Virus record (IMG/VR): IMGVR_UViG_3300042010_000261 | Location: 1 to 43,015 of that record | DNA from: a virus | Reading direction: 5' to 3' (one strand) | Length of the DNA stretch: 43,015 nt | In this document: one piece after another, positions 1 through 43,015 of the stretch | Layout: each line of letters starts with the position of its first letter | Position numbering within the stretch: position 1 is the first letter of the stretch | The notes under the pieces: generated by a model | Seen by the model: the letters and a program-made list of their open reading frames with translations, nothing else | Database searches by the model: none | What the model was told of the DNA's origin: nothing | Translations under genes and position numbers: made by a program

Positions 1-672
1 TTAGCGTATTTCGAACAGATAACCCTGACCACGGACGGTCGTGATCACGTCCTGCGGGTACTCCGCCTGAATTTTCTTGCGCAGACGTCCCATCAACACA
101 TCAATCGTGTGGCTCTCACGCAGCTCGGCATCCGGATAAAGCTGAAGCATTAAGGAGTCTTTGCTCACCACTTTACCGCTGTTGCGGATTAACGTTTCCA
201 TGATGGTGTATTCAAACGCGGTCAGCTTAATGACTTCATTATTAATCGAGAATTCACGACGGGAGAGATCAACCTGGAAAGGGGGAATCGAAATCACCTG
301 GGAGGCCAGGCCGCTGTTGCGGCGCAGCAGTGCCTGCATGCGTGCCGCCACTTCTTCGATGTGAAACGGCTTGGTGACGTAATCATCGGCGCCCGCGCTG
401 AGCACTTCAACCTTGTCCTGCCAGCCTTCACGTGCGGTCAATACCAGAACCGGAAGGGAGACATCATGGCTGCGCCAGCGACGAATCAACGACAAACCGT
501 CTTCATCAGGCAATCCGAGATCGACGATGGCGATGTCCGGCAGGTGCTCATTGAGATAATAATCGGCTTCTTTTGCATCTTCGGCATCGTCCACCTGATG
601 TCCCATCTCCTGAAGCTGAACCTTCAGGTGATGGCGTAGCAATGCGTTATCCTCAACAACCAGTACGCGCAT
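1..672 (-). CDS. phoP: PhoP, response regulator of the PhoPQ two-component system
   Basis: Cytoplasmic DNA-binding regulator that is phosphorylated by the membrane sensor PhoQ in response to low Mg2+, acid pH or cationic peptides. The 223-residue protein matches E. coli and Salmonella PhoP almost throughout. The receiver domain (about 1-115) has the acidic pair and phospho-acceptor Asp in [11 protein letters not shown] and the conserved Lys in VTKPF. The C-terminal OmpR-type winged helix includes the signature [13 protein letters not shown]. Two adjacent ATGs occur; I chose the second because it gives the conserved MRVLVVEDN start and an 8-base gap to GGAG. This is the host side of the left junction. 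phoQ should follow just outside the window. Certain identification. Confidence 0.98.
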
Positions 673-745
673 CATCTTTTCTCCCTATATGAATGGTATG
701 AATAGTTTAACGCTGATTATGGAGTTTGAAACCAGCGTCATGAAA
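673..745 (-). promoter_or_regulatory. phoP leader and core promoter truncated by the prophage junction
   Basis: Read leftwards, this holds GGGAG before phoP and, further up, CCATAATCAGCGTTAAACTAT, which resembles the Salmonella and E. coli phoP upstream region (from memory). Beyond CCATAATC the similarity stops. The place where the two TGTTTA-type hexamers of the PhoP box should lie reads GACGCTGGTTTCAAACT. The left attachment core therefore probably lies within about 720-745. The core cannot be defined because the right junction is outside the window. Confidence 0.5.
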
Positions 746-2035
746 TTAAATGACTTTTTTAATACTGCCAATACCTTGGGGGCGTCCTAGGGGCACAGCT
801 GTCGGCATCTGGTTGTTCAGCATGTTGACCTGGTCCTGGTTCATATCGCCGATCCACTTCGAATAAACCTCATACACCATGCGCGCATCCTCATGGCCCA
901 TCTGGCTGGCGATAAAGGAAGGGTTAGCACCGGCCATAAGCGTCCAGCAGGCGTATGTGTGTCGCGACTGATAAGGATTTCTCTCACGTATTCCCGAAAG
1001 TTTAGTGCCCCGTTTCCATCCATACGAAATCGAGTTTTTGGAAAAAAAGCTCTCATTCACTGACGATTTCTTTTCCGGAGAAAACACAAACCGCAGATTT
1101 TGTGGCTCGGTTTTGCCGATTTCACGGTGATGGAAAATGATCTGCTGTCTTGGGTTATTGCCTGTGATTTCGAACTGCTCCAGCAGCGCATCATGTGCAG
1201 GCTTAAGCAGGGTGATCGTTCGTATACCAGCATCTGTTTTCGGCGGAACAAACACCCGCTTGTTCGTCAGGCTTCTTGATACGTGAATTTCACCTTTTCT
1301 CAGATCGATATCCTCCCACGCCAGAGCACAAATCTCGCCGGGCCTCATTCCCGTGTGGACGGCTACAATGATGATCAAAGCCAGTTTTCGGGGAAGGGCG
1401 GCAATCAGTGCCTGGTACTCATGAAGTAGAAGCGGATCGGGGTCTGCCTTAGATAGCTTGAGCCGGGATACGCCCTCATAAGGAGCGTGTAATATAAACT
1501 GACTTCGATTAGCAAGCTTCAGCATTTCTGATAAAACCGCCATCTGTTTATTGACTGTTGAGGGCGCGCGTCCCTTTTTAACCAGGTTAGGCATTGAAGG
1601 GTTTAATACGCTGCCGGTCAGCAGTTCTTTGCGGTAATTGAGGATATCGGCGTGCTGAATATCAGCCAGTGGAGTATTTTCTCCCACAACACGTTTCAGT
1701 GTGTTAACTGCAGATGTGAGTGAATGAAGGGTAGCCCCCGACACCTCCAGAGCCTTTGTATCAATGAAAAAATCGCTCAGCTCTTTAAATGTCGTGATCC
1801 GCTTTGTTGATGAAAACTTTTTCAGAGCCTTCGATTCAGGGAAGCGCGCAGCGTAGTCGAACTGGCCGAACTGGATCTCACTCACGATGACTGCGCGAAG
1901 GTTTCCCGCCTTCTTGATGTTACTGCTGTTAACCACCCAGCCACGGAGAACTTCGCGGCAGCGAATGCCGCGATAGGTAAACGTGATTCTGATTTTTCCG
2001 TTATGAAGTTCAACGCCGGTTGGAAAGTTCATCAT
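746..2035 (-). CDS. int: Tyrosine-family site-specific integrase
   Basis: Phage integrase that recombines attP with the host att site beside phoP and, together with the excisionase, excises the prophage. The N-terminal 50 or so residues form a DUF3596-like arm-DNA-binding region, followed by a SAM-like core-binding domain (about 80-190) and the catalytic domain. Catalytic residues are Arg231 (TGMRPGE), Lys266, Arg358 (YQSRHTY), His381 (MGHED) and the nucleophile Tyr391 (VYEVYSKW). The first His of the usual HxxR box is Tyr, which is normal for this subfamily. Its start overlaps the stop of the upstream xis gene by a few bases, so the two are translationally coupled. At 429 residues it is somewhat long but intact. 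Confidence 0.95.
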
Positions 2036-2247
2036 GCTTCCTGAATAAATCTATTAATCAGCGGAAAGTTGTACCAGACCAAAGCGCGTTTGCTTTCTCC
2101 TCCGGGTACCGCGGGTACTCGCTTAAAATGAACCCCTTCGATCCAGCTTCCGAGGCGATAAGCTTTTATTTGCCTGTCATCCAGCCCCGTTTTCTCAGTT
2201 AGCCTTCCCGCCACCATCCACTCTTCATCGAAAATGATTTGCGCCAT
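2032..2247 (-). CDS. xis: Excisionase (Xis), DUF1233-like
   Basis: Small DNA-binding recombination directionality factor of about 71 residues, directly upstream of and overlapping int. The order of [15 protein letters not shown], an SWIEGVHFK wing and C-terminal [10 protein letters not shown] resembles the excisionase/YdaQ-like winged-helix family. I chose the internal ATG, giving [10 protein letters not shown], because GGAG lies about seven bases before it. An ATG four codons upstream is in frame but has no visible ribosome-binding site. In phages of this layout Xis bends attL/attR DNA and lets Int excise the prophage. Confidence 0.8.
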
Positions 2248-2308
2248 GCTTAACTCCATGACGCCGCCACGATACCGTAGCGGCAGATAGTATATTGATT
2301 GTCAAAAA

Positions 2309-2548
2309 TCACCGACCAAGGCCGGGGAGGCACTTAAGATGCCTGATACCGAGCATTGCCGTTGCCACGTAACTACGGGGGCGGTTAACAACCTCAACCG
2401 TAATTTTTCTCCCTTGGAACTTGATGGTGTAAAAAGTCTGTTTGTCGCTTCGACCATGCTCGCCGTATTTCTCAAAATGGCATTTGAGCGCGGCGGCGCA
2501 CGCTGGCCCGCCGATGCTGTCTCCCTTGCTACGGTTAATCAGACGCAC
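2309..2548 (-). CDS. DUF4060 family phage protein
   Basis: A 79-residue protein of unknown function beginning MRLINRSKGDSIGG and containing ITVEVVNRPRSYVATAM. This pattern is typical of the short DUF4060 proteins found just upstream of xis in lambdoid prophages of Salmonella and E. coli. The start is GTG, 14 bases inside the 3' end of the RecE-like gene, which suggests coupled translation. The C-terminal ten residues look less conserved than the rest, judging from memory. No catalytic motif is visible. Confidence 0.65.
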   Translation of the reverse strand: MRLINRSKGDSIGGPACAAALKCHFEKYGEHGRSDKQTFYTIKFQGRKITVEVVNRPRSYVATAMLGIRHLKCLPGLGR

Positions 2549-4436
2549 AGGAGTCTTCCTGATGGTCGATCACGCTGCGGGCAAGCCCGGCGGCCATAGC
2601 CGGTAATTCCTCATACTGATTGCAATATGCCGGGTTGGAACATAAGCCCTGCAACGCTGCAATGGTCAGCTGTTGCTGGTAGGTAATCGTTGAAAGCGGC
2701 GCGTTTGTTTCAGCTACCGGTTCGGGCTCGGCATCCAGCTTTGCAGTAACTGCAGGCGGATCGAGCACGACAGATTTTGGTGGTGCCGGGCGGCGGTATT
2801 CCACGATTGCATCAAGCGCAATTTTTTGACGAACGCTGATATCGTCAGACCACTGTTCAAGAATCGTAGTAGCAACGTCATGTACTTCTTCATTACTGAA
2901 CTCAGGCGACAGACAGAATTCAGTCGAGGTGATATCTGCAATCAGTAACGGGAAAATATGCTCGATGTCTTTACCCGTGGTGGTGATGAGATTTTCGATA
3001 TCATCCTGGTCACCGATGTTTGTGCGCCCGGACATCAGCTCGTTTAATGCATGGGCGATTTCAATCTCGCGAACACTTAGCGCTGGTGGTACTTCCTGTT
3101 TTTCGACTTCATTTGAGGAGGTGGTATTTATCAGAGCATCAACAGAGAAGACTCCTCCGCCCAGGTTCTCCACTCGTGGTTGGTCACTCGCTTGCTCTTC
3201 GGGTGCTGGGCTCTGAGCGAATGCCTCGTTGAGTTCTTTGTCGAGCTGCGCAGCTTTGGCAGGGCAAACTGCTGGTAACTCAGTTTCTCCAGATAAAGAC
3301 GGTTTGGTTTCATCATCTTCTTTCTTCTCCGAATTAGGGCGAGCTTTAGGGCGGCAGGCCAAATCAATCGTTTTCTGGTCAGGATGTGCATGATCAGATT
3401 CAACCAGCTCGCGGTTGATGTACTCACGCAACGCGACAGGATCGGTCCAGAGGCCTTCCGGTGCGGATTTAATCAGGGCGATGATGGCCGCGCGGGAATA
3501 GTCCAGAATCCCAGGGGTAGAGCGCAGTTTTTTCCACCACGCAGTAAAGCGGGTGTCCTGTTCTGCTTCGGCCATAGCTTTGGCAGCGAGCATGAATTTA
3601 TTCGGGATCCAGTAAATGTCGATCTCGTCATACATGCTCAGAATGGCTACAGCCACCTCAATCCGGAGAGTGGAGAGGTTATGTACAAGGTCCGGGCTGC
3701 GGTCTGTCTTATTGCCGCCTCCCAGGGTGGCACCCGAGTCTGTGCGGTTGTCTTCGTTGACCGGGGCAGCTTGCGGCCGCTTATCTATCGGCGTATCCAG
3801 CCATCTGGTGATCCGCCTTTTGATGTCTGGCCACTGGGTCGTTTCTTTAGTGTCCTCACGCACCCATGCGAGCAACTGCTCCTGCCGTTGAGGTGCCAAT
3901 GCCAGCGCGCGGGTTTCTTTCCCCAGAGCTTCTGCCAGTTCGCGGGCATAACTCGATTCATCATCATTCAGCAGATCGACGATCTGGCCGTATTGGGCCG
4001 TAGTGATACCAGGGACCGGGCCGAACAGTGCCAGGCAAGCTGCTCGGGATGCCTGGTCGAGCCGCGCAACAGTTTTAATTTCTTCCTGTGCCTTGTTATC
4101 CTCCCAGTCTGCTTTTTCATCAGTTTCTGGCTGTGGCGCCGCAGCTGGTTCACCTGCATTCACATTCCATACTGCCACGCTGTCGAAAAACTCAGTTGAG
4201 AAAACATCAAGGTCAGGGCAGGGAAGATCTTCGCGGTGCTCCCAGATTTTGACCTTAAAGTAATCATCGATATGTTCAGGCTGTTCGGCCGCCAGCTTAC
4301 CGAAAATAACGGCTTCTGCGATAGCTTTTGTAGAAGCATTAACAGCAGTGGCGAGGGGTTTTAAATTCGGATGCTTTTTTAATGCTTTATCTTTGGGGAA
4401 ATAAGCTCCGCCAAACACTTTTAACTCAACAGACAT
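2535..4436 (-). CDS. RecE-like (exonuclease VIII N-terminal type) protein lacking the nuclease domain
   Basis: A 633-residue protein. Residues about 230-380 (GGGNKTDR, LVHNLSTLRIEVAVAIL, TPGILDYSRAAII, VESDHAHPDQKTIDLAC) match the non-catalytic N-terminal part of E. coli Rac RecE as I remember it. In RecE the exonuclease lies in the last 260 or so residues, with GISNENYH-type and DVKT-type motifs. Neither motif is present here. The C-terminal third is instead acidic and ends in TYQQQLTIAALQGLCSNPAY, a motif I recall only vaguely from short phage proteins. No RecT, Beta or Erf annealing partner is in the leftward operon. A regulatory or structural role is possible. Often annotated as exodeoxyribonuclease VIII, but the catalytic function is not supported. 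Confidence 0.7.
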   Translation of the reverse strand: MSVELKVFGGAYFPKDKALKKHPNLKPLATAVNASTKAIAEAVIFGKLAAEQPEHIDDYFKVKIWEHREDLPCPDLDVFSTEFFDSVAVWNVNAGEPAAAPQPETDEKADWEDNKAQEEIKTVARLDQASRAACLALFGPVPGITTAQYGQIVDLLNDDESSYARELAEALGKETRALALAPQRQEQLLAWVREDTKETTQWPDIKRRITRWLDTPIDKRPQAAPVNEDNRTDSGATLGGGNKTDRSPDLVHNLSTLRIEVAVAILSMYDEIDIYWIPNKFMLAAKAMAEAEQDTRFTAWWKKLRSTPGILDYSRAAIIALIKSAPEGLWTDPVALREYINRELVESDHAHPDQKTIDLACRPKARPNSEKKEDDETKPSLSGETELPAVCPAKAAQLDKELNEAFAQSPAPEEQASDQPRVENLGGGVFSVDALINTTSSNEVEKQEVPPALSVREIEIAHALNELMSGRTNIGDQDDIENLITTTGKDIEHIFPLLIADITSTEFCLSPEFSNEEVHDVATTILEQWSDDISVRQKIALDAIVEYRRPAPPKSVVLDPPAVTAKLDAEPEPVAETNAPLSTITYQQQLTIAALQGLCSNPAYCNQYEELPAMAAGLARSVIDHQEDSCASD

Positions 4437-4447
4437 AAGAACCTCTA

Positions 4448-4657
4448 TTAATATTTGAAAGATGATTTTGAATGAAACGGTTTGCGTTGGCCGCGCTTTA
4501 TCATTTTTAAAGCGTCTCGCCTTTCTCTTTTTTCATTGCATTGCTCGCACAAATAAATCGTGCGCTTATACGGATATACCTCCGTTTTCCTTACATGCAT
4601 TTCCGATTTTTTGTATTCATGACAACAAACAGCGCAATGACAAATGATGTCATCCAT
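4448..4657 (-). CDS. Small zinc-ribbon protein
   Basis: A 69-residue basic protein with a Cys cluster near the N terminus (CHCAVCC) and a second pair CEQC at residues 37-40, consistent with one zinc ribbon, followed by a Lys/Arg-rich tail. The start codon lies one base past the stop of the upstream 90-residue gene, and it sits 11 bases before the RecE-like gene, so it is part of the same leftward early operon. Function is not recognised. It could be a small DNA- or RNA-binding factor. Confidence 0.6.
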   Translation of the reverse strand: MDDIICHCAVCCHEYKKSEMHVRKTEVYPYKRTIYLCEQCNEKRERRDALKMIKRGQRKPFHSKSSFKY

Positions 4658-4658
4658 A

Positions 4659-4931
4659 TCAATTCACATGTTGGCGCTTGTGGTCGTAATAGGACATGCC
4701 GCAGGCGTTCTGCGCTGCAGTGAAATCCATAGACAGCAAGCTAATGTGCTTAACAGCGCAAACCGGGCAATGAAATTCGCCGAGCACATAGCCGCCATCA
4801 AGCACAACGGTTACAGGGCCAGAAGCTGGCAAATGAACCACGCCAGAAATTGCATCATTAATATTAAATGTCGCAATTTCTTTATTTACGATTGCCAGGC
4901 CCATTTCAACGGTTGTGACTTCTATTTTCAT
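4659..4931 (-). CDS. Hypothetical early protein with a CPVC motif
   Basis: A 90-residue protein with a beta-rich N-terminal part (MKIEVTTVEMGLAIV, then a GPVTVVLDGGYVLG hairpin), then CPVC at about 54-57 and a third Cys near the C terminus. The ATG is preceded by AAGGAA at a good distance. The following zinc-ribbon gene starts one base after its stop, so the two probably act together or are at least co-expressed. I recognise no family. Confidence 0.6.
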   Translation of the reverse strand: MKIEVTTVEMGLAIVNKEIATFNINDAISGVVHLPASGPVTVVLDGGYVLGEFHCPVCAVKHISLLSMDFTAAQNACGMSYYDHKRQHVN

Positions 4932-5000
4932 TTCAAATTCCTTATTTTTAGGGTGAGAGTATCCCTGCCACTTAAGGCATCGATTCTTAATAAGAAAGAA

Positions 5001-5186
5001 TTAAATAACTTTTAAACTATTTCGCCACTCCTGATGAGGCTGGCGATGAACAACAAAGCTTCTGAATTTCCGCAAAACTTGCCATGCAGCATGACATCCG
5101 GCAATATCTCGAAGAAATACTGAAGTAACGAGTTTTCCCTGCGCCCAGGCAATTTGTTGTTCCGGTGATAATTGTGTTTTATCCAT
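5001..5186 (-). CDS. Possible small early protein
   Basis: A 61-residue frame beginning MDKTQLSPEQQIAWAQGK and ending in a basic C terminus. It lies in the leftward operon between two better-supported genes. The frame continues upstream to a valine/methionine start, but MDKTQLSPEQ looks like the natural beginning. The ribosome-binding site is weak. Reported because the spacing fits the operon and the composition looks protein-like. No family recognised. Confidence 0.4.
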   Translation of the reverse strand: MDKTQLSPEQQIAWAQGKLVTSVFLRDIAGCHAAWQVLRKFRSFVVHRQPHQEWRNSLKVI

Positions 5187-5274
5187 TTCTGAATACTCAA
5201 CTTTGTACTTAACAATAAAAAGGGCGGTATAAGCATGGACCACGGGAACGCATATACCGCCAAGCGATATAATC

Positions 5275-6129
5275 TTATTGCGCCTGAAGTCTTTGACGCT
5301 GAGCTAAACTGCTTTCCCATAATCGGAGGGCTGTTGCTTTTGCCCAGCGGTACCATTCACGGCCTGCTTCTTTGTAAGAATTACCGAGACGAACCAGATC
5401 CCAGGTTTCTTGTAAAAAATCGGGTTCTTTATTTGCGATTTGCTGCCGGGCGTCGATCATACTGTCGATTGCGGTGTTGATTTCCAGAGCTTCGCTATGC
5501 GCTTCTCTGATCCGGCGTTCGCGGCCCTCAGGTGTGTAATTGAGGCGGAATGCGAAAGCGCGTTGTGCGAGGTCAGGAGGACTGATGCTGATTGCTGATT
5601 CTTCCATTTCAGCCTTGCTTTTCGAATGGTTTAATTCGTCGTCCATTTCCAGCGCTGCAGCGTGGCAAGCTTCCACCAGAGCTGGCAGATCATCGCGCTC
5701 CATGATGGTGTTTTGAATGCTTGTCATTACTGAGAGATGGCGACGGCGATTCGTCTCAGCATCCATTTCCAGTGCTTCACGGTGTGCTTTTGCTAAAAGT
5801 TGGCGCTGCCAGTCTGGGTTGCAGTAAAAATCATAGTGTTCATTCATGCCTAGCGCCTCGGCGTGGCATTCGTGTATATGCTCGCGGATTTCTGCCGGAG
5901 TCATGTGCGTCATATTCGGACGGATTCTCTCAAGTTCTGCCGCCATTGCAGCATCAACCTCCAGCGTCTCAGCGTGGTCGCGTTCGGCCAGAGCTTTGAA
6001 AATTTTTCGCATCGTGTTTTCAGATTTCACTTCGCGCAGCGTGCTGCAGTTATGTGCAGTGAATGTTCCATTTTCGTGCTGTTTAATGCTGTATACCGCT
6101 TTGCCGATGTTGATTTTGTGGCTGGTCAT
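5275..6129 (-). CDS. Phage protein with five AHxEALE(M/I)(D/N) repeats
   Basis: First gene of the leftward early operon (284 residues), directly downstream of PL, with AGAGGA eight bases before its ATG. It carries five diverged copies of a nine-residue motif: DHAETLEVD (51-59), CHAEALGMN (88-96), AHREALEMD (115-123), CHAAALEMD (155-163) and AHSEALEIN (210-218). Each sits in a predicted amphipathic helix with flanking Arg/Glu residues. The spacing between copies is irregular (about 27-55 residues). No cysteine pairs, signal peptide or membrane helix are present. The invariant His followed by Leu-Glu suggests helical hairpins or a metal site, but function is unknown to me. Confidence 0.75.
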   Translation of the reverse strand: MTSHKINIGKAVYSIKQHENGTFTAHNCSTLREVKSENTMRKIFKALAERDHAETLEVDAAMAAELERIRPNMTHMTPAEIREHIHECHAEALGMNEHYDFYCNPDWQRQLLAKAHREALEMDAETNRRRHLSVMTSIQNTIMERDDLPALVEACHAAALEMDDELNHSKSKAEMEESAISISPPDLAQRAFAFRLNYTPEGRERRIREAHSEALEINTAIDSMIDARQQIANKEPDFLQETWDLVRLGNSYKEAGREWYRWAKATALRLWESSLAQRQRLQAQ

Positions 6130-6202
6130 AGTGCATTCCTCTTGTTCACCCTTATCGCCGGGTAGGCGGAACGTTTACTGATTACTGCGTGTTTTGTTGG
6201 TT

Positions 6203-6250
6203 TAAGTTTATAAACAAATAAACCAATATGTAAAGTTATTAGTAAACAAA
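6203..6250 (-). promoter_or_regulatory. PL promoter with overlapping repressor operator
   Basis: Reading leftwards, a TTTACA -35 (complement of 6229-6234) and a TATAAA -10 (complement of 6207-6212) are separated by 16 bases. The palindrome GTTTATAAAC at 6206-6215 overlaps the -10. A half-site-like TTAGTAAAC lies just upstream at about 6239-6247. The same palindrome and the same geometry occur at PR, which argues that both are bound by the same repressor. Confidence 0.7.
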
Positions 6251-6283
6251 AAGGCGTGAAAAATTGGATGTGGTTGAATTTGG

Positions 6284-6313
6284 AGAAAAAAAAGACCGCA
6301 ACAGGCGGTCTTT
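6284..6313 (-). terminator. Intrinsic terminator of the repressor gene
   Basis: A perfect nine-base-pair stem (AAAGACCGC / GCGGTCTTT) with a five-base loop, followed on the minus strand by a run of T. It lies just after the repressor stop codon and separates the repressor transcript from PL and the leftward operon. Confidence 0.85.
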
Positions 6314-6320
6314 AGGGGAG

Positions 6321-6716
6321 TTAGTCTATTTCGAGGTCTTTGAGCATCTGAAGGATTTCTTGTTTGCTCTTGCCTTTAAGCCTTGCCTTGAGCTCATTGT
6401 CTATGGAGTTAACTTGGGCCCTGAGGTTTACCATGTGCTGCTCTTTTTCCCATTCAGCAAGGCTGTCGAAAAGGTCTAGAAGTTCTTCATGGCGCGCGTC
6501 AAATGGACGAGGGGATCTTATCTCTTCACCCATAGGTTCTTCATCAAGATAACCAGGAGCCATGCCGTAATCTCGTTCAATACGGCGCGCAGCTCTTTCG
6601 CCGAACGACGCTTTGCCGTTGATCAGCTGTGAAAGGTAGCTCTTCTCTTTCTCCGGCAGGGTTCTGCTGGAAAACCATGCCGCTAGGCGCTTACGCCTGA
6701 TTTCTTTTGTGTCCAT
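6321..6716 (-). CDS. CI-like repressor lacking an S24 peptidase domain
   Basis: A 131-residue DNA-binding protein. The N-terminal XRE-type helix-turn-helix (about 7-65) includes EKEKSYLSQLINGKASFGE and RRIERDYGMAPGYLDE, typical of lambdoid prophage repressors. The remaining 65 residues are charged and helical (LAEWEKEQHMVNLRAQV) and could dimerise. There is no LexA/CI-type Ser-Lys peptidase domain, so RecA-stimulated self-cleavage is not expected. No ribosome-binding site is obvious before the ATG, so a leaderless transcript from the opposing PRM is possible, as for lambda cI. It is divergent from the Cro-like gene. Confidence 0.85.
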   Translation of the reverse strand: MDTKEIRRKRLAAWFSSRTLPEKEKSYLSQLINGKASFGERAARRIERDYGMAPGYLDEEPMGEEIRSPRPFDARHEELLDLFDSLAEWEKEQHMVNLRAQVNSIDNELKARLKGKSKQEILQMLKDLEID

Positions 6717-6739
6717 GCAGTCATTTTGATTAGTAATTT

Positions 6740-6790
6740 CTAAACAAGCAAAAACTTGACATTAATGTTTAGTGGTTTATAAACTTACAA
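6740..6790 (+). promoter_or_regulatory. PR promoter and right operator
   Basis: A consensus TTGACA -35 at 6756-6761 and TATAAA -10 at 6778-6783 are 16 bases apart. The palindrome GTTTATAAAC at 6775-6784 overlaps the -10, exactly as at PL. Related half-sites (TTTCTAAAC, GTTTAG) lie beside the -35. The divergent promoter for the repressor must lie in the same 95-base gap. Confidence 0.8.
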
Positions 6791-6810
6791 CTCAACACAC
6801 AGGAGCAATT

Positions 6811-7068
6811 ATGCAACTCAATGACTTTTTGAAAGCCGGTGGGCCAAAGATACGCAAGGCGCTGGAGCAACACCTTGGGATATCGAAATCTTACCTCTCC
6901 CAACTTGCAACGGGGCGAGCTGCTATTTCGCCGAGTCGATGCATCGTTATCGAAACCTTTACCGATGGAAAGGTTTCTCGTTCTGACATGCGGCCAAGCG
7001 ATTGGGCTGAAATTTGGCCTGATTACAAGCCAAAAAATAACACAACAGCTCAGGAGGATACTGACTGA
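6811..7068 (+). CDS. YdaS/Cro-like transcriptional regulator
   Basis: An 85-residue helix-turn-helix protein starting MQLNDFLKAGGPKIRKALEQ. It contains GISKSYLSQLATGRAAISP as the recognition region and ends with a TFTDGKVSRSDMRPSDWAEIWPDY tail typical of YdaS/Cro-like proteins of enterobacterial prophages. AGGAG lies a few bases before the ATG. Its place, first rightward gene after PR and opposite the repressor, indicates a Cro role: shutting off the lysogenic promoter at the shared operators. It overlaps the start of the next gene by one base. YdaS was first called a toxin-antitoxin component, but later work on CP-933P treats it as a Cro-like repressor. Confidence 0.82.
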   Translation: MQLNDFLKAGGPKIRKALEQHLGISKSYLSQLATGRAAISPSRCIVIETFTDGKVSRSDMRPSDWAEIWPDYKPKNNTTAQEDTD

Positions 7069-7520
7069 TGGAAATCAAAAAACTGGCATGTGAGCTGGAG
7101 TCCTGGGCGCAAGAAAAGGGCTGGAAGACAGTTACGCAACTGATAACCCCGCATCACTTTGGCGATCTGCTTCAGCCATTGGATAACGTGACGGACCCTG
7201 ACGAATACGCGCGCCGCTTGCACAACAACAAGCAGATTATTCAGCGTGCATTCCGCAACGATACGCCTAACTACCTGAAACAGGCGGAAGCCCTGAGCTA
7301 TGCCATCCGCACCGCCATTGATAACGAGCTGGAGCAGAAAGACTGCATGCTCTACCGGGCAGCCAGAGTTAACAAAGAGTGTATCGAAGCCACCAATGCA
7401 GTCTTCACTGGCAAACCGCAACCGGTAATCCGCCGCGAGACTCTGGAAGCAATCGACGCGCTGGCGCAGCTGGTCGGCGTCAAAGTGAAGCTGGTTTCGA
7501 CTTGTTCAAACGTAGCCTAG
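7068..7520 (+). CDS. YdaT-like phage regulatory protein
   Basis: A 150-residue protein directly coupled to the YdaS/Cro-like gene (TGATG overlap), in the position of lambda cII. It begins MEIKKLACELESWAQEKGWKT and contains DEYARRLHNNKQIIQRAFR and a C-terminal RETLEAIDALAQLVG helix. The size, start and position fit the YdaT-type regulators that pair with YdaS, which bind DNA and block growth when overproduced. Residue-level similarity is modest from memory, so the family call is an inference supported mainly by context. Confidence 0.6.
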   Translation: MEIKKLACELESWAQEKGWKTVTQLITPHHFGDLLQPLDNVTDPDEYARRLHNNKQIIQRAFRNDTPNYLKQAEALSYAIRTAIDNELEQKDCMLYRAARVNKECIEATNAVFTGKPQPVIRRETLEAIDALAQLVGVKVKLVSTCSNVA

Positions 7521-7542
7521 TTCAGTTGTATCGAGGTGTTCT

Positions 7543-8460
7543 ATGAGCATGGAACTGATGGTTCAGGCGATGAAGGTCAAGGTAGGAAACCCGCTTCGTA
7601 AGCTGGTCCTGCTTAAGCTGGCCGATAACGCAAGTGACCAGGGCGAATGCTGGCCGAGCTATCAGCATATCGCTGATCAGTGTGAGATCAGCCGTCGTTC
7701 CGTCATGAATCATGTTGCCGCGCTTTGCGAGTCTGGACTGATGCGAAAAGAGACCAGATCGGGACCGAAAGGCAATGGCAGCAATTTCTACCGACTAACC
7801 CTGAGCGGTGCAAATACCAGTCCGAGGGTAGTGCAGGAGATACACCAGGATGGTGAAGCAAATTCACCAGGGGCTGGTGCAGGAGATTCACCAGATGGTG
7901 CAACACATTCACCAGGGGATAGTGAAGGAGATTCACCCAGAATCAGTCACTCTTCTGAACCAGTCAAAGAACCAGAAAATACTTCTTGTCCGGACGCTCC
8001 GCCGTCGGACGGAAAATTGAAAAAAACCGATTTTTTAAAGCGCCACCCAGAAGCGGTGGTCTACAGCCCTGCAAAACGCCAGTGGGGCAGCCAGGAAGAT
8101 TTGACCTGTGCGCAATGGATTTGGAAGCGCGTGCTGAAACTCTACGAGGAGGCCGCAACCTTTGACGGCGAGATCGTTCGTCCGAAAGAGCCGAACTGGA
8201 CAGCCTGGGCGAATGAAGTTCGTCTGATGCGCACCCTTGATGGCCGTAGCCACAAGCAAATTTGTGAAATGTTCAAGCGCGTCCAGAGCGATACGTTCTG
8301 GGTTCGCCAGGTCAAATGCCCGGCCAAACTGCGCGAAAAATGGGATGACCTGATTATCCGCCTGTCGGCGCCAGGCACAGGGCATTACCAGGCTGGTGGA
8401 CGGGATATCAATCAGATCTCCCGTCCCGATAACACCATTCCGCCAGGATTCAGGGGGTAA
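7543..8460 (+). CDS. O-like replication initiator with internal origin
   Basis: A 305-residue DNA replication protein. The N-terminal winged helix (about 1-85; NPLRKLVLLKLADNASDQGECWPSYQHIADQCEIS) is the HTH_36-type domain of lambdoid initiators. Residues about 100-130 are Gly/Ser/Pro/Asp-rich and encoded by tandem iterons. The C-terminal part (about 165-290; AQWIWKRVLKLYEEA, EPNWTAWANEVRLM) resembles the DnaT/gp18-like module that recruits the helicase loader. GAGG precedes the ATG. The DnaC-like gene follows three bases after the stop, matching the lambda O-P arrangement with a DnaC-type loader in place of P. It should bind its own coding sequence to start replication. Confidence 0.85.
   Translation: MSMELMVQAMKVKVGNPLRKLVLLKLADNASDQGECWPSYQHIADQCEISRRSVMNHVAALCESGLMRKETRSGPKGNGSNFYRLTLSGANTSPRVVQEIHQDGEANSPGAGAGDSPDGATHSPGDSEGDSPRISHSSEPVKEPENTSCPDAPPSDGKLKKTDFLKRHPEAVVYSPAKRQWGSQEDLTCAQWIWKRVLKLYEEAATFDGEIVRPKEPNWTAWANEVRLMRTLDGRSHKQICEMFKRVQSDTFWVRQVKCPAKLREKWDDLIIRLSAPGTGHYQAGGRDINQISRPDNTIPPGFRG
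7836..8040 (+). other. Putative phage replication origin: iterons plus AT-rich segment
   Basis: Inside the initiator gene, the core CACCAG recurs at 7843, 7865, 7889, 7910 and, as CACCCAG, at 7934. The intervals are 21-24 bases, close to two helical turns. Most copies extend to TTCACCAG followed by a TGGTG or TAGTG arm, giving CACCA-N2-6-TGGTG dyads. About 70 bases further on comes an A/T-rich stretch (8010-8038, including runs of seven A and six T). Iterons inside O followed by an AT-rich segment is the lambda ori design. Confidence 0.75.
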
Positions 8461-8462
8461 GC

Positions 8463-9203
8463 ATGCAAAACGCAGGTTCCATTCTCGATCGCCTTCGCCG
8501 CGTCATTCCGCCGGGCGTAGAACCCAAATTTAAGAGCGCTGCAGAGCTGATGGCCTGGCAGCGGGAAGAAGGGCAAAAGCGCGCAGCTGAGATTGACAAG
8601 ATCAACCAGCAGGCGCGGGCAGAGAAAATTTTCGGGCGATCCGGGATTCAGAACCTGCACCGCAGCTGCAGCTTCGCAAATTACAAGGTGGAGGGCGACG
8701 GCCAGCGGCATGCGCTGAGTATGGCAAAGAGCTATGCGCAAAATTATGGTACCGGGTTCGCCAGTTTCGTTTTCACCGGAAAGCCTGGTACCGGGAAAAA
8801 CCACCTTTCAGCGGCCATCGGCAACTACCTGCTGAAGCAGGGGAAAACGGTTCTGATTGTGACTGTGCCGGATCTGACCCTGCGCGCCCGAGCCTGCTAC
8901 GACGAAGGGCAGTCTGAAGCCGCGCTGCTGGACGACCTCTGCAAAGTGGATCTGCTGGTGCTCGACGAAGTCGGCATTCAGCGCGACAGCCGCGGCGAGA
9001 AAGTTTTATTGAACCAGATTATCGATCGCCGGCTGGCCGCTATGCGCCCCGTTGGCGTACTGACCAACCTGAATTACGACGCGCTGATAGAGACCCTGGG
9101 GGCAAGGGTTATTGATCGCCTGCGCATGGATAACGGCATTTGGGTGAATTTTGACTGGGAGAGCTATCGCGGAAACGTTAGCCACCTGAGACCTGTTAAG
9201 TGA
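8463..9203 (+). CDS. DnaC-like helicase loader
   Basis: A 246-residue AAA+ ATPase that loads the host DnaB helicase at the phage origin. Walker A is GKPGTGKNH (about 108-116), Walker B LLVLDEVG (about 162-169), then sensor-region LTNLNYDAL and an Arg-rich GARVIDRLRMDNG. These match E. coli DnaC in order and spacing, and the unusual Asn in the Walker A is shared with it. The N-terminal 60 or so residues, rich in Lys/Arg/Gln, should bind DnaB. The gene follows the initiator by two bases and precedes DUF1627. Confidence 0.93.
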   Translation: MQNAGSILDRLRRVIPPGVEPKFKSAAELMAWQREEGQKRAAEIDKINQQARAEKIFGRSGIQNLHRSCSFANYKVEGDGQRHALSMAKSYAQNYGTGFASFVFTGKPGTGKNHLSAAIGNYLLKQGKTVLIVTVPDLTLRARACYDEGQSEAALLDDLCKVDLLVLDEVGIQRDSRGEKVLLNQIIDRRLAAMRPVGVLTNLNYDALIETLGARVIDRLRMDNGIWVNFDWESYRGNVSHLRPVK

Positions 9204-9220
9204 ATTTTGAGGAGAAAATT

Positions 9221-9895
9221 ATGGAAACCGTACTGGATGCACTGAAAGCCATGAAAAGAGCGACATATCGTGAGGTTGCTGCCCGCCTGGATATCGAGCC
9301 CGTTGAAGCGCTGAACATGCTGCGCGAGCAGAAAGAGCAGGGGTTATGTGATTTTTACGATGGGGCATGGTCTCTTGGTACCATGCAAGAGCAGGCCAGG
9401 CAGCCGACCAAACCGCAGGTAGCGGCGTCAGCACATCAGGATCCGCGCCTGAAAGGTGATGAACCAGCACCGGTTAATGCTGTGGTCATCCGCCAGCTGC
9501 TTGGAACGAGCGGCGCTATGACCACCGCGGCGCTGGCTGCAGCTATAAATCGTAATGCCCGCGGCATGGTCTCTGTAATGCTGTCTTTTGCGCGCCAGGG
9601 GGTGGTTATCAAAAATGGGAAAGGGAAGGGCGTGACATGGTCTCTGCCTGTAACCGACGAGGCCGCAGGTGTTACAGCCGAAGCTGCACAGCCAGAAAAA
9701 ACAACTGCAGAAATTATTGAGTCCATCCCTGCATTCGCTTCCCGGCCAGATGATCTGATTATTCCGTCATCCCGTTATATCTCCTGTGAAATCCGCCGGA
9801 CAAAAGCGAAGCTGTCAAAACTGCAGCGTCTGCAGGGGGCTGTTCGCGAGCTGCGCCGCCATAAACATCTGCTGGAGGTGCTGGGGAATGACTGA
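9221..9895 (+). CDS. DUF1627 family protein
   Basis: A 224-residue protein with two winged-helix-like segments: residues 1-55 (METVLDALKAMKRATYREVAARLDI, EPVEALNMLREQKEQGL) and about 85-140 (LLGTSGAMTTAALAAAINRNARGM). A basic C-terminal helix (KRLQGAVRELRRHKHLLEVL-like) follows. I chose the ATG after GAGGAG; an upstream in-frame ATG overlaps the loader gene. DUF1627 genes commonly follow the replication module in lambdoid prophages of enterobacteria. The layout suggests a DNA-binding regulator, but the function is unknown. Confidence 0.75.
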   Translation: METVLDALKAMKRATYREVAARLDIEPVEALNMLREQKEQGLCDFYDGAWSLGTMQEQARQPTKPQVAASAHQDPRLKGDEPAPVNAVVIRQLLGTSGAMTTAALAAAINRNARGMVSVMLSFARQGVVIKNGKGKGVTWSLPVTDEAAGVTAEAAQPEKTTAEIIESIPAFASRPDDLIIPSSRYISCEIRRTKAKLSKLQRLQGAVRELRRHKHLLEVLGND

Positions 9896-10088
9896 TTTAC
9901 CGAAATGCCCTCAATGCGGCATGGCTCCTTCACTGAGGGTTCGTAGTCGGGGAATGAACTGGGGTTCGGCAGAGGTTCGCTGTTCGAACGGTTGCCCTGG
10001 CGTCCGCGCGGGATTTTCGTTCCCGCCTGATGGTGAGGCAGCGGCCCGGCAGTTGCTTCAGGAAAAATGGAAAGAACTTGTGAAGTGA
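9888..10088 (+). CDS. Small zinc-finger protein (Lar-like)
   Basis: A 66-residue protein overlapping the DUF1627 gene by eight bases, so probably coupled. It has CPQC (residues 7-10) and a second Cys pair in CSNGCPG, with Arg-rich beta strands between. This resembles the one-finger Lar/restriction-alleviation-like proteins of lambdoid phages. The spacing differs somewhat from classical Lar, so the functional call is weak. Confidence 0.65.
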   Translation: MTDLPKCPQCGMAPSLRVRSRGMNWGSAEVRCSNGCPGVRAGFSFPPDGEAAARQLLQEKWKELVK

Positions 10089-10131
10089 CTCAACGATACC
10101 ACGACCAAAAACTCATGAAGAGCGCACTGTG

Positions 10132-10281
10132 ATGATTAACCGAATTATCGAACAGGTGAAAGAGAAGGGCCGCATCATGACGGAGGATGTCGTCGCGATG
10201 TTTAACCTTCACCGAACCACCGTGGAGAAATACATCTGGATTGTCGTACAGCCTAGAGAGCATATCCGTCATGGCCGCTGA
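10132..10281 (+). CDS. 49-residue helix-turn-helix protein
   Basis: A short frame beginning MINRIIEQVKEKGRIMTEDV and continuing AMFNLHRTTVEKYI to a stop after HIRHGR. The helix, turn and recognition-helix pattern (MTEDVVAMFNLHRTTVEKY) fits a winged-helix/DUF977-like DNA-binding domain of phage early regions. No strong ribosome-binding site is visible. It lies 43 bases after the zinc-finger gene and is the last gene before composition changes to AT-rich. It may be a truncated relic. Confidence 0.5.
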   Translation: MINRIIEQVKEKGRIMTEDVVAMFNLHRTTVEKYIWIVVQPREHIRHGR

Positions 10282-10424
10282 GGTATCTTCAGTAGCAAGA
10301 GAAAAATCATAGAATATGATTTGAGACGATATTCAAATTCGGAGAGAGAGTGATAAATAGTCACTTAAGTAAGAATTCAGTACAGGATCATTAAAAAAAT
10401 CATTACTCTTTGTTTACTCTTTTT

Positions 10425-10463
10425 GCTTGAGATAGTGAAAACTGTCTCAAGCATTATTTTTTT
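10425..10463 (+). terminator. Intrinsic terminator before the AT-rich cargo
   Basis: GCTTGAGA pairs with TCTCAAGC across a 12-base loop (partly extendable), followed by ATTATTTTTTT. It lies in the 286-base gap between the replication genes and the OLD-like gene, insulating the cargo from PR transcription. The remainder of the gap is AT-rich with no supported gene. Confidence 0.7.
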
Positions 10464-10567
10464 AACATAATGCAAAGTTCTACACATCTGCGAGCGGAAA
10501 ATCTTGAGTTGACCTAAAAAACCGTATATATAGTACGTATAAAAACGACTCAAGCAAGGAATTGATT

Positions 10568-12310
10568 GTGGCTAACTCTATCACAAAACTACGTAGTATG
10601 AATGTGGAAAGTTTTCGAGGTCTCAAGAATGTAAATATATCATTTGGGGAGCGAATTACTGTTATTTGTGGTAAGAATGGCACATCAAAATCAACCATAC
10701 TTGGAATTATCGCCCAAATTTTTAGTTTTTCTCGTGACTATTCTAAAGATCCTGCGGAGTTGCTGGGGTCCTATCGGACACTTACAGGTAATCGCTTTAA
10801 ATCTCTATTTAGTGAGCACTTTAGGTTTTCAAGTAAATTTGATACACCTGGCGGGATGGAAGTGCAAATAACACTCTATGATGGTGCATTTGAAAAAGAA
10901 TTGAATAATTTAAGACTTGGTCTGGTTGACTCGACATATCATCAGAAAGCAAGGCCAGTTCTCAGGAATAACGACGTCTTAGGCAATAAAAATACCAGTC
11001 GTAATGTTACTCACCCTGTAATTTACTTGAGCCTTCAGAGACTTTTACCAATAACGCTGAGACCTGAATATAGTGAGCGCGATGTCCAGTATATCATTGA
11101 TAATAAAAAAGAAATACTATCAATGAACAGAAGGTTACTTATCAAGGAAAATGGAACGTCCATTACTGCTACCACAGGAACTATCGACTCAATGGTAGTG
11201 CATGGAGATAATTATGACCATGAATCGGTTTCTGTCGGTGAGGATAACGTTGGACAGATTATCCAAGCTATATTTTCTTTCAAAAGACTAAAGGAAGAAT
11301 TGAAAGATTATCATGGTGGCATGCTATTGATTGATGAAGCAGATGCTGGGCTTTTCCCTGCTGCGCAAATTGAATTAATTAACGTGCTAAAAAAAATGGC
11401 TAGTAAGCTTGATTTGCAAATTGTTATGACATCGCACTCACCTATCCTTATTGAGGAGGTGTTTAAATTAAGTAAAGTTGCTGATAAGGATTATAGGACA
11501 GTATATCTTACGGATACATATGGACCTATTTCAGCTAAAACAAATCTTTCATGGCCAGAAATTAATGCTGATCTGCTCGTTGATACCATAAAAGTTGATG
11601 CGGAAGAAGCATTCCCTAAAATAAATATTTACTTTGAGGATTTTGAGGCTTATTTGTTCTTCAAACAACTAATAACAGAAAGACATATCAATAAAATAAT
11701 CACTCCGCTAAAAGACGTAAATATAAGTTGTAGTACTATGTTAGATTTAATGGCACGGAAAATACCAGAGTTTATTAATAAAAGTATAATAGTTCTGGAT
11801 GGCGATGTTGTAAATGATAATGGCCAGAATGCAAAAAAAGCAAAATCTGAGAAGAGCCTGTGCTTATTACCAACGACTCTTCCGCCAGATCAGCTTTTGT
11901 TTGAATTTTTGTATAATTTAGATAAAGAAGATTTGTATTGGCAAAAGAATCAAGGTTTCACAAGACAGGTTTTTATAAGAATTAGTGGCGATATTATAGA
12001 TCGGCTCAATATAGTTGGAGAGAAAATATCTCTAGAAGATATTATTAAAAATTACAGAAAAGGTAAAAGTGAAGAGAGTGTAAAAGGAGAGCTTAGAAAG
12101 TTATTCAAGGCTTTTGCTCAAAATGATAAAATCCGTACGCTTTTAACTGGCCCAGTAAGTAAGAATCCGTTCAGATATTGGATTAACCAAAACCCAGAGC
12201 TAAAACTTGAATTTAAGAAAAAATTTGAAGCTTGCTTAATTAATGCCCTAATTAGTGGTTTTGGTATTGATTCCGGCAAAGTGTATGGTTACCTTCAAAT
12301 CGATAACTGA
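10568..12310 (+). CDS. OLD-like protein: ABC-type ATPase with C-terminal TOPRIM
   Basis: A 580-residue ATPase-nuclease candidate. The ABC/SMC-like ATPase has Walker A GKNGTSKST (about 35-43; Ser where Gly is usual), Walker B GGMLLIDEADAG (about 250-261) and the H-loop MTSHSP (about 287-292). A TOPRIM-like domain follows: acidic YFEDFEAYLFF (about 355-365) and IIVLDGDV (about 407-414, the DxD motif). This layout and length match class 1 OLD nucleases such as phage P2 Old, or a fused PARIS-type protein. GTG was chosen as start because AAGGA lies seven bases upstream; a TTG two codons earlier is too close. The gene is strongly AT-rich compared with its neighbours and is followed by a methylase. 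Anti-phage or self-protection roles are inferred. Confidence 0.8.
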   Translation: MANSITKLRSMNVESFRGLKNVNISFGERITVICGKNGTSKSTILGIIAQIFSFSRDYSKDPAELLGSYRTLTGNRFKSLFSEHFRFSSKFDTPGGMEVQITLYDGAFEKELNNLRLGLVDSTYHQKARPVLRNNDVLGNKNTSRNVTHPVIYLSLQRLLPITLRPEYSERDVQYIIDNKKEILSMNRRLLIKENGTSITATTGTIDSMVVHGDNYDHESVSVGEDNVGQIIQAIFSFKRLKEELKDYHGGMLLIDEADAGLFPAAQIELINVLKKMASKLDLQIVMTSHSPILIEEVFKLSKVADKDYRTVYLTDTYGPISAKTNLSWPEINADLLVDTIKVDAEEAFPKINIYFEDFEAYLFFKQLITERHINKIITPLKDVNISCSTMLDLMARKIPEFINKSIIVLDGDVVNDNGQNAKKAKSEKSLCLLPTTLPPDQLLFEFLYNLDKEDLYWQKNQGFTRQVFIRISGDIIDRLNIVGEKISLEDIIKNYRKGKSEESVKGELRKLFKAFAQNDKIRTLLTGPVSKNPFRYWINQNPELKLEFKKKFEACLINALISGFGIDSGKVYGYLQIDN

Positions 12311-12390
12311 TTGTTTTTCTGGTGAATTATTGTATGGCCATACCTTGCTTGTATTTGGTACAATATCGGCCTATACATATGAGGTGCTTT
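12311..12390 (+). promoter_or_regulatory. Inter-cargo region with a 12-bp palindrome and possible -10
   Basis: The 80 bases between the two cargo genes contain the perfect palindrome GTATGGCCATAC (12332-12343), the -10-like TACAAT about 15 bases downstream, and GAGG before the methylase start. This could be an operator and separate promoter letting the methylase be expressed independently. No convincing -35 was seen. Confidence 0.35.
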
Positions 12391-13251
12391 ATGCGGTTTA
12401 ATACGCCACTACGTTATCCAGGCGGTAAAGGTAAGTTATTCAACTTTATGAGTAAAATCATAGGGATGAACGATTTACAGGATCTGCATTACGCAGAGCC
12501 ATACGCCGGCGGTGCCGGTTTGGCGTTGAAGTTACTATTCAAAGAAAATGCTTCACAAATATACCTTAACGATTTGAACTTAGCTGTATATTCTTTTTGG
12601 AATAGTGTACTCAACCGAACTGAAGAATTATGCCATATGATCCTTACAACTGAAGTTTCTATGGATGAGTGGCATATTCAAAAGTCAATTATGACTAATC
12701 CTGAAAATAAGGATCTTCTCCAACTTGCTTTTGCTACATTTTTTCTTAACAGAACAAACCGCTCTGGAATCCTTAAAGGGGGGGTGATCGGAGGTAAGAG
12801 TCAGGACGGAAAATGGAAATTGGATGCCAGATACAATAAGCAAGATTTAATTCAAAGAATTAAACTTATAGCTGCGCAAAAGGATCGGATACATATTTAT
12901 AATCTCGATGCTAATGATTTTATTACAAAAGTTGTAAAAAATCTGCCAAATCACTCTTTGACATATTTTGACCCTCCATACTATGTCAAGGGGAAAGGTC
13001 TATATGAAAATCATTATTTACATGAAGACCATGTTGTCATCGCCAATAGGATACAGACTGAGATTCAAACACCATGGATAGTTTCATATGATAATGTTGC
13101 ACCTATTCGAACGATGTACAATTCATCAAAAACCTTATCTTATGGAATCACCTATAGCGCCCAAGAGCGCTATACAGGCGACGAAGTTATGTACTTTAGT
13201 GATGGCCTAAAGTACCCGGAATGTGCTGACCCGGCAAAATTTAAAGGGTAA
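12391..13251 (+). CDS. D12-class DNA N6-adenine methyltransferase
   Basis: A 286-residue Dam-like methylase. The N-terminal PLRYPGGKGKL and AEPYAGGAGLAL (AdoMet-binding motif I) and the catalytic DPPY in YFDPPYYVKGKG (about 195) are diagnostic of the MethyltransfD12 family, which methylates adenine at N6 using S-adenosylmethionine. In between, FLNRTNRSGIL is the conserved target-recognition neighbourhood. I chose the ATG giving MRFNTPLRYPGG because GAGG precedes it. AT content matches the preceding OLD-like gene, so the two look acquired together. Target sequence cannot be read from the protein. It may protect phage and host DNA from the neighbour, or from host nucleases. Confidence 0.92.
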   Translation: MRFNTPLRYPGGKGKLFNFMSKIIGMNDLQDLHYAEPYAGGAGLALKLLFKENASQIYLNDLNLAVYSFWNSVLNRTEELCHMILTTEVSMDEWHIQKSIMTNPENKDLLQLAFATFFLNRTNRSGILKGGVIGGKSQDGKWKLDARYNKQDLIQRIKLIAAQKDRIHIYNLDANDFITKVVKNLPNHSLTYFDPPYYVKGKGLYENHYLHEDHVVIANRIQTEIQTPWIVSYDNVAPIRTMYNSSKTLSYGITYSAQERYTGDEVMYFSDGLKYPECADPAKFKG

Positions 13252-13284
13252 TTAACTTCTCTTTTAAATGTAATTTGTCACTTT

Positions 13285-13310
13285 GAACATCATCTCTGCA
13301 GATGATGTTC
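13285..13310. repeat. Perfect 11-bp inverted repeat
   Basis: GAACATCATCT and AGATGATGTTC are separated by CTGC, immediately downstream of the methylase. No T run follows, so it is not a standard intrinsic terminator. It could stabilise the 3' end of the cargo transcript or be a protein site. Confidence 0.7.
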
Positions 13311-13384
13311 CTCTGGTCTTTGAACTTGTTCCGGCTGTTATTCCACTTATTTTACATAGACCTACATAGATCCTACGCCCCATT

Positions 13385-13410
13385 GCTTTAACAATTCGTG
13401 CTGTTAAAGC
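13385..13410. repeat. Perfect 9-bp inverted repeat upstream of the LexA box
   Basis: GCTTTAACA and TGTTAAAGC flank an eight-base spacer, 25 bases before the LexA box. It is a candidate second operator for the SOS-controlled gene. Confidence 0.6.
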
Positions 13411-13434
13411 ATTGATCAATCACACTCATAGGTG

Positions 13435-13454
13435 TACTGTATAAATATACAGTT
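13435..13454 (+). promoter_or_regulatory. LexA box
   Basis: TACTGTATAAATATACAGTT contains the full CTGT-N8-ACAG palindrome and differs little from the E. coli consensus. It lies 20 bases before the HumD-like start, so LexA should repress this gene until SOS induction. Confidence 0.92.
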
Positions 13455-13474
13455 TATTGACGAGGGTGATTATC

Positions 13475-13798
13475 ATGGGTTTTCCATCACCAGCAGCAGA
13501 CTACGCAGAACAGACGCTCACTATCACCAGCCTTTACGGATATGACGGCAATTGCCGCACCATCGAAACATCAGCCGGGTACGCGATCATAAACGTCGCC
13601 AGAAAGCCGGAAGTTGGTGACACAGTCTTGATTTCGTTCTGCGGCAGTCTGGACTTCGCAAAAGTGCAGGGGAAAGCGCTGATCACTCAGGATGGAGAGG
13701 CTATTGAGGGCGACGCGCTGGATGATGCAACCGTAATGGGAGTGGTAACGCACCTCCTGAGTCGAGTGACCGATACTGACAATCGGCCTGTGATCTAA
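13475..13798 (+). CDS. HumD-like protein (UmuD'-type, no self-cleavage segment)
   Basis: A 107-residue protein starting [13 protein letters not shown], i.e. exactly at the Gly that follows the RecA-promoted cleavage site of UmuD (Cys24-Gly25). It therefore resembles a pre-processed UmuD', like P1 HumD. The C-terminal beta fold is recognisable (GDTVLISFCGSLDFAKVQGKAL then DATVMGVVTH), and Lys63 aligns with UmuD Lys97. The GDSM segment bearing the catalytic Ser60 is absent, so it cannot be a protease. GAGG precedes the ATG and a LexA box lies just upstream, making it SOS-induced. A likely role is as a UmuD' substitute or modulator of a Y-family polymerase. Confidence 0.82.
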   Translation: MGFPSPAADYAEQTLTITSLYGYDGNCRTIETSAGYAIINVARKPEVGDTVLISFCGSLDFAKVQGKALITQDGEAIEGDALDDATVMGVVTHLLSRVTDTDNRPVI

Positions 13799-13834
13799 AA
13801 GACCTGATCTGATTCCTGTGTCTTAAAGCCGATC

Positions 13835-13874
13835 GGTTAGACAGAACAATTTCGCCGAATTGCTCTGTCTAACC
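13835..13874. repeat. Long hairpin downstream of the HumD-like gene
   Basis: GGTTAGACAGA pairs with TCTGTCTAACC, and the stem continues with CAATT/AATTG to a short TCGCCG loop, with one mismatch. No T run follows. It lies 36 bases after the HumD-like stop and about 100 bases before the next gene, and may be an attenuator or processing site. Confidence 0.7.
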
Positions 13875-13971
13875 TATAAGATGTCTGGTTAGCGGAACCT
13901 TTAATTGAATCAGTGCGCAGGGAGATAAAGGACCGCCCCCGGAAGGGGAAACCATATTTAGGGATGTGCCC

Positions 13972-14190
13972 ATGAAATTAAATGAATTTGCCGCGGGTTT
14001 AAAAAAAGACGGATTGCTTGTTTTAAATCTGTCCGATGGCGAAATAACTGACTACGTCGTCACCAATAATGCTTTACGCACGCTGATACGCCGGGAAGGA
14101 AATAGAATTTCCGCGCGGATCCTCAGTGATGATGAGCGGATAATCAACCTTAACTCCCTGCCAGAAGCACTTAAGGTTCTCAAGCCGTAA
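13972..14190 (+). CDS. Small phage protein of unknown function
   Basis: A 72-residue protein starting MKLNEFAAGLKKDGLLVLN, with AGGGA seven bases before the ATG. Beta-rich central part (ITDYVVTNNALRTLIRREGNRISARIL) and a short C-terminal helix. No motif or family was recognised. It begins the group that runs through Ref, RusA and DUF1133. Confidence 0.6.
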   Translation: MKLNEFAAGLKKDGLLVLNLSDGEITDYVVTNNALRTLIRREGNRISARILSDDERIINLNSLPEALKVLKP

Positions 14191-14257
14191 GTGTTGATTT
14201 ATAATAATCAAACGGGCTGAACACCCACTGATTACTGCGCCAACCTGAGGAATCAAA

Positions 14258-14338
14258 ATGGCGCAGAGTATTACCCCAAATTACCTTCACCGCACGATTA
14301 CGCGCGGTGATTCTGCTTATGCTGGTGGTCCAGCATGA
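14258..14338 (+). CDS. Possible 26-residue leader peptide coupled to the Ref-like gene
   Basis: A tiny frame, MAQSITPNYLHRTITRGDSA then YAGGPA, with GAGG eight bases before its ATG. Its TGA overlaps the ATG of the nuclease gene as ATGA. The good ribosome-binding site and stop-start overlap suggest translational coupling. The peptide may be a remnant of a longer gene. Confidence 0.4.
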   Translation: MAQSITPNYLHRTITRGDSAYAGGPA

Positions 14339-14628
14339 AGAAAGCAGATAGCTTCCATCTTTCACGTGTGGCCGCACTGGGCTGCATAATGTGCAGAAAT
14401 CAGAACCTGGGCGAAACGCCTGCGGAAATCCACCACATCCGAACCGGGCAGGGCGCAAGCCAGCGCGCTGACCATCGGAAATCAATTCCTCTGTGCCATT
14501 TGCACCATCGCAACGGCGGTTATGGTGTGGCGATTCATGCTGGTCGTAAGCAATGGGAGAAAAACTTCGGTACCGAGTTGCAGCTGCTGGAGCAGGTCCA
14601 GTTAGAGCTGGGAGTGTTCTATGCCTAA
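14335..14628 (+). CDS. Ref-family HNH-type recombination nuclease
   Basis: A 97-residue protein with GCIMCRNQ (zinc-binding CxxC), AEIHHIRTGQG, then CHLHHRNGGYGVAIHAG and a C-terminal WEKNFGTELQLLEQV helix. This Cys and His pattern is that of the Ref proteins first described from phage P1. P1 Ref is a RecA-dependent HNH-superfamily nuclease that cuts at RecA-made D-loops and stimulates recombination. This copy is only the nuclease module, shorter than P1 Ref. It is followed, with an eight-base overlap, by rusA, giving a recombination pair. Confidence 0.82.
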   Translation: MKKADSFHLSRVAALGCIMCRNQNLGETPAEIHHIRTGQGASQRADHRKSIPLCHLHHRNGGYGVAIHAGRKQWEKNFGTELQLLEQVQLELGVFYA

Positions 14629-14977
14629 ATACATCATCACTCCTGTCGGAAAACCCCGCATGACTCGCCGCGATAAATGGAAACAGCGGCCACCAGTGAT
14701 GCGCTATCGCATGTTTTGCGATGAAGCCCGCCTTCATGGAATCCAGGTACCGGAGAACGGCGCCCACATCACATTCGTTTTGCCGATGCCGACGAGCTGG
14801 AGCAATAAAAAACGCGCAGCTATGGACGGACAACCCCATCAGCAAAAGCCCGATCTGGACAACTTAACAAAATCTCTGCTGGACGCCTTGTTTGAGGATG
14901 ATTCCCACATTTGGGACGCCCGGACATCAAAAATATGGGGCGAAACCGGAATGATAATTATCGAGGACATGAAATGA
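14621..14977 (+). CDS. rusA: RusA Holliday-junction resolvase
   Basis: A 118-residue homodimeric endonuclease that resolves Holliday junctions made during phage recombination. The catalytic acidic cluster is in HQQKPDLDNLTKSLLDALF and EDDSHIWD. The N-terminal ITPVGKPRMTRRDKWK also matches the family. Length equals E. coli RusA (120). It overlaps both the Ref-like gene and the following DUF1133 gene (ATGA), so these three are one translational unit. This is the usual site of RusA in lambdoid late-control regions. Confidence 0.93.
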   Translation: MPKYIITPVGKPRMTRRDKWKQRPPVMRYRMFCDEARLHGIQVPENGAHITFVLPMPTSWSNKKRAAMDGQPHQQKPDLDNLTKSLLDALFEDDSHIWDARTSKIWGETGMIIIEDMK

Positions 14978-15576
14978 CGCCACGCCAGAAACGCCAGTAT
15001 CTTGAAGGGCTGGGAAAAACAGCAATGGCGCCACGCAAGAGCTGGCTCGGGAAAAGTATTCTGCTGACTGATATCCAGTCCGGGTGGGTTAAATCGCTGC
15101 TTACGGTGTGGGGGGAATGCGTTCGCGGTGGCACAGCACCGGCGAAACCATGCGGGCACTCATGCTGGAACGCGATCAGCGGAAAGAACTGGTCAGACAA
15201 AGCCCTTGAGCGGTTTACTGCAGCGCTGAACCAGGCGAGGGAAGAAGGATTTCGCGGTGAGCTGGTGATGAAAAGGGCGCGCGCAATTCTTTGGCCTGAG
15301 CCGCCGACCAGCATTATTGACGAGGCTATTAGCAGTGATGACGGTGAATTTATGGAGGGCGTAGTGCTGCAGGCGTTCGACCTGAAGGATCCGGTTTACA
15401 TCGTTGGCCGCCAGTATTATACCACCAGGAAAAAAATCTCTGACATCACCAGGGAACTGCAAATCCTGGCCCCATGGCTAACCGAATCGGAAGCCAGAAA
15501 GCGGGTGCGCTGGTGCCTGGAGATATTCAGGGCAAAGGTTTTTCTGTCGGCGAGGACCAGCCTGAAAGAAGGTTAA
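14974..15576 (+). CDS. DUF1133-like protein in the late antiterminator position
   Basis: A 200-residue basic protein starting MTPRQKRQYLEGLGKTAMAP. It continues with TDIQSGWVKSLLTVWGECVRG, RQYYTTRKKISDITREL and EARKRVRWCLEIFRAKVFLS, which look helical and nucleic-acid binding and resemble DUF1133 proteins (from memory). It is the last gene before the late terminator and lysis genes, where lambdoid phages carry gene Q. No other Q candidate is visible, so a Q-like role in reading through downstream terminators is the simplest inference. Direct similarity to lambda Q was not seen. Confidence 0.68.
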   Translation: MTPRQKRQYLEGLGKTAMAPRKSWLGKSILLTDIQSGWVKSLLTVWGECVRGGTAPAKPCGHSCWNAISGKNWSDKALERFTAALNQAREEGFRGELVMKRARAILWPEPPTSIIDEAISSDDGEFMEGVVLQAFDLKDPVYIVGRQYYTTRKKISDITRELQILAPWLTESEARKRVRWCLEIFRAKVFLSARTSLKEG

Positions 15577-15716
15577 TGATCAGTTCTGAATTAGCAAAAA
15601 GTGCTATTTACTCTGAATGATGTTGAAAATGGGCCAGAAAATCAGATAATCCATTCATGCTTGTGAGAGCTGCGCCACGATGGCAGCGATGTAAAGCGAC
15701 AATTTGAAAAAACTTT

Positions 15717-15740
15717 AAACCCCGCCTGCCGGGGTTTTTT
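15717..15740 (+). terminator. Intrinsic terminator at the start of the late region
   Basis: CCCCG and CGGGG (AAACCCCGCCTGCCGGGG) form the stem, followed by TTTTTT. It lies 140 bases after the DUF1133 stop, like lambda tR', so it is a probable target for late antitermination. Confidence 0.88.
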
Positions 15741-15745
15741 GTTAT

Positions 15746-15808
15746 CCGGCGATACGACAGGGGTATTCGCGAAGGTGCATTGCACCAGTACCCCTGTCAT
15801 ATCTCCGG
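15746..15808. repeat. 63-bp imperfect palindrome with a nested hairpin
   Basis: CCGG-c-GATA-c-GACAGGGGTA on the left pairs with TACCCCTGTC-a-TATC-t-CCGG on the right, 18 pairs with two single mismatches. The centre contains the self-complementary TTCGCGAA and a GGTGC-ATT-GCACC hairpin. It directly follows the late terminator, in a 311-base stretch that holds no other gene. Whether it works as DNA or RNA is not known. Confidence 0.85.
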
Positions 15809-15888
15809 TACAATCAAATTCAAATTTAATTTTTTCAATAAATGATTTGGCCTTAAGATTTTCTCGTCACCATCAACGAGAGGCGAAT

Positions 15889-16077
15889 ATGGGTATTTCC
15901 AAATGCATTAATCCAGAGTGTGAAAAAGAGTTTACTTTTTCCATCATTGGCGAGGGAGTTCCGGGAGGTAAAGAGCTTGAAGAATTATGCTGCCCATACT
16001 GCGGAACTGTAGTCGATAGAGAAATGATGAGCGGTTCATTTTTGACATCGAAAATTCCACCCGAACAAAAACACTAA
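15889..16077 (+). CDS. Small zinc-ribbon protein
   Basis: A 62-residue protein starting MGISKCINPECEKEFTF, with a second Cys group in LCCPYCGTVV, fitting one zinc ribbon (Cys6/Cys11, CxxC at about 36-39). GAGAGG precedes the ATG. It has its own terminator just after the stop and lies alone between the late terminator and the holin, so it is probably transcribed independently or at low level. No function recognised. Confidence 0.65.
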   Translation: MGISKCINPECEKEFTFSIIGEGVPGGKELEELCCPYCGTVVDREMMSGSFLTSKIPPEQKH

Positions 16078-16094
16078 AATTTATCCCCTTCGAA

Positions 16095-16116
16095 GCCACC
16101 TGACGGTGGCTTTTTT
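16095..16116 (+). terminator. Intrinsic terminator after the zinc-ribbon gene
   Basis: GCCACC-TGAC-GGTGGC followed by TTTTTT; six perfect pairs. It lies 44 bases before the holin start. Confidence 0.9.
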
Positions 16117-16159
16117 ATTACCTATCACACAGCACCCGCACACAGCGAGGTGAGAGACG

Positions 16160-16462
16160 ATGAAAATGAATGATTCAGGGAACATCTTCACGCAGTTCTT
16201 CGCGTGGGTAGCAGCTCTGGCGTCAGCCATTGGATTTACCACTCAGGATCTGGTGTTCATGTTCTTTGGCGCAGCCGGTTTGCTTATCTCGCTTGCCTCC
16301 TACGTTAACGGGCGGGTGGATGCACACCGCAGACGTAGAGAAGACGAGAAGCGCACGAAAATGGTCAACGACTACCTGAAAGGGGTTGGCGATAAACCTC
16401 TTCATGAACGTCCGGCCGCAGCAAGCGTCGTTGTTGAGGCATTACAAAAGGAAGGAGACTAA
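16160..16462 (+). CDS. Phage holin
   Basis: A 100-residue inner-membrane lysis protein. There are two predicted membrane segments (FTQFFAWVAALASAIGFTT and LVFMFFGAAGLLISLASYV) and a basic cytoplasmic tail (HRRRREDEKRTK). This is the layout of HP1-type two-helix holins. It sets the time of lysis by forming holes or depolarising the membrane, which activates the SAR endolysin encoded next. GAGG lies nine bases before the ATG; an internal Met two codons on could allow dual starts as in other holins. The stop overlaps the endolysin ATG. Confidence 0.87.
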   Translation: MKMNDSGNIFTQFFAWVAALASAIGFTTQDLVFMFFGAAGLLISLASYVNGRVDAHRRRREDEKRTKMVNDYLKGVGDKPLHERPAAASVVVEALQKEGD

Positions 16463-16998
16463 TGGGAACCAGAGCAAAACTGAGTGCTACTGTTCTGGGG
16501 TTGGTTCTGGCTGGTGCGCCAGCATCCGTCATTCTCGATCAGTTTCTGGATGAGAAAGAGGGGAACAGCCTCACTGCATACAAAGACGGTGGTGGCATCT
16601 GGACGATTTGCCGCGGTGCCACGATGGTTGATGGTAAATTAGTGGTGCAGGGTATGAAGTTGACGCATGAGAAATGTGACCAGATAAACACCATCGAACG
16701 GGATAAAGCGCTGGCGTGGGTTGAACATAATATAAAGGCACCACTGACCGAACCGCAGAAAGCAGGGATTGCATCCTTCTGCCCGTATAACATCGGCCCC
16801 GGTAAATGCTTCCCCTCGACCTTCTATAAGCGCATCAATGAAGGTGACCGCATCGGTGCATGCGAGGCAATCCGCTGGTGGATTAAAGACGGTGGCCGGG
16901 ATTGCCGCCTGACCAAAGGCCAGAAGAATGGCTGCTATGGACAGGTGGAACGACGCGATCAGGAAAGCGCACTGGCATGCTGGGGTATAGACCAGTGA
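16462..16998 (+). CDS. SAR endolysin (GH24 lysozyme)
   Basis: A 178-residue peptidoglycan muramidase. An N-terminal weakly hydrophobic helix rich in Ala/Gly (about 6-24, [18 protein letters not shown]) is a signal-anchor-release segment, as in phage 21 R. The catalytic triad is Glu33, Asp42 and Thr48 (KEG, YKDGG, WTI), with the exact 8- and 5-residue spacing of T4-type lysozymes. Several Cys residues (around 50, 69, 97, 104) could give disulfide control of activity. The start overlaps the holin stop (TAATG) and the stop overlaps the Rz start. Confidence 0.93.
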
Positions 16999-17456
16999 GT
17001 CGAATAACCGCCATTATCACCGTGCTGGTTATTTGTATTTTGGTTTCTATGGCATGGGCGATTGATCACTATCGCGTCTACGCCATAACTTACAAAGACC
17101 AGCGCGATAAAGCTACCGAACAACTGAGCCTAGCGAACGCCACCATCAAAGACATACAGACCCGCCAGCGTGACGCAGCAGCTCTGGATGCTAAATACAC
17201 GAAGGAATTAGCCGATGCGAAATCTCAGCTTGAAGATCTGCAGCGTTGCGTTAGCTCTGGCAAGTGTGGGCTGCACATCAATGCAAGATGTCCCGCGAAC
17301 GGAACGACCGCAGCCAGCGGCATGGGCGATGCTACCAGCCCCAGACTTACTGACTCCGCTGAACGGGATTATTTCACCCTCAGAGAGCGGATTGTCACAG
17401 TGACAAAGCAGGTTGACTATCTGCAGGACTTCATCAAAGAGCAATGCAGCAAGTAA
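16995..17456 (+). CDS. Rz-like inner-membrane spanin
   Basis: A 153-residue i-spanin beginning at a GTG that overlaps the endolysin stop ([18 protein letters not shown]). The N-terminal membrane anchor (about 5-22) is followed by a long periplasmic coiled coil ([20 protein letters not shown] ... [20 protein letters not shown]), typical of Rz. It pairs with the embedded Rz1 lipoprotein to fuse inner and outer membranes in the last lysis step. Earlier in-frame ATGs lie inside the endolysin and were rejected. Confidence 0.9.
17215..17403 (+). CDS. Rz1-like outer-membrane spanin, nested in Rz
   Basis: A 62-residue lipoprotein in another frame entirely inside Rz. The signal peptide [20 protein letters not shown] ends in a lipobox with lipidated Cys20. 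The mature part is short and Pro-rich ([20 protein letters not shown]), the hallmark of Rz1. It should sit in the outer-membrane inner leaflet and bind the Rz C terminus across the periplasm. Confidence 0.88.
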
Positions 17457-17520
17457 TTAGTTCGTTTAACAATATGATGTTTTGCAATATATTAACCTTC
17501 AATAATGTACGGAGGTTAAA

Positions 17521-18204
17521 ATGTCATCTTGGGAATGTCCGTTTTGTGGCCGCCTGTCAGTCGCGGCCAAAATCCAACAAAAGTATAGTAACTATGTTGT
17601 TGACGCTGATACAAAGCAGGGAAAGCTTTTCGTGCAATCGTGGGTTCAGGTCTGTCCAAATCCTGATTGTAAGGAATTTACTTATACTTCAGAGATAGGC
17701 TCAGCGAAGATAGAAGGGAACAAGTATGTTATAGCAGAGCCCATCGAAAGTTGGATGCACCGCCCTCAAGGAGTAGTCAAACAGTTTCCAAATTACATTC
17801 CAAAAGCGATTCTTAATGATTATAGAGAATCTGCAATGATTGCGACGCTCTCACCAAAGGCATCCGCAACATTAGCGCGCCGATGTTTGCAAGGGATGAT
17901 AAGAGACTTTTGGGGCGTAAAAGAAAAGAATCTCTTTGAAGAGATTAAGGCCATTCAAGAAAAAGTCGACTCAGATACATGGCATGCAATAGATGCAATA
18001 AGAAGTATTGGTAATATTGGTGCCCACATGGAAAAAGACATTGATCTGATTATTGATGTCGACAAAGAGGAGGCAGAGCTACTCATTAGCTTGATTGAGA
18101 CGTTGCTTAGCGATTGGTATGTTGAACGAGAAAACAGACGACTTAGATCAGAGAAAATAGTTGCTGCAGCTGCAGGGAAAAAAGAGATGAAGCAACAAAA
18201 TTGA
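17521..18204 (+). CDS. DUF4145-type protein with N-terminal zinc ribbon
   Basis: A 227-residue cytoplasmic protein. The N terminus has a zinc ribbon (CPFC at 6-9, CPNPDC at about 45-50). The rest is the helical DUF4145 pattern: SPKASATLARRCLQGMIRDFWG, then WHAIDAIRSIGNIGAHMEKD and ELLISLIETLL. The ARRCLQ and NIGAHM segments are the family signature. DUF4145 proteins occur in mobile elements and sometimes beside defence genes, but their activity is not established. The gene has a good leader (GGAGG) and its own terminator, and lies outside the lysis cassette, so it looks like a moron. Confidence 0.82.
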   Translation: MSSWECPFCGRLSVAAKIQQKYSNYVVDADTKQGKLFVQSWVQVCPNPDCKEFTYTSEIGSAKIEGNKYVIAEPIESWMHRPQGVVKQFPNYIPKAILNDYRESAMIATLSPKASATLARRCLQGMIRDFWGVKEKNLFEEIKAIQEKVDSDTWHAIDAIRSIGNIGAHMEKDIDLIIDVDKEEAELLISLIETLLSDWYVERENRRLRSEKIVAAAAGKKEMKQQN

Positions 18205-18207
18205 TGA

Positions 18208-18229
18208 AGCCGTCTCCGGGCGGTTTTTT
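18208..18229 (+). terminator. Intrinsic terminator after the DUF4145 gene
   Basis: CCGTC and GGCGG (one G-T pair) around TCCG, then TTTTTT. Only a few bases after the stop codon. Confidence 0.75.
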
Positions 18230-18274
18230 GCTGCCATCACCATAGGTAGGCTTACAGTAATGGCAGCTTCATTT

Positions 18275-18388
18275 TCATACCAATGGCTTTCCAGTTATCC
18301 TGTAATGGATAACGCTTAGGCCGAACCAGGCCAGCAGGTATGTGGTAGGTACGTGTAGAATCACAACCCAGTCATGGGAAGTAAACAT
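18275..18388 (-). CDS. 37-residue membrane protein
   Basis: A small leftward frame, MFTSHDWVVILHVPTTYLLA followed by WFGLSVIHYRITGKPLV. AGGAG lies six bases before the ATG. One hydrophobic segment (about 7-27) is followed by a short basic tail, as in small inner-membrane proteins. It is opposite to the late operon, so it is probably expressed from its own promoter in the lysogen. No family was recognised with certainty. Confidence 0.55.
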   Translation of the reverse strand: MFTSHDWVVILHVPTTYLLAWFGLSVIHYRITGKPLV

Positions 18389-18447
18389 CTCTACTCCTTT
18401 TCATGGTAAATGTGGAATGGCCACGATTGGGTCTTCTATAGTGGTCT

Positions 18448-18512
18448 CTAACTATCAGAGCGATTAGCCCAACATCGTTGGACCTAGCGTCGTTCCAATA
18501 GTGATAGTTTAG
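18448..18512. repeat. Nested inverted repeats in a gene-poor stretch
   Basis: AACTATCA (18450) and TGATAGTT (18502) form the outer arms; inside is CCAAC-ATC-GTTGG and a TTGGA/TCCAA pair. It lies just upstream (minus strand) of the 37-residue gene, and may be its control region or a structured RNA. Apart from this and the two short frames, the 18.2-18.7 kb stretch shows nothing else. Confidence 0.5.
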
Positions 18513-18573
18513 GACTGTCACCTACAAAGGTTAATCACTCGGATATACTCACAAGCTGATAAAGAAGCTCTGA

Positions 18574-18672
18574 ATGTCCGACATCTTCCAAATCCCACTA
18601 GCCACCCAAATAGGCGAAACAGGGATAGACCTTTCAGCAAGTATTCTCTTCATGTCTGCGGTAATGCTTTGA
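18574..18672 (+). CDS. Possible 32-residue hydrophobic peptide
   Basis: A short rightward frame, MSDIFQIPLATQIGETGIDL then SASILFMSAVML, with only a weak AAGAAG ribosome-binding site. The C-terminal half is hydrophobic. Reported as a candidate only; it could be random. Confidence 0.25.
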   Translation: MSDIFQIPLATQIGETGIDLSASILFMSAVML

Positions 18673-18723
18673 GGGCTTGAATATGCGATAGTAAAAAATC
18701 AAACACTTTGTAAGAGATAACAA

Positions 18724-19020
18724 ATGAGCGAAGAGAAATACTACGATTATCTGGTCTTAGGTGGCGTACACGATCAGCAAGTCTTTAATACCACACTCAA
18801 GCGAATTCTTGAAGTTCCTGTCCGTGAGCCCCTTACGATGGCGAGGATGTATGCACCTGATGTCCCTGCTGAGACAATGGTTTATGAGGTTGTCGCCTAC
18901 AATGTCATCGAGCATATTCGTGAAGATGGAAAGCATTTCTTCATAGCATCAAACGATGATTTAACGACTGTAGATGTTGACGATGCGATCTTTAAGTCTC
19001 GCATTTCTCCAATCAATTAA
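18724..19020 (+). CDS. Hypothetical protein
   Basis: A 98-residue acidic protein starting MSEEKYYDYLVLGGVHDQQV, with a GAGA-type leader a few bases before the ATG. The VLEVPVREPLTMARMYAPD-like middle and VIEHIREDGKHFFIAS segments suggest a small alpha/beta fold. No family or motif recognised. It is bounded by a bidirectional terminator downstream, so it stands alone between the lysis and packaging genes. Confidence 0.6.
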   Translation: MSEEKYYDYLVLGGVHDQQVFNTTLKRILEVPVREPLTMARMYAPDVPAETMVYEVVAYNVIEHIREDGKHFFIASNDDLTTVDVDDAIFKSRISPIN

Positions 19021-19044
19021 TCTACTCGTTACTACTGAATGAAA

Positions 19045-19067
19045 AAAGCGCTCATTAAGAGCGCTTT
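19045..19067. terminator. Bidirectional intrinsic terminator
   Basis: AAAGCGCTC and GAGCGCTTT (nine perfect pairs, five-base loop), with A runs on the left and T-rich DNA on the right. It lies between two convergent genes. Confidence 0.88.
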
Positions 19068-19082
19068 AATTACGAGATGTAA

Positions 19083-19265
19083 TTATTTTGCATGCTGGAT
19101 GGTATAATGCTTATCAAACTCATCCGCCAATGCCTTGTATGTTTTTTCAAAATGCTCATCAATGCAGGTTTTAGGCGACAGGGTGCATTTTTCATTGCCT
19201 AACCTTCCTGCAAGTAACACGCAAGTTTGCTCAAATAAAAATAACTTTTTTTCTTCTGTTGTCAT
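19083..19265 (-). CDS. Small hypothetical protein, leftward
   Basis: A 60-residue protein starting MTTEEKKLFLFEQTCVLLAG and ending DEFDKHYTIQHAK. I chose this ATG because AAAAGGAG lies about six bases upstream; the frame extends further up but without such a site. It contains three Cys residues and is otherwise charged and helical. It runs against the late operon and ends at the shared bidirectional terminator. No function recognised. Confidence 0.55.
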   Translation of the reverse strand: MTTEEKKLFLFEQTCVLLAGRLGNEKCTLSPKTCIDEHFEKTYKALADEFDKHYTIQHAK

Positions 19266-19426
19266 CACTGCTCCTTTTGACCACTGAATTGCAGTCATAT
19301 AAAACATGTGGGCTTTATCAATGTTTTCAATATCTATCTTTGTGATGTTGATCACTGATAGAAACTTTCCATGAGAACCGGATAAACATCATTGATTTGG
19401 ACAGGTACTCCTGGCGATTTGGAACA

Positions 19427-19450
19427 CCGAGGGGGCGAGGACACGCGGAA
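19427..19450 (+). other. Candidate cos nicking site
   Basis: A GC-rich segment, GGGGGCGAGGACACGCGG followed by AAAACG, stands out in a non-coding gap about 115 bases before the small terminase gene. Lambda cosN (GGGCGGCGACCTCGCGGG) has a similar composition and lies at the same relative place before Nu1. The DUF1441 and GpA-type terminase imply cos packaging. The rest of the 296-base gap shows no gene. Confidence 0.4.
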
Positions 19451-19561
19451 AACGGCTAGTTTTTTGCATTTTATGGGTTTCATCATCATCCGTTTAACCT
19501 ATTGATATTTCAGTCCTGAGCATTTGCAGGATGTCGAAATGACTATTTTTTGTTCACCATC

Positions 19562-20065
19562 ATGGATAACGAACTGAAAAATTTCCGGCTGAATATCACT
19601 CAGCTGGCAGCCATTACCGATCTGCACCGTCAGACGGTCGCAGGCAAGCTGGCAAATGTGCAACCCGCACCCGGCAGCAACCCGAAACTTAAGCTGTACG
19701 CAATCACCGATATTTTGCGTGAGTTGCTGACAAGCACCACATCATCTGAGCTGATGGACGTCGACAAAATGCTCCCCCCCGATCGCAAAGCCTGGTTTCA
19801 GTCGGAGCGTGAACGGCTCAAGTTTCAGCGGGAAACAGGGGAGCTGATCCCGGCCTCCGAAGTCACCAGGGAGTTTTCCTCCATGGCGAAAGCGATGGTT
19901 CAGGTACTGGAAACGTTACCCGATATTCTTGAGCGCGATTGTGCTATGACCCCAGCAGCGGTTGTCAGGGTGCAGCAGGTGATTGACGATCTGCGCGATC
20001 AGATAGCCCTCAAAGTTGAGCAAGCCGACTCACCGGAACAGGAGGATATGCCAGAAGAGGAGTAA
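19562..20065 (+). CDS. DUF1441 family, terminase small subunit-like
   Basis: A 167-residue protein in the lambda Nu1 position. The N-terminal winged helix (RLNITQLAAITDLHRQTVAGKLANV) recognises packaging DNA in relatives. The middle is a charged coiled coil (ERERLKFQRETGELIPASEVTREF), and the C-terminal end is very acidic (EQEDMPEEE) and should bind the large subunit. I chose the ATG giving MDNELKNF; a TTG four codons earlier is also possible. The terminase large gene follows by three bases. Confidence 0.85.
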   Translation: MDNELKNFRLNITQLAAITDLHRQTVAGKLANVQPAPGSNPKLKLYAITDILRELLTSTTSSELMDVDKMLPPDRKAWFQSERERLKFQRETGELIPASEVTREFSSMAKAMVQVLETLPDILERDCAMTPAAVVRVQQVIDDLRDQIALKVEQADSPEQEDMPEEE

Positions 20066-20068
20066 GTC

Positions 20069-22189
20069 ATGCGACAGGCCACGGCAGCGGAAGTCAGGCG
20101 TAACGCTTCCGCCATTCTCAAAGCCCCGCGCCGTATGCCTGTGGCTGAGGCGGTTCAGAAATTTATGCGCGTACCGATGGGAGCCGGAAACTCGGTCCCG
20201 TGGGATCCAGCCGTTGCCCCTTATGTGATTGAGCCGATGAACTGCCTCGCGATGCGTGAATACGATGCGGTGGTGTTTGTTGGGCCGGCACGAACGGGGA
20301 AAACTATTGGCCTGGTCGATGGCTGGGTGGTTTACAACATCGTCTGCGACCCGTCCGATATGCTCGTCGTTCAGATGACCGAAGAGAAAGCCCGCGAGCA
20401 CTCAAAAAAGCGACTGGCCCGAACCTTCCGTGTCAGCCCTGAGGTGGCAAAACGCCTGAGTCCGTTGCGAAACGACAACAACGTGCATGATCGTACTTTT
20501 CTGGCGGGCAACTATCTCAAAATCGGCTGGCCTTCAATCAACATCATGTCCTCGTCAGATTTCAAATGTGTGGCGCTCACGGATTATGACCGCTTCCCTG
20601 AGGACATTGACGGCGAGGGTGACGGTTTTACCCTGGCTTCCAAACGTACCACGACGTTTATGTCCGCCGGGATGACCCTGGTGGAGTGTTCGCCAGGCCG
20701 GGACATTCGCGACAGCAAATGGCGCCGCAAGTCACCCCATGAAGCACCACCAACAACAGGCGCGCTTTCTCTGTACAACCGTGGCGATCGTCGTCGGTGG
20801 TACTGGCCGTGCCCGCACTGTGGTGAATATTTTCAGCCGGAAATGTCGGCCATGACCGGCTACCGTGATGAGCCTGACCCGGTAAAAGCCAGTGAGGCGG
20901 CACATCTGCTTTGCCCACATTGCAACGGCATTATTACGGCAGACAAAAAGCGCGCGCTGAACGGGGTGGGAGTCTGGTTGCGTGAAGGTCAGAGTATTGA
21001 CCGTGACGGCAATATTTCCGGTGAGCCACGCCGTTCGCGCATTGCATCGTTCTGGATGGAAGGACCCGCAGCCGCGTATCAGACCTGGGCGCAGCTGGTG
21101 TACAAGCTGCTGACAGCTGAGCAGGAGTATGAGGCCACCGGCAGCGAAGAAACCCTCAAGGCGGTAATCAATACCGACTGGGGGCTACCGTATCTGCCGC
21201 GATCGGCCAGCGAACAGCGACGCGCCGATGCGCTGATGCTGCGTGCGGAGGATTACGGTAAACGCCTGGTTCCGCAAAAAGTGCGTTTCCTGCTGGCGGC
21301 CGTTGATGTCCAGGGCGGTAAAAAACGCCGTTTCGTCGTGCAGATTATCGGCTATGGCGAAAACGGTGAGCGCTGGCTGGTGGACCGCTACAACATCCGC
21401 CAGTCGCTGCGCAGCAATGAGCATGGTGAGGCGGAGCCGATCCATCCCGGCGCGTATCCGGAGGACTGGCATCTGCTGGTTTCTGATGTGCTGGAAAAAA
21501 CGTATGCACTTCAGACCGACCCGACACGCCGTATGCCGGTGCTGGCCATGGCCGTCGACAGCGGCGGTGAAGAGGGCGTAACCGACAACGCCTATAAATT
21601 CTGGAGACAGTGCCGCCGTGACGGCCTGGGTAAACGTGTTTACCTGGTCAAGGGTGACAGCACAAAGCGCCAGAAAATCATCACCAAAACCCACCCGAAC
21701 AATACCGAACGCAGCGACCGTCGTGCTGATGCGCGTGGCGAGGTGCCGGTCTATCTGCTGCAGACCGACCTGCTTAAGGACCAGCTCAGCAACAACCTCG
21801 ATCGCGAAACGCCAGGTGCGGGCTATATCCACTTCCCCGACTGGCTGGGGGAGTGGTTCTACGAGGAGCTGACCTACGAAGAGCGCGGTGTAGACGGCAA
21901 ATGGCGCAAGCCCGGCAAGGGCGCCAACGAAGCCTTTGACCTGTTCTGCTATGCCCACGCCGTGGCGGTCCTTCGCGGTTACGAAAAAATCCGGGATTGG
22001 GAAAAACCGCCGGCATGGGCGGAGCTGCAGGATCTGAACCCAAATATTTTTGAAGGGGAACGCCCCCGGGAGATAACCGTGAAAAAAACAAAACCCGTTC
22101 AAACGCCTGTTAAGGCTGAGCCTGAAAAGGACACAGCTCTCTCCGGCAGCTGGCTCGGGTCTTCCGGTAAGGGAGGCTGGTTGCTGTGA
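20069..22189 (+). CDS. Terminase large subunit, GpA family
   Basis: A 706-residue packaging motor and cos nuclease. The ATPase has a Walker A-like GPARTGKT (about 72-79), Walker B-like VALTDYDRFPEDID (about 168) and AGMTLVECSPG. Two CPHC pairs (about 250 and 285) form a zinc finger typical of the GpA family. The C-terminal nuclease has acidic LAAVDVQGGK and LAMAVDSGGEEG. It translocates DNA into the prohead and cuts cos to make cohesive ends. GAGGAG lies before the ATG. Length is a little above lambda gpA (641). Confidence 0.95.
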   Translation: MRQATAAEVRRNASAILKAPRRMPVAEAVQKFMRVPMGAGNSVPWDPAVAPYVIEPMNCLAMREYDAVVFVGPARTGKTIGLVDGWVVYNIVCDPSDMLVVQMTEEKAREHSKKRLARTFRVSPEVAKRLSPLRNDNNVHDRTFLAGNYLKIGWPSINIMSSSDFKCVALTDYDRFPEDIDGEGDGFTLASKRTTTFMSAGMTLVECSPGRDIRDSKWRRKSPHEAPPTTGALSLYNRGDRRRWYWPCPHCGEYFQPEMSAMTGYRDEPDPVKASEAAHLLCPHCNGIITADKKRALNGVGVWLREGQSIDRDGNISGEPRRSRIASFWMEGPAAAYQTWAQLVYKLLTAEQEYEATGSEETLKAVINTDWGLPYLPRSASEQRRADALMLRAEDYGKRLVPQKVRFLLAAVDVQGGKKRRFVVQIIGYGENGERWLVDRYNIRQSLRSNEHGEAEPIHPGAYPEDWHLLVSDVLEKTYALQTDPTRRMPVLAMAVDSGGEEGVTDNAYKFWRQCRRDGLGKRVYLVKGDSTKRQKIITKTHPNNTERSDRRADARGEVPVYLLQTDLLKDQLSNNLDRETPGAGYIHFPDWLGEWFYEELTYEERGVDGKWRKPGKGANEAFDLFCYAHAVAVLRGYEKIRDWEKPPAWAELQDLNPNIFEGERPREITVKKTKPVQTPVKAEPEKDTALSGSWLGSSGKGGWLL

Positions 22190-22401
22190 GGAAAGATGAT
22201 ATCTGGAAAACGCTGCTGATGGTGCGCCAGGCCTACCAGGATTCACTGGACGGCAAGAGCATTTCGTTCACCGGTGTGAACGGTCGCGCCATTACCAACC
22301 ACGACCCGAAAGCGCTGCGCGACGAGCTCGAATACTGGGAGCGTCGCTGGCGCACAGTTAACAGACGTGGTGGTTTGTACAAACTCGCTAACTTTCTGTA
22401 A
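22186..22401 (+). CDS. gpW-like head-tail connector
   Basis: A 71-residue protein with a GTG start overlapping the terminase stop by four bases. RKDDIWKTLLMVRQAYQDSL and RDELEYWERRWRTVNRR form the two helices flanking a short beta hairpin, as in lambda gpW. It fills the portal channel after packaging so that DNA is retained and the tail can attach. Order terminase-gpW-portal is the same as lambda A-W-B. Confidence 0.9.
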   Translation: MRKDDIWKTLLMVRQAYQDSLDGKSISFTGVNGRAITNHDPKALRDELEYWERRWRTVNRRGGLYKLANFL

Positions 22402-22409
22402 GGCGTTCT

Positions 22410-23930
22410 ATGGGCATTCTTGAAAGAACACTGGGGGCTATTTCCCCCGGGTGGGCAGCGGCGCGCGCGCGGGACAGACTCCGGCTCAATGCGTATGAAG
22501 CGGCCAACCCGTCACGGTTGCACAAGGCCAAAAAGCAAAGCCAGTCAGCGGACACCTCTGTGTTTGCTGCAGGGCAGTCCCTGCGGGAGCAGGCTAGGTG
22601 GCTCGATGAAAACCACGATCTGGTAATCGGCCTGTTCGACAAAATGGAAGACAGGGTGATTGGTGCTCACGGCATCCATGTTGAACCCCAGCCTCTCGAT
22701 CTGGAGGGTAATCTCCATTCCGAATTTGCCGGGCAGCTTTCGGCGCTCTGGGCGGAATGGTCAGTGCGTCCTGAAGTAACCGGCATGTTTACCAGGCCGG
22801 AAGCTGAGCGCCTGCTGTTGCGTTCAGCACTACGTGACGGGGAAGTGTTCACACAGCTGGTCAGAGGGAATGTGCCGGGCCTGCAGCATGCCACGTCTGT
22901 ACCGTTCTCACTGGAAATGCTGGAGGCGGATTTTGTGCCGTTCAACCTGAACAGCACCGCAGGCCAGCAGGTTCGGCAGGGCATCATCGTGAACGACTGG
23001 GGGCGTCCTGTCGGCTACCGGGTTTACAAATACCACCCGGCAAACATGACGCGGTTCAGCGCCGAACTCAAAACCGTCTCCGCTGACAACATGCTTCACC
23101 TGGCGCAACGCAAGAGACTGCACCAGCTGCGGGGTATCAGCCTGATCCACGGGGTCATTACCCGTCTGTCAGACATCAAAGATTATGAAGAGAGCGAGCG
23201 CGTGGCCGCCCGTATTGCCGCTGCGCTGGGGTTCTATATCAAGCGTGGCGATGCCCAGTCCCTTGGCGATGAAAATGAATTTTCTACGCCCGGTGGTCAG
23301 CGTCACTACGATATCGCGCCGGGCATGATTTACGACGAACTCCGGCCCGGCGAAGACCTGGGCATGGTGGAATCAAACCGCCCGAACGTTCATCTCTACG
23401 AATTCCGTAACGGGCAGATGCGTGCTGTGGCTGCAGGCACTCGCGGGAGCTATTCCAGCATCGCCCGGGACTATAACGGCACCTACAGCTCACAGCGTCA
23501 GGAGCTGGTGGAGAGCTTCGAAGGCTACAACGTCCTGCAGCAGTGGTTTGTCGGCCAGCACAGCCGTCCCGTTTACCGCGCATGGCTGGCGATGGTACTG
23601 CTGAGCGGCGTTGAAGTCCCGCCGGATGTGGATCCGAATTCCCTCTATAACGCGCTTTATCTCGGTCCGGTGATGCCCTGGATTGATCCGGGTAAAGAGG
23701 CCAACGCCTGGAAAGCCATTGTGCGTGGCGGTGCGGGTACTGAAGCGGAATGGGCGCGCGCCAGGGGAAAAAATCCGCAGGAGGTTAAACGCCAGCGGCT
23801 GCGTGAAACCGAATTTAACCGTCAACACGGGCTGGTGTTTGATTCCGACGCCGCCAACGACAAAGGAGCAATGCCAGATGCAACGACAAAAACAAACGAT
23901 GCCCGGCGTGAGCCGGACGATGATGATTAA
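22410..23930 (+). CDS. Portal protein, lambda gpB family
   Basis: A 506-residue portal monomer. The lambda-type portal features are visible: YEAANPSRLHK, LREQARWLDENHDLVIGLFD, FTRPEAERLLLRSALRDGE and VEPQPLDLEGN near the N terminus. A conserved core follows (IVNDWGRPVGYRVYK, LHQLRGISLIHGVI, YSSIARDYNGTYSSQRQEL). Twelve copies form the channel at one capsid vertex used for packaging and tail joining. The C terminus is rich in Asp/Lys and overlaps the protease-capsid gene by 53 bases. Confidence 0.95.
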   Translation: MGILERTLGAISPGWAAARARDRLRLNAYEAANPSRLHKAKKQSQSADTSVFAAGQSLREQARWLDENHDLVIGLFDKMEDRVIGAHGIHVEPQPLDLEGNLHSEFAGQLSALWAEWSVRPEVTGMFTRPEAERLLLRSALRDGEVFTQLVRGNVPGLQHATSVPFSLEMLEADFVPFNLNSTAGQQVRQGIIVNDWGRPVGYRVYKYHPANMTRFSAELKTVSADNMLHLAQRKRLHQLRGISLIHGVITRLSDIKDYEESERVAARIAAALGFYIKRGDAQSLGDENEFSTPGGQRHYDIAPGMIYDELRPGEDLGMVESNRPNVHLYEFRNGQMRAVAAGTRGSYSSIARDYNGTYSSQRQELVESFEGYNVLQQWFVGQHSRPVYRAWLAMVLLSGVEVPPDVDPNSLYNALYLGPVMPWIDPGKEANAWKAIVRGGAGTEAEWARARGKNPQEVKRQRLRETEFNRQHGLVFDSDAANDKGAMPDATTKTNDARREPDDDD

Positions 23931-25998
23931 CCCCCGCGCCAGCCTGGCGGGTGTCGATGCGGCAAACGACCAGTGCTGGTATGAAATCCGCGCGCTGGCC
24001 GCCGGACGCGTTGAAATCTTCCTCTATGACGTGATCGGCGGCTGGGGCATTACCGCCCAGCAGTTTGTCGCTGACTGTAAGGATGCGGGGGTGTTTGACG
24101 CCAGCGCTGTCGATTTGCATATCCACAGTCCCGGCGGCGATGTGATGCAGGGCTTTGCGATCTACAACACTCTGTCCCGGCTGAAAGCGAAAGTGGATAT
24201 CTGGGTGGACGGCGTGGCGGCCAGCATGGCCTCAATGATTGTCTGCCTGCCCGGCGCCACGGTGCACATGCCGGAAAACGCCTGGATTATGGTCCACAAA
24301 CCGTGGGGTGGTATCGCCGGGGATTCGGACGACATGCGCGATTACGCCGCCTGGCTTGATCGTAACGAAGCCCTGATGCTCAGCGCTTATATGAATAAAA
24401 CCGGTCTGGGGCAGGAGGAGCTGGAAGCGATGCTGAAAGCGGAGACCTGGCTCAACGGGGCCGAGGCGGTGGAGAAAGGTTTCGCCGACAAGCTTGAACC
24501 TGAACTGCAGGCCGCGGCCTGTGTGAATGAAAATAAACTGAAGGATTACCAGAACATGCCAGAACAGATTAAATCTCTTTTTGCGCCGCGCGCCGAAGCT
24601 CCGGTGAATCAGCCACAGCAACCTGCACCGGTACAGCAGCCCGCGCCGGTGCAGGCAAACCTTACCCCGCCCGCACCACAGCAGCCCGCGCCGCAGATGG
24701 CAAACATCGATGTTAACGCGCTGGCCCAGCAACTGCAGCAACAGATGCAGACGGCGAACGCGGAGCGCGTGAATTCCGTTTCCGCCGTGTTTGAGGCATT
24801 CCCGGCCTTTGCGACGCTGAGGGCGGAATGTCTCGCCGACTTCACCTGCAACGCCGAAAAAGCCCGCGATAAACTGCTGCAGGCGCTGGCGGCGGGCACC
24901 ACCCCGAGCGCCGGTCCGGGTGCCATTCATCTTTATGCCGGTAACGGCAATCTGGTCGGTGATTCCATTCGCGCTGCGGTAATGACCCGCGCGGGCTATG
25001 CGCAGGCCGAGAAGGATAACGCTTACAATGGTTACACCCTTCGCGAACTGGCGCGCGCCTCCCTGGTCGATCGCGGCATCGGTATCTCCGGCGCTGGCAC
25101 GGCACAGGCGATGGTCGGACTGGCGTTCACCCACAGCAGCAGCGATTTCGGCAATATCCTGATGGATGTGGCGCACAAAGCGGCGCTGATGGGCTGGGAT
25201 GAAGCCACCGAAACCTTTGAACAATGGACCCGTAAGGGCACGCTGACCGATTTCAAAACCGCACACCGTGTCGGTCTTGAATCACTGGCATCGCTTCGTA
25301 AGGTTCGTGCCGGGGCAGAATATAAATATGTCACCATCAAGGATCGCGGTGAGCCGATTGCGCTGGCGACCTACGGCGAACTGTTCAGCATCGACCGACA
25401 GACCATCATCAACGATGACCTGGACATGCTGACCCGTATTCCGCAGGCGATGGGGCTTGCTGCTCGTGCCACCGTGGGCGATCTGGTCTGGGCTGTTTTA
25501 ACCAGCAATCCAAAAATGTCGGACGGTAAGCCGCTGTTCCATGCCGATCACGGCAACTTGGTCTCAGCGGATCTCAGTATCGAAGGTCTGGATACGGCCC
25601 GTAAAGCGATGCTGCTGCAAAAATCCGGCGATCGTCGTCTGAACATTCGTCCGGCCTTTATGCTGACGCCTGTGGCGATTGAGTCACGGGCAAACCAGCT
25701 GATCAAATCTGCAAGCGTACCAGGTGCAGATGCCAACAGCGGTATTGTGAACCCGATCCAGAACTTTGTGACGGTAGCCTCTGAGGCTCGCCTGGATGAC
25801 AGCAGCCCCACGGATTATTACCTGACTGCAGCACAGGGACGCGACACTATCGAAGTGGCATATCTGGACGGTATTGATACGCCATATCTGGAGCAGCAGC
25901 AGGGCTTCACCGTAGACGGTGCTGCATTCAAGGTCCGCATTGATGCAGGTGTGGCACCGCTTGACTGGCGCGGCATGGTTAAAGTCACCAAAAAATAA
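23878..25998 (+). CDS. Fused ClpP-like prohead protease and major capsid protein
   Basis: A 706-residue two-part protein. Residues about 30-215 form a ClpP-type protease: HIHSPGGDV (82-89), catalytic Ser116 in GVAASMAS and His140 in MVHKPWGG. A Pro/Gln-rich linker (about 240-275) and a helix (to about 305) follow, then a HK97-type major capsid domain to the end. The protease and capsid should be separated by self-processing during prohead maturation. The same fusion occurs in the Gifsy prophages. AAGGAG lies nine bases before the chosen ATG; upstream in-frame ATGs fall inside the portal gene. Confidence 0.92.
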   Translation: MQRQKQTMPGVSRTMMINPRASLAGVDAANDQCWYEIRALAAGRVEIFLYDVIGGWGITAQQFVADCKDAGVFDASAVDLHIHSPGGDVMQGFAIYNTLSRLKAKVDIWVDGVAASMASMIVCLPGATVHMPENAWIMVHKPWGGIAGDSDDMRDYAAWLDRNEALMLSAYMNKTGLGQEELEAMLKAETWLNGAEAVEKGFADKLEPELQAAACVNENKLKDYQNMPEQIKSLFAPRAEAPVNQPQQPAPVQQPAPVQANLTPPAPQQPAPQMANIDVNALAQQLQQQMQTANAERVNSVSAVFEAFPAFATLRAECLADFTCNAEKARDKLLQALAAGTTPSAGPGAIHLYAGNGNLVGDSIRAAVMTRAGYAQAEKDNAYNGYTLRELARASLVDRGIGISGAGTAQAMVGLAFTHSSSDFGNILMDVAHKAALMGWDEATETFEQWTRKGTLTDFKTAHRVGLESLASLRKVRAGAEYKYVTIKDRGEPIALATYGELFSIDRQTIINDDLDMLTRIPQAMGLAARATVGDLVWAVLTSNPKMSDGKPLFHADHGNLVSADLSIEGLDTARKAMLLQKSGDRRLNIRPAFMLTPVAIESRANQLIKSASVPGADANSGIVNPIQNFVTVASEARLDDSSPTDYYLTAAQGRDTIEVAYLDGIDTPYLEQQQGFTVDGAAFKVRIDAGVAPLDWRGMVKVTKK

Positions 25999-26000
25999 CG

Positions 26001-26022
26001 ACCGTCATCTGGCGGTTTTTTT
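26001..26022 (+). terminator. Intrinsic terminator-like hairpin after the capsid gene
   Basis: ACCGTC and GGCGGT (one G-T pair) around a four-base loop, then seven T. It may lower expression of the genes downstream of the capsid. Confidence 0.7.
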
Positions 26023-26067
26023 ATTACGGAGCGGCGCGTGCTGCTCCTTTTTTGTCTGGAGAGAAAA

Positions 26068-26403
26068 ATGGCGAAAAATTATCAGCAGGACGGCAATACC
26101 CTTGATTTTCAGAATACCGGTGCGACCGATATTCTCTCAGGTGATGCCGTGCTTTCAGGAGCTCTGGTGGGTGTCGCTCACGATGACATCCCGGCAGGGT
26201 TGTGGGGTGTGCTGCATACGACGGGCGTTTTCGTTCTGCCAAAGGCGGCGGAAGCGGTCACTCTAGGCCAGAAGCTGTATCTGGCAGACGGAAAACTAAC
26301 GGTTGAAGCTGGAGAAGCGGCGGCACCGAATCCTCTGGCCGGTACCGCCTGGGCAGCTGCAGCTGCAGATGTCGATACTGTTCCGGTGCGGCTGGGTTAC
26401 TGA
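26068..26403 (+). CDS. DUF2190 capsid-associated protein
   Basis: A 111-residue beta-rich protein starting MAKNYQQDGNTLDFQNTGAT, with GGAGAG before its ATG. Features such as DILSGDAVLSGALVGVAHDD, GLWGVLHTTGVFVLPK and QKLYLADGKLT are characteristic of DUF2190 proteins, which lie next to major capsid genes and act as decoration or cement proteins. It overlaps the next gene (TGATG). Confidence 0.88.
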   Translation: MAKNYQQDGNTLDFQNTGATDILSGDAVLSGALVGVAHDDIPAGLWGVLHTTGVFVLPKAAEAVTLGQKLYLADGKLTVEAGEAAAPNPLAGTAWAAAAADVDTVPVRLGY

Positions 26404-26759
26404 TGAACCGCTTTCGTGCCCGACTGGCCCGTGCTGATGCCCGGATCTCCCGGGCATTTGCGGAAGCACTGCCGGCAGTCTTGTTTATCGGTACTGAGGT
26501 GCGTTCTGTCACCGTAATTTTCGAGACGCCCGATGCGCCGGTTGACGTTCCCGCCGGGGGACAAATTCAAGACCGCTCTCCGGCATTCAGCGCGCTAACA
26601 ACAGATATCGCCGGGCTTGAGAAGCATCACGGCGTGGAGATCAACGGCACGGCTTATCGTGTGACGCACGTCGGCGCTGATGAGGAAGGGCGGACCCGCG
26701 TCACGCTGGCGTATGGCGCACCGGGTAAGGTGCAGCCGGACATCAATGAGTGGAGCTGA
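26403..26759 (+). CDS. Head-tail joining protein, Gifsy/FII-like
   Basis: A 118-residue connector. MNRFRARLARADARISRAFAE helix, then VLFIGTEVRSVTVIFE and VEINGTAYRVTHVGADEEGRTRVTL, a beta barrel like lambda gpFII and the Gifsy-2 homologue that was once called an ATP-binding sugar transporter-like protein. The place between DUF2190 and tail genes fits a stopper that closes the head. It is coupled to the genes on both sides. Confidence 0.75.
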   Translation: MNRFRARLARADARISRAFAEALPAVLFIGTEVRSVTVIFETPDAPVDVPAGGQIQDRSPAFSALTTDIAGLEKHHGVEINGTAYRVTHVGADEEGRTRVTLAYGAPGKVQPDINEWS

Positions 26760-26760
26760 T

Positions 26761-27423
26761 ATGGCACGTGAGTCCAGACTGCGACGGGATTTGCCCGTCG
26801 ATATCGATGTGGATGCCATCTGGCGGATAGCGGAGCATATCGGTGCCACCCATAAACAGTTTCGGGCGGCATACTCCCGCGCCCTGAAACGTACCGCCGC
26901 CACTTTACGTAAAAAAGCGATGGCAGACCTGAAAGACGGGCTGGCTCCCCGCAGCCTGGATCTGGTGCGCCGGCGTCTGCTTTCCTTTCGTCTCGATCGC
27001 GCTTCTCAGTCACAACTTGATAATTTTCGTCTCTGGTTCGGCCTGAATGCCATCAAGGTAAAGGATCTCAAAGGGCGAATTAACGGGCGGGTAAGACCTC
27101 ATCATTCTCGGCGGGATAAGTCCACCGGGCGATTTATTAAGGCGCGACGTCAGGCAGAAAACGCCGGATTCACACCAAAAGGCAGTCTGCTTTCCCCACG
27201 GACATTTGAAAACGGTGAGGTGGCACGCTCCCGTCGGGAAAACAGACGCACGGTGGTCATACGCGATCCTGACACCCGGCGGACCCGGGAGGCAGAAGTG
27301 GATATTTATGAGCCGATGCTCAACTACATCGAGGATAACGCCTTTGCGGAGGCGATGGAGATTTTTATGCATCACTTTGAAACCGATCTGCGCGGGCGCG
27401 TGAAAGCCCGTATTTCTGTCTGA
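26761..27423 (+). CDS. Tail completion protein, gpZ-like
   Basis: A 220-residue very basic protein starting one base after the previous stop. Features: an N-terminal segment (RLRRDLPVDIDVDAIWRIAEHI), AYSRALKRTAATLRKKAMADL and a second region ending EAMEIFMHHFETDLRGRVKARIS. This agrees with the minor tail/tail-completion proteins of the gpZ (Phage_tail_Z) family found before tail terminators. It should mature the tail so that it can join the head. Another start 27 codons upstream overlaps the previous gene and was rejected. Confidence 0.7.
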   Translation: MARESRLRRDLPVDIDVDAIWRIAEHIGATHKQFRAAYSRALKRTAATLRKKAMADLKDGLAPRSLDLVRRRLLSFRLDRASQSQLDNFRLWFGLNAIKVKDLKGRINGRVRPHHSRRDKSTGRFIKARRQAENAGFTPKGSLLSPRTFENGEVARSRRENRRTVVIRDPDTRRTREAEVDIYEPMLNYIEDNAFAEAMEIFMHHFETDLRGRVKARISV

Positions 27424-27431
27424 GGTGGACC

Positions 27432-27986
27432 ATGGCTGAGCCATTGCTGCTTGGGCAGTATCACGATGCCGTTACCGGCGCGCTGAAAAACATTGCGTGG
27501 GTGCGGGACGCCGATGCGTACCCGGAAAAAAATATCCCCCGCTTTACCGGACTGATCACCCCGGCAGTCTATTTCTCCATTAACGGCTGGGAGCAGGGCG
27601 GGGGCAACGAGGGGCAGCTCAACGTAAATCTGTCCTGCGATTTGTTCGTGGTGGTGGATGCAGCCGGGGCTGGTGTCAGTCGCCCGGAAATTTTCCTGCG
27701 CACGGCGGCAGCGGACATTACCCAGTGGATTGACGGCCAGCTGTTCGGCCTGACCAGTCTGGAGCCTGCCGTGTTTATCGATGCGGCACGCGATGAGTTT
27801 GATCCGCGCATGGATGATTACCTTGTCTGGCGCATTTCATTTACCCAGGCAGCCGCCTTTGGTGCCGATCCGTTTGCACAGCTGAATGCCCCGCTGAAAG
27901 CTGCCTGGCTGGGCAAGGCACCGGATATCGGTCGCGCACATGTGGACGATTACCAGCTGATATACGAGGCAAAACCTGATGAGTGA
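27432..27986 (+). CDS. Putative tail terminator (Mu gp37-like)
   Basis: A 184-residue protein with AVYFSINGWEQGGGNEGQLN, CDLFVVVDAAGAG, ADITQWIDGQLFGLT and YLVWRISFTQAAAFG, an alpha/beta layout of tail terminator proteins in Mu-like and P2-like tails. GAGG precedes the ATG. It would cap the tail tube and provide the head-binding surface. It overlaps the start of the spike gene by eight bases. Confidence 0.7.
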   Translation: MAEPLLLGQYHDAVTGALKNIAWVRDADAYPEKNIPRFTGLITPAVYFSINGWEQGGGNEGQLNVNLSCDLFVVVDAAGAGVSRPEIFLRTAAADITQWIDGQLFGLTSLEPAVFIDAARDEFDPRMDDYLVWRISFTQAAAFGADPFAQLNAPLKAAWLGKAPDIGRAHVDDYQLIYEAKPDE

Positions 27987-28602
27987 AATCGAGGGCGATT
28001 TACAGCGCCGTCTGGCGAATATCGTGCGGCGCGGGGTGATTCATTCCGTTAAGCATGACGGTATACCGAAATGCCGGGTGGACCTGGGCGACATCACCAC
28101 CACCTGGCTGCCGCTCTGCCAGGGATTCTCGGGTACTAACCGGGCAGACTCCAATCCGTATGCGGTGGGGGATGCGGTCACGGTGCTGTCGGAGGCGGGC
28201 GAACTCAATAATGGCCGGGTGTTTCCGGGCTGGAATACCGGCGGTCTGCCGGTGCCGGCGGGAAGCGACAGTGAACATATCACCCGCTACGGGGATGGTA
28301 CTGAAATCCGTTATGACCGTGCCGCACATGCCCTGACCATCACCCTTGCAGAGGGGGGGACATACAAAATCATCGGGAAAGGCACGCTGGACGGCCCGGT
28401 GGAAATCACCGACACCCTGACCGTTCAGGGGAAAACGCAGATAAATGCCGACACGAACGTGACCGGAAATATCGGGGCGACACAGGAGATTTCGGACGGT
28501 ACCGGAAAAATGAGCGGGATCCGCGAAACCTACAACGGCCATGACCATAAAGAAAATGGTGACGGCGGTGGTACCACGAATCCCCCAAATCAAAAAATGT
28601 GA
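27979..28602 (+). CDS. Baseplate spike gpV (Mu gp45-like)
   Basis: A 207-residue membrane-piercing spike. OB-fold N-terminal domain (IVRRGVIHSVKHDGIPKCRV, CQGFSGTNRADSNPYAVGD) is followed by a beta-helical part (LDGPVEITDTLTVQGKTQIN) and an apex ending NGHDHKENGDGGGTTNPPN. The HxH there is the iron-binding site at the tip of P2 gpV and phi92 spikes. Three copies would form the needle that penetrates the outer membrane. It is followed by a terminator-like hairpin. Confidence 0.92.
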   Translation: MSEIEGDLQRRLANIVRRGVIHSVKHDGIPKCRVDLGDITTTWLPLCQGFSGTNRADSNPYAVGDAVTVLSEAGELNNGRVFPGWNTGGLPVPAGSDSEHITRYGDGTEIRYDRAAHALTITLAEGGTYKIIGKGTLDGPVEITDTLTVQGKTQINADTNVTGNIGATQEISDGTGKMSGIRETYNGHDHKENGDGGGTTNPPNQKM

Positions 28603-28623
28603 CCTGCCGCGGCAGGTTTTTTT
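28602..28623 (+). terminator. Intrinsic terminator after the spike gene
   Basis: ACCTGC-CGCG-GCAGGT, perfect six-base stem, with TTTTTTT after it. It lies before the sheath gene leader (TGGAG). Confidence 0.85.
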
Positions 28624-28640
28624 ATGCCTGGAGAAAATGA

Positions 28641-30110
28641 ATGGCGAATTTACATGGTGTGGAAACGATCGAACTGACATCCGGAACGGTCGCGGTCACG
28701 ACGATCCAGACGGCCATCATCGGCCTGGTGGGAACCGCGCCGGATGCTTCCGCCGGAACCCCGGCCAGTGCGGCCACGGGGACTCCCATTCTGGACAATG
28801 TCGTGGATTTTACAGCGACCATCACCGGCAGGGCGGGCAACGTGATTCTGGTGGAAGCCGTAGCCGGTATTCCCGATGCCGAAAATCCGGCGGAGGTTGA
28901 AACCTCCGCCGTCTGGGGGGCGACCGGGGCGAAACTGACCATCACGCTTGGCTGCGATGAAACCGGGAAGCTGACGGCTACCCCTGCCGATGTTGTTGCT
29001 GCGGTGGGTGCGGTGCAGGACGTGAAAGTGACCGCAACGGGAAGCGGTAGCGGTATTGTCTCACCGTTCAGTCTGCAACTTGCAGGGGGCGAGGATGAGC
29101 CGTTTCCGCTGAATACGCCGGTGGCGATTGTTGGCACCACGATGCTTTCGCGTCTTGGTGAAAAAGGCACGCTCAAACAGGCACTGATGGAAATCAACGA
29201 CCAGCGAAATGCCCTGACGGTGGTGGTGCGCGTGGCGGATGGGGCCGATGAAGCGGGGAAACGCGCTGCAGTTCTGGCCGGGATCGGCGCACTGTCGTCC
29301 GCGAAAACCGTGACGACGTATCAGCCCCGGATCCTGATTGCGCCGGGGTTCAGTGAGGATGATGCTGTGGGCAAGGCGCTGGAAACCATGGCAGGAAAAC
29401 TGCGGGCGGTGGCGTATGTTGACTGTGCCTCCGGAGCCAAGCTGCAGGAGGTGGTTCAGCGTCGCCAGTCCTACGGCATGCGTACTGAACTGTTGCGCCC
29501 GCGTGTGCAGGTCAGTAACGCCGGAGGCCAGCTGGTTTACCGTCCGTATTCTGCATTTGCGGCAGGCCTACGTGCCCGCATCGATTTCGAGAAGGGCTGG
29601 TGGTGGAGCAAATCCAACCAGGACATTAATAATATCCTCGGCGTGGAGCTGATCGACGAGTTTATTCTCGGCGATGAAAACTGCGACGCGAACCTGCTCA
29701 ACATGCAGAACGTCTCCACCATTATCCGCCGTGCGGGGTTTAAACACTGGGGGAACCGTCTGTGTGGTACCGACCCGCAGTGGCGATTTGAATCAGTACG
29801 CCGCACCGCCGACGTCATCGAGGACAGTATTCAGGAAACGATGCTGGAATACGTTGACCGCCCGCTGGACAGGGAGAATGCCGACGACATTATCGGCACG
29901 ATCAATGCCTATATGCGCCAGCTGGTCGGGCTCGGTGCCATTTTTGGCGGCCGCGCCTGGCTGGATGAGGAGCTTAACACTGCAGAGAGCATGGCGGCGG
30001 GCGTGCTGTACATCAACTACGACTTTGGTCCGAAATCGCCGACTGAGCTTATCAGCCTGCGCGTCCGGGTGAATAACAACTATGCGCTTGAGGAGATGCT
30101 GGCAGCATGA
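28641..30110 (+). CDS. Contractile tail sheath protein
   Basis: A 489-residue protein with the sheath core visible: TPVAIVGTTMLSRLGEKGTL, RILIAPGFSEDD, FAAGLRARIDFEKGWWWS, LWNRLCG-like WGNRLCGTDPQW, then RRTADVIEDSIQETMLEYVD and the C-terminal arm ISLRVRVNNNYALEEML. It forms the contracting sleeve around the tube, as in P2 FI and Mu L. The Ala/Thr/Gly-rich insert of about 130 residues near the N terminus is probably a surface domain. The stop overlaps the tube start (ATGA). Confidence 0.95.
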   Translation: MANLHGVETIELTSGTVAVTTIQTAIIGLVGTAPDASAGTPASAATGTPILDNVVDFTATITGRAGNVILVEAVAGIPDAENPAEVETSAVWGATGAKLTITLGCDETGKLTATPADVVAAVGAVQDVKVTATGSGSGIVSPFSLQLAGGEDEPFPLNTPVAIVGTTMLSRLGEKGTLKQALMEINDQRNALTVVVRVADGADEAGKRAAVLAGIGALSSAKTVTTYQPRILIAPGFSEDDAVGKALETMAGKLRAVAYVDCASGAKLQEVVQRRQSYGMRTELLRPRVQVSNAGGQLVYRPYSAFAAGLRARIDFEKGWWWSKSNQDINNILGVELIDEFILGDENCDANLLNMQNVSTIIRRAGFKHWGNRLCGTDPQWRFESVRRTADVIEDSIQETMLEYVDRPLDRENADDIIGTINAYMRQLVGLGAIFGGRAWLDEELNTAESMAAGVLYINYDFGPKSPTELISLRVRVNNNYALEEMLAA

Positions 30111-30613
30111 GTGAAAAAAACACATTACGCGTCTGGACCTTTTTCCGGCAGGGGGTCCGCATTCAGGGGGCGCATGAATTCACACCGCCGACACTGTCCA
30201 TTGTCAAAACTGACCTGCGCACCGGCGCACAGGATGCGCCGTCCCCCGTGGATGACGGCATGGAGGCGCTGACCTGCCAGCTGAAATTCTACGGTGTGGA
30301 CACGGACATGCTGACCGCCTTTGGTTTTGTCAGCGGCAGCCGTCCGCGCTTTACGGCCTATCAGGGCTATCTGGCGAACGGCACCGCGCTGGGCACCATC
30401 GAGGAGATCGAGGGCTTTGTGCAGACCGTCACGCCGGATGCGCGGGGCAAGGACAGCCTGTCCGAAAATGCCGTCACAGTGGACATCGCCGTGAGCTATT
30501 ACCGCCAGACCAAAGACGGCCGCGAGCTCTTTGAAATTGATACGGAGCGCTTCTCGCGCCGGGTGAATGGCGTGGATGTGTTGTCCGGCCTGGCGGCGAA
30601 AGTCCGTCTCTGA
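30107..30613 (+). CDS. Tail tube protein (P2 FII-like)
   Basis: A 168-residue tube monomer starting MSEKNTLRVWTFFRQGVRIQ. Features include PPTLSIVKTDLRTGAQDAP, FYGVDTDMLTAFGFVSG, VQTVTPDARGKDS and VSYYRQTKDGRELFEIDTER, as in FII-type major tail tubes. It polymerises inside the sheath, guided by the tape measure. It is coupled to the sheath gene. Confidence 0.93.
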   Translation: MSEKNTLRVWTFFRQGVRIQGAHEFTPPTLSIVKTDLRTGAQDAPSPVDDGMEALTCQLKFYGVDTDMLTAFGFVSGSRPRFTAYQGYLANGTALGTIEEIEGFVQTVTPDARGKDSLSENAVTVDIAVSYYRQTKDGRELFEIDTERFSRRVNGVDVLSGLAAKVRL

Positions 30614-30630
30614 GCCTGTCTTTATCCTGT

Positions 30631-30653
30631 AACGGCCTTCGGGCCGTTTTTAC
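30631..30653 (+). terminator. Intrinsic terminator after the tube gene
   Basis: AACGGCC-TTCG-GGCCGTT with an extra-stable TTCG loop, followed by T-rich DNA. It may favour excess sheath and tube over assembly proteins. Confidence 0.9.
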
Positions 30654-30668
30654 TTTACGGAGAGTGTT

Positions 30669-30956
30669 ATGAGTTTTCCTGGTGAAACCCGCGTTATCAA
30701 ACTGTATTCCCCTGTTTCCTTTGAGAACGGTGGCCTGCTCGAACAGGTGACGCTGCGCGAGCCGCTCGTGCGCGATCGCATTGCTTTTTCCAAGGATCGG
30801 GGCAGCGAAGAAGAAAAAGAGGCGCGCATGATTGCGCTGCTGTGCAACCTCAGTGAGCAGGATATCTGGCAGCTGACAGCGGCAGATTATGCGCAGCTGC
30901 TGGACGCATTCAATGTTTTTATGCTCCCGCCCGGGGAGCGACCGAAAGAAGCCTGA
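30669..30956 (+). CDS. Tail assembly chaperone gpE
   Basis: A 95-residue protein, starting MSFPGETRVIKLYSPVSFEN, with a charged middle (FSKDRGSEEEKEARMIALL) and a C-terminal helix LLDAFNVFMLPPGERPKEA. It matches P2 gpE-type chaperones that coat the tape measure during tube growth. A second frame continues past the stop (see next entry), as expected for this gene pair. Confidence 0.85.
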   Translation: MSFPGETRVIKLYSPVSFENGGLLEQVTLREPLVRDRIAFSKDRGSEEEKEARMIALLCNLSEQDIWQLTAADYAQLLDAFNVFMLPPGERPKEA

Positions 30957-31096
30957 TCCGGGCGATACGCTTTCTCGGGCGGCACCTGCATTTTCCCATG
31001 ACGGAATACCTGGATATGCCGTTCAGCGTGTTTTCTGATTTTCTCACCGACGAAGTGGAGGCGGTAAACCGTGGCCGGACTAAGCCAGAATCTTAA
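30917..31096 (+). CDS. Frameshift extension E' of the tail assembly chaperone
   Basis: In the -1 frame relative to gpE, the sequence reads TERSLIRAIRFLGRHLHFPM then TEYLDMPFSVFSDFLTDEVE and ends after NRGRTKPES, a pattern typical of P2 E' and lambda GT T domains. It has no start of its own. The -1 frame is open from about 30858, so ribosomes can enter at any slip site in the last 33 codons of gpE. The best candidate is GTTTTTATG at 30917-30925. The coordinates given start there. Confidence 0.7.
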   Translation, partial: FYAPARGATERSLIRAIRFLGRHLHFPMTEYLDMPFSVFSDFLTDEVEAVNRGRTKPES

Positions 31097-32888
31097 GGCC
31101 GTCATTACGTTTGGCGGCAATATCGACAGCTCATGGAATCGTTCAGCGAACGGCCTGCAAAAGAGCCTGAAGGACGTCGGGAAGCAGTCAGAAAAACTGA
31201 CCAAAGACCAGGCGAAGCTGGCGGCGGAGATTAAACGCGCGAAACTTGCCGGGCAAAGCCTGGGCGACCTTAAACGGCGGTACAGTGATGTGTCCCGTGA
31301 AATCCGCAAAACGGAGGCCGAGCAGCAGAAGCTGAATCAGCAGATGCAGAAGGCCCAGCGACTGGCGGCGTTCAAGGGAGCCGGGAAAGGCCTATTTCGC
31401 CGGGGAATGGGGATCGCCGGTCAACTGGGGGGAATGATGGCCCCCGGGCTGGCCATCGGCGGCGGTGGGGTGATCGCCTCCGCACTGGGTACCCTCATCG
31501 CACCGGCGGCAACCAACGCAGAAACCGCCCGTCGTACAGGCGTGGCGAAAAGTTATGGTGTCGATGTCACCACGTTTGATGCCTGGGACACGCTCGCGAA
31601 ACAGTACGACATGAACGGGGAGAACATCGGCGATCTGTTTGAGGAGTATCTGCATAAATCGGGGGAGTACAAGCAAAACGGCAAGCAGGGTTCCCTGCAG
31701 GATGCGTTTGAAACACTGGGGTTTAAGGCGGGTGATTTTGCCGGACTCAGCGATATGGCGCAGTTTGAAAAAATAGTTGAGCGCGCGCTCAGCCTGAAGG
31801 ATGAGTCAAAAGCCTCATTCGCACTGGATTCGCTGTTTGGCGGCGAGGCCAGCAAGCTGCTGATGCTGCTGAAACAGTCCGGGAAAAGTTACCGCGACCT
31901 GATGGATGAGCAGCGCCGGTATAACCTCGTCACGAAAGAGGGGGCTGAAGGTGCGATGGTGGGCAACCGCGCCATTACCAATCTGCAGACCGTTTTTTCT
32001 TCTGCGCTGGCAGAAATCTCCGGCCAGCTCGGTAACGAACTGGCGCCGGATATCCGCCGTCTGACGGATGATATGGCGGAGTGGTTTAAAGGCGGCGGAA
32101 TCAAACGCATCGTCAGTTTCCTGCGTAATGATCTTTACCCCGGCGTGCTGACGTTCGGGCAGGGGATTGTGTTTGTCGGGAAAGTGGCCTACGCGCTGGC
32201 AAAAAAACTGTCTTGGTTGTTGCCGGATGAGCAAAGCGATCAGCGGGATGTGCTTAAGTCGCTGGCCATGACCGGCTCGGTCGATATCGCGCGCATGACG
32301 GCGCAGCGAAACGGTCAGGGGGAATGGTTCGAGCAACAACTGAAGGAAAAGCCTGGCCTGCCGGAGGATGTGAAAAAATCATACCGGGACACCCGTGGAT
32401 TTTTTCGCGACGACGAGGACACATTTAATTCCACCCTCGATAAGTACGTAACGCCGGAGTACAGCGGCACACTGTTTGGCTGGAACTCTTCCCTGCAGAA
32501 CAACCGTCAGCAACCCGGCACACAGCCGGGGGCCGCAGCAGGTTTCCGGGAGAATGGGCCGCTTTCAGCAACGTCATCTGACCCGTCGGCAGTACGTATC
32601 AATCTGGCCTGGTCTGACTCTGCAGTGATGGCCGGGCAGACGGGCCGGGAGCAGGGGCAGGCCGGGAAGGATTACTGGGACACATTATTGCAGCGCTTAG
32701 ATACTGCTGATAAACACCCCCCACAGCGACAGCTCACCGATAACCGTAAGTTTGAATACCGGTTTGAAATTTACGGTGCGCCGGGACAGGACGAACGGGC
32801 AATTGCTGATGAGGTGGGGGCAGTGACGAAAAGCAACCCGGCATTCACGGGGGACAGCAGTATGCTGGACGGAGGACAAATCTGGTGA
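31071..32888 (+). CDS. Tail tape measure protein
   Basis: A 605-residue protein starting with GTG (MAGLSQNLKAVITFGG). It has a coiled coil (about 30-110, QSEKLTKDQAKLAAEIKRAK ... EQQKLNQQMQKAQ), a hydrophobic Gly-rich segment (about 118-150, GGMMAPGLAIGGGGVIASA) and a long helical region. Length sets the tail length; 605 residues suggests a short tail compared with P2. The start lies inside the E' extension. The last 100 residues are less helical and contain FEYRFEIYGAPGQDERAI. Confidence 0.9.
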   Translation: MAGLSQNLKAVITFGGNIDSSWNRSANGLQKSLKDVGKQSEKLTKDQAKLAAEIKRAKLAGQSLGDLKRRYSDVSREIRKTEAEQQKLNQQMQKAQRLAAFKGAGKGLFRRGMGIAGQLGGMMAPGLAIGGGGVIASALGTLIAPAATNAETARRTGVAKSYGVDVTTFDAWDTLAKQYDMNGENIGDLFEEYLHKSGEYKQNGKQGSLQDAFETLGFKAGDFAGLSDMAQFEKIVERALSLKDESKASFALDSLFGGEASKLLMLLKQSGKSYRDLMDEQRRYNLVTKEGAEGAMVGNRAITNLQTVFSSALAEISGQLGNELAPDIRRLTDDMAEWFKGGGIKRIVSFLRNDLYPGVLTFGQGIVFVGKVAYALAKKLSWLLPDEQSDQRDVLKSLAMTGSVDIARMTAQRNGQGEWFEQQLKEKPGLPEDVKKSYRDTRGFFRDDEDTFNSTLDKYVTPEYSGTLFGWNSSLQNNRQQPGTQPGAAAGFRENGPLSATSSDPSAVRINLAWSDSAVMAGQTGREQGQAGKDYWDTLLQRLDTADKHPPQRQLTDNRKFEYRFEIYGAPGQDERAIADEVGAVTKSNPAFTGDSSMLDGGQIW

Positions 32889-33355
32889 GTGAAATCATTC
32901 CTGTCTTTGAAGACTTCGGGCAATCCCGTACCAGCGCTGTTCGCGGTGCGCAGGCCGCCAGGGTGATGATGATGCTGGGGGATTTTGCGTTTTCCATCGA
33001 TACCACGGCTTACAACCAGCTGACCCGCGAGGCAAGCTGGCGCTGGAGCGAGCAGGAGCGGATCGGCAAACAGGATTTACTGCAGTATACCGGCAAGCCG
33101 GGGCGAACCGTCCGGCTTGAGGGGGAATCGCATGCTTTCTTCCGTAAGGGGGTGGATGCCGTTAACGATCTCTACGACCTCGCCGATCAGAACAAGCCCC
33201 TGCAACTGGTCAGCGGCGAAGGGGATGTGCTGGGCTGGTGGGTGGTGATCGACTTCTCCGATACGACAAGCAGGTTTCTGCCTGGCGGCGGCCACCGAAA
33301 CAAAAACTGGACGATGACGCTGAAACATTATGCCGACGACATATCAAACCCGTGA
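32885..33355 (+). CDS. Tail protein gpU
   Basis: A 156-residue protein with GTG start overlapping the tape measure stop. FSIDTTAYNQLTREASWRWS, GRTVRLEGESHAFFRKG, WWVVIDFSDTTSRFLPGGGH and WTMTLKHYADD are characteristic of P2 gpU. It acts in tail or baseplate-hub assembly. The reverse order of genes U-X-D is the same as in P2. Confidence 0.92.
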   Translation: MSEIIPVFEDFGQSRTSAVRGAQAARVMMMLGDFAFSIDTTAYNQLTREASWRWSEQERIGKQDLLQYTGKPGRTVRLEGESHAFFRKGVDAVNDLYDLADQNKPLQLVSGEGDVLGWWVVIDFSDTTSRFLPGGGHRNKNWTMTLKHYADDISNP

Positions 33356-33545
33356 CGGAGATGTGCTGGATGCAGTCTGCGCGGTGCATTACGGCACGGA
33401 AAACCTTTCATATAGTGTGACGCAGGTGCTTGAAGCGAATCCGGGGCTGGCAGACATCGGTGCTGTTTATCCGTCAGGTCTCTTTATCACCCTGCCTGAT
33501 CTGGCACCGCCGGTACAGGAGTCCGCTTTCAGCCTGTGGGATTAA
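33330..33545 (+). CDS. Tail protein gpX (LysM-like)
   Basis: A 71-residue protein, MPTTYQTRDGDVLDAVCAVH then YSVTQVLEANPGLADIG and VYPSGLFITLPDL. The LysM-like fold of P2 gpX. It overlaps gpU by 26 bases and is followed by gpD; it is probably a small baseplate hub component. Confidence 0.9.
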   Translation: MPTTYQTRDGDVLDAVCAVHYGTENLSYSVTQVLEANPGLADIGAVYPSGLFITLPDLAPPVQESAFSLWD

Positions 33546-33546
33546 T

Positions 33547-34665
33547 ATGACTGAACAGATTGTTAAACCGGAATACGCGCCGGCGTTCAGCGTCAGCGCC
33601 GAGGGAAAGGATATCACCCGCGCGCTGCAGCAGAGCCTGGCAGAGATGACGCTGACCGACTACGGAGGTGCCACTGCAAAAGCAGATGAACTGAAAATTA
33701 CGCTGCTGTCGGAAACGCTCCCTTTACCGACAAAGGGAGCACGGTTACGCGTGGCGCTGGGTTTTAACGACCAGCTGGTGGATAAGGGCTGGTTTGTGGT
33801 GTCTGGCGTGGGCAGCAGTGGCCCGCCACGTCGTATCGAGATTTATGCCACTGCCGCGCCCATGAATGCACAGAAACAGCCTGGCGATGTGCTCAGCCAG
33901 AAAACACGCAGCTGGGATAACCTGCGACTTGCGGATCTGGTCAAAACCGTGGCCACCGAAAACGGTCTGGTCCCGAAAGTGGCTGCAGAGCTTGCCGATA
34001 TCCACATTGACCATGTTGATCAGGTTGCAGAATCCGACGCGAACCTGCTGACCCGCCTTGCCCGAACGTGGAACGCTGTCAGCAAACCCTCAGGTGGTTA
34101 CTGGCTTTTTTTGCGCCAGGGTGCCACCGCGAAAGCCTCCGGAGAGCAGACCGGCGCTCTGGTTATCACACCACAACAGGTATCAAACTGGTCATACAAC
34201 GAAGGCGAACGGGGGAGTTCGACAGGAAAGGCCACCGGCAGTGGCGGCAAGTCCTCGGGTAAAATTGGCGTTCGGTATTACGATGAGGCTGACGGAAAGA
34301 CCAAAACCACCACGGTCGATCATGACGGTCCCTCAATGGCGAACCCGTATACCCAGCCCGCAAAGGGCACTGCTGACCAGCAGGCAAAATCGAAAAAAAC
34401 GCAGGCCCGTCGCAATGAGCAAAAAATGACAGTCACCGGCCCCTGCCGACCTGAACATGTTCCTCTTACGGCAGAATCCGGCGTATCTACGTCTGGTTTT
34501 GGCGAGCGGGAAGATCGTGCCTGGGTGGTGGAATCGCTGGTGTATTCCCTGACGCCTGCCGGCTTCAGCTATACGTACAACCTGGTGGTTGATATTCGCA
34601 AGCCTGCAAAATCCTCAAAAAAATCCGGCAGCAAGGATAAAACTGGCCCGGATTATTTCGGTTAA
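33547..34665 (+). CDS. Baseplate hub protein gpD
   Basis: A 372-residue protein starting MTEQIVKPEYAPAFSVSAEG. P2 gpD features: KDITRALQQSLAEMTLTDY, DKGWFVVSGVGSSGPPRRIE, YATAAPMNAQKQPGDVLSQK and HVDQVAESDANLLTRLA. A Gly/Ser/Lys-rich linker (about 225-300) separates this from a C-terminal domain (SGVSTSGFGEREDRAWVVES). It is the hub on which the spike sits and resembles T4 gp27. The start is one base after the gpX stop region; the upstream in-frame start overlaps gpX. Confidence 0.92.
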   Translation: MTEQIVKPEYAPAFSVSAEGKDITRALQQSLAEMTLTDYGGATAKADELKITLLSETLPLPTKGARLRVALGFNDQLVDKGWFVVSGVGSSGPPRRIEIYATAAPMNAQKQPGDVLSQKTRSWDNLRLADLVKTVATENGLVPKVAAELADIHIDHVDQVAESDANLLTRLARTWNAVSKPSGGYWLFLRQGATAKASGEQTGALVITPQQVSNWSYNEGERGSSTGKATGSGGKSSGKIGVRYYDEADGKTKTTTVDHDGPSMANPYTQPAKGTADQQAKSKKTQARRNEQKMTVTGPCRPEHVPLTAESGVSTSGFGEREDRAWVVESLVYSLTPAGFSYTYNLVVDIRKPAKSSKKSGSKDKTGPDYFG

Positions 34666-34703
34666 CTCTCCGCCACCTGGCGATCCTCATACGGAAAAAC
34701 ATT

Positions 34704-35057
34704 ATGAACGGTGTAAACAGCCGGACCGGTAAACGCCTGTCCGGCAGCGATCATTTGCGCCAGTCCGTCAGCGACATCCTCTCCACCCCCGTTGGCAGCC
34801 GCGTGCTGGTTCGTGATTACGGCAGTGATTTGTTTTCGCTGGTAGACAATCCACGGGACGATCTGACTCGTCTGCGCATTATCGCGGCGACCGCCTCAGC
34901 GCTGGCGCGCTGGGAACCCCGCCTGAAAGTCACGCGCGTGGTCGTCTCTTTCCCGGCTGATGAAACGGGCTGTGTCGTGGATATCGAGGGGATTAACAAA
35001 GAGAACAATCTTTCAGTCACCACCGGAGGCATACCGATTTATGGCAAGCAGCTATGA
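34704..35057 (+). CDS. Baseplate wedge gpW (gp25-like)
   Basis: A 117-residue protein with SDHLRQSVSDILSTPVGSRV and LVRDYGSDLFSLVDNP, the signature of the P2 gpW/T4 gp25 family that contacts the first sheath ring and triggers contraction. It overlaps gpJ. Not to be confused with the lambda gpW connector encoded at 22 kb. Confidence 0.94.
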   Translation: MNGVNSRTGKRLSGSDHLRQSVSDILSTPVGSRVLVRDYGSDLFSLVDNPRDDLTRLRIIAATASALARWEPRLKVTRVVVSFPADETGCVVDIEGINKENNLSVTTGGIPIYGKQL

Positions 35058-35955
35058 AGTAATTAACCTGTCCGCCCTGGATGTACCGGATGCGATTGTG
35101 GTACCGGATGCGGCCGACATTTTTACCCGATGGCTGGCACGTCTGCGCGAACTGGATCCGGAATTTGATGCGCTGGTGGAGTCAGACCCGGCGTATAAAC
35201 AGGGCGAAATTAACGCCTACCAGCTCACCCTGGCGTTTCAGCGCGTCAATGATGCGGTACGCGCTGTTTTCCTTGCTAGCGCCAGAGGCACCGATCTTGA
35301 CCAGATTGGTGCGGGTTTTAATGTTTCCCGTCTGGTGATAAATCCCGGCGATCCGGATGCCGTGCCACCCGTCGATCCTGTCTATGAAGACGATGATGCT
35401 TTCCGTGAGAGGATCCAGCTTTCGTGGGCGCAGCTGAATACGGCAGGTGCCCGCAACGCATACCGCTTTCATGCCAAATCCGCGGATAACGATGTGCTGG
35501 ATGCGGATGCCTATGGCCCGGAAACGCACAACCGCCCGGGTGAAGTGGATGTCTATGTCCTGTCGCGAACCGGTAATGGTGAGGCCAGCCCCGGCCTGAC
35601 GGAAAAGGTGATGAGCGAACTAAGCGCCGATGAGGTCAGGCCTCTGACTGATTATGTCAGTGTCAAAAGCGCCACCATTGTCAGCTATGCGGTAACAGCT
35701 GAACTGGACATACCCGACGGACCGGATGCGCAGACGGTGCTGGAGAATGCCATCAGCACGCTGACCAGCTACACCCGGCTTTCGCATCGCATAAACGGCC
35801 TCGTGCCGCTTTCCGCGATTTACGCTGCACTCCAGCAGCCCGGCGTCTCCAGAGTCAGGCTGATAAGTCCGGTCGCAGATCTGGAGGCGGCCGCGGGGCA
35901 GGCTCCCTGGTGCAGTGCGATAAACGTCACCCGCAAAGGAGGCTCCGGTGGATAA
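35041..35955 (+). CDS. Baseplate wedge gpJ
   Basis: A 304-residue protein starting MASSYEVINLSALDVPDAIV. It matches the P2 gpJ/Mu gp47 family: FDALVESDPAYKQGEINAYQ, LASARGTDLDQIGAGFNVSR, GARNAYRFHAKSADNDVLDA and YGPETHNRPGEVDVYVLSRT. With gpW and gpI it forms the wedge of the baseplate. The start is inside gpW in another frame. Confidence 0.93.
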   Translation: MASSYEVINLSALDVPDAIVVPDAADIFTRWLARLRELDPEFDALVESDPAYKQGEINAYQLTLAFQRVNDAVRAVFLASARGTDLDQIGAGFNVSRLVINPGDPDAVPPVDPVYEDDDAFRERIQLSWAQLNTAGARNAYRFHAKSADNDVLDADAYGPETHNRPGEVDVYVLSRTGNGEASPGLTEKVMSELSADEVRPLTDYVSVKSATIVSYAVTAELDIPDGPDAQTVLENAISTLTSYTRLSHRINGLVPLSAIYAALQQPGVSRVRLISPVADLEAAAGQAPWCSAINVTRKGGSGG

Positions 35956-36499
35956 ATTTCGCTCCCTGCTACCACCCTCCGCCATTCAGCCGGAGCGGGC
36001 ACAGGAGCAGGCCAGTTCGGAGCAGATCACAGCGCTGGATACGGGCATGGTGCGTAAGGTGAAAGACCCCGATACCTGCCCGGCGCATTTGTTGCCCTGG
36101 CTTGCCTGGGAATTTGCGGTTGATTCCTGGGAAGACGCCTGGACTGAGGCTGAAAAGCGGCAGGTGATTAAGGATGCCGCCTATGTTCATCAGCATCGCG
36201 GTACTGCCGGCGCCGTCAGGCGGTCACTGAGCGCTGTCAGTCTCCCGACGACCGTGGTGGAGTGGTGGGAGGATCAGCCGCGTAAGGCTCCCTATACCTT
36301 CCGCGTTGAGGTTTACAGCCTCCAGGAAGTAGATGACGCGCTGTATCAGCGTATACGGCGGCAGGTCGATAAGGCGAAGAACCTGAGGAGTCTGTTGACC
36401 TCCATTGACGTGATTGCCGACCTGGGCACAAAGGGAACTTATTATACCGGCGGTGCTGTTACCGCCTGGATTGATGTCGATATTGAGGCAGGAGTTTAG
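35948..36499 (+). CDS. Baseplate/tail fibre attachment protein gpI
   Basis: A 183-residue protein with GTG start (MDKFRSLLPPSAIQPERAQE). LPWLAWEFAVDSWEDAWTEA, KRQVIKDAAYVHQHRGTAGA and VRRSLSAVSLPTTVVEWW are typical of the P2 gpI family. It anchors the tail fibre to the baseplate wedge. It overlaps gpJ by eight bases and the fibre follows by two bases. Confidence 0.92.
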   Translation: MDKFRSLLPPSAIQPERAQEQASSEQITALDTGMVRKVKDPDTCPAHLLPWLAWEFAVDSWEDAWTEAEKRQVIKDAAYVHQHRGTAGAVRRSLSAVSLPTTVVEWWEDQPRKAPYTFRVEVYSLQEVDDALYQRIRRQVDKAKNLRSLLTSIDVIADLGTKGTYYTGGAVTAWIDVDIEAGV

Positions 36500-36501
36500 C
36501 C

Positions 36502-38235
36502 ATGACTGATAAATATTACAGTATTCTGACCAACAGAGGTAAAGAGCTGGAGGCGCAGTCTTCTGCGACCGGGAAACCCGTCATTATTAAAGATTTTGTG
36601 GTGGGTGACGGTAATGGGCAGCCCGTTACGCCTGATCCGGCAAAAACAACCCTGAACCACGAAGTGTATCGGGCGGGGATTTCAGCGTTGCAGGTCTCAC
36701 CGGACCAGGCGAATCAGTTTATTGCGCAGCTGGTACTGCCTCCCGATGTTGGGGGCTTTGTTGTTCGTGAGGTCGGGCTGTTAACCGATGCCGGCGAACT
36801 GTATGCCGTGGCGAACTGTGCAGCAATTGAGAAGCCAGTAAGTGGCATCAGTGTAACGCTCCAGTTTCGCCTCGCCGTTTCAGAAACGGCGGATATTGAG
36901 CTTAAGGTGGCTACCGGGGACGGCCTGTTCCTTCGCCAGGATGCAAACCTGCGCGATGTGAAGGATGCCAGTGAATCCCGGAAAAATATTGGGCTGAAAG
37001 GTGCCGCTGTACTGGATGTTGGTACAACGGCGAATACAGTCGCCGCCGGGGATGACCATCGTATCGTTAATGCCCTGCAGAAAGAAAATAATCTTTCTGA
37101 TGTTCAGGATAAGGCGTTAGCCAGAGAACATTTAGAACTCAGGGCGGCGGCTGTCAGGGATGTTGCTGACAATGCAGCGGGTGCGCTCGTGCCGGTTGGT
37201 TATAAAGGGAACTTTAGTTCCGACTCAAATCATGGTGCGATTGATTTTGCGACTTACCCCTTTGTCGTCGGTGAATCACTGTTTATAGATACCCATGGAT
37301 GTACCAACACCCCGCCATTCCTGACGCAGGATTTTTACTATATCGATGTCGTATGTGCTACCGGCCCCGCTCAGGGGGGAAGGGTAAACCGGCCGTTAGC
37401 CCAGTTCGTGAGTTACACGAATTCGAAGTTGATCCTCGCCATTCGTGAGGATGATGGCAACAATATCGGCTGGCGGTATTTCAGGGCGGTGCAATACGAT
37501 ACTGATAATAATACTGTTACCATCCCTGGGGCGCTTAAGGCTGTCAATGGAGGTACAGAGCTTTCACAAAATGCGATAAATATTCGAGGTGCAGGTAATA
37601 AACACCTCTGGTTTTTCAATACTGCTGGCGCAGAGATGGGGCTTGTTTACGCCTCCGACGATAAAGTTCTGCATCTACGTGCAGGAACGGGGCCGTCAGT
37701 CGATGTTCAGTCAAATGGGAATGTAATAGCCCCAAATTATCTTGAGGCCAAGGATGATATTCATTCAGGGCGAAACATCAGCAGCACTGGATTAATTCAG
37801 GCTGGGACTGGAGTGTACGACACACCAGGAGTACGGGTGTACTCGCCCAATAACCCACCGCCACAACAGGATTTAAGCCCTTATGCAAAAAGAGACGCTA
37901 TTACATTCGTAGGGCTTGAAGCTAATAATCCTACTGCTCCATATATGCGACAAGAATCTTCTGGGGCAATTGTTTATCTTGCTCAAAGAGACTGGGTAAA
38001 TGGTAATTTTGCAACGCAAGCATGGACTTCGTCTAATTTTATTACAGAAACAGGTTTAGGTGCGCAGGGATCAGGCGTTCTCCCCGGCGGGGGTACCTTT
38101 ATAGTACCTAACGGGTGCGTAATGACAGGTTGGTACACAGAAGGAAACACCCCTGGCGGAGATACAATATTTTATCGTCAGTTGATGAAATACATACCTT
38201 CCGTTGGTTGGGTTGGATGTGGGAACATAGCATAA
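36502..38235 (+). CDS. Tail fibre protein
   Basis: A 577-residue receptor-binding fibre. The N-terminal ITNRGKELEAQ-like start (YYSILTNRGKELEAQSSATG) and FVVREVGLLTDAGELYAVAN belong to the DUF3751-type baseplate-binding domain. A repeat shaft follows (VKDASESRKNIGLKGAAVLD, LSDVQDKALAREHLELRAAA). The distal half has DLSPYAKRDAITFVGLEANN and a glycine-rich tip (GSGVLPGGGTFIVPNG) ending VGWVGCGNIA. The coding sequence becomes more AT-rich toward the 3' end, consistent with exchange of the tip between phages. The fibre-assembly gene overlaps its stop. Confidence 0.92.
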   Translation: MTDKYYSILTNRGKELEAQSSATGKPVIIKDFVVGDGNGQPVTPDPAKTTLNHEVYRAGISALQVSPDQANQFIAQLVLPPDVGGFVVREVGLLTDAGELYAVANCAAIEKPVSGISVTLQFRLAVSETADIELKVATGDGLFLRQDANLRDVKDASESRKNIGLKGAAVLDVGTTANTVAAGDDHRIVNALQKENNLSDVQDKALAREHLELRAAAVRDVADNAAGALVPVGYKGNFSSDSNHGAIDFATYPFVVGESLFIDTHGCTNTPPFLTQDFYYIDVVCATGPAQGGRVNRPLAQFVSYTNSKLILAIREDDGNNIGWRYFRAVQYDTDNNTVTIPGALKAVNGGTELSQNAINIRGAGNKHLWFFNTAGAEMGLVYASDDKVLHLRAGTGPSVDVQSNGNVIAPNYLEAKDDIHSGRNISSTGLIQAGTGVYDTPGVRVYSPNNPPPQQDLSPYAKRDAITFVGLEANNPTAPYMRQESSGAIVYLAQRDWVNGNFATQAWTSSNFITETGLGAQGSGVLPGGGTFIVPNGCVMTGWYTEGNTPGGDTIFYRQLMKYIPSVGWVGCGNIA

Positions 38236-38744
38236 TGATAACTTTCAAAAAATTCTCTATTTACTCACCGGACTACATATTATTTGATGCCATTTACCTC
38301 CAGTCGGAAGATGGACTTGATTGGTATTATCATAGAACTCGCTTTCAGGATGATAGTTTTAAAATTTGCTTCGATGACCAAGGGGTCATAAGAATGTTCG
38401 GGCAAGATGCACAGCTTCTATGGCCTGATGGATTATCTGTAGTAGAGGTATCAGTAGATGAGGTGCCGTCTGGGCTGGATGGGGCAGGGAACTGGCAGTT
38501 CATCGACGGGAAAATCGTTCCGAGGAGGTATACCGAAAACGAGTTAAAAGAAATTTTTAACTCCAAAAGAAGTAAACTGCTTTTAGATACATCATCAGTA
38601 ATTGATCCTCTTAATGATGCTGTAGAGTTAAATATCGCAACGGAAAAAGAAATTGATTCATTGGTGGAATGGAAAGAGTATCGAGTTAAATTGATGCGGT
38701 TGAACTTTGGGGATAACTGGCCTGAGGAGCCAGCGAAACTTTAA
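38235..38744 (+). CDS. tfa: Tail fibre assembly protein (Tfa-like)
   Basis: A 169-residue protein starting MITFKKFSIYSPDYILFDAI at an ATG overlapping the fibre stop (TAATG). The middle has VSVDEVPSGLDGAGNWQFID and the C-terminal part LVEWKEYRVKLMRLNFGDNW, the Caudo_TAP signature for chaperones that fold the fibre tip. AT-rich like the 3' end of the fibre gene, so the two were probably acquired together. Confidence 0.9.
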   Translation: MITFKKFSIYSPDYILFDAIYLQSEDGLDWYYHRTRFQDDSFKICFDDQGVIRMFGQDAQLLWPDGLSVVEVSVDEVPSGLDGAGNWQFIDGKIVPRRYTENELKEIFNSKRSKLLLDTSSVIDPLNDAVELNIATEKEIDSLVEWKEYRVKLMRLNFGDNWPEEPAKL

Positions 38745-38760
38745 GATGGTTGGAAAACCC

Positions 38761-39333
38761 TCAGGCTGATAAATCATGTTCTTTGAAATGGATTTCATTT
38801 GTTTTTTTGGTGTAAACGATACAATTATTCGGGATGTCTTTGTTGATAAAGCTCATCGCGCCGATGTCAACATTGCTACCAATCACTATAGAATTTGCAA
38901 TAATACAACTACCGGCCCCCACACTTACGTTGTCACCTATCAAAATGCTTGGCTTTCCGGAGTCAAGCATTTTTCCACCACCGATTCCAATTGTGGAGTT
39001 TTGTCTAATTCTAAAATTTGAGCCTATACAGCTGCTACCGTTGATAACTATTCCATTAAAGTGACTGATAATCAATCCTGGGCCAATTGAGGCTCCGAGT
39101 TGAATTTCGCAACCGTATTTAATGGTCAGCCTTCTATTTATTTTGCGTGCGAATTTTTTACTAATATTAGCTTTATAAAGATAAGATGAAATTCGCCACC
39201 AAAAGTTAAAACGTCTTTCAGGACATTTAAAAGCTTTATGAACAGCGCGAGTCCAAGTAAATGGTTTTTTACTTTTCATTACTTCCGTCTGTAAACATTC
39301 ATGCAAGTGGCGTTTTAACTCTTTTTTATTCAT
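38761..39333 (-). CDS. Hexapeptide-repeat acetyltransferase (CysE/WcaB-like)
   Basis: A 190-residue enzyme, leftward. The C-terminal left-handed beta-helix is visible: EIQLGASIGPGLIISHFNGI, VINGSSCIGSNFRIRQNSTI, GIGGGKMLDSGKPSILIGDN and VSVGAGSCIIANSIVIGSNV. The His in ISHFNGI is the likely catalytic base of serine acetyltransferase-like enzymes. The N-terminal 90 residues are basic and helical. I chose the ATG giving MNKKELKRHLHE; a GTG 11 codons earlier is possible. The gene is AT-rich, opposite to the tail operon and just past the fibre genes, a place where lysogenic-conversion genes are found. Substrate unknown; a surface sugar is plausible. Confidence 0.85.
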   Translation of the reverse strand: MNKKELKRHLHECLQTEVMKSKKPFTWTRAVHKAFKCPERRFNFWWRISSYLYKANISKKFARKINRRLTIKYGCEIQLGASIGPGLIISHFNGIVINGSSCIGSNFRIRQNSTIGIGGGKMLDSGKPSILIGDNVSVGAGSCIIANSIVIGSNVDIGAMSFINKDIPNNCIVYTKKTNEIHFKEHDLSA

Positions 39334-39366
39334 CCTAAAATTTGCACCTATCTCTAGTATTATCAC

Positions 39367-39638
39367 TAGCCACTTCGCTAGTTTACTTCGCTCAATGCTA
39401 ACTGAGCAGCCACGCCATGTGCAATAGCGGGCTGCTGTTTCTGACTAATGTTAACTAGCGCGCTATGCCGTTCATTCCTGTAACATGCAACGTCGGCGTA
39501 ATTTTGTTCTCTTGAATCTACCATTGAATAATTTACAAAATCAATAATTCTAACCGTCACAGAAACTTAGAAACGAAGCGGCGAAGTTTTAGACAGCCAT
39601 AGGGGATCTGGCGTATTGCGCACCCTCAAAAAGAAAAC
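39367..39638. other. Non-coding stretch before umuDC
   Basis: About 270 bases without a supported gene. A short tandem pattern ACTTCGCTAG-TTT-ACTTCGCTC occurs at about 39371-39392. A leftward 60-residue frame exists but has no convincing start and no recognised family, so it is not called. The LexA box of umuD ends the stretch. Confidence 0.4.
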
Positions 39639-39658
39639 TACTGTATATAAAAACAGTA
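39639..39658 (+). promoter_or_regulatory. LexA box upstream of umuD
   Basis: TACTGTATATAAAAACAGTA carries CTGT-N8-ACAG and is close to the E. coli umuD operator. It lies 15 bases before the umuD ATG. Confidence 0.93.
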
Positions 39659-39673
39659 TTCGAGGTATGCGTA

Positions 39674-40093
39674 ATGGAATTTATCAGACCTGCAGAACTG
39701 CGAGAAATTATCGCGCTTCCGCTTTTCAGCGACTTAGTCCAGTGTGGTTTCCCCAGCCCAGCGGCTGATTATGTTGAACAGCGTATAGATCTTAATGAGT
39801 TACTGGTGTCACATCCGAGCTCAACGTATTTCGTAAAAGCCGCGGGCGACTCAATGATCGAGGCCGGTATTAGCGACGGTGATCTGCTGGTGGTGGATAG
39901 CTCTCGTACTGCTGAACACGGAGATATCGTAATCGCCGCGGTAGAAGGGGAGTTCACAGTCAAACGTCTGCAGCTCCGCCCGACTGTTCAACTCAATCCG
40001 ATGAACAGCGCGTTTTCGCCAATTATAGTCGGCAGTGAAGATACACTGGACGTCTTCGGGGTTGTCACCTTTATCGTAAAATCTGCGAGATGA
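39674..40093 (+). CDS. umuD: UmuD, SOS polymerase V subunit
   Basis: A 139-residue protein, same length as E. coli UmuD. RecA-stimulated self-cleavage is predicted at Cys24-Gly25 ([15 protein letters not shown]) with catalytic Ser60 (GDSM) and Lys97 (FTVKRL), all in the exact E. coli positions. The processed form UmuD'2 joins UmuC in polymerase V for error-prone lesion bypass. The LexA box upstream makes it SOS-controlled. The gene overlaps umuC by four bases. Confidence 0.96.
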
Positions 40094-41364
40094 ATATGTT
40101 TGCGCTCTGTGATGTGAATTCGTTCTACGCATCATGCGAGACTGTATTCAGGCCGGACTTACGAGGGCGGCCGGTTGTCGTTCTCTCAAATAACGATGGA
40201 TGCGTAATCGCGCGCAGCGCCGAGGCCAAGGCCGCTGGAATTACGATGGGGGAGCCTTTCTTCAAGCAAAAGGACTTATTCCGGCGCGCTGGGGTTGTTT
40301 GCTTCAGCAGTAACTACGAGCTCTACGCTGATATGTCGAACCGGGTAATGACGACGCTTGAGGAAATGAGCCCCCGCGTCGAAATTTACAGCATTGACGA
40401 AGCTTTTTGCGACCTGACAGGTGTTCGCAACTGCCGGGACCTGACCGAGTTCGGCAAGGAGATTCGCTCTACGGTTCTGAAGCGTACGCACCTTACCGTT
40501 GGCGTTGGCATTGCCCAAACGAAAACCCTCGCTAAGCTGGCAAATCACGCCGCCAAAAAATGGCAACGCCAGACGGGCGGGGTAGTGGATCTGTCCAATA
40601 TCGATCGCCAGCACCGACTCCTTGCACTGGTACCCGTTGAGGATGTGTGGGGCGTCGGCAGACGCATCAGTAAGAAGTTGAACACTATGGGCATAAAAAC
40701 GGCTCTGGACCTATCTGAGCAGAGTACGTGGATTATCCGTAAACATTTTAACGTGGTACTCGAGCGAACGGTCAGGGAGCTGCGTGGTGAACCTTGTCTC
40801 GATTTGGAAGAGTTTGCCCCTGCTAAACAAGAAATCGTGTGCAGTCGGTCATTTGGTGAACGCGTCACCGAGTACGAACAGATGCGCCAGGCTATCTGTA
40901 GTTATGCTGCCCGTGGTGCTGAAAAACTACGTGGTGAACATCAGTATTGCCGCTTTATCTCGGTGTTCGTGAAGACATCACCTTTTGCCCTGAATGAACC
41001 ATATTACGGCAACAGTTCGTCAATGAAGCTTCTCACAACTACACAGGATACCCGCGACATCATTAACGCCGCAGTTAAGTGCCTGGACAAAATCTGGAAG
41101 GATGGTCATCGGTACCAGAAAGCAGGGATTATGCTGGGTGATTTCTTCAGTCAGGGGGTGGCCCAACTTAACTTGTTCGACGATAACGCCCCGCGGGCCG
41201 GCAGCGAAAGGTTGATGGAGGTGCTCGATCACTTGAACGCCAAAGATGGAAAGGGCACGCTCTACTTTGCTGGCCAGGGCATTCAGCAGCAGTGGCAAAT
41301 GAAGCGAGACATGCTTTCTCCACGTTACACTACCCGATTTTCGGATCTTTTAATCGTGAAATAA
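40090..41364 (+). CDS. umuC: UmuC, Y-family DNA polymerase V
   Basis: A 424-residue translesion polymerase. [17 protein letters not shown] at the N terminus carries the first catalytic Asp, YSIDEAF the Asp-Glu pair of the active site, and [12 protein letters not shown] the helix-hairpin-helix. Little-finger and C-terminal regions are complete, including the beta-clamp-binding QLNLF. It is full-length compared with E. coli UmuC (422), with two extra N-terminal residues. The ATG overlaps the umuD stop. A complete umuDC inside a prophage could raise mutation rates of the lysogen under DNA damage. Confidence 0.96.
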
Positions 41365-41486
41365 TATTCCTATGACTTGCTGGCTTCAGAAAAATCGTAT
41401 GAAATCTGAGATGAATGGCCGTAAGATTACAGAAGCTGAAATTTAAGAACTATAGTAAAAATATATAAAATATGAGGTGAATCAAT

Positions 41487-41505
41487 ATGGGTTATAATAA
41501 CCCAT
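41487..41505. repeat. 19-bp palindrome between umuC and the HEPN gene
   Basis: ATGGGTTAT-A-ATAACCCAT, nine perfect pairs around one central base, in the 187-base gap between convergent genes. No T run follows on either side. It could be an operator or a hairpin limiting read-through. Confidence 0.6.
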
Positions 41506-41551
41506 GATTGAAGTGATTAAATTGCTCTGAATAAGGTGAATATTGAATTTG

Positions 41552-42319
41552 TTAGAATTCCAATTCATCTAATTTATTGTGTTCTACAGCATCAATGGAT
41601 GTTTTAATATGTGTTACGAATTCCGTGATGTCATCCATTGCTTTGATAAGAACCTGTCTACTTAGTTCGACGGCTTCTCCATCTTTATCTACGCCGTTTC
41701 GATGTACAATATCATGTCGAATTTTAGTGATTTTAATTACTTCTTCCATTTTGTTTTTTACATTACTTGGTGTTTTTTCTCCAAGTACAGCACTATAGAT
41801 GGGTACAATTTTCTCAATGTTATGATACAAATAATCAGAAAAAGTTGTAAGCACAACTTTTTTTACAATATCATTGTTCCTGAATATTTCCTGAAGTGGG
41901 ATTTTAATGTTTTTTAATTCTGTAACATTTTCAATGGCGTTCTTAAGATAGCATTCATCAGTGAGCACAAGGCTCTTAATCATATCACCCAGGCAAGTTT
42001 CCATTAATGTTACTGAGTAAGAGTAAGTCATTTTTAAAGCTGATTCAGATGGAATCTGAGGTAACTCTGCTCTAAGAGTACTCATTTGGATTTCGAACTG
42101 ACCATAGGCTTGTTGGTATGCCGTAAGTCTGTCTAGCTCATAATCATAATCCTCAAACTCCCATTCGTTCTCAAAAGCTTCCCCTGAAAGATATTTTGTT
42201 TTTTGTTCTTCCCATTCAGGATCACCAGGTTCTACTCCTAGGTCAACCCGGTCTCTGATCCAATCATACATACTCTCTTCCGCTTCCATTTGCTCTATAT
42301 AGCGTTTAACTGATCCCAT
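41552..42319 (-). CDS. HEPN-motif protein (possible RNase)
   Basis: A 255-residue acidic protein. The N-terminal 90 residues are charged (EAFENEWEFEDYDYELDRLT). The C-terminal part is helical with RHDIVHRNG at 201-209, an R-x4-H motif that is the catalytic signature of HEPN RNases, followed by a helix VLIKAMDDITEFVTHI. HEPN domains in accessory regions are often toxin or anti-phage ribonucleases, though some are non-catalytic. GGAG lies eight bases before the ATG. The gene is AT-rich and lies near the probable right end of the prophage. No antitoxin-like partner is directly adjacent; the next gene upstream is unknown. Confidence 0.65.
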   Translation of the reverse strand: MGSVKRYIEQMEAEESMYDWIRDRVDLGVEPGDPEWEEQKTKYLSGEAFENEWEFEDYDYELDRLTAYQQAYGQFEIQMSTLRAELPQIPSESALKMTYSYSVTLMETCLGDMIKSLVLTDECYLKNAIENVTELKNIKIPLQEIFRNNDIVKKVVLTTFSDYLYHNIEKIVPIYSAVLGEKTPSNVKNKMEEVIKITKIRHDIVHRNGVDKDGEAVELSRQVLIKAMDDITEFVTHIKTSIDAVEHNKLDELEF

Positions 42320-42550
42320 TTTCTAAACTCCTACTGTCATAAAATTATCAAATTATATCTTTAAAAGGATACTTGGCATAGTGGTTTTGCTAATTGCGAT
42401 GATGAACTCTAAACACCATAATACTCATTCTACCCCCCCACACACATAAATGTATTCACACACCCTGTTGGGCTTTGAATGTTTAAACGCTACTAATAAC
42501 CCACATGTCTATATTGCTATTCGAAACAGGAACAATAAATCTGTAAACAT
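42320..42550. other. AT-rich intergenic stretch
   Basis: 230 bases upstream of the HEPN gene with a run of seven C at about 42435-42441. It should contain the HEPN promoter on the minus strand. No gene, repeat or attachment site was seen. Confidence 0.4.
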
Positions 42551-43015
42551 CTACCAATTTTTTTTCGTGAATTCACTCGCTGCCATGTCAATCATTGGAT
42601 CAAAGATACGACCTAATTGTCCAACGCTTGATATTTCATCGATATTTACATTCAAAACATTCATGTGGTCGGCAGATAATATCCCCCATGAATATCCATA
42701 CTCCACGTATCCCCTGAGTTTGAAGGCTCTACAAATCACATCCTTCCTGAAAAAACCAGCCACTTCTGCATTATTTACATAATTGAATAGTGTGTTTTCA
42801 GCGTCTATTTCGAGATTCAAACTTAAGTCGTTTACTAACGACAATATTCTCTCTTTATCCAATACTTTGCCATAATAAGAAGTCATATCATTGCAGTGTG
42901 CATAGATCTCATTGAAATAAACCGAAGTTCCACGCCAATCGCTTAAACTCAACGATTCTCCGCTTAAGTGATTATGATGTAAAACCACTTCTGGCCACTG
43001 CCAGATTTCAGCCAT
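42551..43015 (-). CDS. Unknown accessory protein, start at the window edge
   Basis: A frame of 154 residues whose ATG is the last triplet of the window (MAEIWQWPEVVLHHNHLSGE); the gene could start further right. Acidic protein with mixed alpha/beta character (VLDKERILSLVNDLSLNLEI, AEVAGFFRKDVICRAFKLRG). No family recognised. It lies 231 bases upstream of the HEPN gene and in the same direction and has the same AT-rich composition, so the two may be co-inherited. It is neither purB nor another host gene expected next to phoP. Confidence 0.55.
   Translation of the reverse strand: MAEIWQWPEVVLHHNHLSGESLSLSDWRGTSVYFNEIYAHCNDMTSYYGKVLDKERILSLVNDLSLNLEIDAENTLFNYVNNAEVAGFFRKDVICRAFKLRGYVEYGYSWGILSADHMNVLNVNIDEISSVGQLGRIFDPMIDMAASEFTKKNW

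Follow-up and report, generated by a model that had tools for sequence, protein, structure and literature searches.

The window, by which we mean the whole 43,015-nucleotide stretch of the virus record IMGVR_UViG_3300042010_000261, carries in its prophage sequence a two-gene cassette, inserted, with a GC content of 35%, where lambdoid prophages have a hotspot for cargo genes (Table 1). The first gene encodes an OLD-like ABC ATPase, called A below, and the second a D12-class methylase, called M; P will designate the ParB-like protein PD-Lambda-5_A. A first-pass annotation had described an AT-rich island of two genes at this place, and the composition bears it out: the GC content of the island is 0.355, versus 0.546 in the left flank, 0.506 in the right flank and 0.509 in the whole window. 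No close match to the island DNA was found in 5,426 E. coli genomes. The perfect hairpin reported behind the cassette is also there, as an 11-bp inverted repeat. As for the terminator placed before the cassette, the stem exists, but 1.9 patterns of this type are expected by chance in the region around it.

Table 1. Features of the cassette and of its insertion slot (positions in the window).
Feature	Position	Strand	Remarks
A, OLD-like ABC ATPase with C-terminal TOPRIM-like domain, 580 aa	10568–12310	+	GTG start, AAGGA just 5'; PHROG 3940, E 2.5e-166
Walker A of A, GKNGTSKST	10670–10696	+	G35, N37 and K41 invariant
Walker B of A, LLIDEAD	11321–11344	+	D256 and E257 invariant
TOPRIM motif 1 of A, E357-D358	11636–11641	+	invariant in 37 relatives
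TOPRIM motif 2 of A, DGD 411–413	11798–11806	+	both D invariant
M, D12-class methylase of the PD-Lambda-5_B family, 286 aa	12391–13251	+	ATG start; PADLOC PDLC04018, E 1.9e-123
DPPY catalytic motif of M	12970–12981	+	invariant in 10 aligned relatives
Predicted promoter of M	12335–12364	+	TGGCCA (12335–12340) at -35, 18-bp spacer, extended -10 TGG-TACAAT (12359–12364)
Terminator-like hairpin with T-run, 5' of the cassette	10424–10453	+	
Perfect 11-bp inverted repeat, 3' of the cassette	13285–13310	+	
Variable cargo slot	10291–13385	.	flanks match related lambdoid prophages, content differs

With the protein encoded downstream of the island (13472–13798) as a query, 68 related prophage stretches were gathered. 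Their similarity to the window ends at about 10075–10290 on the left side, and resumes at about 13386–13435 on the right side. In three of them (L269, L271 and L277), merely 212 bp occupy the slot, and in two others (L263 and L301) AbiLi/AbiLii is found there. Further contents are a lone OLD-like ATPase-Toprim protein (L256), a C5 methylase with an HATPase restriction-type protein (L275), an SMEK_N protein (L319), and PRTase-CE plus NADAR genes (L278). As the slot is empty or differently filled among relatives, we conclude that it is a site of cargo exchange in lambdoid prophages, often for genes of the defence type, AbiL and type II R-M among them. The pair is therefore cargo, as had been proposed; the hotspot itself had escaped the first-pass annotation.

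The 580-residue product of A is an ABC ATPase in its N-terminal part, as annotated from the start: Pfam AAA_15 (E 1.1e-17) and AAA_21 match, and both Walker motifs are invariant. A TOPRIM-like domain had been proposed for the C-terminal part, and the glutamate and the DxD expected for the OLD architecture are present there. Aligned with 37 relatives, the most distant of them at 25% identity, A shows no variation at E357-D358 or D411-x-D413. An hhalign comparison with a retron-I-B-like ATPase-Toprim protein gave an alignment spanning both catalytic motifs, with a probability of 96.7, while no Pfam TOPRIM model matches A. The full-length AlphaFold2 model (pLDDT 88.9, pTM 0.59) has TsOLD as its best match in the PDB (6p74, E 2.2e-12), followed by retron Eco8, PtuA and GajA proteins. 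In the model of the isolated C-terminal domain (pLDDT 95.8), the glutamate comes after strand 1 and the DxD after strand 3, but Foldseek returned nothing significant for this domain in PDB or BFVD, the best match being the TOPRIM of XccOLD (E 0.18). Motif, profile and topology thus give good support to the predicted TOPRIM domain of A, while its structural score is weak.

A profile search with A was run on species-representative genomes, where it yielded 80 loci, and on virus contigs, where it yielded 78. Three of the 80 genomic loci end at the ATPase, leaving 77 for evaluation, and in 72 of these M lies within 4.5 kb of A. Among phage records with A, M was present in six out of six. The co-occurrence of the two genes, put forward as a check in the first-pass annotation, is thus found in other genomes. 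Gene orders at the A loci are A-M, P-M-A, A-P-M, P-A-M, M-A and convergent; because order and strand vary, the linkage is not the mere descent of one arrangement. The five exceptions comprise two Pasteurellaceae, in which M is absent from the entire genome, one case with M on another contig, and two where A sits inside other restriction-modification operons, a type I operon (HsdM/S/R) in one, and an NgoPII endonuclease with a C5 methylase in the other. The Pasteurellaceae copies of A retain the TOPRIM residues, and Pasteurellaceae-type prophages again have A without M. Given these members, M is not indispensable to every relative of A.

An independent sample of 369 genomes was drawn separately. 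A was found in three of them, and M adjoined A in all three. One of the three was the genome from which the draw had been seeded, and A may be undercounted in this sample, as the ATPase search scored only three candidates per genome. Conversely, 17 of the 18 intact M genes of this sample adjoin either A (3) or PD-Lambda-5_A (14).

This second partner leads to the identity of M. The D12 class assigned to it earlier was confirmed (Pfam MethyltransfD12, E 9e-16), and the PADLOC match to PDLC04018 covers residues 1–280 of 286. M is thereby the B component of PD-lambda-5, a proven defence system, a kinship that the first-pass annotation had missed. The ParB-like neighbours of M homologues are PD-Lambda-5_A in PADLOC (E down to 1e-195), and Pfam gave no matches for the ParB-like or NurA-like partners. 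Elsewhere, M homologues are accompanied by PD-Lambda-5_A, by A, by both, or by HerA/NurA. At 40 virus-contig loci with M at 36% identity or more, A was present in 13, P in 25, both in 1, and the contig ended in 1. Three-gene loci with A, M and P make up 36 of the 80 genomic A loci, when a divergent ParB-like subfamily (VYDGNRR) is included. On the M tree we count about 26 partner changes, at least 7–10 of them forced by well-supported branches; the partner labels carry slight noise, as the Bacteroidota 'A' clade is in part A plus P. In the closest swap, between L161 (with A) and L201 (with the ParB-like gene), the M proteins are 81% identical. Neither ParB-like HMM matches anywhere in the window, and PD-Lambda-5_A does not figure among the PADLOC matches listed for A.

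Most likely, then, from these gene comparisons, the cassette of the window is a sibling of PD-lambda-5 in which the partner has been exchanged and an OLD-like nuclease serves as effector. The two share the methylase family (PD-Lambda-5_B), the prophage-borne two-gene layout and a TGGCCA at the -35 position of M, described below, and differ in that the ParB-like A component of PD-lambda-5 is replaced in the window by the ATPase-TOPRIM protein. Of 10 coliphages tested by Vassallo et al. (2022, PMC9519451), all except one were affected by PD-lambda-5, which these authors regarded as an RM+Abi system in a compacted, prophage-borne version. PD-lambda-5 is strongly active against T-even phages, which is atypical for simple restriction. 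It was maintained in a host with a deletion of the mrr region (PMC9519451), and this would fit a methylase making foreign marks in vivo.

In the clade of the window, the gap of about 80 bp between A and M contains the conserved ATGGCCAT. Across the M family, TGGCCA is found 16–19 bp (mostly 17) before a TANNNT -10 box, usually with an extended TGn, and this spacing makes it the -35 element of the M promoter, a feature absent from the first-pass annotation. By Markov resampling, the element is far above expectation: it occurs in 39 of 150 M genes at less than 90% identity (0.33 expected), 25 of 96 at less than 70% (0.18 expected) and 17 of 75 at less than 60% (0.16 expected). The next palindrome at this position has 3 occurrences. 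In the controls, TGGCCA was at -35 in none of the 105 regions upstream of A, nor in any of the 62 preceding the ParB-like gene. It is present in 29 of 55 M genes having an upstream gap of their own of 45–140 bp, versus 3 of 74 where M abuts its partner. The element is spread across phyla, with either partner, in Streptococcus, enterobacterial and other phages.

A promoter element of this form, whose conservation is tied to the methylase alone, finds its best explanation if TGGCCA is the target of M itself. We infer that M marks TGGCCA and regulates itself at its -35 site. Independent published methylomes with TGGCCA, those of PMC10287943 and PMC8340859 being SMRT data, support this target, the enzymes being likened to M by motif and annotation. 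In Acinetobacter baumannii, TGGCCA became modified upon induction of an orphan 'DNA adenine methylase', with a call of m4C at position 4 (PMC10287943). The same call, m4C at position 4, was made in Shewanella algae and linked to a type II-alpha enzyme (PMC8340859). In Photorhabdus luminescens TGGCCA is fully modified and called m6A, with an enzyme not firmly assigned (PMC6092372), and in Chania an alpha orphan methylase was predicted to recognise TGGCCA (PMC5005818). With the calls split between m4C in two species and m6A in a third, the 'adenine' of the original description of M is uncertain, while the D12 class stands. The window as a whole has 11 TGGCCA sites versus 15 expected, which is neither a clear avoidance nor an enrichment.

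The relation of A to OLD, PARIS and GajA proteins, suggested earlier, holds for the OLD-like ATPase-TOPRIM architecture but not for membership: by sequence, A falls into a family of its own (PHROG 3940), separate from PARIS, Gabija and P2-Old. OLD proteins of class 1, such as P2 Old and TsOLD, have the same ABC ATPase followed by a C-terminal TOPRIM, and Gabija GajA, PARIS AriA/AriB and retron I-B OLD have a related ATPase and TOPRIM architecture. For PARIS, no separate AriB and no DUF4435 match were found, and the weak AriA/AriAB matches (PADLOC AriA, 1e-19) are confined to the ATPase core. The PADLOC GajA match (1e-17) comes from the same shared core, and the slot contains only A and M, without the UvrD-like helicase GajB. 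No reverse transcriptase was found beside A as in retrons, the neighbouring ORFs being phage replication and lysis genes. For PARIS, Gabija, P2-Old and retrons alike, the PADLOC and NCBIfam scores are limited to the ATPase core of A, and the partners are missing. Class 1, finally, is defined by single genes, whereas A has a nearly universal methylase partner, and the similarity is low (TsOLD, phmmer E 9e-5). Comparable, too, are ABC-ATPase-anchored systems and the OLD-ABC modules to which a backup effector role in BREX loci has been ascribed (PMC12839542 and its ref. 52). In them a TOPRIM-linked OLD-ABC protein likewise adjoins a modification system, but the modification module is BREX.

The explanation that we consider probable, on the basis of sequence comparison, is that A and M form a two-gene anti-phage system of the prophage, a sibling of PD-lambda-5. 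M would modify TGGCCA sites in the lysogen and the prophage as a self mark, and would hold its own amount constant, either by binding to the -35 TGGCCA of its promoter or by methylating it. A would be the effector, an OLD-like nuclease whose ABC head detects a cue of phage infection and thereupon makes the TOPRIM domain cleave nucleic acid, self DNA being spared, or A held inactive, through methylation of self. Defence is a likely role for the pair, judged from its genes and their context, and we infer in addition that TGGCCA is the target in the phage of the window, and that methylation gates A. Counting against this reading are the Pasteurellaceae copies of A, which keep their TOPRIM residues without M, the fact that most of the known OLD nucleases are without sequence specificity (PMC10568477), which sits uneasily with a reading of TGGCCA methylation by A, and the activity of PD-lambda-5 on T-even phages.

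Because the rival explanations are variants of the way in which A would be triggered, the confidence that we place in them overlaps with that in the main one. It is quite possible, if short of probable, that M modifies on its own and that A is an Abi effector whose trigger is either an attack by phage on the modification system or a different phage cue, and not unmethylated DNA. The RM+Abi description of PD-lambda-5 (PMC9519451), the backup role of OLD-ABC modules in BREX loci (PMC12839542), the presence of A within type I and NgoPII operons, and the retron and Gabija effectors among the nearest solved relatives of A all speak for it. However, in the window and most relatives M has no distinct restriction enzyme next to it, and the one-for-one swap of P and A in virus contigs suggests a direct partner of M. 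More doubtful, in our opinion, is that A cuts DNA having unmethylated TGGCCA, as in a two-gene restriction-modification system. The tight coupling of M and A and the TGGCCA of the M promoter, putatively self-regulated, would suit such an enzyme, but OLD nucleases are mostly not sequence-specific (PMC10568477), the Pasteurellaceae have A without M, and no target-recognition domain was seen in A. In Pfam, A has no match to a REase domain. Between these two, we lean towards an Abi-type trigger, in which A fires on a phage cue and M only makes A tolerable, because of the T-even activity of PD-lambda-5, the non-specificity of OLD nucleases and the M-less Pasteurellaceae copies.

Phage methylases serving for anti-restriction are common, and A and M might also be two unrelated morons, one an OLD-like Abi gene, the other an orphan methylase shielding the phage from host restriction. 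Such independence would agree with their separate signals, namely the terminator-like stem and the promoter proper to M, and with the occurrence of A without M. It is made improbable by the linkage across phyla (72/77 and 3/3) with a changing gene order, and by the fact that, at evaluable viral loci with M at 36% identity or more, M is never without A or P.

Returning to a PD-lambda-5 sibling as the preferred explanation, a wider proposal, which we advance with moderate confidence, is that one self-regulated methylase family with conserved TGGCCA would be the self-marking core of defence systems with exchangeable effectors: the OLD-like ATPase-TOPRIM protein, PD-Lambda-5_A, both, or HerA/NurA. 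The parts are known, but the pairing of A and M, the exchange of partners with PD-lambda-5 and a target encoded in the promoter do not appear in the literature that we found; the ABC-ATPase catalogue of Krishnan et al. (2020) may list the pairing. A fixed methylase with interchangeable effectors would offer a comparative handle on PD-lambda-5, the mechanism of which is not worked out in this literature, and the predicted self mark, TGGCCA, and the predicted autoregulatory switch are testable features for its relatives. A methylase-linked group would also be added to the OLD nucleases, beside the single-gene, helicase-linked and retron-linked classes of one review (PMC10568477).

The orphan TGGCCA methylases of type II-alpha (MT2 of A. 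baumannii A118, E1N14_009720 of Shewanella algae, and that of Chania) resemble M in their adenine or alpha-class annotation, in having no cognate nuclease, and in a measured or predicted TGGCCA target. They are likened to M by annotation and described as orphans, whereas members of the M family are nearly always accompanied by the ATPase or by a ParB-like protein. If the wider proposal is true, these published 'orphans' would be halves of such defence systems, which may explain their orphan appearance.

The slot occupied by the cassette, which pairs the OLD-like ATPase A with the D12-class methylase M, is a defence hotspot of lambdoid prophages; its contents in related prophages are listed in the table, together with other features of the window. 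A protein with a HEPN_RiboL-PSP domain, encoded at the AT-rich right end, is possibly the product of a second cargo or defence gene.

Features of the window and occupants of the equivalent cargo slot in related prophages
Feature	Position	Remark
LexA-box-like palindrome CTGTATAAATATACAG	window 13437-13452	precedes UmuD-like ORF
UmuD-like ORF, short	window 13472-13798	FPSPAADY motif
DUF4145 protein	window 17521-18204	AT-rich stretch downstream of lysis genes
LexA-box-like palindrome CTGTATATAAAAACAG	window 39641-39656	precedes UmuC-like gene
UmuC-like gene	window 40090-41364	IMS family
HEPN_RiboL-PSP domain protein	window 41552-42319	AT-rich right end
Type II R-M pair	L275 2689-5854	equivalent slot
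AbiL genes	L263 4071-5817	equivalent slot
AbiL genes	L301 4070-5816	equivalent slot
OLD-like ATPase-Toprim, lone	L256 3812-5320	equivalent slot
SMEK_N protein	L319 4802-5866	equivalent slot
PRTase-CE and NADAR genes	L278 2818-4477	equivalent slot

Both members of the cassette have relatives in other settings. No methylase was found beside the Pasteurellaceae-type homologues of ATPase A (loci L149-L156 and L045), which are natural stand-alone versions; they are extended at the N terminus by about 55 residues, and their TOPRIM residues are intact. The ATPase family also occurs inside R-M operons, of the NgoPII type II kind (L090 3656-7091) and of type I (L062 1659-9156). As for the methylase family, HerA-like and NurA-like genes are a third kind of partner, adjoining it with ATPase A present (L083 4495-9654) or without it (L006 3986-8428).

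The phage itself is a mosaic, in which a contractile-tail sheath protein is found alongside a lambda-type gpA terminase (window 20069-30110). Because a PhoP-like response regulator adjoins the integrase (window 1-2035, read by eye), the prophage is probably integrated beside phoP in an enterobacterial host. Two LexA-box-like palindromes were observed in the window, and the UmuD-like ORF lies directly downstream of the cassette.
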